From assembly GCA_958510825.1 (NCBI GenBank), contig OY294044.1, positions 102,834,893-102,898,892 on the forward strand: DNA of 64,000 nt, given 5' to 3'. Below, piece by piece: positions 1-64,000 of the stretch. The notes beneath the pieces are model-generated. The model saw nothing but the letters and a program-made list of their open reading frames with translations, ran no database searches and was not told the origin of the DNA. The position numbers and the translations under genes were made by a program. How positions within the stretch are numbered: the stretch's first letter is position 1; each line of letters starts with the position of its first letter. This DNA is from Brachypterus glaber (lineage: Eukaryota > Arthropoda > Insecta > Coleoptera > Kateretidae).

Positions 1-76
1 TCCGAATTTGAAGTCAAAATAGCACCTTATCCAATTAGTTTTCCATGTGATGTGCTATTTTGACCACAAATTCGGA
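1..76. repeat. Imperfect hairpin at window edge
   Basis: The first 26 bases (TCCGAATTTGAAGTCAAAAT and on) are nearly the reverse complement of bases 50-76, separated by about 24 bases. This could be a small MITE or the end of a larger element cut by the window. No coding potential is seen here or in the following 700 bases, which are AT-rich and unassigned. Confidence 0.6.
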
Positions 77-779
77 TTCAGCGCCTCAAAATACATAGAA
101 AAAAAACAATTGACCTTTTTTTGTGTGGCTAGGATATTTTTTTTTTGATAAAAATCGGGGTAGGGGGTAAAATAAATTTTGTTGGAGAAATATATTAGAG
201 AAACACTTTAGAACGCACGCCTCTGACATACACACAATTGTATTTTTGGGTAAGTAGGGGAATAAATAACTTATATTACCACTATTAACCGTACTTAATT
301 TTAATATGATAAGTCAAAGCATTTTCTTGTAATTACAGAAAATCGATTTTCCTAATTTTAACTTTTTTTATGATATAGAAAAATCTGAGGGTGATGGAGA
401 CAAACGGCCTTCGGATTTGGATTTAGCGACCCAAATTTAGTATAAACCTATATCTGGAATCTCAGTTAGAAAAATCTTCAGATTTGTCGACCAGTGTTAT
501 TGCTAAATTATGCATTAAAAGATGAAATATCTGTTGCTTAGGTTACAAGGAAAATTATTGCTTAGGTTACATTAAATGTCCCTATATTTTTTTGCATTAT
601 AAACCGACTATATTAACAATGAATTGCAATACCGAGAGTTTACTTTGACTGGCACACTTTCAGTTTTTGTTCGAGGTATTGCTTTCCTATTTTAATGTTT
701 TCAAAAGTTTGATAAAGCCTTGTATTCATGCAAATTTTTTTAATTTTTTTGTATGCTTTTTTGTTTTATGACTTTCTAT

Positions 780-1110
780 GTCCATATAAATCTATTTCGA
801 GCAAAAACAATCGGTCGGTGAATCGGTCGGTCGATCGGTCGATTTATTTTTGTTGGACGTTCTGTCCGAGAAATCTTGTGGGCACGATAACTTATGAACG
901 CCTTAAGCTAGCTAACAATAATCTGTATTTTATTTAAAGCCAGTCATGTCACAATTTTCTGGAATAACCCATATGCTCTAAGCTTTATAAGGCCTGTTAA
1001 TCTTGTAATTTTCATCTAGTTATTTTAACCAAAGGACGTGCTAAACGGGGAGCCTTATCACTTTTTTGCCACAAACTTTTGCCCCAGCTAAGACAGATCA
1101 ACCGTTTTTG
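780..1110 (+). repeat. Dispersed repeat family R, copy 1
   Basis: A CGGT/CGAT-rich tetranucleotide stretch (about 811-843) is followed by GAAATCTTGTGGGCACGATA and, near 1,030-1,080, by ACGTGCTAAACGGGGAGCC. The same blocks recur in the same order near 13,690-14,100 and 41,560-42,160, and single blocks near 18,360 and 18,810. They form a dispersed repeat family of unknown class. A short open frame across the CGGT tract is composition-driven and not a gene. Confidence 0.55.
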
Positions 1111-2659
1111 ACATTATTAAAGCTATTAAAATAAAATTTATGTCATAATATACATCCAAAAAGCAATACCTGTGCCTAAACAAAAGTTTTCTACTAGCTT
1201 AAATTTCTAAGGATACAGTTTTTTTAACTGTTGCTTTAAACACTATAAAAAAATTATATTATTATTAAATTATTCTTTAATTTATTTACATTGGCTAAAT
1301 AAATCATAATAATATTAAATTATTTTTTAACTAGTTTTTTTTAACTATGAATTTTTTTAATATCTTTTTATCAAGAACTCTATGAATTTTACTTATTTTG
1401 ATTACAGTTATGGGTTGTGCAAATTGAATATCAAAATTTTAAATGTCTAGATAAATGTCATATAAATTGTTAAAATTAAATAAACTATTAGTGCGTTTTA
1501 CTGCATCATTCTGTTGCCACTGGTGCCACTGGTTTGAACGGAATCATCGTTTTACTGCTGACATTTGACCATTCTGTCCATTCCGACGAAACGATCGGGA
1601 GAGGTCCGAATGAAGAGAATGACAGATGTGAAATGTCAAAATAAAAAAATAACTAACGGTTTTCATTATTATTCTGCGCACAAAATTAGGTTACATTTGT
1701 GATTCTGCGTTTATAATTAAAAATATGGACGAACTTAAGTACGGAAACAACGGAAAACGTGTATTGGTTTAACAAAGAAAGTAAGTACATATACCTAGTT
1801 ACCCTCATACAATTAATTTTGTTGTACTGCAATAATAAGTACCTACCTAGATACTTTTTAAAAGTTAATTATTTTTTTTGCAAATATTTACTATGGATTA
1901 AAATACCTACTTTTTATTATATTAATTAAAATATCTGAACTAAGTTTGGGTCCAGAATCTAATAGCATTTGTCGGCTATACTGTTCATTTTCACAAATTA
2001 GCCTAATAATCTGAAAAATAACTAAATATCTTTGGTTATCACGATCCATTACATGTAATGTACTGCAGTCCTGAAATATATTTTCAGCATATATAAGACT
2101 TTGTTAGGATTTTCAGAAATTAAGGTAAAACCCCCAATAGTTGACAGTCTAAGAAAAATTCTATAATGTTTTTTAATTAAAATTTTATCTAATAATTTTT
2201 TTTTATATTTTATTGAATACATGTGTTTAGTTAGATGTTTTCTTTTTATATTAGTACCAAAATGTTTGAATGTGATAATACAAACAAATATTTTTAATTT
2301 TTTTGTAGACTCTGTAAAAATTGTTAAGTTGACAGGGGTAATAAATTAATTTCCAATAGTTGACATATAACATATCTAATAGTCGACAAAACATATTTTT
2401 CTTTTATTTTAAAACAAATATTACTTTAAAAGCATAATGCTTTAAAAATGTAACTTATAAATTACTGTTTTTATTAAAAAGAATGCCAGTAAAGTTATAT
2501 TTTTATTTAAATTCATCAAGTTTTACAAAACGATATCAAAGCACCAATAGTTGGCAGTATTTTAACCAATAGTTGACATAAAATTTCTTATTAACTTTAA
2601 AGCTCTAAATCTTATCTTATCTTTAAATGCTTTGCGACTAGAGGTTAACCAGAATTGTA

Positions 2660-5159
2660 CCGGGTGATCCAAAGTTCCCGACCCAATCAGTTTTCTCCGA
2701 AACGGTAAAAGTTATCGACAATTTTTTTTTGGGTTTTTCGATGGGGTCACCTAAGCTACAAATTAAGGTGGATTTAAGGTTTTCAATTTAGTGAATGATG
2801 GGCGTAGCGATAGTCATTTTTTTATTTTTTAGTGGCAAGTATAGGAAAACTGACTTAAATCGAATAATATTTTAATTTTATATATTTATCACACAAAGTC
2901 TTTAATATACATACAAGCGTTAAGAAGTTATTTTCTAAACAATATTTTTTACCTTAAGTGAAGTTATTTTAAACGAAAAAACATGCAGTGGTTCAATTGG
3001 TTTAGGCAGTAAAAATATACAATGACCAAAAATGGTCTGGGTTCAAATCTCAACAGCGGAAGTACCTTTTTTATTAATATTATTTAAGTTTTTGTTATTT
3101 TTTTTAATAGTATTAGTTTTTTTGTGGTTTATTAATGTTCCATTAATTTTATTATACAGGGTATTTGTAGATTTTAAAACACAATAAATAGTTCAATCGT
3201 TTTAAATATAAAATTAAGAGTCAACACAATTTAAAATATTAATTGACCACTAAAATTAAAAGAACTTTTACTTTCGGGTTTAGACCGTGTAGATGGGTTG
3301 TTAGTTTTATTTGTAATAAATTCTCTATATTTTTTTAATGCATTCTAACGCAAAAAAGTAATAACACATAATTTTTGTATTGAAATAAATTTTATTAAAC
3401 AAACCTAATAAGATATGTATTTAGAACTTATGCTTTTAAAAAGCATTCTTTTAAAAAAATCCAAGTGCCCCAAAACGGTGTTAATGTTTTTTTACTTAGA
3501 ACAGTACAGACAACAAATTTTATAAGAAAAAACGGGTGTCTTTTTTTCTTTATTTCATTTATTTTAGGAGTGTCGTGTAGAAGAATTTTCTCTTTCGAGT
3601 TTAGACCTTGTTGATGGATTTAATACCAAAACCAATAATCGACATACATGGTCTAAGCCCGAAACTAAATTTTCTTTTACCTTTAGTGGTGGTAAAATTT
3701 TAAAATTTAAAATTATGTTGACGGTTCATTAGGATACCTAGAGTTCTGCTGTTTTTTATTTTAGAGGTCTTATCCCCCAAAGTTGTTAATTAGAGTAGAT
3801 TACCACCCTATTTTTTCAGAATAAAAAAAAATAGAGGTGGCGCACAGCCAGGGCCGTAGCTATGGAGGAACCACACCCACCTACCTTAAAATTAGAAAAC
3901 GTTGAATATTTTATGGGTTAACACTTTTACTGCCAAGGGGAAATTAGTTGTCTGTTCGCTGACACCATGTTGCGGAAATTAATACAGTTAAAACGAGTAT
4001 TCTCGTAGTGAGCCTCCAGCAACATACTGCCAACTAAGAATTAACTTGTATTTGACAGACAACATGTTAAAAATAAAAAAGTTGTAATTTAAGCTGTATT
4101 GGAAACGTTCTTTTTTTAATTCTTCAACTTTTTTGTCGAGGGAATAAAAGTTTTAATTTTAGACTAAAAAAAGAAAACGAAAAATTCTTATTTTTACTGA
4201 AACAAATTTGTATCCAAGAATTTTTTGTTTAGGAAGATTATTGAAATTTTTTGAAAATTCGAAACTATGGTATATTATTCTAGCGCAGGCGCTGTGAATA
4301 ATATAGTAAAGATAAAAAGCCATCAGTTTTTTCCTATGTAATTTGTTGTCAGTACTGTTCTAAGTAAAAAAAAATAAAATCGTTTTGGGGCTTTTTTTTT
4401 GTCAAATATTGCATTTTAAAGAGGTGATAAGTTCCAAATATATAGCTTATTAGATTGGGTTTGGACTAAAAGGCATTAAAAAATATAGAGAATTTACTAC
4501 AAATGAAACTAAAAATCCATCTGCACGGTCTAAACCCGAAAGTGAAAGTTATTTTAATTTTAGTGATCAATTAAAATTTTAAATTGAGTTGACTCTTAAT
4601 TTTATATTTAAAACGATTGAACTATTTATTTTCTTTTAAAATCTACAAATACCCTGTTTAATAAAATTAATGGAACATTGATAAATTACAAAAAAAAACT
4701 AATACTATTAAAAAATAACAAAAACTTAAATAATATTTATAAAAAAAGTAGTACCGCTGTTGAGATTTGAACCCACACCATTTTTGGAGGTTAGATTTGC
4801 TTACTGCCTAAACCAACTGAACCACCGACTGCCTGTTTTTTCCTTTAAAATTACTTGACTTAAGGTAAAAAATATTATTTACAAAATAACTTCTTAACGC
4901 TTGTGTGTATATTAAACACTTTGTGTGATAAATATATAAAATTAAAATATTATTCGATTTAAGTTAGTTTTCCTATACATGCCACTAAAAATTAAAAAAA
5001 TGACTATCTCTACGCCCACCATTCCCTAAACTGAAAACCTTAAATCCACCTTAATTTGTAGCTTAGGTGACCCCATCGAGAAACCCGATAAAAATTTTTC
5101 GTTTGGACTTTTACCGTTTCGGAGAAAACTAATTGGGTAAGGAACTTTGGATCACCCGG
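2660..5159. mobile_element. Long-arm foldback element FB1
   Basis: CCGGGTGATCCAAAGTTCCC at 2,660 is mirrored at 5,140-5,159. The mirror continues inwards with moderate divergence to about 3,545 on the left and 4,320 on the right, giving arms of about 850 bases around a 780-base loop. Flanks read TTGTA and TACAA, compatible with a TA duplication. A second, heavily interrupted copy lies at 43,674-51,315. No open frame of interest is present, so it is probably non-autonomous. Confidence 0.8.
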
Positions 5160-5331
5160 TACAATAACTTACAAAACTGAAGTGAAGTTCTTAGCAAAAT
5201 ATTAAAAATAAGAGATGAGCATTTTAGTTAAAATACTTTGATATATTTTATTTTTTTATTGGAATTATAAAAAAATACATTCATTTTATCTTAAAACACC
5301 CATCCACATTTAGATCTTAATTAAATGTGGA

Positions 5332-5752
5332 GGTGTCCACAGATCAGGGAAAACAGGGAAATCAGGGAAAAGTCAGGTAATTTGATCAACTGTAAAAAAT
5401 CAGGGAAACTGAAAAAAAGCTGTGGTGTACCTACATGATAAACTATTACTAAAACAAGTTTTTATTCATAGAGTTCTACCAATCCATAGATCAGTTTTAC
5501 AGAAAAAAAAGTTGAAAAACATAAAAAATCAAAACTCAAAAATAAAACAGGATGTTCAAATTTTTTACGAATATTGGCTTCAAAAACTTTTTTTGTATCT
5601 CTACGTTCATGATCTGTACTAAAATCAGGGAAAATTTTTAATTTTTATCAGGGAGTTCAGAGAAGAATCAGGAAAGCATCATGAAAAAATCAGGGAAGAA
5701 TCCGGAAAAAAATGAGGGAATCTTAATTTGAAAAAACCTGTGGTCACCCTGA
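5332..5752. repeat. Small element with ATCAGGGAAAA repeats
   Basis: Short ends GGTGTCCACAG (5,332) and CTGTGGTCACC (5,738) are inverted repeats with one mismatch. Between them ATCAGGGAA or close variants occur about nine times (5,343, 5,361, 5,399, 5,624, 5,648, 5,689 and others). The ends resemble CAGGGTGACCACAG-type TIRs of hAT-like MITEs, but no 8-bp duplication could be confirmed. Confidence 0.5.
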
Positions 5753-6420
5753 GGTGTATAATACAGTATTTTAAACGATCCCCACGAGCCGTAAAATTAG
5801 CTGTCAACTATTGAAATTTGTTGATTTTTTAATCTAATGGTTGACACACCCTATGTAAAAAGCTAAAACTGTCTTATTGAGTTGTAAATAATCAGAAAAA
5901 GTTTGATTTGAACCCATAAAAGCCTGTAATTAAGATTAGCATGCATAAATACGTATTATTCACTAAATACTGAAAATTAAAAACACCCAATTTCTTAGCA
6001 CTTGTCTTAAGAAACTGTAAAAAAAATGCGAACAAAAACACTCCACTAAAAAATTGCCTGCCATATTAAAACGCAACTCATCACGTGATCTTCGGTTGCA
6101 AATTCTAAGACTAGATGGTACTAGGTGCCCATTTATTATTTATTTCGCCTCAATCAATGTAATGTAATCTTATTTTAGGTTGTTTTATTTAAAACTGTCA
6201 ACTATTGGGGTAGTGTCAACTATTGGGTGTTTTACCTTAACCAAAACATTTAATAAAATATCGCTCGTCTTCTTCTCTTGGCCTTATTTTGACAATTGAC
6301 ATAATTCGTTTTTGTGCTTAGTTTCATTCTGTTCAAACATTTCCTGCTGCAGAATGCAGTAAAACACACTATATAACTTGGGTAACATGCCTTTAGGATT
6401 TAAACATAATACAATTATAA

Positions 6421-6911
6421 CGGACAGAAATTTTTAATTTTAAACAAAATTATAAAAATATTAATTTATTATTCCATCAATCTATTTTCTAATCATCGTA
6501 CAGAGTGATATTGGTAGACTGACAGTTTCGGGCTTCTGGCCCTCTTCAGTACCAAGAGTCAACTCTGCACGCTGATTAAGAAAACGTTTTTAGACTTTAC
6601 TCGCAAAACAAAAGTCTTCAACTTGCTACCATTCAAAGTCTCCAGATTAGGAGAGGTGTGAGTAGTTGTCTACATCTAGAAATAGATGGCTCACAAGTCT
6701 ACATCAATCTAATGGCTATATTCCTTTTGCGAGTAAAGTCTAAAAACGTTTTCTTAATCAGCGTGCAGAGTTGACGCTTGGTACTGAAGAGGGCCAGCAG
6801 CCCGAAACTGTCAGTCTACCAATATCACTCTGTACGATGATTAGAAAATAGATTGATGGAATAATAAATTAATATTTTTATAATTTTGTTTAAAATTAAA
6901 AATTTCTGTCC
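6421..6911. repeat. Palindromic element with GATATTGGTAGACTGACAGT arms
   Basis: The left arm 6,421-6,600 and right arm 6,729-6,911 are near-perfect reverse complements around a loop of about 130 bases. The arms contain TACAGAGTGATATTGGTAGA and a CTGGCCCTCTTCAG block. No coding content is seen. Confidence 0.75.
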
Positions 6912-6964
6912 TTACTAATTTTACGTCTAACCACCCGTTAGTGGTACTATGTGCTTGAGACACA

Positions 6965-7225
6965 CAAGTCTTCAACTTGCTACCATTCAAAGTCTCCAGA
7001 TTAGGAGAGGTATGAGTAGTTGTCTACATCTAGAAATAGATGGCGCACAAGTCTACATCAATCTAATGGCTATATTCCTTTTGCGAGTAAAGTCTAAAAA
7101 CGTTTTCTTAATCAGCGTGCAGAGTTGACTCTTGGTACTGAAGAGGGCCAGCAGCCCGAAACTGTCAGTCTACCAATATCACTCTGTACGATGATTAGAA
7201 AATAGATTGATGGAATAATAAACAC
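6965..7225 (+). repeat. Direct duplication of the 6,612-6,872 segment
   Basis: The loop plus right arm of the preceding palindrome is repeated almost exactly about 352 bases further on, from AGTCTTCAACTTGCTACCAT to the GATTGATGGAATAAT end. About 90 bases of unique sequence separate the two. This looks like an unequal-exchange or replication-slippage duplicate of half of a palindrome. Confidence 0.75.
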
Positions 7226-7487
7226 AATTATAACGTTCGGCTAACGAAAAAGTACCACAAGTGCTATCAAAAGAAGCCTAAATGAACTGTGTTCAGACTA
7301 AAGTGTTAAAAAATACAGTAGTGTCTCATCTAGGAAATAGTTTGGTTACTTAACCACAAATGCTAATAAATTATTGTGATTTTAATAAAATAATAAATAA
7401 GGATTATTTCAAATGAAATTATTTACAATTTAGATACAAATTATAAAACAATATTTGATCAATAAATAAAGAATACAAATAGTTTTG

Positions 7488-8139
7488 AACAAAACTTTCG
7501 AACTTTTATAATGTGGTTTGAAAGAGTGACTTTTTTTCTTCTATTTTTGAATAAAAAGCAGTTTTTTGCCATTTTCTCGTTAACGGTGAGAGATATCAAA
7601 ATTCAAAAAATATAACTTAAAACTTAACTTTTACCAAAAAAAAGGTGTCTTTTTTTATCAAAAAGGAACCAAACTACAAAACTAGGCCGACAAATATTTT
7701 TTAGGTAACTTAGCAATTTTTATTAAATATATATAAAAAGCATTTTTTTTTAATCAATTTTGTTTCATTAAGTTTTTTTATTACTTCATTTGTTATCTAG
7801 TTATAGCACGTCAAAATTGCAAAACTACAAAAATAGCCATATTTTAAAACTAATGAAGTACGAAAAAAACCCAAAATAACAAAATTTAAAAAAATTAGCT
7901 TTTTATATATTTTTAATAAAAAATGCATAGTTACCTAATAAAAAATATTTGTCGGCCTAGTTTTGGCGCTTAGCTTATTTTTGACAAAAAAATGAGAAAC
8001 CTTTTTTTATCAAAAGTTATGTTTTAAGTTATAGTTTTTAAATTTTGATAACACCGTTAACGATAAAAATGTTTTCTAATAAAAAAGTAGAAAAAAGTCA
8101 CTTTTTCACCCCACATTATAAAAGTTCCAAAATTTTGTT
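7488..8139. repeat. Foldback element, arms about 270 bases
   Basis: The sequence from 7,488 (AACTTTCGAACTTTTATAAT) inwards to about 7,760 is the diverged reverse complement of about 7,885-8,139. Both arms share AATATTTGTCGGCCTAGTTT or its complement. No gene is seen here or in the following 8,140-8,650 stretch. Confidence 0.65.
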
Positions 8140-8648
8140 AAATGTCTGTCCAAAATGCTAAGATTTGTTTTGTATAAGACTGCAATCGATCAAATTGGCA
8201 TAAGTGCAGACCTTCACTATAATTGATCTAGCAAGTTAGTCGTTAGTCCTAGGAAATACCATAGAACTAAGGAGATGGATACCTATAGTTTTACGCATAT
8301 ATCGTGGTTTTTCTGAAAATCGTTGCCCCCTCTAGAATTTTGCTCTCCAAAAAAGGTATTCTTTGAGGATAATTGATCATAGCGTTAAAATAAGAATAGT
8401 CAGTCATGGGGGTCAAGTGTTACCCAAATTTTAAATCAATAAATTTTATAATAACAATTTTATACAAGAATTAAGAAAATATAGATTTTCTGACAAGGTA
8501 TGATGTTTTGGTAGCTTGTAGCTGAATCTAGGGCCTATTAAGAAAATTTAGCACTATGGTTAATTGCATATAGGAATGCACAAAAAAAAATTCTGGCGAT
8601 TTAACAATCTGTTGCAAAAAAAAACGTGTGAAAGAAACGCGAAATTGC

Positions 8649-8822
<174 letters not shown>

Positions 8823-8988
8823 AAACTAAATAGAAACCAACCAAGCACGGTAATAATTAGATGCTATTCACCACGCAGAACATCATAAATCTATCTAACA
8901 TTAAAGTTTGCGAACAGAGAATATTTTAATTTTTTATTAAAAGTGTTTGTTTAAGTTTCATGTAAATAATAGTTAATAATTATCTTAT

Positions 8989-9072
8989 AATTGAGGAGTA
9001 TGATTTCAAAATTTAACAAATCCAATATACGTGTTAAGGATTTGTTAACTTTTGAAATAATGCTCCTCAATT
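8989..9072. repeat. 35-base hairpin
   Basis: AATTGAGGAGTATGATTTCA at 8,989 begins a 35-base arm mirrored at 9,038-9,072 with few mismatches around a 14-base loop. It is a small MITE-like inverted repeat. Confidence 0.7.
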
Positions 9073-9207
9073 AATGCTTTATAGTCAGTTTTTTTTTTGA
9101 TCCCATTTAAACGAGTAAGGTGGGAAAAAAGTTATTGATAAATAAAAATTAAAAACTTTCGTATTCTTAAAAGATACAAATCGAATGTAGGTTTTTTCTT
9201 TGAAAAA

Positions 9208-9212
<5 letters not shown>

Positions 9213-9252
<40 letters not shown>
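9213..9252. repeat. (TA)n microsatellite
   Basis: About 40 bases of alternating A and T. Short open frames on the minus strand across it code only for Tyr-Ile repeats and are not genes. Confidence 0.95.
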
Positions 9253-9259
<7 letters not shown>

Positions 9260-9488
9260 CGTATAGTTAATATGTATAGTCAATATTGTTGTGTGTAAAA
9301 AATTAGTCGTCAAATGTTTCGATTTAGTGACCCTTATAAAAATTTCCCTCATAATTCCGCAAAATTATTCCGTAAGCCTATGTTTCTGTGTTTATTTTTA
9401 ACGTTGATGAGTCATAACTGAGTTTATGCCGACTACTGCTTATAGTTTTCTGGGGAAATTTGCATATTCATATGCGCACGCCGCACCA

Positions 9489-10372
9489 CCTGGGTATGTA
9501 TTCTCGGGCTCGAGAGAACGCATTCCCGGGAGAAAGGTAGTGTGGGTTGCATATTCTTTCTCTCGAAACGCAAAACTACTTATTCTTGAACTTCACTTCG
9601 CACGAAAATTGAGGAACTTTACTTCTACTACTCGAGATCGTGAGAAGCGGTCGTTCACGGAAATTTTGACATATAAGTTAGTCGCGCGCATTTAAATATA
9701 ACCCTATTTTGGCTTTGGTTTTGTGTTATTATTTTGAATACCGTTTTATTTTATGATAGTTAATGAAAGAAGCTTTTTTATATTTAGAAATTATTATACA
9801 TTTTATAATAATAATAATAACATAACCATGGACGATTTGGAAATTGTGGGGGCTGTTGCCCTTTTGGGAGATCTGCAAGATGCGGAAGACCAAATGGAGA
9901 AGTAAGATCGGGAAGTGTTGGCTAGGACCGACCCTTTCCAACTTTCTAACAAAAAAATTGTAGTAAACAGCCCACTAATAACAAGAGGGTTGTCCTGAAT
10001 AAAATTTAAAACTATTTTTTTTGTTGACTGCTGGTGGGCGCAGATCCTTTTCTGTTTTTATTTTCATTTTCAGTCATTTCTTACACTTTAATTTTTGGAT
10101 ATTAATTATAAAAAATATTCAAACCATAGCAACTTGCTTACAAATAATAAAAATAAAGACAGCCTGCGCACGCAAATTCGTGTCACATAATCTGATTGGT
10201 TAAAATCCGCTAAAATACTTGGCAACGCTGCAGCCGGCTGCAGAGATCCCATCACGCTCACTACTGTTCAAGAATAGCATTTTTTAACTTTGGGGAACTT
10301 TGATATGATGTGATCAATTCCCTTCATACGAAAATTGTTCACGTTCTCTCGAGCCCAAGAATAGATACCCTG
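9489..10372. mobile_element. TIR element, probable PIF/Harbinger derivative
   Basis: CCTGGGTATGTATTCTCGGG at 9,489 and its near reverse complement ending at 10,372 form TIRs of about 32 bases sharing GGGCTCGAGAGAACG. The inside is richer in GC than its surroundings and contains a broken reading frame resembling the start of a Harbinger transposase at 9,828. The 3-bp duplication expected for the superfamily is not obvious, so the assignment rests on the coding remnant. Confidence 0.6.
9828..9998 (+). pseudogene. Harbinger transposase (HARBI1-like) N-terminal remnant
   Basis: An ATG at 9,828 opens a frame beginning MDDLEIVGAVALLGDLQDAE. After 25 codons there is an in-frame TAA (9,903-9,905); the frame then continues with DREVLARTDPFQLSNKK before ending at TGA 9,996-9,998. 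An acidic N-terminus followed by an R-x-DPF-x-LS-x-x-x-F-like block is what I know from PIF/Harbinger transposases of animals, just upstream of the region that leads into the DDE domain. No DDE domain follows. It lies inside the TIR element above, in the orientation of a decayed or internally deleted autonomous copy. Recognition rests on one short block, so moderate confidence. Confidence 0.45.
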
Positions 10373-11344
10373 GAGTATATACCTATATATTTATATGGAT
10401 TTATATATTTTTTAGATTTTTTATTGAAAGTTCAATATTAACAACCCCAAAATTGATCCCCTCAAGCTTTAGATTTTTAAAATTATTTTTTCCTTATGAA
10501 CAGCTTATTTAGAGTTGGTTTTATTTTTTTTTATGAATTTTTATTTAAATTTACAAATTTTAACCCTTTAAAAATTAATTATTACTATTTTTTTTGAGAA
10601 CTTTGTCCTTCTAGAAATTCAATTTGCCCCATTGTGTGTGCCCAAAATGAGGGGAGATATTGATGCTCATCTATTACCTTGTCGCTAGCCGTCAGGCGAA
10701 AACTTTTAAAAACCCACGCGGCTAACCACCTTTTGGTGGTAGTAGTAGTAACAACTGATCGAGTGACCCTAGTACAAAGTAATTGTAAAAAATGGTTTAT
10801 TTATAATCAACATTAAATTTCAATACAATAAAATAAAAGTTTTTAAGTACAGTTTTAGTCTGGCTCATCTTCCTCGTCCTTTAAACATGGTAACATCTCT
10901 CTCTTTATAAGAACCATAAATACAGCAAAAATGCCGCTTGCTAGCTAAAAGTTTTTTTTTAAATTAGTATGCTAGTATACACAGAAAAAAATTTAAAACA
11001 AAGAATGTTTCACGTCCGTAAGGCAGACTAACATCCCTAGTCTCAATGGTCTCCCACAGTTCTCTTGAAGAAATTATAGAATTTAAAGTTGTGACACTGA
11101 ATGCGGATAATTGATATTAAAAAGGTGGTATAGGTATTATAAAACCAGTTTCATTAAGGTTTGATCCGATTGTAGGCGAAAACAAATAGGAAAAATTATT
11201 TTATAATTAATACGTTGCGGATAAAGACAATAATTGGACATTGACGATAATGGCCGGACAATGACGTGAATGTCTATTTTTCCTTTGTCCAATTGGCTGG
11301 GCATTATCATCATTAAATGGCCAATAACGTCACTTTGATGTGAA
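10373..11344. other. No gene seen
   Basis: AT-rich DNA with a short run of GGTGGTAGTAGTAGTAAC near 10,733 and a stretch around 11,210-11,340 with repeated GGACA-ATGACG-like blocks. I see no coding frame, RNA gene or complete element. Confidence 0.5.
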
Positions 11345-12017
11345 CTAAAGGCCTTTATTTTAAAATAAATTTAAATACTTTAAACTTTAACAGTGCTCAT
11401 TAAAATGATAAAAAGTCACAGCCACACAACTATAATAGTTGTGTGGCTGGGCTATTCTGCCCTACGCTAGAAAGCAGTAACTCCATTTGTCGCCTAGCAT
11501 ACATATTCATTCTTTATTGTTCATCTTTAAAATATATATTCACTACAAAGCAGTTTATTACGTTTTTTGAATAGTAATTTTTGATATTTTCAATTTGACA
11601 TACTATTTTTTGAGACATGTCAAAATTACTTTTAGATAACCGCCTACTTAATCAATTTTTTGAAACTAAAAAGTCTATTTAACGCTATCTGTAGCCTTTC
11701 GGAAAAACAATTATAAAAAACAAATTACAATTTTAAATTAAAAGGAAAACACAGACAACTATTGAAGAAAGGCCATTTAACGTAATGCAGACGAAAAGTT
11801 ATCATTTTGTACATTTTGCTCTAATCCCCATGCTTCAAAATAACCCCTTTAGATAAAGGTTTCTTACTAAAAAAATTGATAATAATTTAAATAAGTAAAA
11901 GTATACACCGAATCTTACATGTTTTGAGCCTATTCATTTCAAAGTAAGTAAAAATCGCTCAAAAGGCAAAGAAGTTATGAAGGTTTAAAAAGTATCATTT
12001 TTTTTTGGGCCACCCCG
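11345..12017. repeat. Partial copy of the CAGGGTGGCC-ended element
   Basis: From about 11,500 to 12,017 the sequence matches 45,255-45,788, including ACGCTATCTGTAGCCTTTCG and CTAATCCCCATG, and ends in GGGCCACCCCG followed by TA. It is therefore the right half of the same TA-inserting element found complete at 44,385-45,788; its left half is missing or diverged. Confidence 0.65.
11419..11449. repeat. Perfect 15-base inverted repeat, 1-base spacer
   Basis: CAGCCACACAACTAT, one A, then its exact reverse complement. The near-zero loop favours cruciform extrusion over an RNA hairpin. Confidence 0.9.
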
Positions 12018-12115
12018 TATAAGCTAAAAAACAAAAAAAATCAACAATTTATCATAATTTTTTCTATTTTGCTACACTTATAAGCTCATAATGACACGCA
12101 TTTTGCGTGTTCTTA

Positions 12116-12599
12116 CACTCAGAAAAATCTCATCTTGTAAAATCAATAAGAAATTATTTTAATTTAAAAAAATTGCCTTTTAAAATATTAAAAGTAAAAA
12201 CTTTACGTTTTAGTTATGAATAAAATTAATTTAAAAAAATAATTTTTACACCAAAACGTTTTTTACTTTAAAGTAAAAGTATTGTCCCTTACTTTCTTAG
12301 TTTAATGTTTTCTTAATAAAATTATAATATTTCCCTTTATATTGTTGAAAAATATCAATATATTAAAAGAATTATTTTTAAAATAACCAGTTTTTGTATT
12401 CAAACCACATCTAGTTTACAAATGATTTAAAAGGAAACATTTTTCAAATTACAATGAATATTTTTATTTTTACAATGGCTTATAAAATTAAAAAATATCT
12501 TTTTGAGTTAATAGAAAACACTGTCGGAGCAAAAACATATTGGTTTTCTTTTAAATCATATGACTTTTGTTTGATTTTACAACGATTTTTCTCTGAGTG
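12116..12599. mobile_element. TA-flanked MITE with CACTCAGA ends
   Basis: CACTCAGAAAAATC and further bases at 12,116 are mirrored at the right end (GATTTTTCTCTGAGTG to 12,599). TA at 12,114-12,115 and 12,600-12,601 fits a Tc1/mariner-type duplication. At 484 bases with no reading frame it is non-autonomous. Confidence 0.75.
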
Positions 12600-12947
12600 T
12601 ATAGGCCCATAAGGGGTCTCTACTTTTTTTCTGTTGGGTTGGCAACATACAAAAGCCTATCTCTTGACGTTTTGCCTGCAAATGTCAATGTCGATTTAAA
12701 GTTTAATTTTTTACAAAATTTTGTGTTTGGGTTATTTTTTACCGTGTTAAAATTGTTGACTGGTTAACTGCAGTGAGAAAAGAAGAGATGACTGTAAAAT
12801 ATATCAAAATATCACTTGTTCTTAGAATTTTAAACATAGTGTAAACTGTAATGCCAACCCAAAACAAAAATCCCTAAATCAGTCATCAATTTAAATGTAA
12901 GTTTTTTTAATTTTGGAGCAAAATAGAAAAAATTGTATAAAGCACTC

Positions 12948-13050
12948 GTTTCATAACACGTTTTTAGCGCACTAGAACTTGAGAAAACTCGCCGCAAGCG
13001 GCTCGTTTTCTAAACTTGTACTCGTGCGCTAAAAACGTATGTTATGAAAC
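12948..13050. repeat. GC-rich 50-base-arm hairpin
   Basis: GTTTCATAACACGTTTTTAG at 12,948 pairs with the segment ending in GTTATGAAAC at 13,050. The apex is CTCGCCGCAAGCGGCTCG. The structure is nearly continuous over 103 bases and noticeably richer in CpG than its surroundings. Confidence 0.85.
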
Positions 13051-13417
13051 TAGTACTTTAATATACTATTAATGTGACCTCAATTGTTTGCTCGCCAGTA
13101 TAATTACTATTATCTTCGTAGTGTATCTTTACCTTTAATAACCCTAACAATATACCAAAAGCACATGACAATTTCAGTTGCACTATATAAGCGTCATATA
13201 CCTTCGTTTGGCAATCCGCAATTGAAGAACATTTAAACTAAAAAAATATTTATTGTTAAAAACGAGTTTGGAAAGTACAGCCGTGGGTAGCCGAAATGCA
13301 GTAGGTCACAAAATATTCAAAAATAAGATTTTGGTACCAATTTCCAAATTTCTCTATTCAGTAAAAAAGATAAAACTATTATATAATGAAGCAAAGACTA
13401 AAAATTAACCTATTTGT

Positions 13418-13566
13418 AGTATGTTGAACAATGTGTTGCTAAAATTCGCGAAAATGCAGAATGTTTACTACTAGTATAGTATACTACGTTTTAGCCCATC
13501 TTTTGCCAAATTTAAAGTAACATTCTGCATTTTTGCGAATTTTAGCAACACATTGTTCAACATACT
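13418..13566. repeat. 48-base-arm hairpin
   Basis: AGTATGTTGAACAATGTGTT at 13,418 begins an arm of about 48 bases that is reverse-complemented almost exactly to 13,566, around a loop of about 50 bases. A short open frame running out of the right arm is not a gene. Confidence 0.85.
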
Positions 13567-13689
13567 TGCAAATTTCAGGTCTTTATGTCAAAGATTTCTT
13601 GAAATATCGTAGTGTAAAGTTGTTTTGCAAGCGACTTGCATGTTTTTCTCTACTATATGAAGTATGCCACATAGACATATTATGTGATC

Positions 13690-13930
13690 TGTCGGTCTGT
13701 CCCAGAAATCTTGTGGGCACGTTAACTAAAGCTAGAGCTAGAGACTTGAAATTTGGCATACAAGTAAGTTAACAAAATTTCTCGCTCGGGATTCTTCTTG
13801 GTGAACATTGGAGTGTGGCAAGGGGGTGAGGGGCTAAATATTTTTAAATGTTTACCGTATTTTCGTGAAAATTGGTATACATATACACCCTATTTAAAAT
13901 ACGGTCCAAAATTTTAAGGGGTTAAAGGCC
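13690..13930 (+). repeat. Dispersed repeat family R, copy 2
   Basis: Shares GAAATCTTGTGGGCACG, CTTGAAATTTGGCATACAAG and CTCGCTCGGGATT with the copies at 780 and 41,560. Compared with the 41.6-kb copy the CGGT array is nearly absent. Confidence 0.6.
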
Positions 13931-14775
13931 TCTTTAAAAGTGGCTAAAAAAATCGGTTTTTATTTAATAACTTAGGGATCCTTTGAGATGTAGCAACTAG
14001 GTTTCGCACATGAATTAATCTTAATAAGGTCCATGTTCGTATGTTATTTTTATGTACTTATTTTAACCAGGGGTGTGCAAAACGGGCGGCCTGGTCAGTT
14101 TTTTGTCCCAAACTTTTTTCTGTGTAACTTTTTTGAATTTTATTTTTGGAATAAGATTGCTTGGGTCAAAATGCATTAAAAATATACTTTTTGTAATACT
14201 GTAGGATAAACCGTTTTTGAGAAAAATTAATTTGAAGGTGAAATTTCAAATTTCGAAGACGAAAAATTAAATAATAAAATGTTGAAAACCAAAATTTTAG
14301 TTATGCAGGGTTATTGTATATCAAAACCTAAGAAAAAATGTATCCATACATGTAGGTCGAAAAATCGCTTTTAAAGCTACTATGGCCCTTTACAAATTGT
14401 GCATTTTTAGGAAACCATAGCTCCCTTATGATTGATTTTTGGATGTACTTGGTTATGAGTTATTTTTCTTAGTTTTTGATGTACACTGCATCATTAAAAT
14501 CTCGGTTTTCAACATTTTAGTATTTAAGGAATCATATTCAAAAAATAAAATTACAAAAAAGTTACACAGAAAAAAATTTGGGACAAAAAACTGATAGCCT
14601 CCCCCCCCCGTGTCGCACACCACTGGTTAAAATAAGGGCATGAAAATAGCACACCAATATGGGCCTTATTAATATTATTTCGTGCAAAAACGTCATTGCT
14701 ATATCTCAAAGGGTCCCTAAGTTATTAAATAAAAGCTGAATGATTTATTTAGCCATTTTCAAAGGGGCTTAAGAT
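13910..14775. repeat. Foldback element FB2 (GGGTGTGC family)
   Basis: The left arm (about 13,910-14,330) and right arm (about 14,400-14,775) are diverged reverse complements. Both contain a GTGTGCAAAACGGG or complementary block, CAGTTTTTTGTCCCAAACTT, and ATTTAATAACTTAGGGA. A related but larger copy lies at 18,546-20,177 and a fragment at about 25,060-25,680. A C9 run sits near 14,612 in the right arm. Confidence 0.7.
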
Positions 14776-15415
14776 GCATTTTTAGACAGGGTGTCCGGCA
14801 ACTCGCGTTGGAGCTGGAAACCATAGAATCTTCTACCAATGAAAAAAATTACACAAAAAAATTGAAGTTCCATCTTGAACGGATACCGAGATAAGAATAT
14901 TTTCTTTACACCAATACCAGAAAGTGTTAAATACACCTAAAAACGTGAGATAATTACATAATTCGTAACTAAGCAACCATACCCATAAGTAAATAAAAGC
15001 CACTTTGACACTAATGTCAAATTAGAAATTTGTAAAAATCACTTTTGAGTTATTTCCGAGGTTATTTATTTATATTATATTATGGATTTATAGTTAAAAT
15101 GTAATATTTGATATAAAAATAACAAAAATAGGTATGCAGAAACAAGAAAAGAAGATTCACTGTTTGTTTATCGCTTGATTAATGCAGAAAATTAAGAAAA
15201 TCTGAAAATGTAGAAACCCAGTTAAAAGTAAAAGGTTTATAATAAAATAAATTGATTCCTTATAAAATAATACAAAAATAAGTTCAATAAATATGAAAAG
15301 TCGTTTTTACCCGACCTAAATCCCACTGGTTTAGTGTTAAATTAAATTACATTACATTTTTGTTTAACCTCGTACTATTCTACTTAATTAAGCATCCCCT
15401 AAGTCCAGGGGGTAG
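14776..15415. other. No gene seen
   Basis: Begins with CAGGGTGTCCGGCAACTCGC, which looks like one terminus of a transposon, but no matching inverted end was found. The rest is AT-rich and featureless. Confidence 0.4.
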
Positions 15416-15419
15416 GGGT

Positions 15420-15560
15420 CTTTAAAGCGAAGTCTATTACCGCGAAACCGTTACCGCGCATGGACTTTACCTCGAAAGCCATTACCGCGAAGAAAACAAC
15501 AGCGAAGGGGTCATTCGCGCATGTTCTTTACCACGAAAACCATTACCGCGCATATTTATT
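15420..15560 (+). repeat. Degenerate array of TTACCGCGAA motifs
   Basis: ATTACCGCGAAACC, GTTACCGCGCATGG, TTTACCTCGAAAGC, ATTACCGCGAAGAA, TTTACCACGAAAAC and ATTACCGCGCATAT follow one another at a spacing mostly near 15-16 bases. An inverted ACGCGGTAAAGACC occurs at about 16,094. In a sequence otherwise poor in CpG this looks like a subterminal binding-site array of an unidentified element spanning roughly 15,420-16,110. Confidence 0.6.
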
Positions 15561-16248
15561 TTAATTTTTTTTGAAGAAAAAAGATTAAATAATAATAAAT
15601 AAATATTTTGCAGAAAACAATCAAACAGTTCCAGCTGATATAGCTGCTGGTTCAGGGTTGTGGCCAATACTAGTTTCCTTTAAAACATTTCCGTCCGAAG
15701 TATGCAAACGCCCCTTGCAACAAAGCATGTCGTAATTTACGCACTTACAATTTTTTTTTATTTTTACTATCCTTCTTTCCTGTATATGAAATGTGTATAT
15801 ACAGCGAGGTCTTTGCCTCTAGCACTTTTTATTATTTCGATCGACATGACGATTTGTACTAAACTTATTATTAATCAGCGATTTATACAAATCAGTCGAT
15901 ATAAATTAAAAAAAAAACACACATAAAAAACCCAAACAGAGATATATGGGTACATTTAGTAAAAATTCCACTTTATCAATAAAAAGTCCAAACCAAAACC
16001 AAAACTAATCAACCCAAACTGCCATCAATCCCACGGAAATACCCTTACATAAAATTAAAATAATGTATAACGATTTTCGCTCTAAAAGTCATACGCGGTA
16101 AAGACCGTTCGCAGGACAGGACTTGTGTGGGCTAGTAGTAGAGGGAACTACCGGCTTTAATTTACTTTCTAACCAATTTATAGGGAGTGTCCGCTTCACT
16201 TACGCCTTCGCCAAATTTCAATTATTAATTAACTGAAAAAGGCAAATC

Positions 16249-16335
16249 GGCGCCGGTGAGAATCGAACTCACGCTATTTTGGGTAGTAAACTCGTCAAGT
16301 ACGACGCGGTAGTCCACTACACCAATCCTCCCACC
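16249..16335 (-). repeat. tRNA-like SINE head with Pol III A and B boxes
   Basis: On the minus strand TGGTGTAGTGG matches an A box and GAGTTCGATTC within GTGAGTTCGATTCTCAC matches a B box and intact T arm, about 55 bases downstream of the A box. The acceptor arms (GGAGGAT against CGGCGCC) pair poorly and the anticodon stem is short. It is best read as the tRNA-derived promoter head of a SINE or a tRNA pseudogene, not a working tRNA. Confidence 0.5.
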
Positions 16336-16567
16336 AAAAAAGAATACATGGGAAATACCATTTTATTTTTTAAAGATTTTATTTATTTTATGGAGTAAAA
16401 ATTAAACCAATTAAAAAAAAAATTCTTTAATAATAATATAAATTAGGTACCACTCGATTTCCAAATATTCCCGCACAAAGATTTATTAAAAACTGCCTGA
16501 AAATCCTAGAAATCATTGCACGAAAATTCTCTTAGGCATAAAAATTATAGTTCTTGAGTTGAAAATT

Positions 16568-16978
16568 CTATTTCTCCCAAAAGTGCACCCAACCGAAAAA
16601 ATTATATGATTCGCAGTCTTGAACATTTGGCTGTTCGTGGACCCATCTGCAAAACTCCATTCTGAGAGCGTGGCATAAATTTTGTACGCGAATATATTGG
16701 TAGGGACGCCGATTATCTTTTTTCATAATGGTATTTACGGTGGTGCGTCTAAGGTTGAGATTCCTTGCAATTTCCCTTACACTAGCATCTCCGTCATTGT
16801 CGAATGCCTCTTCTACCTCCGGAGCCCTAACTGTAATCAGCGCTCCACAATTTTCTCTTCTATCCAGTAACACGTTACCTGTACCGCCGTTAAAAACAAG
16901 GGGGTGGGATGAACTCTTTCGGGTACATTTCTTAATACACTCTGGCTGCATTTTCTGCATTTCTGCCACATCCTCCAT
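16568..16978 (-). pseudogene. Tc1/mariner-type transposase N-terminal fragment
   Basis: A 136-codon frame (ATG at 16,976-16,978). Residues about 45-120 read as a helix-turn-helix DNA-binding region: RAPEVEEAFDNDGDASVREI, then ARNLNLRRTTVNTIMKKD, then RPYQYIRVQNLCHALRMEFC. The pattern of a homeodomain-like HTH, followed by a PY...Q/RVQ-L stretch and R-x-x-FC-x-W, is what I know from IS630/Tc1/mariner transposases of insects. The frame stops before any DDE catalytic block, so only the DNA-binding half remains. No terminal repeats could be paired around it. The most plausible alternative is another HTH transposase family with the same N-terminal fold. Confidence 0.6.
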
Positions 16979-18545
16979 ATAAAATAACCATTTCGGAATA
17001 TTCTCTACTTGTAAACATTACATTTTTTAGTTTATATTTTCGATACTCAGAACACGAAAGATGTTTAAATTGCAATTTTCTCGAAAACCGTTGGCCCTAC
17101 GTTGTTACATAAATTGTATTTTTTATGTATTTTTAAGTAAGGAAACATATTTTATTGAAAAAATCTCAAAAAAGCTAAAAACAAAAACCTAGGGGCAAAA
17201 AAAAGGTTATTTCAATAGTTTTCCACTGATCATATCAAGGGGATTTTAATAAGTTTTCAATGCAAAAGAATAATTAAGATGTTAGGTGCACCTACAAAAT
17301 ATCCAAAAACGGACCTTTTTCCGTATTACTCAAATTTCTTCCATCGATTTATTTTTTATTTTTAGTTTCTTTTACACGTATTCTATCCCTTAACAATAAC
17401 TGACATTAATTTTGATGGAGGTGAAAATTAAAAAAAAGAGATGTTTTGGACCCGCCGCGGCGGCGCGCCGTGTTGTGGATCCGCCATTTTGATTTTTTAA
17501 TTTTTAATATTGGATTCGGTTTTTGCGAAAAAACAGAATTTTGACAGCGAAAAAAATGCTCTGTGTACACATTGAGGAGTTTATTTTCAAAGCACAACAA
17601 GTCCAAAAATTCCCCTTTTGAGATAGAGATGGCCCTAAATAGATCAAATCGAACTCTTTTCTCTATTTAATACTTTGCGTTTCATACTGCAATAGCTCCC
17701 ATGTTAAACAGAGGGATATTCTGATATCTTTTTTTAAAAACAAGTCCACATAATATTTCAAAAGTAAATAAGTCCAGATTTTTTTCGAACTGTCAAATGT
17801 TCTTGCAGTTATGTGAAATCCGGTGAAATCCCTGTTTAGTTATTCACCAAGAAGAACATTGCTTTCGTCTTGAGCTGAGATCTTAATCCTCAAATGAATG
17901 ATTTTGGTGGTTGAGGGAAGTATAGTAGTAATGGTAACAGAAAAGGCTTGAAATTAAAGGAAAAATGTAGAATTGAAAAAGGAAACAAACGTTACAACAA
18001 ATTTTTGATGTTATGTTTATTATACTCAGAGTTGATACTTTCATTACGAAAACAGGGGACTTTTTTTTTATTCAGTGTTTTACTTATTTTGCATTAACAT
18101 TGTAAAATTTTAAAAACTTGAAAATTGGTATACAAGGTTATTCAGAAATAAGTTCTAGAAATTTAAGAGGTGATTTTAAGTTAAAAAATATGAAAAAAAG
18201 TTCCTGTAAAGGTCAGGAGCTACGACCCTCCTAAGGGTACATCTAAAAAGTAGTTTTTATTAAATATTTCTGGAACCCTATAAACAACATTAACGAATTT
18301 TTGCACATGCCTTAACATTGATAAAGGCTATTATTTAATGTAATTTTATTTTGGTAATTTTAACAAAGGACGTGCAAAATGGGGGTCGATGTCACTTTTT
18401 CGCCCCAAACTTTTTTATGCGTAAATTTTTTGACATTTCCTCAATAAAATATTAATCTTTAATCAAAATATATAAAAAAGGTAACACCTTAGAGCCAACC
18501 GTTTTCGATATAATTTCAATTAACCCCTTCACAGTGATTGACCTA
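16979..18545. other. No gene seen; short GC-rich palindromic patch
   Basis: Mostly AT-rich. Around 17,451-17,477 there is CCCGCCGCGGCGGCGCGCCG, which contains overlapping palindromes and stands out sharply in composition. Blocks near 18,130-18,260 and 18,360-18,440 resemble repeat families R and FB2. No coding frame is convincing. Confidence 0.5.
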
Positions 18546-19643
18546 TACAGGGTGTATTTGATATAGGGTAGGAAATTTTAACAGGTGATTCTACATGATA
18601 AAATATGAAAAAAAGTTCCTATAAACATATGTCTAAAAATGCGTCATAAGGAGGCTACGCCCCTTTGAAATTGGCTAAAAAAATCGGTTTTTATTTAATA
18701 ACTCAGGAACCCTTTGAGATATATTAACGAGGTTTTGCGCGTAAATTAATCCTAATAAGGCCCATCTTTGTATGTCATTTTCACGTACTTATTTAAACCA
18801 GGGGTGTGCGAAACGGGGGGGCCTTATCAGTTTTTTGTCCCAAACTTTTTTTTGTCTAACTTTTTTGCAATTTTATTTTTGAAATATGATTCCTCAGGTT
18901 AAAATACATAAAAAGGTACTCTTGTTGTAATACTGTAGGATTAACCGTTTTCGAGAAAATTTAATTTGAAGGTGAAATTTCACTGTTCGAGGACGAAAAA
19001 TTAAGTACTAAAATGTCAAAAACCAAAATTTTAATGATGCAATGTTATTCTACATCAAAAACTAAGAAAAAAAGTTTCCATACATGTAGGTCGAAAAAAC
19101 GCTTTTAAAGCTACCATAGCATGGTGCATATTTAGGAGACCATAGCTCCATTAGGATTGATTTTTGGAAGTACCAGTATATGAGGTTTTTTTCTTAGTTT
19201 TTAATGTACATTCGTCCTGCATCATTAAAATTTTGGTTTTGAACATTTTAGTATTTAATTTTTCGTCCTCGAACCGTGGAATTTCACCTTCAAATGAATT
19301 TTTCTCGAAAACGGTTAATCCTACAGTATTACAACAAGAGTACCTTTTTTATGTATTTTGACCTGAGGAATCATATTTCAAAAATAAAATTGCAAAAAAG
19401 TTACACAGAAAAAAGTTTGGGACAAAAAACTGATAAGGCCCCCCCGTTTCGCACACCCCTGGTTTAAATAAGTACGTGAAAATGACATACAAAGATGGGC
19501 CTTATTAGGAATAATTTACGCGCAAAACCTCGTTAATATATCTCAAAGGGTTCCTGAGTTATTAAATAAAAACCGATTTTTTTAGCCACTTTCAAAGGGG
19601 CGTAGCTCCCTTATGACGCATTTTTAGACATATGTTTATAGGA

Positions 19644-19868
19644 GTTCAAGTTGCGGAAACAAGCTGTTTAAGAGTCATTACCAAACTAAGACACCCAGGC
19701 AACCCCCTCCACAATCCTTCCAACAATCTGCTATATGAAAGAACCAAAATTACGCCAATAGTTAATAGGATCAATGAGCTGGCAGCTAAATTTTCACAAA
19801 GGGAAATAAACTTCGAGATCATTCAAGACTTAGTCAGAGAACGCTCAGCTAACCATCCCAGATTCTGA
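19644..19868 (+). pseudogene. LINE ORF2 C-terminal end
   Basis: The frame reads through CLRVITKLRHPGNPLHNPSN and ends SANHPRF at TGA (19,866-19,868). It lies at the 5-prime boundary of the truncated LINE and stops 227 bases before its tail, as expected for the last codons of ORF2. Upstream reverse-transcriptase parts are absent because the copy is truncated. Identification comes from position and tail, not from a recognisable domain. Confidence 0.5.
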
Positions 19869-20095
19869 TTCTCCACACAGACAGTTGATGAACTAATGAC
19901 GAATTTAAACAATTAGTGTAAATTTGATTGTACATATTTATTTCAGACTTTCTTTTTTTTTCTCATAATTTTATTATATTAACTTAACATACATAATTCT
20001 ATATCATATATTTTTGTAAAAGACGGGCAGTAGGACCTCGGTCGCAAGCCCTACACCCCAGGTGGGTAATAAAGCACTTTATCTATCTATCTATC
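19644..20095 (+). mobile_element. 5-prime-truncated LINE with TATC tail
   Basis: A 452-base insertion flanked by the 11-base duplication TGTTTATAGGA at 19,633-19,643 and 20,096-20,106. It ends in AATAAAGCACTTTATCTATC with four TATC-like units, a common 3-prime tail for Jockey/CR1-group LINEs. It interrupts a foldback arm and is therefore younger than it. Confidence 0.88.
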
Positions 20096-20177
20096 TGTTT
20101 ATAGGAACTTTTTGTCATATTTTATCATGTAGAATCACCTGTTAAAATTTCCTACGCTATTTCAAATACACCGTGTA

Positions 20178-21222
20178 GAGGCAAAAAAAGTTCGTGCCAT
20201 TAATCACAGTGCTTTTTTGAGGGTATTTTATGTTTGTTTCGAAACCCTGAAATTTCTTTACGATTTAATAGTACCGTCCATTTATATGATTTTCAGCGAA
20301 AATTCAAAAAATATACGGAGCGCTTCGTATTTTATTAAAAAAAATAAATGCTGAACGAGCTGCGAAGGGTAAAACAAGCCGTAAAGATATGTAATGCTAC
20401 CCATTCCATTATATACTAATCATGGTAAATAGGTATATTACATTATTCCAATTATTAAAAAAAAAAATTAAACATTTTAAAATAAAAATTTCAACAATTG
20501 ATTTAATATTTTTCCTTTTTCGCAGAAAGAAAATTAAAAAAATAGTTGAAAATTTTTTTAAATTTTTTTTTTAAGTATTTTGGAAAATGATGCCAGTTTT
20601 CCAAAATTCAAAATGGCGGGTCCAATATGGCAAATTAGACCTTTTAGGAGGGTCGCAGCTCTCTTAGGGCTCATTTCCGGACCAACCTTTATAGGAACTT
20701 TTTTTTATATTTTTTATTAAATCCCTACATACGGTATTTCAAGTTTCTACGCCTCCCGTTCGAAAAATGTAATTTTGATAGGTCTGTTATCTTGTTTTTT
20801 AGTTTTGTACCCATAAGTACCAATTTTCAAGTTTCTACGACCTTTTGTATTTTCCCCATTTGCCCACCTTGTTCCACCCCAATGTTTACCGAAATCAATC
20901 CCGAAAGAAAACTTTTCACGGTTCGCCGGCATTCACTTTTAGTTCGACTTTGTAAAACTCTTAGTTGCCTTGTACAAATTGTGTACTTATAATGTAAATA
21001 TTCCTTTAAAACCAAAAATAAAATAATCAGGCGAAAAGTTTTTTAATCACAAAAAGGGGTCACGTGGCCTTCATCATTTTTGAATAAATAGGTCAATTTG
21101 AACTAAAGTATAAAACCAAACCAAACAATAAAAAAATAAAAAAAGTTTTTTTTTTCAAACAAGTCCTACCTTTTTTTTTCAAAACAAAAAAAAGTCCAGC
21201 TTTCATTTGACAATAACGCACA
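20178..21222. other. No gene seen
   Basis: AT-rich with homopolymer runs. GCTGCGAAGGGTAAAACAAG near 20,360 and AAAATGGCGGGTCCAATATG near 20,610 are short less AT-rich patches. Overlapping short frames on both strands near 20,750-21,015 show no protein-like composition. Confidence 0.5.
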
Positions 21223-23093
21223 CACGGTTCGCAAAAAAGGTCAAATAAAATAAAAAATTGCCCAAGAACTTTGAAAATAAATTTTGATTCCTGGCCCTTT
21301 CCTTAAATAAGAAAAGCAAAAATTAAAAAATTTCAACGACAAAATTTTTTTTTGTCGCACTTTTTTGTTTTGAGTATTATAAAATAGATACACGCTGATT
21401 TATAATTTTACCAATTCGCCAATATTTGCTACAGTTTACTTTTTTCTGCTTAAACTTTTTACCTGTAACTCAAAAATTAAATTTTAAATAATATCTAACA
21501 AATAGGACCCCCTTGGGGGGCCTTAAAGAGGACAAAAGCCTAAATTTTTAAATTTTCCTGGGTTTATCTTGTATGCTTTATTTATATACCAATATAAGCT
21601 ATTCTAGTAGTATATTAAATTTTTTTTTTAATAGGGGGGTTTGGGGGGTCTCGAGCCAATTTTCAGATTTTTTTTTTTAGAATTTTAATGTACAAAAAAT
21701 ATTATAATATTATAAATATTTTCTAGATATTGTAAAAGAGTGTTTAAAATTTCGGTTTGGGGGTTAATTATTATATAATATATAATATATATTATTATAT
21801 ATTATATTATATATTATTATTATTATATATTAATATAAAAAAGATATATAATAATATTATTATGTACGCGTACGTGCCAAATTTGGTTTATATTTATCCT
21901 GAAATCCTGAAAGTTGTTAAAGAAGTCTCTTATAAGAGACTTACTATATCTAATAATTATACATACATAATTATGTACATAATTTTTCTATAATACATTA
22001 TGCCTAAAATTTTAAAATCTCTACTTTCGGTTTAAAGAAAAGTCCAAACTTACTTTATAAATCAATTTTTTTTAAAGGTTTGAAGGGATTTTTTAATTCC
22101 AAAGGAAAGGCAATAAATTAAAAGCAAAGTAAAGTAATAAGTTGAAATTATATTTTGTATTAAACAAAATTGAAATATAAAAGTACAGATAAAATAAAAG
22201 CAAAAATATTTTATTTTCTAAAGCTGGGTAAATTAACATAATAAAAATTTAACAAAAACTATATGATAAACTATAACATTAAAAAAATAATAAATAATAT
22301 TTAATAGTAATTATATATGAGAGTTGTTATAAAAAATTTAAAAATTCAATAATATTATGTACATAATTATGTATGTATAATTAATAGATATAGTAAGTCT
22401 CTTTAATAGTAAGACTTCTTTAACAACTTTCAGGAGAAATATAAACCAAATTTGGCACGTACGCGTACATAATAATATTATTATTATATATCTTTTTTAT
22501 ATTAACAATATATAATATAATATATAATAATATATATTATATAATAATTAACCCCCAAACCGACATTTTAAACACTCTTTTTCAATATCTAGAAAATATT
22601 TATAATATTATAATATTTTTTGTACATTAAAATTCTAAATAAAAAATCTTAAAATTAGCTCGAGACCCCCCAAACCCCCCTATTTAAAAAAATATGTTTA
22701 ATATACTACTAGAATAGCTTATATTGGTATATAAATAGAGCATACAAGATAAACCCAGGAAAATTTAAAAATTTAGGCTTTTGTCCTCTTTAAGGCCCCC
22801 CAAGGGGGTCCTATTTGTTAGATATTATTTAAAATTTAATTTTTGAGTTACAGGTAAAAAGTTTAAGCAGATAAAAGTAAACTGTAGCAAATATTGGTGA
22901 ATTAGGAAAATTATAAATCAGCATGTATCTATTTTATAATACTCAAAACAAAAAAGTGCGACAAAAAAAAATTTTGTCTTTGAAATTTTTTAATTTTTGC
23001 TTTTCCTATCTAAGGAAAGGGCCAGGAATCAAATTTTATTTCCAAAGTTCTTGGGCAATTTTTTATTTTATTTGAACTTTTTTGCGAACCGTG
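21223..23093. mobile_element. Near-perfect foldback, arms about 750 bases
   Basis: CACGGTTCGCAAAAAAGG at 21,223 is mirrored to GCGAACCGTG at 23,093. Left arm about 21,223-21,981, right arm about 22,356-23,093, loop about 374 bases. The arms are highly similar, including CCCCCTTGGGGGGCC (21,509 area) and GTACGCGTACGTGCCAAATT (21,862 area), so the palindrome is young or maintained by conversion. The loop has no gene. Confidence 0.88.
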
Positions 23094-24899
23094 CACAGTG
23101 ATCCCCGGATATGATTAGGTTTTAAAGAAAGGGCATCAGAAACAAACAACGGATCTTGTTAGCACAGTGTATGGACATCAAAGATCCATTAACAGTTAAA
23201 TCGCGTTTGCATATCTTTGGAAGATATTGGTGAAAACTCTTCAGGAGGAATCCCGATCAACACCAACTACTTAAAAGAAAAATTTTAATTTATTCTAGTA
23301 GTAATTTTCGCGCATATTCTAACAATGATTAAAAAATTTACCTATCTTTTACCTATTTTGATAAAAACGCAATAAACCATGATTTTAGTACAATTTTTCG
23401 ACTAGCATAAAAACTCTATTTCAGTGAATATTAAAACATGACTGGTTTTAAATAATAGCTAAAATAGTTAAGTTTAAAAGTATAATAGCAAATATAAAGA
23501 ATTTTAATCCTACTGACCCGAAAGAAAGTCTTTCTATAGCATTTTTTTTAACGTTACGGGATACTTTAAGGTGGCCAGTGTATAATATCTTAATATCTCA
23601 AAGTATAAAAGGTCGTATGTTAAATTTAACTTTATTTTATTTTGGCGCTCAGTTGTGGCATTTTAATAAAACGCCCTAATTCAGTAAGGTCTCTGAATAG
23701 AGTGGACATTAAGCTCTACACTGCGTAAAGTGTGAAATTTATGTTTCTTACAATTTAGACTAACAAAGTAAAATTTAAAATACGACCTTTTGCATCTTGA
23801 GTGATGATATACTTCAAATGTTGACTTAATTGTCAATGTAACATAGTTAAGCTTTTTACTGCAGTAGTTCCAAAACAATTTTAAACTAGATTTTTTTTCC
23901 TGTTTATAAATAAAATAAATTTAAACTGTGGTTTTTGGGGATGTTAAACTTGTGTAAGAAATGCTTTAATAATTTTTTTAAGGTGTTATGAATTTATTCC
24001 CTGCTTGAAGTAAAGTATATTTAGGTCTTTAGTTTAAAAAAGTCAAATTGACGTTTTGGTTTTAAATTTTTACTTTTTAGTGCATTTATTTACCATAATT
24101 TACAATATTAGTTGGAAGGGTTGCTTTTAAGAACACAATTAAAAATACTCAAAAATTATAAGGCCAACTTTTCGCCCTTATTGTAATAGTTAAATATGAA
24201 AACAAGTATAAAATGATAAAATATAGAATACATTAAAATTACAATAAAAAATTATAATAGATTTGATAAAGAACAAGAAAAAGAATTTAAATAAATAATT
24301 TTCAATAAAATCGTGTCTTTCGCTTTAGCAATCCTAAAATTGTTTTAGAACCACTGTAGTTCATATGTTTAACTAAGCATTGGCAAGAAAGTCAAAATGT
24401 GAAGCATATAATATACTAGTCAACTTAAAGCACCCTGAGGTGGTAAAAATTGTTATAGAAATATTGTCTTTAAAGTAAATAGGATAAAATTTCATTAAAT
24501 TTGCTATTATGCTTTTATACTTCTATATTCTGGCTATTATTTTAGTCTAGTTACATTTTAATAGTGACTAAAAAAGGTATTATACCAGTCCAACAATTGC
24601 ACTAAAATCGTAGTTTAATGCTTTTTTCTCAAAAATTAAAAACGATAGGTAAATTTGCCAAACGCTGTTAAAATCTACATAAAAAATACTATAAGAATCG
24701 ATTTTTAGTTTTTCTTTTAAGTAGTTGGGGTTGACCGTGATGCCTCCTGAAGAGTTTTTACCAATATCTTCCAAAGATGTGCAAACACGATTTAACTCAT
24801 AATGGATCTATGATGCCCATACCCTGTACTACCAAGATCCATTGTTTTTTTTTCCTTTGCCCTTTCTTTAAAACCTAATCATATCCGGGGATCACTGTG
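23094..24899. mobile_element. TIR element with CACAGTGATCCCCGG termini
   Basis: CACAGTGATCCCCGGATATG at 23,094 is exactly mirrored at the right end (to 24,899). Similarity continues inwards with divergence to about 23,575 and 24,430. The terminal heptamer CACAGTG equals the V(D)J recombination-signal heptamer and resembles Transib and CMC-group termini. No convincing target duplication is visible: the flanks are CCGTG and AACAC. Short minus-strand frames inside carry no transposase motif. Confidence 0.75.
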
Positions 24900-25059
24900 A
24901 ACACTGACACAATGCAACTTTGATTTGAAAAAATTGTGTATATTTCTTTCTTATAATATATAAAGAGAAAAATAATATAATTTCCCATTGAAATAATTGG
25001 AATGAGTTCACAACCGAAATTCATTAATTGTAAAAAAGTTAAAAAATGGACTTGTTGCA

Positions 25060-25680
25060 TTTTAAAAATGAGCTCCTCACAAGACAAAAAATGAAATACT
25101 AAAATGTTGAAAACCAAAATTTCAATAACGCAAGGTGAATGACAATCCAAAACTAAGAAAAAACTTCATATACAGGTACTTCCGTAAATCTATCTTAACC
25201 CATTAGCGCCCAGTGATACCAAATGGTATCACTGATTTGGACCAAAAATTGACATAAAAATTGGAATAAAAAATTCTGGGTGCTATTGGACATGCTCGGT
25301 ATGATCGAAAATCACGTACAACTTATCCCGGAAATAAACCAGTTAAAAAATTAGAGTTCGGTAATACCACTGATTTTTTAAAAATTAATTTAAAAAAAAT
25401 GTAAAAAAAGGCCTGAGCGCAAATGGGTTAAGAGAGTTTTGGTCTCCTAAACCTACACCATTTTAAGAGGGCCATGGTAGCTTTAAAATCTCGTTTAAAA
25501 GCAATTTTCGGACCTACACGTACAGATACATTTTTCTTAGTTTTTAATGTAGAACCAACCCATCATTAAAATTTTGGTTGTCAACATTTTATTATTTAAT
25601 TTTTCGTATTTGAAACGTGACGTTTCACGTTCAAATGTTTTTTTGATGTGATGCCCCTGGTTAAAGTAACTATATGAAAG
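25060..25680. repeat. FB2-family fragment interrupted by a MITE
   Basis: ACTAAAATGTTGAAAACCAA at about 25,098 and CATTAAAATTTTGGTTGTCA at about 25,563 are arm pieces also present at 14.2-14.5 kb and 19.0-19.2 kb. The copy is split by the TTAA-flanked MITE at 25,199-25,427. Confidence 0.6.
25199..25427. mobile_element. piggyBac-type MITE
   Basis: 229 bases beginning CCCATTAGCGCCCAG and ending GCGCAAATGGG, with TTAA at 25,195-25,198 and again at 25,428-25,431. CCC...GGG termini with a TTAA duplication are diagnostic of piggyBac-mobilised elements. A subterminal CAGTGATACC/GGTATCACTG palindrome lies just inside the left end. No coding capacity. Confidence 0.88.
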
Positions 25681-26321
25681 TAACACTAGCTGATAGGCCT
25701 TTTAAATAAAAAATTAAGTTCACCTATTGGTATATTTGTAAACAGGCTTTTAAAAGAAGATAATGCCCCAAGAGGCAAAGATGGGCTTTTTAGCTGATGT
25801 ACAGACTTCTTTGGGTATTTATCGTAGTCCTGTTGTAAAACTAGGAGTTTTACACGTTTAATAGTTATAATTGAATATATTTCTTCAATTATGGGGGAAA
25901 GAAATATTGGAGATTTTTTGATGAAAAAGTTTATTTTAGTATTTTTTGGTCAGGTTGAAGTACACTTATTTAATAAATATTTTTAATATTGAATGTCAGG
26001 AAAAGACAGAAAAAGTCAGTTTTGCAATTTTAATAAGAGTTTATAGAAAAACAGTGTTATTCTTTATAGCATAGAAAAGCCATTACAACTACATTTTAAA
26101 AACGGAAACTGCAAAAAAAATCCTCAGTCAGTCAGTCAGTGGGCCGAATCGGACCTAAAATTTTAAGGGACTATAGATAATAAAAAAATGTATGACCTAC
26201 AATTTTTATTCCCGTGTTTGTAAAAAAATCAATTTACGATTTATAAGAAAATATAATTTTTTAAACCATTTGTAAGTTAGCCGTTATAATGGCTTGTATG
26301 GTGAAATTAAATGAAACGTGC

Positions 26322-27770
26322 AGGGGAATATTGATCAATAGAGTACGGATTTTACCGAGTCGTGACGTCAAAATCCATAGCCGGGTACAAAAAATTAATA
26401 ATAATTTTATAAAAATGTTTTATAGGCTATCAAACTACTACATTTACAAAAAAAATCTGCCTGGCCAATCCTTTTCTATTTGCAATAACCACTCACGTGA
26501 CTCGCCACGTGACGTTTATAACTTGTGAAAAATGTTTTTAAAAACTTCTTTGAAATTATGATTGTTACTCAAATCATTTTTTTTTTCATATTATAAATAA
26601 AATATAAATAAAATACAAAATTACACAACTAAAACATATAGTGTTTGTAGAAAAAGCAAACTACCGACGAAATCTTTTTGTGTTTTATTCAATTTGTGGA
26701 GAGGAAGGTGAAATCTATTTGAACTCGTTATAAACATGTACTTTGCAGAGATCTAAAAGCTCTAAACTTGTTTCCGTATGCGTGCGACGAAATAAGTGAG
26801 ATGTAAAATCAAGCGTGTACCATGTACGTTATTTTATTGGTTAGAATGACGCGCATGCGGAAACAAGATTTTTAATGCAAGTAACGGCATATCCACAGGC
26901 TGGCATAACATCGTAGTACATAACAATGCGATGCCGTGATTGGCTTGATGTGCCGCCATGTATCTTGTAAATCAATCACGGCATCGCATTCTTATGTTTT
27001 ATGTTCTTATGAAAGCTTCTGGATAGGCCTTAAATTGAGTCATTTTGTTTGACTTAGCAATGCGAATTAATTTCTTTTTTTGCTCTAATTTTTTCTTTTT
27101 TAATATACATACCTATTGGGCCTAATCTAATATTCATTTGTCACCGTTCATTTAATTAGCTAAATCCCTTAATAAAATGTTCGTAAAACCATTACTTACT
27201 ACGGTTAAATCATGGATTGAAGATTATCTAGAACTAGAGTTCGACAGCAATATTTTACACTGCACATTTTGTAAAATGACTTAACTTGGGGAAGAAAAAC
27301 TAATATTTAATGTGAATACAAAAACCCATAAAGGAGATGAGGAACAAGGTCAATTTAATATTTAAAGTAAGTAAAAAAATAAAAAATAAATTTTACTCAC
27401 AAGTTATAAACGTCACGTGACCTTTTATTGCGAATAAAAAACGATTGGCCGGGCAGATTTTTTTTTAACTTGGTAAAATAATACCCAGCCACCATGCCAA
27501 AATAGTATAAAATTAAATTTGGATTACTAAAGACCCTAACTAAATCGTAATTTTCAGAATTGTTATTTTTTTTTAATTTTCTTTTACTTAAATAAAACGT
27601 TAAGGGATTTTCATAATATTTATATAATTTTCTTTGGTAATGTAGCAGTTTGGCAACATATTAAACATTTTTATAAAATTAATATGAATTTGTTAACTGA
27701 TTGTACCCGGCTATGGATTTTGACGTCACGACTCCCTAAAATCCGATGTATAATGATCAACGTTGCATTT
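26322..27770. repeat. Foldback element with ACGTCA-rich arms
   Basis: The outer arms (about 26,322-26,425 and 27,655-27,770) share TTTTGACGTCACGACT or its complement and a GTACCCGGCTATGG block. A further inverted pair at about 26,450-26,530 and 27,397-27,470 shares CGTGACGTTTATAACTTGTG. Two smaller hairpins sit in the loop, at 26,773-26,871 (CTTGTTTCCGTATGCG ends) and at about 26,918-26,998 (AATGCGATGCCGTGATTGG and its complement). Confidence 0.65.
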
Positions 27771-28861
27771 CCGGAAGGAAAAACATACAGAGTTAACTTT
27801 TTCATAGATTTTGAACCTTGTAGTTTTTTAATATCTTTAATTTGAGAAAAAATGATTTAAATACTCTCGATTCACAAATAAAATTGGACGTTCTTCTTAT
27901 TGTTTATTATAAAATATGCGTACAACAACAAAAATCCTAGTTAGAGTAGAAAAACTAGTAACACAGGGGTAGGCAAAAAGGACCTATATGGTCTAGTTGC
28001 CATACTTTTACTAATCCTTTTATGTAGTATTCCTAAAAATTATATTACTATGATTTGTGTATATCTATAGATTATATTATTATTTAAAACTATTATTTCC
28101 AAAAGTAACTCCTTTTATTGATATGAGCTTCTCTACCTAAACCTTAACTACCTATATTACTATTATTATTTTTATAACATTTTTTGCAGCTTATCAATTT
28201 ATTTATTTATTTATTTAATAACGGGAAATCCCCAATACAAAAATGCGATACATGATATATATATATAAAAAAATAATACGTAGTAGAAAGAACAAAATAG
28301 TTTTAACTATTAAAAAAATACATAACAACTTAAAAGTAATACTGTTTACTAAAGTTTTGAGTGACTTAAATGAGCAGTTAAATAAGTCTATGTAACTATG
28401 CCTATTAGCCAAATTCATATGATCATATCTCTGTCTAAGGAAGAATTAGAACCATAAGTTGTTCGATGAAAAGAAAGATAAAAAATGGGTAAATCTCTAC
28501 GAAGATTCCTGGAAGGAATATTTAATCGGATTTGAGACAACAGATCAGGACAGTCTATTAAGCTATTTATAATTTTTAAGTTTCAATAAATCAGATTTGT
28601 GCATTCTATGCTCGAGTTTTTTAATGTTTAAAGCTACATAAATGTGATCATAATTATAATCAAAAATTGGCAAATTGATTTTAACAGCACTAAACATTAA
28701 CTTATTTCGCTGAATAGCCTCTAATTTATCGATGTGGACATTACACTGAGGAGACTAAATTACAGAATCATATTCCAAATCCAAACCAAAAAATTATAAA
28801 CATTTAGGACCGATCTGATTGAAAATTCACGATAATTTCTTTTTAAAAAAACCAACTTCAG

Positions 28862-30035
28862 CTAAATATTATTAGTATGTGTATCAAATTTCAGTTGATG
28901 ATCCAATGTAATCCCAAGGTCCCTAATTGTATCAACAGAAGCTAAAACAGTATTGTCAATAGAGTAAGAACTATTAACTTTGATATGTCCCATGTATAAA
29001 GATATTTTTTGACATTTCTTTACATTTAAAAACAACCGATTCCTGTCACACCACTCAACAAGTCTGTTAAGGTTACTTTGCAAAAGATGGACGTCATTCG
29101 AGTTAGAAATCTGTCTGTAGAATTTCAGTTCGTCTGCAAACAACAAAATATCACTAAAATGGAAGTTTTTGTTAATATCATTAATAAAAATAAGAAATAA
29201 TATAGGGTCACAGTGTGACCCTTGAGTTACGCCTGACGTAGCAGAAATGATGAAGGATATAAAAATACCAATTTTTACTGCCTTACAAAGTGCACACTAA
29301 AACCAAACTCCAGTAACTTTTAACTTAATATAGGATGATCGACACTGTCAAAAGCCTTAAAAAAATCAGTGTATATAGAATCGATTTGACCATTAACATT
29401 TTCAAAAACATCTAAAATAAACCTGTTGTAAACTAAAAGATTAGAGACTCTTGAGCGATTTTTACAAAAACCATGCTGTTAGTTAATTAGAAGCTCTTTA
29501 CATGACCATCTTAGCAGATAAACATCTGCTAAAAGACCTTAGGAATACAAGATTGAATGCATTCACTTCTATAAATAGAAATCTCTTCCCTAGGACCAGG
29601 TTTATGGACAGGCATTATGAAACTGTGTTTCCAAATATTAGGAAAAGATTCTTGCTTAAGAGATTCATTACAAATGATACATAAAGTATTCTTTGTCGTA
29701 CAAATACATTTTTTTAAAAAGAAGTTAGGAATGTCATCAGGACCAGAAGAAAGGGAATCAGGAAGGGAAGATATCTTATTAAAAATGTTCATAGTGGGAA
29801 AATTTGGACTTTCGATATTAGAATATGAGAACATAATATTATTGTCATCAGATACCGTGGAATTATTTTTAGAGTAAACAGTGGAAAAATATTTATCAAA
29901 AAGATTTGCAATATCTTGTCCACTATTTGCAGCTGCTTCATTCAAAAACATTGAATTGGGTAGATTATGAGTCAACCTCAAATCTTTTATATAATTCCAG
30001 AAATATCTGGGATTAGAAGTCAAATTTTGATCCAC
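28862..30035 (-). pseudogene. LINE A reverse transcriptase, broken
   Basis: Pieces in order on the minus strand: an RT N-terminal segment (29,529-30,035) with LSSGPDDIPNFFLKKC and IMPVHKPGP, which resemble the conserved S-G-PD-G-I-P and P-I-x-K-x-G blocks; palm motif A near 29,350 (FFKAFDSVDHPIL); TQGSHCDPILFLIFINDI near 29,200; and the active-site block read here as LFADELK (28,862-29,146), where the usual FADD has its second Asp replaced by Glu. The fragments lie in different frames with several stops. The enzyme is dead by frame, and by an active-site substitution if the base is correct. Family resemblance is to the Jockey/CR1 group of insect LINEs. Confidence 0.8.
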
Positions 30036-30391
30036 ATTTGTAATATAGTTAGTATAGCATCCATCTGATAATATTTTGCGTTGATTTCTGAGATAACTAA
30101 ATATGATATAATCATTAAAATTATTGGTATTTTTATATCTTTTATGAGCATTTTTTTCCTGTAAACCAAAGTTCTTAATTGAGCATTAGACCATTTAGGC
30201 TAATTGGATGTTTTACATCTTTTAATTGGGACAAAATTTTTCATTCCTATGCAAAAAAAAAATCATAAAACAGTTCACATACTTCATTAATATTTTTGTT
30301 GAAAAAACATTCCTCCCAATTAATTGATGAGTAGTAATCATTCAGAGCTATGTAATTGGCATTTTTAAAATCGTAATATGTTTCGTTATAT

Positions 30392-31120
30392 TTAAGTATT
30401 TAAATCTTTAACACGTAAACTAAAAGTATAAGCATAATGCTGAATACTGTTAGGTGACAATAAATCAATAGTTAATGCTACATTAACATAATTGCAATGA
30501 GTAAACAAAAGATCTAAAAAAGTTTCTGTATTAGGTATATTGTTTACCTGATATAGGTTAAATAAAGAAAAGTTACGAAATACAAGTTCAGCGTTGTCAT
30601 CCACAGGATAGGAAACGGTAGCTCCAAGTTGATCATTAACCCAAGTAGCAGCAGGTAAGTTATAATCACCAAATATGGCCAGTGACTTTCTGGGTGCAAA
30701 TTTACAATTTCTTTAATGGATTGGCAGTGATCTAAATAAACCTGGGCACTAGAACGTGGTGGCATGTATAATCCTCCAATTAAAAACGAAGATCTATCAA
30801 TAACAACCGGCACAAAGACTTGTTCTACAGAATTAATGCTTTTTTGTTTGTACTTGTTTAGAGCAAATGTGGTTCTGAACTAGTTTCAGGACACCTCCTC
30901 CGCGGCTTTTAGTGCTAGTATGGAAATTTCGATCACATCTATAAACGTTGAAGTTGGTGAAAGTAAATCAGAGAAATCTGAGGCTAGCCAGGTTTCTGTT
31001 AAGATAACAATATCGTAAGAGCAACAAATCAAAGCTTTTCTTTTAACTTAGTACGTGTGCCAGTACAATTCTGATAATAGATATGTAGAGGAGATTTTAA
31101 AGATTTTTTAAATTCTTATT
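30392..31120 (-). pseudogene. LINE A apurinic-type endonuclease, broken
   Basis: From the 5-prime side, HIYYQNCTGTRTK near 31,080 matches the start of Jockey-group endonuclease domains. FLIGGLYMPPRSS (30,740-30,790) corresponds to the central strand, a G-D-Y-N-L-P-like block lies near 30,655, and DLLFTHCNYVNVAL (30,450-30,520) is the late T-x-LDL-x-F block. At least two frame changes and several stops separate them. It belongs to the same ORF2 as the reverse transcriptase downstream. The target-nicking function is inferred from the family only. Confidence 0.7.
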
Positions 31121-31259
31121 AACAATTAGTGGGATGCCTTTGATGTATTTAATGGTAATATCAGAATCTCCATTTTTAGTTCTAGCTTCCAAATCCAATC
31201 TTAAAGATTTTAAATGTTCTCTTTGCAATAACGTTAAGTTAGAAGAAATCTAAAAATAC

Positions 31260-31260
<1 letters not shown>

Positions 31261-31292
<32 letters not shown>

Positions 31293-31408
31293 CATTTATT
31301 CCAGCCTAAAGGCCATATGACAAAGATAGTAATAACATAACAAAAATAAAAAAAAAACAAAAATTAAAATTAATTATAAATATTTACAAAGGTGAAAGTG
31401 AAGGTGGT
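31261..31408 (-). repeat. LINE B 3-prime end with (ATT)n tail
   Basis: The plus strand reads ten TAA units (31,261-31,291) then TGCATTTATTCCAGCCTAAA. On the minus strand this is GGCTGGAATAAATGCA followed by (TTA)n, a typical CR1/L2-type LINE 3-prime terminus with microsatellite tail. It is separated from the LINE B coding part (35,849 onwards) by the CACGG-ended element, whose TACA duplication lies at 31,409-31,412 and 35,823-35,826. Confidence 0.78.
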
Positions 31409-32316
31409 TACACACGGTACTCTTGAATGATCAATAGGTTGAACTAACGTGGCAAAAAAATCTGACCATGGAACATGGTAGTAGAAGGTTCACTTGTTAT
31501 AGAATCACCGACAGCCAAATCCCAAAAACTTGTTTTTGGAAAATAATGTTAAATAACCATCTGCAGAGTTCATGGTCAATACAAACTTAAAGTGTACATT
31601 ATGTTGCATGATTTTGGTAGTAATTCTCGTGCTGATTCCGAATATGTTTTAAGTTACTCCCTATCTTTTTCCCTTTTTGAGAGAAAAGCGTATAAAAATC
31701 TCAAAAATTAATTTTTCGCATGTTTGAATGTAGCCTAGACATTTTGCTATAAGACAATAAAATAACTTTCTTAGCCTAAATTATTGTCCGATTCTCGTTC
31801 TGTATTATTATAAAGGAACATCTCGTCTAACATTTTTGTGAAAATTTTTAAAATTTTATTATAAACGTGTTTAAATTAAAAAATTAATTATTTTGTTACA
31901 TAGTGTTCATAATATATCTTTCACTTTGAAAAGTAATTGTCAGATGTGTACATAGACGGTCCTAAAGTTATTTTCTATATTTTGCCCAGACAAAAACATT
32001 TATTATTATAGACTTCACAGTGTGAAGTATTGAACGATGGTTTTTAAATTAAATTAAAAACTCATCAACAATTTACCTGAGATCAAAAGTTTTTTACAAT
32101 ATACACGTTTTTTTATCAAATTCTGAACTACCTTCTTTCATTTTCTGTATAAAAAATAAGTAAAAATTAAAGGAATTAGATTTATATGCTTATGAATTTA
32201 AAAATGGCTGCTTGTTTTTTTTCTAATACATGATAATTAAAGCTTAAGCATATAGCATATTATGTCTAAACAAAATAAAATAAAAATGCCCTTATGTAAA
32301 ACATAGGTTTATTCAT

Positions 32317-32529
32317 CTAAATAAAAAAAATAATAAGATGACGACAAGAAACACAAATTGATACTGGGAACCTCCAATTGTTAACATCATAGTGTTCATT
32401 AATATGTATTTTCATAAGGTCTTCCAATTTTTTAGTTATCCTAAAATGGACTTTTTTACATTTTTTAAATGAAATTTTCACGCCGCAGGCAGCACAAACT
32501 TTTTTTCTATTATTTTCGTGGTCGCTCAT
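32317..32529 (-). CDS. Small putative zinc-binding protein or exon
   Basis: 70 codons with ATG at 32,527-32,529. The sequence has a CAACG pair near residues 13-17 and a CVSCR pair near residues 58-62, with a basic linker (VHFRITKKLEDLMKIHINEH) between. CxxC...CxxC spacing suggests a single treble-clef-like zinc site. It is the only protein-like frame in the single-stranded middle of the CACGG-ended element, so it may be the first exon of that element's transposase or an accessory protein. A FPxSICVSCR-like end occurs, as far as I recall, in uncharacterised insect transposon proteins. I do not recognise a defined function. It could also be a chance frame. Confidence 0.45.
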   Translation of the reverse strand: MSDHENNRKKVCAACGVKISFKKCKKVHFRITKKLEDLMKIHINEHYDVNNWRFPVSICVSCRHLIIFFI

Positions 32530-33009
32530 TATCTAAGATAAATTTAAAAGTTATCAGTATAGAAGCAATTATTTATTTTATATAACCGTAATATAAATTC
32601 TTTTTGGCAAAATATCACTCTTAAATCAAATATATAATTATTAAGTTCAAAATACTTACATATATGTAAATAATACTAAAGGTAAAAAATAAAAGCCTTC
32701 ATCAAAATTCAACATTTATTGTTATAACATTATTTCTGACAAATAAGTCAATTTATAACAAGCTAGTAATAGGTAGGTTAATAGTATTATTAACATTCTC
32801 AAGTATTCGGTAAAAATTATTAACGCGCCTCTGTGTTGGACAAATCAATCAAATCTGAAACATCTGTAATGACACTGATTAACAAAAAAAAAGTATTTTA
32901 ATAAAAACGCGATTTCAAGGGTGTTTAAATATGTATTTAGATTTACCAAAAGAAAAAAAAATCCAATCGGACTACAATTTAAGCCAAGAAAGTTATTTTA
33001 TCGTCTTAA

Positions 33010-35482
33010 CCCGGCGTCACCGTGGTAAGATATTGTAACAAACTACACGTGGTGGGGTATGCCACACCCCATTTATTTATATCAACTAAAAAATATATTT
33101 TTTTAAATTTGTGAAAAATATACATTTTTTTTGTTAGAATAAAGCCCACTTAAGTTTAATAAATCAACTTTATTACATGTATTATAATACAAATTAAGTT
33201 AGCCTTAGCCTATTGAAATTATTAAAAATTGAGATTCTAAAAAACACTTTGCCATACAAAAACTTAAAACAAAAAAAAAATACACAAATTTTAATGGACA
33301 ACTTAAAAAAATTAAAACAAACAAAATAATTATTCAGAATTTTGGTGCCCTTCGGGTAAACAGCCATTACAAAAAAAATTGGCGTGTTCCAAACTCAAGT
33401 GCTTATTGCACTGCTGGCAAAAGTAATTTGTCTTCCTGTCTTTGGACCTTGAGCAAACTGAACACCTTCCTTGTATTTTTTGTCTTTTTTGAGGGGGTAT
33501 AATTGTTTCTCCTAATCTTTTAGCAATATTTTCACGAATTGGCCTACTTACACGCATATTATTTATACGTTCAAGTTGGTGGTCTCTAATCAACGCCAGT
33601 CCTAATTGTTTTAAGAATATACGCCTTTTTATATTTAAATTATTAGTATTTTCACGATATATAATTTTTGAATTAATTCCAGCAACGTTTAATAATGTAA
33701 AAAATATTGTGTGGCCATCTTCTGCTGTTACGTGAAACATTATACGTCGCACAAAGCTCATCTACTACATCCACACCACCCTTAGTCATATTATAAAACT
33801 CAATAATTTCGGGCTTTTTGCGTTCATCATTTTCATTAACGGTATTGTCATGGTGAAGTGACGATAGCAACAAAACAATTTTATTACTTTTTGACTTATA
33901 CGAAACGAGTGTAGCATTCTTTTGGAACCCAAATTTTGACGAAAACAATGGTCTGTTTTTTGTTGTAATAAATGATGGAGGGATTTCTCGTTTATTTTTG
34001 CGCAAAGTGCCAACTGACGTTAACTTATGCTCTTTTAGTAAATGGTTTATTAGTCTATAACTTGTAAACCAATTGTCGAACGTAACATTTCTTTTTGATT
34101 TTGATACTGGAGCAATAAGCCTGTCCACGATACTGAAAGCAGAGTTGTCCAGTTTATATGGCCCTTCAGGTTGGGATCCAGCATAAACTTCCATGTTGAA
34201 GACGTAAAACGTTTTTGCGTCCACTAAAGTAAAAATTTTAATACCGTATTTTGCGGGTTTGTTAGGCATGTATTGCCTAAAAGGACACCTGCCTCTAAAC
34301 GATTCTAATTTTTCGTCAACAACCACATACTCACTTGGACTATAAGCTCTTTGGCAATGTTCTACAAATCACTCAAAAACTCCTCGAATAGCTGCTAATT
34401 TATCTATGCTTTGCCTTTGTCCTCGATTCTGAATGTTATCAAATCTCAGACAACACAAAAGAAAACTAAATCGATTTTTTGACATGGTTAAATGAAAAAT
34501 TTCAATACCAGTTCCATCTGTTTCCCAGAGGTCAATTGTATTCTGATGGTTTGAGCGAAATATTCCAGATAAATATAACAGACCAAAGAGCGCTTTTATT
34601 TCACAAATATTTGTTTGTCTTACTTCGTATTGGTGATTGTTATCGTAGAAGGCAGCTTCTTGGCAAATTTTTATGTTAGTGAATTTCACAATATCAGATA
34701 TCATTTCTTCATCAATAAATAAGCTCCATGCTGACAAGGGATCTCTTGCATTTTTGGCAAATTGTTTAACTGTTGGGAGGTGCAGTATAATGTTCTCAGA
34801 TCGAGTGCGTACATTACGATTGGTAAATTCAACATTCCACTTTGTTTCTTTATCTTTTCCATAATAGAATTTATTTTTTTTGCCCTGTCTTTGTTCTCTA
34901 TTTTCTTCTGTATTTCCCCGATCATCAGTTTCTTGCTCCGATTCCGAATCATAACTTTGCTCAGCATCCGCATTTTGAGTTTCGTTTGAGATAACATCCT
35001 CAGCTTCTTGTTCAGATGCTGAATCGTGTGAGCTTTCGCTCAGGTGATCGTTTTCATTGCTGCCATCAGAAGCAACTCCTTCTTCATCTGATTGAACTTC
35101 GGCCCACAAAGCAAGTAACCGAGCTTGCTCTTGTTCGTATGACATCGCTAGAATTCAGACAAAAAATATTGCATTTTTTGTTTAGATAACGTAATTTACA
35201 ATAATATACTGCTTAAAAATAAAAAAATAGCTTACCTGAAAAAAGCTAAATTTTGTTACGAATTTAACGTGGTGGGGTTTGGTATGCCCCACTAAGCTTT
35301 GGAAGCGTGCGTCTCTCTCTACATCTACGCTAAGACTAAACAACATCTGGCATTAATAAGTTGACCTTGTTAACTAAAGCTACTGAACACGAGAGGGCTT
35401 GAAGGCTTGAATAAGAGAAAATTTGGTGACGTGTTATTAAACTGCGTTGGGGCATATGACACCCCACCACGGTGACGCCGGG
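33010..35482 (-). mobile_element. piggyBac transposon, nearly intact
   Basis: 2,473 bases between CCCGGCGTCACCGTGG and CCACGGTGACGCCGGG, close to the usual length of an autonomous piggyBac. The left flank is TTAA (33,006-33,009); the right is TTAT (35,483-35,486). Subterminal GTGGGG(T)ATGCC repeats lie near 33,050, 35,280 and 35,450. It is inserted in the right arm of the CACGG-ended palindrome; the left arm preserves a copy of the empty site. The transposase is on the minus strand with only two lesions. Confidence 0.93.
33330..35145 (-). pseudogene. piggyBac transposase, one stop and one frameshift
   Basis: A DDE transposase of about 600 codons that would excise and integrate at TTAA. It starts at ATG 35,143-35,145 with an acidic N-terminus (34,970-35,140). 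The catalytic-domain blocks VVDEKLESFRGRCPF (34,280 region), NVTFDNWFTS (34,075 region) and KGGVDVVDELCATYNVSR (33,750 region) keep the three acidic positions expected for this family. The C-terminus is a cysteine-rich domain (CSVCS, CQQC, H, CNGC; 33,340-33,470) that binds the TIRs in known piggyBac proteins. The lesions are an in-frame TGA at 34,369-34,371, where a Trp codon is likely, and a one-base shift in a T run near 33,690. Otherwise it is continuous, so inactivation is recent. Confidence 0.93.
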
Positions 35483-35848
35483 TTATAACAAAATGTCTAG
35501 GCTACATTAAAACATGCGAAAAAATATTTTTTGTGATTTTTATAAGCTTTTTTCTCAAAAATGGAAAAAGGTAGAGAGTAACTTAAAACATATTCGGAAT
35601 CAGCACGAGAAATACTACCAAAATCAAGCAACATAATCTACACTTTAAGTTTGTATTGACCATGAACTCTGCAGACGGTTATTTAACATTATTTTCCAAA
35701 AACAAGTTTTTGGGATTTGGCTGTCGATGGTTCTATAACAAGTGAACTTTCTACTACCATGTTCCATGGTCAGATTTTTTTGCCACGTTAGTTCAACCCA
35801 TTGATCATTCAAGAGTACCGTGTACAAGAGAAAAAAACAGAGTTTCCG

Positions 35849-38040
35849 CTACTTTTCAATTATGGGAGATGACCAAAATACATCAGATGAAACCAATCCC
35901 TGCAAAAGTGAGTTTGAGCACTGTAGCAGACGATTTACAAAACTGGCAAGTTTTTTTCGACGCAGTGCATCTAAAGTATCTATGCGTGCTAAGGCAAACA
36001 TCTCCGATGCACTGGTATAACGTGGGTGTCTATGTAAGATGCGGTAAGAGTCATTGTAGCAGATACGCAGTGCGCGCCACGATGCCATGGTGTGATCGCA
36101 CCATAGCTCGCCCGAATAGAGGTTATAACAGTAGGTTTTAAACAGGAGATCTTTGACACTAACAGAACACTTTTGAAATTTCCTAGCAATCATGTTTGCC
36201 CGGACACATAGAGTTTTATAGTGACGTTGTATATCTTTGTTGTTACTCAGATTATCACACAGAAAATACCCAAGGTATTTGATTTCTGGCACCATCTCAA
36301 TTATTAAGAAATATCGGATGAACATGTAGATTTCTATAAACTGCTGGCTTGAAAACCATTAGCTTGCTTTTTTCGGTATTGTATAAGAGGTAATGTTTTT
36401 TCGCGATGTCTTCACATACCCGAACGAGCATACGAAGGCCCTCTAAAGACGGACTAAGAAGAACCATGTCGTCTGCATATGATACACAGTTCACCTTAAT
36501 ACTTCCACAGTAACATCCTGCTTGTACTTTAAGAAGTAAATAATGTATTTCATCTATGTATACATTAAATACTTCTGGGGCTAAAAGGCTTCCCTGCCGA
36601 ATACCATTGCACAAGTTGAATGTAGCTGAATTTGAGCAGCCCCAGAGGATAAATGCGTTTGCAGTCAGGTTCCAGCTTTGAATCATTCGGCATATGTAAC
36701 GAGGAACTTTTCGTTTTAGAAGTATCTTAATAAGTGTGAAGTGGTGAACCCTGTCAAATGCCTTACTTAGGTCAAGAAATAAAGCATATACCGGTGTATT
36801 CTTACGTACGTTATGCGTAACTGTTTCTTTGACTAAGTAGGTGGCATCAGCGGTGCCGACATGTTTTTTAAAACCAAACTGGTTATCACTTGTATGGAGA
36901 TATTGACGACATCTATATAGAATAACCAGCTCAAATGTTTTAGAAATCGAGGTTGACAAGGCAATAGGGCCGTAATTCGACGAGGACGAGACATCTCCAC
37001 TTTTATTTTTAATAAGAGGTACTATTATGCTTTTTGTAAGAGATGGAGAAGTAAATCCGTGGCAGAGCATACAGGAAAAGCAAATAGATAAATATGTGTA
37101 CAAAGACTGATGAGCGTGTATAATGTGTTCAGGACACAATCCATCCCATCCTGCTGCTTTGCCAGTCTTTAGCTGAGATACGGCAATTTTAATGTCATTA
37201 GGATTTACAGTACAGGTTTCAAAGTCTTCAGCCTCAATTGTATGAACAGGGTTATCTTCGTAAAGATTGCTTAGTCTTTTAAAGTGATTTGCCCAGTGTT
37301 CGGCAATGTTAGCTTCGCCAGATATTTGGTCAATAGAAGCAGCAACAGTGGAGGATGACTTTTTAAGTTTTCCGCAGGCTTTCCAGAATTTGGCAAAGTC
37401 CTTATCCGAGTGATGTGTAGCCAAGGCGTCCGAACGCAACTGTTCCTCACGCTGTCGTACTGATTTAAGTCTGTTTTTGAACAGTTTACGTAGTCTACGT
37501 CAACTATCGTTAAGAGGTCCACGATGCGGGCGTCCAGCATCCACCCAAGCTAAAAAAGCATTGTGTGCCCTATTGTAGGAGTCTGAAACTTCAGCTGACC
37601 AACCAGGAACAGCTCTAACAGTATGCTTCTTCTTTGGAAAGCTTTCAGAGATAGACTGTCGAAGCGTGTCCACAATGTTGTCATACAGCTTAGCAATTCC
37701 TTCAAAGTGCTCTAGTTTGCTGCAGGCAGTGTCACGACAATAAATTGCTTCAGGAAGAAATATATTGGTCAAATTTTTAAGACAATTCAATTTAAACTTT
37801 TGTATAGATAAATTACACCTTTCAGACCATTTTGGAATATCAGGTTTGTAGGTTAAAGTTTTAACTACCGCAGGAAGAATAGAAGTGTCCAGGTTAATAG
37901 AAAGTGGAAAATGGTCTGAGGGAGAAGTTATTAAGTGCACTTTAGTGGAGTTTACGCAGTTAACAGCGGCTTTAGAGACCAGGCATACTTTTTGTTTTAA
38001 AGTTTGAATGGGTAATTTGGTGTCAGATAAAATAAGCTTT
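35849..38040 (-). pseudogene. LINE B ORF2: endonuclease end, reverse transcriptase, C-terminus
   Basis: The minus-strand frame begins within the endonuclease (the SPSDHFPLSINL block near 37,905 is the conserved S-D-H end of that domain). It passes an in-frame TGA at 37,500-37,502 and continues as the reverse transcriptase (36,297-37,439 and upstream): KTGKAAGWDGLCPEHI, PLIKNKSGDVSSSSNY, ALFLDLSKAFDRVHHFTL (motif A), GIRQGSLLAPEVFNVYID (motif B) and VSYADDMVLLSPS (active-site YADD). A frameshift near 36,300-36,325 leads to the C-terminal part (MVPEIKYLGYFL to 35,849). The active-site residues are intact. It is 5-prime truncated at about 38,040, where repeat X begins. It belongs to the CR1/L2/Jockey group; I cannot fix the clade by eye. 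It is younger than LINE A, which it interrupts. Confidence 0.88.
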
Positions 38041-38345
38041 ATCCAATACATACAGATAATAAGACAACTACCAGCTTTATTTTAAATAGATAAACTCAAT
38101 AATAACCCCCCCGCGTGGCTTTTACTTTATTGAGTGGATAATTATTTATTTTACCCACTCAACTGTCACTTGTAAAATTATTTTCTTGTAAATGTCATTA
38201 AAGTTTTTAATAAAAATATGAATTCCTAAGCTATTTATTGGATAAAACCTTGTATGGCACTCATGGGTAAACCGATATTGCCCTCTCTAAAATTAACCTG
38301 CTTGGCTGACGCCTCGCAGGTTAATTTTCTCATGGGCAATATCTT
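38037..38345. repeat. Repeat X, copy 1, with terminal hairpin
   Basis: The segment from TTTATCCAATACATACAGAT to about 38,345 is repeated at 53,494-53,810. Its end (38,274-38,343) is a hairpin: GATATTGCCCTCTCTAAAAT pairs with the segment ending GGGCAATATC, with a fully paired inner stem AAAATTAACCTGC/GCAGGTTAATTTT. The unit abuts the truncated 5-prime end of LINE B. Confidence 0.75.
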
Positions 38346-39149
38346 ACTTTACCCACTAGTACCATAAATATCTATTATTGGTCTCGATTTATTATCCATT
38401 GCCTTTCCAACTCGAATGATCTTTTTCTACGACTGCTTTAGAATGTAAGCAAATACACACACTTTTCAAACACAGAATGAATCCATTCTAGCTCTAGATA
38501 CGGTATGAATATTCCGTATCAAGTGTTAGAATGAGCACATGTAGTGCCATCTCTTCTTTATAAAAGTAAAGAAAACTGTAGCAAATTAGCAAAAATATGT
38601 ATATTTTACCATGAAATATTAAATAATTTAATGCAATTTAAAATTTTGAGTTAAAATTAGATAAATTTTATTAGCTTTTCTTAATATTTGACCAGTTTTT
38701 TTATCAATTTAGTTCAAAAAATTAAAACTGCTCCATCTATTGTGAAATATTTAAACCTGATATATTTCACAACAATCTAACATAACCTTCAATTTTTGCA
38801 TTATAATTTGTAAATATGTGCTAAAATTAAATAAAAATCTTTTTTAAGTACTGATTTGATAAAATTATTAAATAACATTAATTGCTTTATTTAAAAATAT
38901 GTGTTTTGTTGCATTTACAATGTAGAGTCACAAAAAACATTGTTTTTAACCTTGTCCGCAGTTTAAAGCCATACAGTGTTTCATATTTGCAGTCGAAGAA
39001 AAAGTATAGTCTACAACACGTATGGAATCGTCATTCCGCGCTCGCGGGACCGTCATACTCGCCTGCCGACTCGTATGACAAACTTTCCGCTCGCGCGGAA
39101 TATTGTCTATTCCATACTAGTTATAGAATATACTATTTTTCTTGAATGT
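38346..39149. other. No gene; GC-rich hairpin at 39,020-39,117
   Basis: AT-rich DNA without coding frames, except for a CpG-rich hairpin. GTATGGAATCGTCATTCCGC at 39,020 pairs with the segment ending TCTATTCCATAC at 39,117, and GTCATACTCG pairs with CGTATGAC at the apex. Confidence 0.6.
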
Positions 39150-39565
39150 CAATATTGGCTAGTTCAGGAATGAGAACTTTTTTATCATCCAAAATTTTTT
39201 GCATTCAAACTATTAAATTTAGAGTCTGGGACATTATACACCATAAGGTTCTTCGCACGTAAAGCCCTCTCGTTAACCTCAGTAACCATAGATTGCATAT
39301 CTTGAATATTATGAACTGGTGTAACAGTGGGGGAAGATTTAATATCAGATTTTAGCTTCTTAACCTCAGCAGAGAGCGTAGAAAGTTTTTAAATAATTTT
39401 AGGTACCATTTTAAACCTTTTTCGCAATCCGAACAAAGAAGAATTAATTTTCTTCTTCTTGCCTGAGGGCATTTGGCTTCTTTATCTGATAGATCACCAC
39501 ATTTTGCACAAAATGGCAGTTTTCAACTATTGCGATGCATCGCAAGAAAAAAGATCACAACTGTT
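39150..39565 (-). pseudogene. LINE A ORF1, front part
   Basis: On the minus strand there is a cysteine cluster FCAKCGDLSDKEAKCPQ followed by LLCSDCEKGLKWYL, a PHD-like zinc finger as found in ORF1 proteins of CR1/Jockey LINEs. A coiled-coil-like stretch (LSTLSAEVKKLKSD) and the conserved ERALRAKNLMVYNVPDS block follow. Frames change at least twice. Matching ORF1 C-terminal sequence (LQREHLKSLRLDLEART) occurs at about 31,200-31,250 on the other side of LINE B, so I place both in one disrupted element, with some of the ORF1 middle missing. Confidence 0.7.
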
Positions 39566-40227
39566 CATTTTTAAAATTATCTATTTAATTGTTCTAAAAA
39601 TGTTCAGTCCGAATCTGACCGATTGTAAAGACTAAATCTGATAAGAAACTAAACCGTGATAACTAGTCGAAACATAAATTAACGCAGTATATTATAAAAT
39701 TAAAGGTAAATCATGAAACTTTTCCTCACAGGTCCTAAAACAGTGTAAACAAAAATGTATTACAACAAAAAAAACCTTTTTTTACGACTAAATACAGTGT
39801 ACTAAATCAATTTAATTTCACTATACAAACCATTATAATTACGGGTTTTTAAAAAAATATAGAAAGTTATTTTTTCTTATGAATTGCTGGACCTAAAGTG
39901 GTCTAACTAATATTTTTGGCGAAAATGAGTTACCGCCATATTTCAATACTAGACATTATATATTTATAATTTAAACGCATTTAGGTCTATAAACCTGCCC
40001 AAACCCCTTAATTTAAACGATAACATTTAGGAACTCTACATTTATTTATTTTTTAAATTTGTTAAAAACTGTTTAACCCTTTTTCATATCACGTTAACAT
40101 CTTTCAAATTATCTTACTTGTATCTAGGAATGATTTATGCAAATCGGATTAGGGGTTACGAAACCCTTATACGGTTCCTCTTATTTCTATACTCCCCTAT
40201 TTTTAGGGGATTAACCTCACCTTAACA
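39566..40227. other. No gene seen
   Basis: AT-rich; probably includes the LINE A 5-prime leader at its left edge. No other recognisable element. Confidence 0.4.
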
Positions 40228-41300
40228 ATATGTAGTATTATAGTTTTTGAGTCAAGAAACATTATGACATAAAGTCTGCCACTAAGAGACAAACAAAAAG
40301 TGATAGGCCCCTAATAGCCCCTAAAAATCGCTTTTTTGCACATATTGTTTTTGTCGTTAGTCGAACAAAAATTAAAATTACAAAGAGCACTAAAAATTTA
40401 ATACAAAAAATTCCAAAAATATTCTTCTCAATTTTCAATGGTTAGGAGATATTAATTTTTTTGTTGGTTTAGGCTCAATCCAAGTTGGATAATTTTAGTG
40501 CAGGGCGCCATTTTGACACCTCTTAATATATCACATTAATCTTTTTCAAAATATCCTACACACACCTTTACCCAAAAAACATAATATTACATAATATTTT
40601 GAATGTTCTGGTGAGCTTATATCCCTAATAACTGAGCCATATAAAAAAATTAGGGGCCGTTTGGGGGTATTGTATCCCCTTTGCCGATTGAGGAGGAGGA
40701 GGAGGAGGAGGAGGAAGGTGGCATGTTTGTCGTTGGTTGTGTCAGAGCCTGTGGCTTTCTTACCCGTGTTCCTTGCGTTTTTTTTTTGTCCTGTGTATTT
40801 GATTTTGGTGATTGACCTTGAGGTCTGTGCTGGGCTGCGTTGATATATCATAAACCGGCTCTCCCCAGAATCCCTTTTTTTTGTCTTATTTTTTTTTTGT
40901 CATTTGTATTTTTTTATATTTATTTTTTTACTTAAGCTAATTTTACAGTTGGCGGATTGAGCTGAAATTTTGCATAAATCATCCTTAGGTATCTGTAAGA
41001 TATTTTTTAAATATTTAAGGTAATATATTAAAAGGTGTCGGAAATGGCGCTCTGCACTAAAATGATCCAACTTGGATTGGCCTAAAAAAAATATCTCCTA
41101 ACCAATGAAAATTAACCAAAATGTGATTGAAATCTCTTTCTCTTTGATTTAAAGTAATCTTAATTTTTGTTCGAATAAGAACAAAAAAGATATGTGTTTT
41201 ACGGGCCTTTTAGGGGCTTATCTTTTTTAGTATGTCTCTTAGAGTGGTAGACTTTATGCCATAGTGTTCCCTGACCCAAATACCATAATACTTTTTTTTT
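40228..41300. repeat. Foldback element, arms about 320 bases
   Basis: The left arm (about 40,228-40,560) and right arm (about 40,970-41,300) are diverged reverse complements sharing ACATAAAGTCTGCCACTAAG and CCAAGTTGGATAATTTTAGT or their complements. The loop holds a nine-unit GGA run (40,689-40,715). Poly-arginine and poly-leucine frames across that run are artefacts of it. Confidence 0.7.
40689..40715 (+). repeat. (GGA)n microsatellite
   Basis: GAGGAGGAGGAGGAGGAGGA and a few more bases; a purine tract within the loop of the surrounding foldback. Confidence 0.95.
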
Positions 41301-41559
41301 GATATACTGAATGACATAAATTTCATTTCGATAGCTTTAAAAATAACGATAAAAAACAATTAATCTGTCTTAGCTTATCTTTTAATTTTTTTTTTCAGGA
41401 AACAAATACTTAATTTTAGTATTTGGACAACGTTTGTTTAAGTATCTTTTTAACCATTTATAACTTTACAGCAATATACAATAAGCAATGTAGAATAACC
41501 ATATTGCTTTCCCATTTTAAAAATTTTCAAAATTATTTTTTGCGTATTTTTGCGTTTTA

Positions 41560-42160
41560 TGACGTTTTATGTCGAGCAAAAAAAATGTCAGTCGATCGGT
41601 CGATCGGTCGGTCGGGCGATCGGCCGATCGGTCTTCCCGGGAAATTTTGTGTGCACGATAGCTTAAGAACGCTTTAAGCTAGAAACTTAAAATTTGGCAT
41701 ACAAGTATGTTACCAAAAGTTCTCGCTCGGGATTGTAGTTTTTTTGGTGAACATTAGGGTGCAGCAAATGGGGAAAAATACATTTTTTTAGAAAAATTTG
41801 AAAATTGTTATATAGGGGTTTTTGAAGTTGCTGAAATTGAATTGAACCCCCGAGGGGGTAAGGGGGTAAATATGTTAAAATATTTGCAATATTTTTTTCA
41901 ATATTGGTATATACGGGTTTTTCGGGGTCGACGAATATGAATCTTATAATAATTTTTTTCTAATTTCACCCCTGAGGGGTGGGGGTGGTTTTTGTGAAAA
42001 ATGGTATATTGGGGTTTTTGAGGTGGCTAAAACTGAATCTTATAATAATTTTTTTCTAATTTCACCCCTTGAGGGGTGGGGGGTAGTTTTCGGGAAAATT
42101 GGTATATTGGGATTTTTAAGGTTTGGAAATCTCTTTAACTGGGCAGTGTATTTGTAGTAT
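41560..42160 (+). repeat. Dispersed repeat family R, copy 3, with short tandem units
   Basis: Begins with GATCGGTCGATCGGTCGGTC (about 41,593-41,631) and the shared GTGTGCACGATAGCTTAAGA block. It then contains three to four degenerate units of about 80 bases built on AAAATTGGTATATTGGG, TTTTTGAGGTGGCTAAAACT and TTTCACCCCTGAGGGGTGGG. The same units occur inverted at 53,940-54,960. Confidence 0.65.
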
Positions 42161-43673
42161 TTTCAAAAATTTGATCTACCAATAGTTTTGAAAGCCATCT
42201 TAACATCTAAAACGTTTGCGATTAGAATTTTGTTATTTTGTTTTAGGCGGGGGTGCCGGCTAGAGTCACAAATCCTGATAAATTAGAGAGGGGGTCAAAA
42301 TAGACAAAAATAGCGTGACATAATTAATGCATAGTCCCTTACACACTTACAAAGTTTTTAAAATTTTTAGATCTTTCTTTATTTTTCACCATTTTTTCTG
42401 TAATTCTGTATATATCTTTTTTAAGTTGTGGAGTGAAGTTAACGGTTTCAGCTCCAACTGCACAATACAAACAGAACATGATGAACATAGCCACTGCAAA
42501 CTAAAACAAAAAGTGTACTTGGATCAAAATAATTTTTATCTATTTGCGTTTTTTTTTTTTAAATTAATTATAAATGGTTTTTTTATTCATTGTAAAACAG
42601 TTTTCGAGATTTTTTTATTGATAAGTTGGTAACAAAAACAAATAAAAACTATTACAACGGAGGGTATCATTTTTGGGCCCAGCCAGTTATTGAGCACTAA
42701 CTGACCTACATGAGGTCATGTTATAACCTTTTGCTGACGTACCAGTGGCGTGTATAAGTCACAGCCCAGGGACGTAACATTACTGGCATTATAATAAGCT
42801 AAGAAATATGACGTTAAAATAACGTCAATAAAGACATATTTATATCGTCATAATACTGCAGTAACCGATGTATCTCCATATATGGATAAGCTGGTGTTTA
42901 GCAGTATAAAACTTTATATATCTCTTCAATTAATAGTTATTTATTGTTTGAAAGAGGAAACTAGAATTTTTCCTATATGAAAATTAACCCACAAGGCTGG
43001 ACCCGGACAGCCAAGCAACAAAGCCGTAACTCATATATTGTCATTTTTCACGACAGCCAAATTTCTAAAATATTTTTTTTTGTTATTTAAGGGTGATTAA
43101 ATGATTGAAGTGGAAAAGGAAGTCATGTGATACATCATTTGAAAGCTTATAAAATTCTCTATTTAACTGTTTAAGTATTTATTATTTATTTACTGTTTGT
43201 TTCTGATGATATTCAAGTTTAGAATTTCTTACTTTAGTGATTTTAAGTAAACTGTTGCTTAAAGTGGACTGTGGAGAAACCTGAGTAGTACCACCATGTG
43301 TTTTTTTTTTCAAGGCGTTTACCTATGAGTATAACTCAAAATGGGTCTAACTTGAGTTACATCCTTGTTGCTTGGGAGTGTCGACTTGATGCTTAGAATA
43401 TTCTTTAATCATTCGATTGAGAATATTTTTACATTAATTCTTTAGATATGCTATGATTATGCTTAGAATATTCGAAAAAATTGCACTATCTAAGGACGTG
43501 CTTAGGGCGTCCTGTGTGCATAGTTATTTTATTCTTATAATAAAACTTGATTATTCTTAAGACGTTTTACCATATGGTAGGTATACCTACTGATAAAACT
43601 TTACGTATACTTTAAATAATTATAATAAATTTTTAAAATTGGGCCTCCGGACAGCTTTATGTATCGGGTGATC
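42161..43673. other. No gene seen
   Basis: Contains a short frame at about 42,327-42,632 that is rich in Phe and Ile and follows base composition; I do not consider it a gene. No element ends were matched. Confidence 0.45.
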
Positions 43674-44084
43674 CAAAGTTCCCGACCCAATCAGTTTTCT
43701 CCGAAAAGGTAAAAGTTATGGACAAAATTTTATCGGTTTTTTTTGATGGGGTCACCCAAGCTACAAATTAAGGTGGATTTCAGATTTTCAGTTTAGTGAA
43801 TTACGGGCGTAGCATTTGTAGGAAAACTTACTTAAATCGATTATTTTAATTTTATATATTTATCACACAAAGTCTTTAATATACACACAAGAGTTAAGAA
43901 GTTATTTTCTAAATAATAGTTTTCAGCTTAAGTTAAGTTATTTTAAACGAAAAAGCAGACAGTCAGTGGTTCAGTTGGTTTAGGCAGTAAAAAAAATTCA
44001 ATCCCCAAAAATGGTCTGGGTTCAAATTTCAACAGAGAAACTACTTTTTTTATTATTATTTAAGTTTTTGTTATGTTTTTAATA

Positions 44085-46230
44085 GGGGAATTCGGGGTAA
44101 ACTGGGCTACAGGGTTAACTGGTCCACCTGGATTTTATCAACTTTTTTTATTAGTATTGGCGCCTTAGGGCAAATTCTAGTTATATTTAGTTAGTAGTAT
44201 TGTTTAAAGTATTATGACGGACCGTGTTGTCCACGTGTAAGTTGTAGTAAAGAAAGTTCAATTTTTTCCATGAACAGTAGGTATTTACCTTAACTTTTAT
44301 TTTTTAATTAATACTTTATTATTAATAGGAAGATCTAGACTAATATTTTACCTAACATACATATTTTGTTAAATATTCTACATACAGGGTGGCCCAAAAA
44401 AACCGGACACTTTTTAAACCGTTATAACTTTTTTGCCTTTTGATCGATTTATACCAAATTTAAAACGAATATACTAAAAACATAAGATTTGGAAGATAAT
44501 TTTATTTATTTAAAGTATTATCATATTCTTCAGTAATTAAGCTTTTTCCGAAGGGGTTGTTTTAAAGCGTTGGGGATCACAGCAAAATGTATAATATGAA
44601 ACTTTCTGACCTAACTATGTTCAGTAATATTTCTTCAGTAGGTGAGTATGTTTAAATTTTAATTTAAAATTTATTTTTTATTCATATTTTTCCAAAAGGT
44701 TACATAATGCAGTAAATTGATTTTTAAACATAAAAAACGGATTCAGTAGAGTGTTATTTATCTGACATCTCTCAAAAAATAATCTCTTAATTTAAAAAGT
44801 ATTTAAAATGAGAAAAAAACTGAAAAAATGTCGAATTACTTTAAAAATCAAGGGGAAAAATGTGAAAGCTGAATTCTAGATGTATATTTTAAGAAAAATG
44901 GGTATTAAATAACACAAAAATTATAAATGGCATATGGAAATTCGAAAATTTTACTACATTAACATGAGAAATAATAAATCGCTAAAATAAAACAAAATTT
45001 AAGTATTTGCTAAACGAAGAAAGAATTTAAAGAAGAAATATATTTTTATTACAAATAAATTAAATTATATTAAACACTGTCTTATTTATAAACAATAATA
45101 TAAAAGCACATTATGGTACAGGATCTTGGTTGGTTATTTGTAGTAATAATTCCATATTGGTTTACAAAAATTCCCATCATCCTTTATTTTAAGTTAAGCA
45201 CTTTTTTTCATTTTGACAAAAACAAGACTTATTTTTCTACACAATTTTGTTTTTACATATATTCATTCCTTATTGTTCATCTTCTTTAAAATATATATCC
45301 ACCACAATGCAGTTTTAATACGTTTTTCTTAGTTTTTTTGATCGGTGATTTTCAATATTTTTAATTTGACATACTATTTTTTAAGACATGTTAAAATTAC
45401 TTTTACATAACCGCCTACTTAATTTTTTTTTCAGGCTGATAAATTCATTTAACGCTATCTGTAGCCTTTCGGAAAAATAATTATAAAAAATAAATTACAA
45501 TTTTAAATTAAAAGGTAAACACACAAAACTATTGAAGATAGACCATTTAACATAATACAGACGAAAAGTTATCATTTTTTACATTTTGCTCTAATCCCCA
45601 TGGGTCTAAAATAACCCCTTCAGAAAAAGCTTTCTTATTAAAATATATAATAATAATTTAAATTAATAAAATTATACACCGAATCTTACATGTTTTGAGC
45701 CTATTTATTTCAAAGTAAGTAAAGATCGCTCAAACGGCAAAAAAGTTATAACGGTTTAAAAAGGGTCCGGTTTTTTTGGGCCACCCTGTAATTGCGGCCT
45801 AATATCTTATTAAGTATTAAAATTTTATTATTTCATTCAGTGGTATCACTCAGGGTTCACTGGTTCGGGGTCAACTAGACCACTTATGTCAATATTAATT
45901 AGTTCGGGGTTAACTTATGTTGTCTATTTTTATGTTAGAATTAAATTTTATTTGATTTCAAATCGTTTTTATTCACAAAGTTACAATACAATACATTTTT
46001 GTTAGTGGACCAGTTAACCCTGAGTATTGGTCCAGTTAACCCTACCCTATGGGGTTAACTGGTTTATCGTTAATAACTTTTTTTATATAAATTATATTTG
46101 TCTGAAGTATTAATATGTTCTAACTATAGTAATAATCTACATTTTTCTACAGAAAACATTTAAAAATTGTTTTCAGGTTTTTCAAAAACTCGATATGAAA
46201 AAAAGCGGCCCAGTTAACCCCGACTTCCCC
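44085..46230. mobile_element. TA-flanked element with GGGTTAACTGG repeats
   Basis: GGGGAATTCGGGGTAAACTG at 44,085 is mirrored at 46,211-46,230. TA lies at 44,083-44,084 and 46,231-46,232. The FB1 copy at 3,110 has the uninterrupted target AATAGTATTAG, proving the boundaries. Motifs of the type GGGTTAACTGGTCC recur near 44,120, 45,850-45,905, 46,010, 46,030 and 46,052. No transposase; it carries the element at 44,385-45,788. Confidence 0.9.
44385..45788. mobile_element. TA-flanked element with CAGGGTGGCCC termini
   Basis: CAGGGTGGCCCAAAAAAACC at 44,385 and its mirror to 45,788, bounded by TA at 44,383-44,384 and 45,789-45,790. The terminal inverted part extends over roughly 70 bases with similarity further in. 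A half-copy lies at 11,500-12,017, and a relative with CAGGGCGGGCC ends lies at 48,550-49,919. No coding frame, so non-autonomous Tc1/mariner-like. Confidence 0.85.
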
Positions 46231-46354
46231 TAGTATTAGTTTTTTTGTGGATTATCAATGTTCCACTAATTTTATTATACAAGATATTTGTAGATTTTAA
46301 AAGACAATAAATAGTTTAATCGTTTTAAATATAAAATTAAGAAACACAATTTAA

Positions 46355-48225
46355 TTCACGGCTATTTTGTTTTAAATATAGCTTTATTTTCTCTTTAAAT
46401 ACATTTATCGTGGCAGCATTTTGAGTTTCGAGTGACAAACAGTTAAATACCCTTGGGCCCAGAAAGAGGTAACTTCGTTGACCGAAAGTTAACCTCGCCC
46501 TGGGCTGAGCATACAACTGCTGCCTAGTATTATATGGCCTTTGTGTAACTAATAAGTGTTATATTGGTGAGTACAAGCCTAGAAAAAAAAAGTTGCCTTA
46601 AATCTAAAATGTTAGAGTCTCGAAAAACCAGTTCAGTTGAATATCTAAATTTTTGCCCAGCATAATTTTGAGTATTCTCTTTTGTATTGTCTCAACATTT
46701 TTTAAATGGTTATTGTATAACCCACCCCATGCAATAATCCCATAATATGGTCTCACCTAACATTATGTTAGGTGAGGCTCTACAAGCGATTGATACAGTG
46801 TTTTAAGTTGCCTAAAATTTAAAACATCTTTTAGACTTTTAAAAAAATATAGTAAGCTTCAAAGTTTTTTTGTTAGGTTTTCAATGTGAATATCCCATTT
46901 TAAACAAGAATCAATAAAAACACCCAGATATTTGACAGAATTGGCTTGTTGAATTTGTTTTGGGTCATTGTCAATATTAATGTTAAGCGAATTAAAGGTG
47001 GGCTTATTTACGGCGTTGATATGAAATGGAACGTAAACTGTTTTTTCTAGGTTTATGGTTAAAAGTTTTTTTTGAACTATTTTTTAATTTTTATTAAATC
47101 TTGCTCTATTAGGATTTTAAGTGACTCCCAGTTTTTTCCTTTAAATATAATAACGGTATCGTCCGCAAAACTTACTATAATACCGTTGATATTAAGATCA
47201 AACAGATTATTTAGGTAACAAATAAACAATATAGGTCCCAAAACGGTTCCTTGCGGTACCCCAAAAATTACCTGTTCATAGTAACACCGTTTAAGTTGAC
47301 GCATTGCTTTCGATTACTTAAGTAAGATTTAATTAAATTTAACGCAATACCTCTTATTCCAAGTTGTTCCAGAGCTTCCAATAATGACTCATGGCTAACT
47401 GTGTCAAAAGCCTTCTCTAGATCTAAAAATAGTGCCAGGGTGAGGAGACCTTTATCTAGGTTTTTGTATATTTTGGAAGTTACAAATTTTAACGCATCAT
47501 CAGTAGATTTTCCCGCTTGAAACCCAAATTGCTTATCAGACAGTACGTTAAATTTTTTAAAAAATTTGGTCAATCTTGTTTTTATAACCTTTTCAACAAT
47601 TTTTGCAAATACATTAATCAGGGAGATGGGACGATAGTTTTTAACAGTTTATCTCCTTTTTTAAAAATAGGTTTGATGATTGTTGTTTTAAATTTGTTAG
47701 GAAAGACGCCAGTTGCAAACATTTTATTTATTATAAAAACGAGTAGTTCTGCTATATAATTTGCAATAATTTTAATTGTATCAACTGTTATGTTATCATC
47801 TCCACATGACTTTTTTTATCTAAGGCAGATATTATATCTTGAATTTCTTTTATATTTGTATCATGTAAGTAAATAGAGTTTTTATTTCGTTTTGAAGTCA
47901 TTTTAAACTGTTTGTCTACCTTAATTTTTTCTGAAAGTTTTTTTTCCCATATCCGCATAACTTTTGTTAAAATGATCTGCAATTTTTTTTGGGTCAGTCA
48001 GTTTTCATTTTTAATTTCTGTTATATTGTTGTTTTTTTTTTCTTATGACCATTGATTTCCTTTACAGTTTCCCATAAGCCTTTACTAGATGATTTGTATT
48101 GTTCAATTTTATTTTTATAATATTTTATTTTAGTTTTTTTTTTATAAGGTTACTTAACATATTTCTATAGTTAATATATTCATTTTTAATGATTTCACTG
48201 TTAGGAAATATGATAACACATGTGA
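46355..48225 (-). mobile_element. LINE C, 5-prime truncated
   Basis: A minus-strand non-LTR retrotransposon inserted in the second FB1 copy: FB1 sequence stops at AAAATATAAAATTAAG (about 46,345) and resumes at GATAACACATAATTTTTTTA (about 48,230). GATAACACAT occurs three times at the 5-prime junction. It contains a broken reverse transcriptase and the usual C-terminal LINE tail (RSYLFLGPRVFNCLSLETQ) near 46,440. The endonuclease part is absent. Confidence 0.8.
46370..48200 (-). pseudogene. LINE C reverse transcriptase, broken
   Basis: Pieces in order: a thumb-side N-terminal part with KLSEKIKVDKQFKM (47,788-47,982); then FNVLSDKQFGFQAGKSTDDA with motif A ALFLDLEKAFDTVSHESLLE (47,268-47,573); then GVPQGTVLGPILFICYLNNL and the active site VSFADDTVIIF (47,077-47,304); and finally the SVKYLGVFIDSCLKWD block near 46,900. 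The catalytic Asp of motif A and the FADD pair are present, but at least three frameshifts and many stops follow the active site. It is a Jockey/RTE-group enzyme by motif style. A 47,268-47,304 overlap marks one frame change. Confidence 0.85.
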
Positions 48226-48392
48226 TAACACATAATGTGATAACACATAATTTTTTTATTAAAATAAATTTTATTAAACCAACCTAATAAGCTATATATT
48301 TGGAACTTATCACCTTTTTAAAATGCATTCTTTAACAAAAAAAAACCCAAGTGTCCCAAAACGATGTTAATGTTTTTTACTTAGAACAGTAC

Positions 48393-50735
48393 CACGGTGG
48401 GCTTTAAGCTTACGGAGATGAAAAAATCGAACACCCCATAACTGACAGCGGGATATTGTTTCTAATGCTTTCAGAATTACATGTTCGTTGAGAACAAAAT
48501 CGTAGGTGTGGCCGTTTTTTATTCCATCAAAAATTAGTATATTGGTATACAGGGCGGGCCATCTAAGACGTATAGGGAATTTTTTGGCGTTATTTCTAAA
48601 GCTATCAATTTAAAATTAAAACTATTGATTATAGACCCAATAAGCTATTAGTCTGACCAAACAAAACATTTTAACTAGCTTTTATTTTGGAGTTGCGGCC
48701 ATATGAAACTGAATTTCAATGATAAAGTTTAGTTAAAAACTTGAAAATCTAAAAATATTTGCTTTTTCTTTAACGTTCAATACTTTTTGTAACTAGTAAC
48801 TCAATTTTTTAAACAAAAAATCTAAATTGAAAAATTAATAATTTTAAAATTTTCTTACAGTGTATTTAAATAAAATTAGATAAAATTTTTCTAATCGTGA
48901 GTCTTTCATAAATGTCAATTTATTTTACCTATGATGTCAACTGACTTTTTCTTTCGCAATAACTATGTTCGAAATTAAAAAATAAACTTATTTTTTTGAT
49001 AAATTAGTGAAAAATGGATTAAAAAATAGGAATCAGTTAAAAGTGCTTCTGAATTTTATCACCAACCAGCATAATTTGAATACATGTAGTTTTTGAACCT
49101 TTTAAGAACTTTTATAAAAATAAGGTCTACACAATAAATTTATAACTAAAAACAAATAAAAAAACTTAATAGATACGTATTTGAATTTTTATTTAAGTTA
49201 AGCAATTAGAAGTATAATTTAGTTCATTGTATTAGCTCTTGTATCTCTTGGCTTCCGAGACAAGTAAAACCCAAATTTAAGTAAAACTCGAGGTAAAACT
49301 GCACCATTTTTATGAAAAATAAACATGCACCAGGCTTTTCTTGCTTATTTATAATATTTTATCACTTCCAAGTTATAATTTTAAAACTTCTCACTGAATA
49401 ATAATTTTTCGCCAAACCATGGTTTATAAACTGTAAGTTCCTAATACATGCTATTATTTTATTTTTCTAAATATCTATTTATTTATTATAATTATTAAGT
49501 ATTTTTCTTGTTCATAAATAAAAAACTAACATTTTCAAAATTATTCAAACCACTGACAAGTGAATTGTCATTTTACAAGATTTAGTAAAGTGTCACAGTA
49601 AGCTTTATCTACTTGCGTTCAACTCATACACTGTTAAAAAAATTTAAAAATAACTATTTTTTAATTTCAGTTTTTTGTCTTAAAACTAACGTTATTAGTT
49701 ATGAAAAGTATGGAACGTTAAAGAAAACGCAACAGTTTTTCAGATTTTAGAAGTTTTAACTAAAGTTTACCAATTAAATCCAAACCAAAGCTAGTTAAAA
49801 AATTTTGTTTAGTCAGATTTATAGCTTATTGGGTCTATAATCAATAGTATCAATTTTAAATTGGCAGCTTTAGAAATAACTCCAAAAAACGCCCTGTACA
49901 TCTTAGATGGCCCGCCCTGTATATGTGACCCAAAAAAAAATCAAATTAAAAAGTTTGGAGGTCTCACCCCTTAAATTTGTTTATTGGGGTATTGGGATAT
50001 TTTATATAACGCGTTATATAGAAGTTCCCTTATTTTAAGTCCTACCCTATCACTAAAAACCGAATTCATCTCTCAAAAATATTAAAAGAATGTATAAATT
50101 TTTTTTTCTGGATACCCTGTATATCCGATAAAAAAAATATAGTTGTTTTTATGTGAGGACATATTGGGCTACACGCACAATGTTTGAAGACAATAAAAAA
50201 CATTTTTTTGTGCCTGTAATTAGACCTAAAATCAAGCAATGTAGTGAATTTTCAAACTTTAAAGGGCACAGCACCGCCATTTTGAAAGAAAAATTCAGAT
50301 TTTTTTTGAGGTTGGCAATTTACTATCCCTTTATACCGTTTCGTCTTAAAAAGATTTAAATAAAAAATCCTTGGGCCTTAAAAAAAAATAAAAAAAGCTA
50401 AGCAAACATATTTTTTGAAAAATTGTTGTGAGCGACCTCTAGATTTTTTCAAAAATTTTGAAAAAAATTATTGATGAAACTCTTACCCCAATAAACAAAT
50501 TTAAGAGGTGAGACCTCCAAACTTTTTAATTTGAATTTTTTTTTTGGGTCACATATATGTCACATATATATATATATATTTACTAATATACTAATTTTTG
50601 ATGGAATAAAAAACGGCTACACCTACGATTTTGTCCTCAACGAACATGTAATTCTGAAAGCATTAGAAACAATATCCCGTTTTCAGTTATGGGGTGTTCG
50701 ATTTTTTCATCTCCGTAAGCTTAAAGCCCACCGTG
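48393..50735. mobile_element. CACGG-ended TIR element, second member
   Basis: CACGGTGGGCTTTAAGCTTA at 48,393 is mirrored to 50,735, with GTAC at 48,389-48,392 and 50,736-50,739. FB1 at about 3,505 preserves the empty site CAGTACAGACAAC. The arms are about 155 bases, plus a second inverted pair at about 49,924-49,995 and 50,487-50,555. Because GTAC is itself palindromic, a TA duplication with a CCACGG terminus cannot be excluded. The element at 48,550-49,919 is inserted in its left arm. Confidence 0.8.
48550..49919. mobile_element. TA-flanked element with CAGGGCGGGCC termini
   Basis: CAGGGCGGGCCATCTAAGAC at 48,550 is mirrored to 49,919, with TA at 48,548-48,549 and 49,920-49,921. The outer 110 bases or so of the arms are well conserved. 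It is related by its ends to 44,385-45,788. No coding frame. Confidence 0.85.
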
Positions 50736-51334
50736 GTACGGACAACAAATTTCATAGGAAAAAATTGATGTCTTTTTTTCTTTATTTCATCTTTCATTTC
50801 AAGCCCGAGACTTAATTTTCTTTTAATTTTAGTGGTGGTAAAATTATAAAATTTAAAATTATGTTGACTGTTTATTAGGATGTCCACTGGACATTGTCCA
50901 GGGTTCTGCTTTTTTTTTAATTTTAGAGATCTTATCCCCCAAAGTTGTTTATTAGGGTAAGCAGATTACCACCCTATTTTTCAGAATAAAAAAATAGAAG
51001 TGGTGGTTTGGACTTTTATAATTTAAAGAAAATTCATTTACAGACGGCCTTGCAGTGACCTTGAAAAATCAAAATTTTGTTTACTGCCTAAACCAACTGA
51101 TCCACTGACTTCCTGTTTTTTCGTTTAAAATAACTTAAGGTGAAAAATATTATTTAGAAAATAACTTCTTAACGCTTGTGTGTATATTAAAGGCTTTGTG
51201 TGATAAATATGTAAAATAAAAATATTATTCGATTTAAGTTAGTTTTCCTATACATGCCACTGAAAATTAAAAAAATGACTACCACTACGCCCATCGTTCA
51301 CTAAACTGAAAACCTATTTGAAACATACATTGGA

Positions 51335-53395
51335 TGCATATCAGACGTCGACAAGACGTCAGTTTTTGGTCAAATCTTAGTCATCAAATTTGTACATCGC
51401 TGGGAAGTCAATTCAATGCTGAGGCTATAGGTGGCGCCACATATAGTTTTCTACCACTAAAAAAACTTTTAAATCCAATATATTGATTAAAGTGTGATGA
51501 CTTTATAGTCTTTTTCAGGAATTACGTAAACTGAAAAGTACTGTTCAGTCGCTATAGGGACTATAGTTAGCCTGCTAATTTGATGTACATCATCGGATTA
51601 GTATGGATTTTCTATGCCTGTGGAAAATTCCTTTTACTGGACAAGAGCCAGATATTTTGAGGAAGTAATGGTAATGCCCTCTCTAAAATTAACCAACTCC
51701 GCCTCCAGCCTTGTGGGTTAATTTTCTCATGGTCATAAAGAACTATTAATTGGAGAGATTTATAAATCATGGGGTACGATCCTGTTTCTTAGAAGATTCT
51801 TGGAATAATAATGCACATTCTTAGAAGACAAAAAGATTTTAAGAAATAATTTTTGCTGTCTAGGGAGGCAAAGTGGGTTAATTTCATAGAGGGCAATATT
51901 ATATCGTCGGCTTACAAGTAAAGAGCACAAAGTCCAAAAACATGGTTTTGAGATATTGACAAATTTAACTTTCACTGTTGCTTTTTAATTTTTGTAATAA
52001 TTGTTTTTGGAAAAAAACTACCACAAATCGCAATGGCATGTTTGGACATAATAATGTCACATTTGCAGTTAAATAAAGAAAAATTGAAGTAGTTTAATTC
52101 AACTAAATTTGAAACAAGACATGGATTTAGTGCCTTTTACTTATAGGCCCACGACGTCGGCTTACAAGTAAAGAGCACTAAGTCAATAAAATAATATAAA
52201 AAACAACTATTTAAAATTAAAACCCTTCTATTAATTAAACGTAATGTATAACTATAAAGTACAAAACAAGATGTTTACATAAATTTTCGAAAAAATTATT
52301 TTTTACAGAAGGGGTTGGACTTTTTTTTTTGAGCAAAATTTAAAAAATCTATCAGTTTGTTTTATTTTATTTATATATTTTTTTTATAAAAATCTGCACA
52401 TATTCAATTATTTGTCTATATATCGAATATTTCTAATTATAATAAAAATATTATTATATATAAAATAAAGATTGCTTAATTTTCTACAAAAAAGTAACCA
52501 TTTTTTTAAATTCTTTTGCCGTTTTGTCACAATACGCGATTAAAGTTCAAAGTAAAACAAAAAAGTTCATCTTTATATTTATTAAAATAACAATATAATA
52601 AGCCTACTTAGATAATTTTTAATAAATATAAAGATTAATTTATACCTTTTTGTTTTACTTTAAACTTGAATTCTCTATTCTATTCTGTCTCTATTCCATC
52701 AACTTTAACATAGCAAAATTTGAATGCGTTTGCCAGTATCATATAAATGATTCAAGCAATCACATTTTTATAAATTTACTCTTTTTGGAAAGTCGCTTAG
52801 TGCAGAAACATTTGAAATAGTCTACAAGTAAAACGCACTAAGTGCACTAAGTGACTCAGTGCCTATTGCCAGTTAAAATTTTAATCAAAATCAAATTGGT
52901 GCGTTTTGTATAGGGGGTAACTCCCTTGGCAGTCCACCTAGAAGTTAGTTCGGTTTACCTATACATAGATCATCAAAAATTAATTACAGTGCCATTAAAA
53001 TCCCATTTTTGCAAAAAAGTGACTTAGTGCCTTTTACTTGTAAGCCGAAGATATTCTGAGATCCTACGACAGGATTTCATAGAAAATTTCTTGCCAGTAC
53101 TCCGTTTATATATCTTATCTAGTAAAAGGAATTTTCCACAGGCATAGAAAATCCATACTAATCCGATGATGTACATTAAATTAGCAGCCTAACTATAGTC
53201 GCTATAGCGACTGAACAGTACTGTTCTGTTTACGTGATTCCAGAAAAAGATCTCTTAAAGTCATGAATCTTAAATCAATATATTGTATTAAAAACTTTTT
53301 TAGTGGTGAAAAACAATAAGTGGCACCACCTATACAGTTTTGATGACGTGGAGATTTGACCAAAAAAACTGAAGTTATGTTGACGTCTGATATGC
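51335..53395. repeat. Foldback element with TGACGTC-bearing arms
   Basis: GCATATCAGACGTCGACAAG at 51,335 to about 51,638 is reverse-complemented at 53,121-53,395. The arms share GGAAAATTCCTTTTACT and a GACGTC near the ends. The middle carries three copies of CGGCTTACAAGTAAA (51,907, 52,157 and inverted near 53,040); the last two look like TIRs of a smaller element of about 0.9 kb. It replaces the right end of the FB1 copy before it. Confidence 0.7.
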
Positions 53396-53493
53396 GTCAT
53401 ATGCATGACGTTATAAATATGACCTAAAACTAACGTCGACAGTACGTCCCACAGTGGTCAGTTTTAATTGTCTGTCGCGGAAAAATTATTTTA

Positions 53494-53810
53494 TCCAATA
53501 CATACAGATAATAAGACAATTACCAGCTTTATTTTAAATAGATAAACTCAGTAATAACCGCCGCATGGCTTTTACTTTATTGGGTGGATAATTACTTATT
53601 TTACCCACTCAACTGTCTTAGTTTAGTTTAGTTGTTTCAATGCGGGGTTCACTCAACTGTCACTTGTCAAATTATTTTCTTGTAAATGTCATTAAAATTT
53701 TTAATAAAAATATGAATTCCTAAGCTATTTATTGAACAAAACCTTGTATGGCACTCATGGGTAAACCGATATTGCCCTCTCGAAAATTAACCTGCTTGGC
53801 TGACGCTGAC
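53494..53810. repeat. Repeat X, copy 2
   Basis: Matches 38,037-38,310 in the same orientation, with a 40-base insertion containing a repeated CTCAACTGTC, but ends before the right half of the terminal hairpin. A third partial hairpin block (GCCCTCTCTAAAATTAACC to GGTTAATTTTCTCATGG) is at 51,676-51,733. Confidence 0.75.
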
Positions 53811-53939
53811 TATTATCCTTTTAAGAGTTTTATATCAACTCTATTCTTATGTATGATAAATATAACACTGAAGCATTTTGGTTAACGCACTATAGGCCAG
53901 GAGACCTTGATTTTTGACCAAAACTCGGCTTTTGGCCTT

Positions 53940-54960
53940 AATAACGTAAAAATTAGTAACAATGGGTTTTCGAGAAAGCATCCGGATGCTGAAACCGAAT
54001 CTGTTTATAAGAATTCAAAATTCAGATTAGCAGATCCAATATGGAGGCCAAATCTGTTAGATTTTATTGGATTCTGATCAAAATTGGTATACAGGGTTTT
54101 CGAGGATGCTGAAACCTAATCTATTTTTAAAAATTGAAATTTTTTGAAAATTAAAAATTTCGGATCCAATATGGCGGCAAAATCTCTAAAATTTCAATGG
54201 ATTCGGATGAAAATCGGTATTCAGTGGTTTTTGAGGATGCTGAAACCGAATATTTAAAAAAAATAATATTTAAAATGGCCAAAGTTTATTCTGTCAAAAT
54301 CGAACATTTTTCATACGTCGGCCATCATTGTTTCACAATTTTATTTTTTTTAAATTATATCTTAACAGTCAAAAATACACTGCCCAGTAAAAGAGCTTTC
54401 CTATTTTTCTTTTTCTCCCCCCCCCCACATAAAATGTTTTTTTTTATTATCAGATTCACTTTCAGCAACCTTAAAATGCCAATTCTCACGAAAACTACCC
54501 CTCGCCCCCAGGGGATGGAGTTAGAGTCAGATTCGCTTTCAGCAAACTCAAAAACCACAATATACCAATTTTCACGAAATTCAGTCAGATTCGCAAACTC
54601 AAAAACCACAATATACCAATTTTCACGAAATTAGAAAAAAAATATTATCAGGTTCAGATTCGTCGACCCAAAAAACCCTATATACAAAAAAATTGAAAAT
54701 ATTTAAAAATATTTATCCCCTCACTCCCGCTCAGAGGTCATTGGCGGTCAAAAGTATATATCTTCTGCAATTATTATTATTATTAAAAAGCCCAATATAC
54801 CAAATCTCCCAAAATCTACGCCCCGCCCCCAGGGGATGGAGTTAGAGTCAGATTCGCTTTCAGCAAACTCAAAAACCACAATATACCAATTTTCACGAAA
54901 TTAGAAAAAAAACATCAGGTTCAGATTAGTCGACCCATTTGTTGCTGTTAACACGAAAAT
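53940..54960 (-). repeat. Family R units in tandem, inverted orientation
   Basis: GGATGCTGAAACCGAAT recurs at 53,983, 54,104 and 54,234 (about 125-base spacing). CAAACTCAAAAACCACAATA recurs at 54,545, 54,595 and 54,866. A block of about 270 bases ending in TCAGGTTCAGATT occurs twice (to 54,660 and 54,925). The apparent 145-codon frame at 54,197-54,634 runs through these repeats and a C9 tract and is not a gene. Confidence 0.65.
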
Positions 54961-55439
54961 AAAAATTTATCATTCTTAATACAATTAAAAGTAGAGAATG
55001 TTTAAGCTTTAAAACTAAAAAAGAATCAGTCAAATCCATTAATTAGTCTTCGAAATATTTGAATTTAAAAAATGTCAATTTTTTAGGTGTCCAGAATTTA
55101 ATGTGATCTTTGAAGTTGCTAAACTACCTAATAACTATATACAATATTTTTTAGTTTTAGTTTTAGTTTTTTTAGTTGGAGAGTGTAAGTTAGTTTGTAG
55201 TTTGTTTGGTATACTTAAGAGATAGGCTTAGTGCATATGGCTCATTTGTCTTAATATGAATTAGTTTAACTATGCTTTCGCGAGAGAATCGAACAGTCGA
55301 TCTCTTTGATTTAAATGATATTTTTTCTCCTTATTCCTACAACTAACTACGAGTCAAATCTAAAATTTTTCTTTGATTGGGCCAAAACTTTGGCCTCTAG
55401 GACCAAAAGAGTTTAAGGTCTCCAAAAAAGATAAAATTT

Positions 55440-56330
55440 TGTTTTTGCGTATATATAAATTATTTAAACACCTATCAACTTTATTTTTGGTATATGTATG
55501 ACTCTCATCGATTACTAGATTTTCACTAAAAAAAAAGTTTAAATATTTCCCTAAAGATGGCGCTGTGGTCATTTTTTCGAAAAATATTCACCATTTTCAT
55601 GACCTATGGACTCGAAGAAGCAACGCTGCTCAGAAAAAGTGGGCATGGCAGATTAAACTACAAAGTTTCCTTTGTAATTTACCATAGAGTCTAACTAGGG
55701 GTAGTTTGATTCCTTTCGGCAAAATCAATTTTAAAGAGACTCTGCACGTAGGCATTGAATTTAGTTTTTTGGGTATATAAAAATTATTTCAATACCCATT
55801 AACATTATTTTTGGTAAGTATATGACTATCATGGATTACTAGATTTTCACAAAAAAAAAAGAAATTTAAATATTTGCCTAAAGGTGGCGCTGTGGTCATT
55901 TTTTCGAAAAATATTGACCATTTTCATGACCTATGGACTCGAAGAAGCAACGCTGCTCAGAAAAAGTGGGCATGGCACATTAAACTACAAAGTTTTCTTT
56001 GTAATTTACCATAGAAACTAACTAGGGGTAATTTGATTCCTTTCGGCAAAATCAATTTTAAAGTGACTCTGCACGTACTCATTGAATTTAGTTTTTTACT
56101 AGATTTTCACAAAAAGTTTAAATATTTGCCTAAAGGTGGCGCTGGGGTAATTTTTTCGAAAAATATTGACTATTTTCATGACCTATGAACTCGAAGAAGC
56201 ATCGCTGCGAAGAAAAAGTGGATACAGTACATTAAACTACAAATATTTTTTTGTTATTTGCCGTAGAGACTGACTAGGGGTAATTTGATTCCTTTCGGCA
56301 AGATCAATTTTAAAGTGAATCTGTACGTAG
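55440..56330 (+). repeat. Tandem repeat, three units of about 260-330 bases
   Basis: TTACTAGATTTTCAC recurs at 55,511, 55,838 and 56,097. Each unit contains GGTGGCGCTGTGGTCATTTT or a variant, GACTCGAAGAAGCAACGCTG and TTTGATTCCTTTCGGCA. The third unit is about 70 bases shorter. It is satellite-like, ending some 400 bases before the retroelement LTR. Confidence 0.8.
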
Positions 56331-56699
56331 GGGGTGTTCCTTACATTGTTTACTAGGATAAGCTTATTGACGTGCTTATATACATTAAAACTGCACATAA
56401 TACTGCACATTAACTCTTAAAAAAGTTATTTCCTTCTAGTTCTGAATCTGAGATTCAGATGGCACTGCTTTATCTTTATAATTTCCTGGAAATAAGAGAT
56501 TTAATGTAAGTTCAAAAATACATGCTATTTTTACTAATTTGGGATCGCCAAATAAAATAAAAGGTTGTTTCATAATAAAACGTACCATTTGACTAAAAAT
56601 TATAAATATAGTATATATTATAATATAATTTATATAAATATTTTTAAATAAACTTCTCAGTTGCGAAGAAATGCGACGTGCAGTCACCGCTGATTGAAT
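56331..56699. other. No gene seen; left flank of the LTR element
   Basis: AT-rich flank. The exact LTR start is not identifiable because the 3-prime LTR lies outside the window; it may fall within or just after this stretch. Confidence 0.4.
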
Positions 56700-56815
56700 C
56701 AACAATAATGTTTTTTTTAATGTCCTATAAAAAAATCAAGTAGCTTGTTGGCGCCCCCTAGAACAATGGCCTCTTTGTCTATCTTATTTTGCTGACTTAA
56801 GCAGTATTCATTTAA

Positions 56816-56849
56816 TATAAATAGAGCTCCGCCTAGATTACCCTCAGAG
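56816..56849 (+). promoter_or_regulatory. LTR core promoter: TATA box and initiator
   Basis: TATAAATAG at 56,816-56,824, with a TCAGAG initiator-like site at 56,844-56,849. The A is 30 bases after the first T of the TATA box, the usual spacing in insects. The R region would start here. Confidence 0.7.
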
Positions 56850-57079
56850 CTGTATTAGACCTGAGTTAGATCGCACGTATCTTAAATTAGAGTTATCTCA
56901 AAACTATCTTAAATCTATCTCAAAGTTATAATCTTACAAGTATTAAATATATATCATTATAAATAATAAACAAGTGTCTAAATCAAGAAGATCTAGAACA
57001 TTTAAACCTTATAGTGAAGAAACTGTGACTATAAATACAAAATAACTGTGAAGTTATAAAATAAGTTTCGGAACCTCTT

Positions 57080-57120
57080 AATAAAAGGTTGCCCTGGTGT
57101 CAGAAGTAAATTAACCTTTT
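57080..57120 (+). terminator. Poly(A) signal with a hairpin whose loop holds a PBS-like copy
   Basis: AATAAA at 57,080-57,085 overlaps an 8-base stem (AAAAGGTT 57,083-57,090 with AACCTTTT 57,113-57,120). The 22-base loop contains TGGTGTCAGAAGT, identical to the first 13 bases of the primer-binding site at 57,161. Confidence 0.65.
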
Positions 57121-57160
57121 TTTTATGTTGTGTTGATCAAGGAATACAACATAGGAATTT

Positions 57161-57178
57161 TGGTGTCAGAAGTGGGAT
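57161..57178 (+). other. Primer-binding site, tRNA-Leu type
   Basis: TGGTGTCAGAAGTGGGAT is the reverse complement of a tRNA 3-prime end reading ATCCCACTTCTGACACCA, which fits tRNA-Leu (acceptor strands of the GTCAG... type). Minus-strand DNA synthesis would start here. It marks the LTR edge. Confidence 0.85.
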
Positions 57179-57415
57179 ACTCCAAAAACATTTTGGATAT
57201 TCAAATACGTTTGAATATTTTGGGTGATTGTGGTAACGAGAAGTGGTAATCCAGTTCCAAACCAGTTCCAATCACTGTGAGTTTCAACTCTTAACAAAAG
57301 TACTTACCTGCATCTTCATCCTGATTCGTTCTGTAGTATACTGGAGTACTGGAGTACGTCCTTGGAGTACAAGCTAGTACAGGAAGAGATATCCTTTGTA
57401 CAGGAACTACAAGAC

Positions 57416-57421
57416 GTAAGT
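57416..57421 (+). promoter_or_regulatory. Candidate 5-prime splice site for env mRNA
   Basis: GACGTAAGT in the untranslated leader is a strong donor consensus (GTAAGT from 57,416). Errantivirus env is expressed from a spliced RNA; joined to the acceptor ending at 62,972 it would place the env ATG about 22 bases downstream. Inference only; no transcript evidence. Confidence 0.45.
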
Positions 57422-57714
57422 CATTTTTCAAGTTTTTTCACTTTATAATATAAATGTTCATCCTATCCTATATCCTATATAAATAAAACTTGATATAAAT
57501 CATAAATCTTATATATCTCAAAAAATAAATATTTTTTGAGTCTATCTCAAAAATAAAAATATTTTTGAGTCATCTTAAATCAATATAAAAAGAAATAAGT
57601 AAGAATTAAAATACGATAACTCATAAAACAAATAAAATACAATTATTATACAACTCTCCTTTGAATAATAAAAAAAAAAAAAATTGTTCAAAGTTATATA
57701 TTTCAAGTTCAAAA

Positions 57715-58743
57715 ATGTCTAACTCAAATCCAATAACATCAAGCCAAGAACCAAATCAAAATCAAAATGAAAATGATATGATAAGCGACGATAATTCAAT
57801 CATTGTAAACAATGATCTTCCATTAACTGTACTTTTTAAGTTTATAAAACCATTTACGGGTGATAGGCTCGAACTTAACACATTTATACAAAATACGAAC
57901 AGTGCTTTCTCTTTAGCATCCCCAAATCAGAAAGATAGTTTATTGTTATTTGTTGTTGCACAGTTATCAAGCAACGTCGTAAATGAGTTGGAATTAACTG
58001 ATATCGACTCATGGTACGAACTTAAACAAAAATTAAAACAATATTATAGTCAAACAAAGCATCTTGTACAAGCACATGAAGAATTAGAAACAGTCAGGCA
58101 ATTTTCAAACGAATCTATAACTGATTATTTTAAAAGAATTGAAAAAATAAAAAATGAATGTATTCAATCTGAAATAAACAATTGTGAAGATTTTCAGGAT
58201 TTACCTGGATTAAAACGATCTATTCAGCGCACTGCTTTACGTAGGTTTATAATTCATTGTAAACCAGAAATCAGTCAAATGTTACGAGCTAGAGAACTTA
58301 ATTCACTTAATGATGCCTATAATCTTGCTCTGCAAGAAGAAAAAATAATCAATTATACAAAACAAAAAACTAATATAAATATGTATTGCAAATATTGTAA
58401 AAATAATTCACATAACTCGCAAAATTGTCGCAAAAGAGGTCCCTATAGAGGTCCACCTATCAATACAAATCAAAATAGGTATACAAATCCTAATTTTTCA
58501 AATAATAATTTTTACAATAACCCTTCTACGTCAAATAGTTATAATAATTCTTATCAAAAATTTTGCAATTATTGCAAAAAGCCAGGACATTTAATTTCTG
58601 AATGTAGAAAAAGACAATTTAAAAATAATCAATTTTCTAATCCAAGAGTAAATCATTTAAACTGCCAAGGGTCCACTGTGTCGAATGTCCCTCAGGATAC
58701 GGACCACAAAAAAGAGGCATTCCCATCTCAAAACCAGAAATAA
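57715..58743 (+). CDS. gag: Gag polyprotein with two zinc knuckles
   Basis: 342 codons from the ATG at 57,715 (context CAAAAATGT). The frame stays open upstream to a TTG at 57,661, but that part is poly-Lys and has no ATG. Residues about 30-220 form a predicted helical capsid-like region with PFTGDRLELNTFIQ and the FSNESITDYFKRIEKIK block typical of Ty3/gypsy Gag. Two CX2CX4HX4C knuckles follow, at residues 225-238 and 284-297, separated by an Asn/Tyr-rich linker. They would bind the genomic RNA. The well-known Drosophila errantiviruses lack clear CCHC boxes as far as I recall, so this is notable. The last 100 bases overlap the pol frame. Frame intact, no lesions. Confidence 0.93.
   Translation: MSNSNPITSSQEPNQNQNENDMISDDNSIIVNNDLPLTVLFKFIKPFTGDRLELNTFIQNTNSAFSLASPNQKDSLLLFVVAQLSSNVVNELELTDIDSWYELKQKLKQYYSQTKHLVQAHEELETVRQFSNESITDYFKRIEKIKNECIQSEINNCEDFQDLPGLKRSIQRTALRRFIIHCKPEISQMLRARELNSLNDAYNLALQEEKIINYTKQKTNINMYCKYCKNNSHNSQNCRKRGPYRGPPINTNQNRYTNPNFSNNNFYNNPSTSNSYNNSYQKFCNYCKKPGHLISECRKRQFKNNQFSNPRVNHLNCQGSTVSNVPQDTDHKKEAFPSQNQK
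58656..58662 (+). promoter_or_regulatory. -1 ribosomal frameshift site TTTAAAC
   Basis: In the gag frame the codons are CAT TTA AAC, giving the canonical X-XXY-YYZ heptamer T-TTA-AAC. The pol frame is -1 relative to gag and is open from 58,641, so the site lies in the overlap. Seven bases downstream GGTCC (58,670-58,674) can pair with GGACC (58,701-58,705), a candidate stimulatory stem. No other canonical heptamer is seen in the overlap. Confidence 0.8.
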
Positions 58744-61421
58744 ATGAATGTGTAAATATTTCGCATAATATAAACCTTCAACCTAATTCAAATTTAAATA
58801 CAATTACGTTTAATATGACTAATGCCTTAAATAAACATATAACATTCTTAATTGATACAGGTTCTACTACGACTATTGTAAAATCAACGGCTTTAGTACC
58901 TCATTTGACCCCTTTAGATAAGAATGATCTCATTGAAATAAAAGGTATAACAAACGATAACTCCATACAATCCTTCGGGTCAGCAAATTTAGAATTTATC
59001 ATAAATGATATAACTATTCCTCACAAAAGTCATGTCGTCAGTGGTGGCGAATTAAATACAAATTTTGACGGTATTTTGGGTACTGATTTTCTTAAAAAAC
59101 ATAATGTCTTACTTGATCTTTGTAATAATAATATAATTATTGATAATAAAAAAATAAAACTTAATAAAGAAATTTCACCGAAAGAAATAATATTGGAAAA
59201 ATCACAAACATCAGAAAATAAAATAAAAATTCCGCCTTATTGTGAATTTATTGCTGAAATAAATATTTCACAGAACAATTTAAAATATGGTCTCATTGAG
59301 AAAAAACAAATTCATCCTAATGTTTTTATTCCCGATATTTTAATTAATAATGATAATCATAAAGCAATCATACCTATATTAAATATGAATGAAAATGAAG
59401 TTTTAATTGAAAAACCTACTTTAGATTTAGTAGATTTAAATAAATTTGAAGAAATTAATTATTTTAATTCAAAAATAAATAATAATCAAACTAATAGAAA
59501 TAAAATATTAAAAGAAAAAATTCATACTGATCACCTTACTTCCGATGAAAATCAAGCCATTCTAAATATTTGTGAAGAATTTTCAGATTTATTTCACTTA
59601 CCTGGTGAATATTTAACTTCTACAAAAACTCTAAAACATTCTATTCATACAAAACATGACGCTCCTATAACTTGTAAAACTTACAGGTATCCGAAAGTAC
59701 ATGAAAAAGAAGTAAATTTTCAAATAAATCAAATGCTTGAACAGAATATTATCAGACATTCTAAATCACCTTATTCTAGCAATCTATGGATTGTTCCTAA
59801 AAAACTAGATTCCTCAGGTAAAAGAAAATGGCGACTTGTAATAGATTATCGGAAATTGAATGATATTACTATAGGCGATTCTTTTCCTTTGCCTAATATT
59901 GAAAATATCTTAGATCAACTCGGAAATGCTGTATATTTCACAGTTCTAGACTTATCCTCTGCTTTCCATCAAATTGAAGTGGAAGAATCAGATAAGTGCA
60001 AAACCGCTTTTTCTACTCCATCAGGACATTACGAATTTAATAGAATGCCTTATGGATTAAAAACCTCCCCCGCGAGTTTTGTTAGGAACATGTCGATAGT
60101 ATTATCCGGCTTAATTGGCGAAAAATGCTTTTGTTATTTAGACGATATTATAATTTATGGCAAAGACCTTGCTGATCATATTAATAAACTTAGGTCAGTA
60201 TTTCAAAGATTAAGGGAACACAATTTAAAATTGCAACCCGATAAATGTGAATTTTTACATAGGGAAATTAAATTCTTAGGACACATTATTTCAGATAAAG
60301 GTGTAAGACCAAATCCAGAAAAGGTCGAAGCTATTACAAATATTGCTATTCCTAAAACTCAAAAAGACGTAAAGTCTTTCCTCGGATTAGTTGGCTACTA
60401 TAGAAAATTTATTCCTGATTTTTCAAAAATCGCTAAACCTTTAAACACATTATTAAAAAAAGATTCTCAATTTGTCTGGACAGATAAATGTAACTTATCC
60501 TTTCAAAAATTAAAAAATACTTTAACAAGGGAACCTATATTACAATATCCTAATTTTAATAAAAAATTTAGTCTTACTTGCGATTCTTCAAATGACCAAA
60601 TATCAGGCATATTATCGCAGGAAACTCAAGGAAAGGACTTACCAATTTCCTATTTTTCAAAAACCCTTAACAAGGCGCAACAAAATTATTCTACTACTGA
60701 AAAAGAATTGTTTGCAATCGTAGAGTCTTGTAAACATTTTAGACCTTATCTTTTTGGGAAAAAATTCGATATATATTGCGATCATAAACCATTAATTTGG
60801 TTAAATAACTGCAAAGACCCTTCTAGTAAACTCTTAAGATGGCGCTTAAAATTAATGGATTATGAATATGAAATAAAATATAAAGCGGGAAAAGATAATA
60901 TTAATTCTGATGCACTTAGTCGTTTAAAATTAGAAAAAACTGATTCAAATAATCAAGTTTCTATTGATAAAATCATAAATAATAACTTAAATGTTAAAAA
61001 TGACAATGTCATAATAATTCATGATAACATTTTTAACCCCTTAAATAAAAGATCATTAGCTCACTGTGTATCAAAAGATTTTTACATGAATAAAGGTATT
61101 GCACTGGATTTTAAAAACAAATTTAAGTCTGTCGATATACTCAAAAATCAAAATAAAAAAGTAGGTGAAGTAGCTTTTATAAATGTAAATGGTAGAAAAA
61201 TATATTACTTAATTACAAAAGAAAATTATTTTGATAAACCTACTTATAAAACTGTTTCTCAGTCTTTAGAATATTTAAAATCGTTATTAATAAAATTCAA
61301 AGAAACTGAAGTTTCTATGCCACAAATCGCTTGTGGATTAGATAAACTCGAATGGAATATTATTTTCAATTTAATTAAATTTATTTTTAAAGATTCAAAA
61401 ATAAAAGTATATATTTTATAA
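58662..61421 (+). CDS. pol: Pol, first part: protease, RT, RNase H, macro domain
   Basis: Expressed as a Gag-Pol fusion after the -1 shift; the first internal ATG is at 58,815, and residue numbers count from there. Aspartic protease: FLIDTGSTTTIV (active-site D14). Reverse transcriptase: WRLVIDYRKLND, FTVLDLSSAFHQIEV (motif A), RMPYGLKTSPASF and CYLDDIIIYG (YLDD at 441-444), then FLGHIISDKG. RNase H: catalytic candidates D590 (TCDSSN), E631 (TTEKEL) and D656 (YCDHKP), ending near DALSRL (699). Then comes a 137-residue macro domain (732-868) not normally present in this family. The frame stops at TAA 61,419-61,421, and the integrase is in the -1 frame. All catalytic residues are kept and there are no internal stops, so the copy looks young. 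Confidence 0.95.
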   Translation: MPRVHCVECPSGYGPQKRGIPISKPEINECVNISHNINLQPNSNLNTITFNMTNALNKHITFLIDTGSTTTIVKSTALVPHLTPLDKNDLIEIKGITNDNSIQSFGSANLEFIINDITIPHKSHVVSGGELNTNFDGILGTDFLKKHNVLLDLCNNNIIIDNKKIKLNKEISPKEIILEKSQTSENKIKIPPYCEFIAEINISQNNLKYGLIEKKQIHPNVFIPDILINNDNHKAIIPILNMNENEVLIEKPTLDLVDLNKFEEINYFNSKINNNQTNRNKILKEKIHTDHLTSDENQAILNICEEFSDLFHLPGEYLTSTKTLKHSIHTKHDAPITCKTYRYPKVHEKEVNFQINQMLEQNIIRHSKSPYSSNLWIVPKKLDSSGKRKWRLVIDYRKLNDITIGDSFPLPNIENILDQLGNAVYFTVLDLSSAFHQIEVEESDKCKTAFSTPSGHYEFNRMPYGLKTSPASFVRNMSIVLSGLIGEKCFCYLDDIIIYGKDLADHINKLRSVFQRLREHNLKLQPDKCEFLHREIKFLGHIISDKGVRPNPEKVEAITNIAIPKTQKDVKSFLGLVGYYRKFIPDFSKIAKPLNTLLKKDSQFVWTDKCNLSFQKLKNTLTREPILQYPNFNKKFSLTCDSSNDQISGILSQETQGKDLPISYFSKTLNKAQQNYSTTEKELFAIVESCKHFRPYLFGKKFDIYCDHKPLIWLNNCKDPSSKLLRWRLKLMDYEYEIKYKAGKDNINSDALSRLKLEKTDSNNQVSIDKIINNNLNVKNDNVIIIHDNIFNPLNKRSLAHCVSKDFYMNKGIALDFKNKFKSVDILKNQNKKVGEVAFINVNGRKIYYLITKENYFDKPTYKTVSQSLEYLKSLLIKFKETEVSMPQIACGLDKLEWNIIFNLIKFIFKDSKIKVYIL
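61008..61418 (+). other. TARG1/OARD1-like macro domain inside Pol
   Basis: Residues 732-868 of pol. The order of blocks follows the cellular TARG1/OARD1 macro domain end to end: a first strand VIIIHDNIF, then SLAHCVSKDFYMNKGIA (ligand loop), GEVAFINVNGRKIYYLITK, DKPTYKTVSQSLEYLK, SMPQIACGLDKLEW and a final KIKVYIL. In human TARG1, Lys84 forms the covalent intermediate and Asp125 assists. Here K802 (LITK) and D843 (CGLD) occupy these places at the same spacing of 41. Known family role: removal of ADP-ribose from Glu/Asp side chains of proteins. The adenine-contacting Asp near the first strand (G-D-L-F in the family) reads D-N-I-F here. Its position between RNase H and integrase is where some lentiviruses carry dUTPase. 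Alternative: a binding-only macro domain. Confidence 0.92.
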
Positions 61422-63094
61422 AAGAACAACATAATGTTAACTATATTCAACCAGAAGAAGATTTAACATTTGATAACTTTAAAAATTTTCATCAAAGAGA
61501 AATTAGAATTCCTAAACCAACTATAGTAAATACTCCCTTAAACAGGATAAAAAACTTTGTAATTCCTTTATCCTGTGATTTATCAAACAATAATAAATAC
61601 ATTGATTATATTTACAAACACAATTTAACTATTCCTAATGCGAAAATAAAAGAAATAAATTTAAAACGATTACCTCAACAATCTCTTTATTTAGCTTTTA
61701 TTAAGGAATTTATAGATGAATCCGCACTTTATGAAATTCTATTTGACACACTTTATAATCTTAGACTTTTATTGCAACATAATGAAACTAAATATTTTAC
61801 TATACCAGATATTTCAGAAAATAATGATATTATTAAACAAGATACATTTTATACTTTATTATATTTTCTATTTAGGGACTTTAAGTATGAAATACTTTCC
61901 GATGAACGTATTACTTTAACAGACCCAGATCTAATTAAAATTATTCTACAAGAAAATCACGATTTACCATCTGCAGGTCATCAAGGTTTTGAACGAACCT
62001 ATGAAAAAATTAAACAATATTATTTTTGGGATAATATGAAAAAAGAAATTAAAGACTATATTAAAAATTGTCAAACATGTCAAAAATCTAAAACAGACTT
62101 TAAACATAATAAAAGCCCCATGTTAATAACTACCACAGCTTCTAAATTTAATGAAAAAATTGCAATGGATGTAATCGGACCTTTACCAGAAACTCAAAAT
62201 AATAACAGATTTATTCTAACAATTCAAGACGATTTAACTAAATTCATCCAAGCATTTGCTATGCAAAATCATGAAGCAACAACTATTGCTATATATTTAA
62301 TAAAATATTGTTCACAATTCGGTTTTCCTAATGTACTCTTATCAGATCAAGGTCGCGAATTTACCTCAAATATTATAAAGGAACTTAATAAACTTTTAAC
62401 AATAAAACATAAGTTTACAACTCCTTATCATCCTGAAAGTAATGGAGCACTAGAACGTACCCATTTAACATTAAAAGAATATTTTAAATGCTATGTTAAT
62501 AAAGACCAAAACAATTGGGACGAATTTTTAAATTTAGCAATTTTCAGTTATAACTCAAGTATACATAAGTCCACTCAAAAAACCCCATACGAATTAGTCT
62601 TTGGACAACGTGCAAGAATTCCTAGCCATATAAATTCTCCAAAATTTAAACCTAATTATTCAGATCTAGCTAATGATATAACTAATAAATTAAGAATTTT
62701 ACGAGAAACTGCAAGAGATAATCAAATAAAAGCAAAACAAAGTTCAAAAAATTACTTCGATAAATCTCATAATAGAGAATATAAATTCTACGCAGATCAG
62801 TTAGTATTATTATACGACAGCTTATCTAAAATTAAAAAGAAAAAGCTTACTCCGAATTATAAAGGTCCCTATAAGATAGTACAAGTACATGATAATAATA
62901 CTGCGACTCTATCTATAAATAATAAACTTAAAACGCATCATTTCAATAAATTAAAACCGTATATTGTTTCAGACAATAACATTGAAGAAAACAATGAAAA
63001 TGTTGAATCAGAATCAGAAATTGACCTTCGTAGTATTCCTAGTAATTTTCCTTCTGACTTTACCGAATCAAGGCCTAGCACGTCTCAGCAATAA
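61391..63094 (+). CDS. pol: Pol, second part: integrase
   Basis: Open in the -1 frame relative to RT/RNase H from 61,391 (after TAA 61,388-61,390) to TAA 63,092-63,094; the first ATG is not until 61,772, so it is most likely read as part of Pol. An N-terminal tether-like region with IPKPTIVNTPLNRIKNFV is followed by an HHCC zinc domain (HQGFERTYEKIKQYYFW, then CQTCQKSK; 61,979-62,095). The catalytic core has D (62,168, AMDVIGPLP), D (62,345, LSDQGREF) and E (62,453, NGALERTH), with exactly 35 residues between the last two. The C-terminus has a GPY/F module (KGPYKIVQV). The last 100 bases overlap env. The -1 offset is either a one-base lesion in a T/A run near 61,415 or a second recoding event. 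Confidence 0.93.
   Translation, partial: RFKNKSIYFIKEQHNVNYIQPEEDLTFDNFKNFHQREIRIPKPTIVNTPLNRIKNFVIPLSCDLSNNNKYIDYIYKHNLTIPNAKIKEINLKRLPQQSLYLAFIKEFIDESALYEILFDTLYNLRLLLQHNETKYFTIPDISENNDIIKQDTFYTLLYFLFRDFKYEILSDERITLTDPDLIKIILQENHDLPSAGHQGFERTYEKIKQYYFWDNMKKEIKDYIKNCQTCQKSKTDFKHNKSPMLITTTASKFNEKIAMDVIGPLPETQNNNRFILTIQDDLTKFIQAFAMQNHEATTIAIYLIKYCSQFGFPNVLLSDQGREFTSNIIKELNKLLTIKHKFTTPYHPESNGALERTHLTLKEYFKCYVNKDQNNWDEFLNLAIFSYNSSIHKSTQKTPYELVFGQRARIPSHINSPKFKPNYSDLANDITNKLRILRETARDNQIKAKQSSKNYFDKSHNREYKFYADQLVLLYDSLSKIKKKKLTPNYKGPYKIVQVHDNNTATLSINNKLKTHHFNKLKPYIVSDNNIEENNENVESESEIDLRSIPSNFPSDFTESRPSTSQQ
62963..62972 (+). promoter_or_regulatory. Candidate 3-prime splice site for env mRNA
   Basis: ATTGTTTCAG ends at 62,972, a short pyrimidine stretch plus AG. 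The first ATG downstream (62,994) is in the env frame, and there is no stop between. Pairs plausibly with the donor at 57,416. Confidence 0.45.
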
Positions 63095-64000
63095 ATATGA
63101 AATTATTCCATTACAAACAACGGCTGGTCTATTATACCATAATCTTGGTAAAACGCATATATCAAATGACAACTTCGCACTTTTAACTTATTATAATCTT
63201 TCTCACATTGATTATCAAATAAACCAAATTTATAACTATTATACCTTATTACTAGATCTATGCAATTTGGAACAAGCCGATCGCATAAATTTAGACTGTA
63301 AAAATCAATTAAGATATATAAATACTAAATTTTTATCTATTAAAGAATCTTATAAAATAATCTCTCATGAACTTAATGTTCTTACACGCAGAAAACGTGG
63401 TATCTTAAATGTAGTCGGTGACGCATTTAAATGGCTTTTTGGCACACCAGATGCTGATGATGCTCAATTTTATACGGACTCTATTAATCAAATTATAAAT
63501 AATCAAAAACAAACTGAAGTTTTAATGCAACAGCAAGTTTCAATAATATCTCAAACAATATCTAATTTTAATAATTCAGTTATACGCATGAATGAAAATA
63601 TTTTAACTTTAAATAATAATCTTGACAAATTTAATAAATTTACTAAAGAAGTACAAGACTTTAAACAACAGTTGGATTTTGAAATTGAAATATCTAATCA
63701 TTTAATTTTACTTATTGAAATGACTGACGAAATTCAAACTCTTTTAGAAAACTATGTTAATGACGTTTCGTTAATTCAAAATGGCATTATAAACTATAGA
63801 ATTTTATCACCAGAAACATTATATCGAGAGTTACAAAAAATATCTACAAAATATACATTACCTATTCCATTATCTTTAGAAAATATTTATCATTATTATA
63901 AAATAATAACATTAAGATCATTTATAAAAAGTAAATTATTGGTAATATCTTTTGAAATACCAGTTGTTTTAGCAAATGAATATGATTTGTATCAAATATT
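62994..64000 (+). CDS. env: Env, baculovirus-F/Errantivirus type, cut by window end
   Basis: The frame opens at ATG 62,994 (a second ATG at 63,000) within the integrase 3-prime end and stays open for at least 335 codons to the window edge. Residues about 8-29 are a hydrophobic signal peptide followed by a likely cleavage region. A furin-type site RRKR is at residues 132-135, followed by a glycine-led stretch (GILNVVGDAFKWLF) in the position of the F-protein fusion peptide. Downstream is a Gln/Asn/Ile-rich, coiled-coil-like region (residues about 165-235). The small N-terminal subunit and large C-terminal subunit match the layout of Errantivirus Env and baculovirus F proteins. The transmembrane segment lies beyond the window. 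Probably expressed from a spliced RNA. No lesion is seen in the visible part. Confidence 0.9.
   Translation, partial: MKMLNQNQKLTFVVFLVIFLLTLPNQGLARLSNKYEIIPLQTTAGLLYHNLGKTHISNDNFALLTYYNLSHIDYQINQIYNYYTLLLDLCNLEQADRINLDCKNQLRYINTKFLSIKESYKIISHELNVLTRRKRGILNVVGDAFKWLFGTPDADDAQFYTDSINQIINNQKQTEVLMQQQVSIISQTISNFNNSVIRMNENILTLNNNLDKFNKFTKEVQDFKQQLDFEIEISNHLILLIEMTDEIQTLLENYVNDVSLIQNGIINYRILSPETLYRELQKISTKYTLPIPLSLENIYHYYKIITLRSFIKSKLLVISFEIPVVLANEYDLYQI

What the first reader, a model, noticed from the sequence alone, without database searches (positions are those of the whole stretch)
61008..61418. An endogenous retrovirus-like Pol carries a TARG1/OARD1-class macro domain between RNase H and integrase
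Seen: a 137-residue block whose motif order (SLAHCVS, MNKGIA, YYLITK, KPTY, SMPQIACGLD, VYIL) follows the cellular ADP-ribosyl-acceptor hydrolase TARG1, with the Lys and Asp known to be catalytic present 41 residues apart, as in the human enzyme. Known: TARG1 removes ADP-ribose from acidic side chains, and several RNA viruses use macro domains to undo host PARP-dependent defence. Inference: the element captured a host OARD1-like cDNA and may use it to reverse ADP-ribosylation of Gag, integrase or chromatin during replication. It sits where some retroviruses put dUTPase. I do not know whether this has been described.
Basis: partly seen in the sequence, partly recalled or inferred. Interest (0 to 1): 0.95.

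Follow-up and report, generated by a model that had tools for sequence, protein, structure and literature searches.

The report
ADP-ribose eraser inside insect retroviral Pol
Retrovirus-like elements of an insect genome carry, inside their replication polyprotein, a relative of the cellular enzyme that strips ADP-ribose tags, kept intact in many element families, which hints that such tags matter in the conflict between insects and their retroviruses.

Summary
In detail: window 61008-61418 encodes a TARG1/OARD1-type macro domain between RNase H and integrase of a Ty3/gypsy element with a Baculo_F-type env. Human TARG1 matches at E 7.8e-33, the model superposes on it at TM 0.94, and the catalytic Lys and Asp are kept. 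It is not this element's private capture: 38 readable Pol macros of this 648-Mb genome fall into 12 families at 80% identity, all 38 with Lys and Asp. In 10 families it follows RNase H, in 2 it lies behind integrase. The one informative pair shows purifying selection (omega 0.17; RT 0.09). Two relatives cleanly lack it (P0070, L042). In the window's clade a second, degenerate macro domain follows. A separate LTR element carries a Gag-macro fusion. The window copy is young (LTRs differ at 1 of 406 sites) but its frame is broken between macro domain and integrase; other copies stay open for 1484 aa. Most likely the domain is an active hydrolase in the Pol complex that undoes host ADP-ribosylation; activity and substrate are unproven. 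Macro ORFs in fish retroviruses are known; I found no report of this arrangement, but two key papers were not held.

The parts
56746..57151 (+). 5' LTR, 406 bp, TG...CA; the 3' LTR lies outside the window (G000:C1:102900160-102900565), 1 mismatch; 4-bp target duplication AGCT
57161..57177 (+). primer-binding-site-like TGGTGTCAGAAGTGGGA (inferred by eye, primer tRNA not tested)
   Evidence: sequence
57610..58743 (+). gag open frame (Retrotrans_gag E 2.9e-8; CCHC knuckle below cut-off)
58830..59114 (+). aspartic protease (RVP E 1.8e-4)
59799..60290 (+). reverse transcriptase (RVT_1 E 1e-39)
60552..60863 (+). RNase H (RT_RNaseH E 3.7e-35)
61008..61418 (+). macro domain 1, TARG1/OARD1 type, Lys71 and Asp112 of 137 aligned to TARG1's dyad
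61419..61421 (+). stop codon that ends the pol frame in this copy; other copies are open here
61451..61939 (+). macro domain 2, degenerate (core about 61514-61918), directly before integrase
61922..62095 (+). integrase zinc-binding domain (Integrase_H2C2 E 3.3e-22)
62147..62434 (+). integrase core (rve E 4.3e-11)
62955..64000 (+). env open frame, Baculo_F type (E 9.7e-18), open for 338 more codons beyond the window

Best explanation
The block is a TARG1-type ADP-ribosyl hydrolase domain that became a standing part of Pol in a group of env-bearing Ty3/gypsy elements of insects. It is made as part of Gag-Pol, sits in the particle or pre-integration complex next to RT/RNase H and integrase, and removes ADP-ribose that host PARP-family enzymes put on element proteins (Glu/Asp) or on the element's RNA or cDNA, so countering an ADP-ribosylation-based restriction. 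The degenerate second macro domain before integrase is probably a non-catalytic spacer or ligand-binding module. Shown: domain identity, place, conserved dyad, open frames in many families, purifying selection in one informative pair, natural absence in relatives. Inferred: activity, substrate, place of action, benefit.
For: TARG1 match and fold. Lys and Asp in 38 of 38 readable Pol macros from 51 loci, 12 families at 80% identity; of the other 13 loci one has a shortened macro that keeps both, 4 have no macro by HMM, 6 are broken and 2 (L027, L029) were not read. 8 of the 42 rows at 90% identity or more have a single 1484-aa open frame. L018/L019: macro dN 0.100, dS 0.57, omega 0.174; RT-RNaseH 0.089; integrase 0.087. 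Elsewhere P0004 (Harmonia), P0005, P0007 and P0009 have RT-RNaseH-macro-IN in one frame. Human TARG1 acts on Glu/Asp-linked, RNA-linked and thymidine-linked DNA ADP-ribose, and its Lys84 mutant fails on the last in rescue assays (passages of PMC8501950, and PMC11920425).
Against: No activity or substrate was measured. The adenine-side Asp of TARG1 (Asp20, recalled) is Asn in the window copy and in P0009. P0070 and L042 lack the domain, so replication does not always need it. Omega could be estimated on one pair of 15 of moderate divergence; near-identical pairs scatter (macro 0.49 for L016/L028) and the rest are saturated. The window copy cannot make integrase in frame with macro 1.
Confidence: 0.67

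Rival explanations
1. The domain is a reader, not an eraser: it tethers Pol or the pre-integration complex to ADP-ribosylated chromatin or DNA breaks and steers integration, as chromodomains do in chromoviruses.
For: It lies next to integrase; in P0012 it follows a chromodomain behind integrase, and in L016/L028 and L056/L057 it sits about 350 residues behind the integrase zinc motif. The degenerate macro 2 is in front of integrase.
Against: A pure reader needs no catalytic Lys and Asp, yet 38 of 38 readable copies keep both. The Gag-macro element has it in Gag, far from integrase.
Confidence: 0.17
2. A passive structural spacer between RNase H and integrase; the dyad is kept by chance or for folding.
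For: P0070 and L042 do without it. Within the clades the region behind it is as well kept as macro 1: L004/L014 73% against 63%, L022/L024 62% against 65%, L018/L019 80% against 82%.
Against: Between the two superclades and other distant pairs that region falls to 25-30% identity while macro 1 stays at 50-63% (5 pairs), and the dyad does not vary.
Confidence: 0.09
3. On origin: several captures, or cassette exchange between element lineages, rather than one ancestral capture with losses and moves.
For: Four positions: behind RNase H, behind integrase (L016/L028, L056/L057), behind a chromodomain (P0012), in Gag (L032/L033/L037). The RT superclade of L011 and relatives (100/98) is rejected as one clade by the macro data, AU p 0.013 with 10 rows. 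L004/L011: macro 63% identical, RT 54%, IN 33%.
Against: That is 1 of 9 AU tests under 0.05, and the same question with 7 rows gave p 0.165; 136 columns only. The Pol macros (20 rows) as one clade are not rejected (p 0.47), nor are all retroelement macros together (24 rows, p 0.079). L016 and L056 fall inside the Pol clade, so that move needs no new capture.
Confidence: 0.42

Closest known systems
Human TARG1/OARD1/C6orf130 (PDB 4j5r, 4j5s)
   Same: fold, length, spacing of catalytic Lys and Asp, about 45% identity
   Different: part of a retroelement Pol polyprotein, not a free cellular protein; the adenine-side Asp is Asn in this copy
Fish epsilon-like ERVs with macro-domain ORFs (Basta et al. 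2009, seen only through passages of the review PMC4977317)
   Same: a reverse-transcribing element with a macro domain
   Different: there additional ORFs of vertebrate ERVs; here inside Pol of insect Ty3/gypsy elements, in the window's clade in tandem with a degenerate copy. The original paper is not held
Pol-encoded dUTPase between RNase H and integrase of non-primate lentiviruses (recalled)
   Same: a captured cellular hydrolase at the same place in Pol
   Different: other fold and chemistry
Macro domains of alphavirus nsP3 and coronavirus nsp3
   Same: macro fold in a virus replicase; recalled role against host PARPs
   Different: another macro class (recalled); the alphavirus rows match at 8-12% identity
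Insect tandem-macro proteins (P0008 Homalodisca, P0010/P0011/P0015 Diabrotica, P0013 Cinara)
   Same: TARG1-type macro followed by a degenerate macro-like domain
   Different: cellular-looking proteins with a low-complexity N-terminus and no pol; their second domain does not match the element's second domain

Membership tests
TARG1-type macro domain | macro fold, best match TARG1 | tested here: met
TARG1-type macro domain | catalytic Lys and Asp 41 residues apart | tested here: met
   both residues in 38 of 38 readable relatives
TARG1 as an enzyme | adenine-side Asp of the DLF motif (recalled; a binding residue that I do not know to be defining) | tested here: not met
   Asn in the window copy and P0009, Asp in P0004, P0005, P0006, P0007, P0012, P0018; so I claim a TARG1-type domain, not TARG1 itself
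TARG1 as an enzyme | removal of ADP-ribose from acidic residues | not testable with these tools
   needs a bench assay
Ty3/gypsy env-bearing element, errantivirus-like | gag, PR-RT-RNaseH-IN order | tested here: met
Ty3/gypsy env-bearing element, errantivirus-like | LTRs and short target duplication | tested here: met
   406-bp LTRs, AGCT on both sides
Ty3/gypsy env-bearing element, errantivirus-like | Baculo_F type env | tested here: met
   E 9.7e-18
Ty3/gypsy env-bearing element, errantivirus-like | RT groups with named errantiviruses (gypsy, ZAM, TED) | not tested
   no named errantivirus was in hand; the viral-contig scan with RT found none
Macro fold for domain 2 | profile match to macro 1 above shuffled controls | tested here: met
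   hhalign 94.3%, score 51.9 against at most 19.7 in 100 shuffles; macro HMM 17.8 bits, i-E 1.1e-5
Macro fold for domain 2 | predicted fold | tested here: inconclusive

The most novel reading that the evidence does not exclude
Insect env-bearing Ty3/gypsy elements carry a mobile TARG1 module: placed at four positions (behind RNase H, behind integrase, behind a chromodomain, in Gag), perhaps exchanged between lineages, in one clade doubled by a degenerate partner, and kept because host ADP-ribosylation of incoming Pol complexes, cDNA or RNA is a so far unseen antiretroviral defence in insects.
Probability: 0.4. Interest if true: 0.92.

Novelty: new variant of a known kind. Interest (0 to 1): 0.8.

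Why it matters
A retroelement enzyme that undoes one host modification, held by selection in many families, points to that modification as a host weapon. I know of no ADP-ribosylation-based defence against retroelements in insects (recalled, not searched on its own). The natural pairs with and without the domain (L011/L018 and L042; P0004/P0005 and P0070) make the question testable, and the domain gives a bait for the substrate. Pfam misses it in this copy, so it may be overlooked elsewhere.

Tried and rejected
Macro 2 captured together with macro 1 from the tandem-macro host gene: not supported. Both second domains match macro 1 but not each other (51 of 100 shuffles as good), and P0070 has macro 2 without macro 1. 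A programmed frameshift between macro and integrase: not supported; other copies are open there. A macro domain in the pre-integrase region of the second superclade: not supported (62 of 100 shuffles as good). Cassette exchange: 1 of 9 AU tests under 0.05, kept as a rival. IMG/VR: P0001 found nothing; A2 found 2 loci, of which L001 holds a stand-alone TARG1-like ORF and L002 was not resolved by my script; RT alignment A5 found nothing. Host gene: one exon of a tandem-macro gene found, its macro 1 not in the 9.9 kb read, so the direct host comparison is open.

Rows dropped: L027 and L029 were not read by my pattern; P0027 was missed; rows under 100 aa, rows without the SLAHC-type anchor, and P0037, P0046, P0049, P0056, P0060; L026 and L034; also L001 and L033. 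The RT tree lacks L053, L059, L060 and other rows without a long RT stretch.

Passages were seen of PMC4977317, PMC13172572, PMC12992720, PMC8501950 and PMC11920425; all others only as listings. The word macro does not occur in PMC13172572 or PMC12992720. Not held: Chary and Hayashi 2025 on metazoan errantiviruses and Basta 2009; either may describe this domain.

Full report
What is there. Window 61008-61418 encodes 137 residues that match human TARG1 at E 7.8e-33. The model has pLDDT 91.1 and superposes on TARG1 at TM 0.94, rmsd 1.5 A; the first 8 Foldseek hits are TARG1 entries. Lys71 and Asp112 align with TARG1's catalytic pair (human numbers 84 and 125 recalled, Lys84 also in PMC8501950). 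Pfam's Macro model does not report this copy at E<=1.

The element. gag 57610-58743, pol frame 58641-61421 (protease, RT, RNase H, macro), integrase frame 61391-63094, env from 62955 (Baculo_F). LTRs of 406 bp differ at 1 site and are flanked by AGCT on both sides; env stays open for 338 codons beyond the window. In this copy the pol frame stops right behind the macro domain. Eight rows in the window's family have one 1484-aa frame, and the seven copies L004-L010 run on in frame to the integrase zinc motif. So the break belongs to this copy.

How common it is. The macro protein gave 605 first-look candidates in the genome, of which 150 were scored and matched; 42 of the 150 are 90% identical or more (my count). 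I read 51 loci (L003-L030, L039-L061): 39 have a readable macro, 38 of them over 125 residues. These 38 form 12 families at 80% identity, and all 38 keep Lys and Asp (GLD, GRD or GKD). In 10 families the macro follows the RT/RNase H part, with the integrase zinc motif behind it in the same frame in 9 of the 10 (not in L044, whose frame ends first). In 2 families (L016/L028, L056/L057) it lies about 350 residues behind that motif, near the Pol end. The other 12 loci: L042 and L053-L055 have no macro by HMM, six are broken (L045-L048, L052, L060), L027 and L029 were not read. The loci were not a random sample: 28 came from macro hits, 14 from RT hits whose macro was not in the list (13 of these 14 have one, some broken), 9 from an RT search with P0007 (6 of 9). 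Both RT searches scored only the best 120 and 110 of about 3000 candidates, so gypsy lineages further off are unsampled; L054 and L055 stand far out on the RT tree, L053 was not placed. Outside this genome, P0004 (Harmonia), P0005, P0007 and P0009 have RT-RNaseH-macro-IN in one frame. P0070, of the window's clade, has no macro 1.

Selection. Of 15 pairs, L018/L019 is the one of moderate divergence: macro dN 0.100, dS 0.57, omega 0.174; RT-RNaseH 0.089; integrase 0.087; the region between macro and integrase 0.232. The rest are nearly identical, with scattered values (macro 0.49 for L016/L028; RT 1.45 for L022/L023), or saturated.

Origin. The Pol macros group together: 94/86 over 15 rows; 91/84 over 19 rows with P0007 outside, and holding P0007 with them is not rejected (p 0.47). 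Metazoan OARD1, the Athalia pol, P0012 and the Gag-macro lie outside. The RT superclade (100/98) is rejected as a clade by the macro data with 10 rows (p 0.013) but not with 7 (p 0.165); it is the only one of nine AU tests under 0.05, so exchange is a lead, not a result. One exon of the insect tandem-macro gene is in this genome (C4:38389536-38389916, E 9e-11, the only match); its first macro domain was not reached.

A second carrier. A search with the Cylas OARD1-like protein shows about 65 of 150 scored rows with one shared match range (my count). Of these I read L032, L033, L037 and the fragment L034: a frame of 516-517 aa with a Gag-like N-terminus (by eye; PNMA E about 0.01) and a macro domain (PF01661 E 6e-4); both Pfam hits are below their cut-offs. 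In L037/L038 it lies in an LTR element with 1116-bp LTRs at 99.9% identity, with no other frame of 120 aa or more in the 5.5 kb of the inner part that I read. It looks non-autonomous.

How it may work. Human TARG1 removes ADP-ribose from acidic residues, RNA and DNA (passages). Placed beside RT and integrase, the domain would meet both element proteins and cDNA. That it undoes a host modification is inferred; the substrate is open.

Known or new. Macro-domain ORFs in fish retroviruses are in print (review PMC4977317, passages). Searches joining macro domain, macrodomain, OARD1 or TARG1 with errantivirus, gypsy, retrotransposon, LTR retrotransposon or endogenous retrovirus listed 9 papers in all, counting repeats; judged by title and abstract start, and for PMC4977317 by passages, none reports this arrangement. 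Two key papers are not held, so novelty is provisional.

Noticed in passing
L032 2265-3815, L033 2142-3692, L037 4691-6244: High-copy LTR element (1116-bp LTRs in L037/L038) whose only long frame in the part read is a Gag-like protein fused to a TARG1-type macro domain; two copies lie 7115 bp apart at G000:C1:84.1 Mb.
   Followed up: partly
P0012 (Logan, 1025 aa): Integrase-chromodomain-macro frame followed by a rhabdovirus-glycoprotein-like stretch (E 0.0019, below cut-off): another element type with a macro domain.
   Followed up: partly
P0007 (Logan, 1547 aa): Gypsy-like pol with macro domain and, between protease and RT, a stretch that looks like an OTU-type cysteine protease by eye (no Pfam hit for it at E<=0.5).
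   Followed up: no
P0014, P0016 (ENA, 669 and 661 aa): TARG1-type macro domain fused to DNA ligase III-like domains with BRCT domains (precomputed Pfam).
   Followed up: no
L001 512-1033 (IMG/VR contig of 78.8 kb): Stand-alone TARG1-like protein on a large viral contig, grouping with metazoan OARD1 (95/95).
   Followed up: partly
P0008, P0010, P0011, P0013, P0015; G000:C4:38389536-38389916: Insect proteins with a low-complexity N-terminus, a TARG1-type macro and a second degenerate macro-like domain; one exon of such a gene in this genome.
   Followed up: partly
window 33330-35154 (-), 16568-17017 (-), 28862-38081 (-), 47268-47648 (-): Remains that look by eye like a piggyBac-type transposase, a mariner-type transposase and LINE reverse transcriptases.
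   Followed up: no
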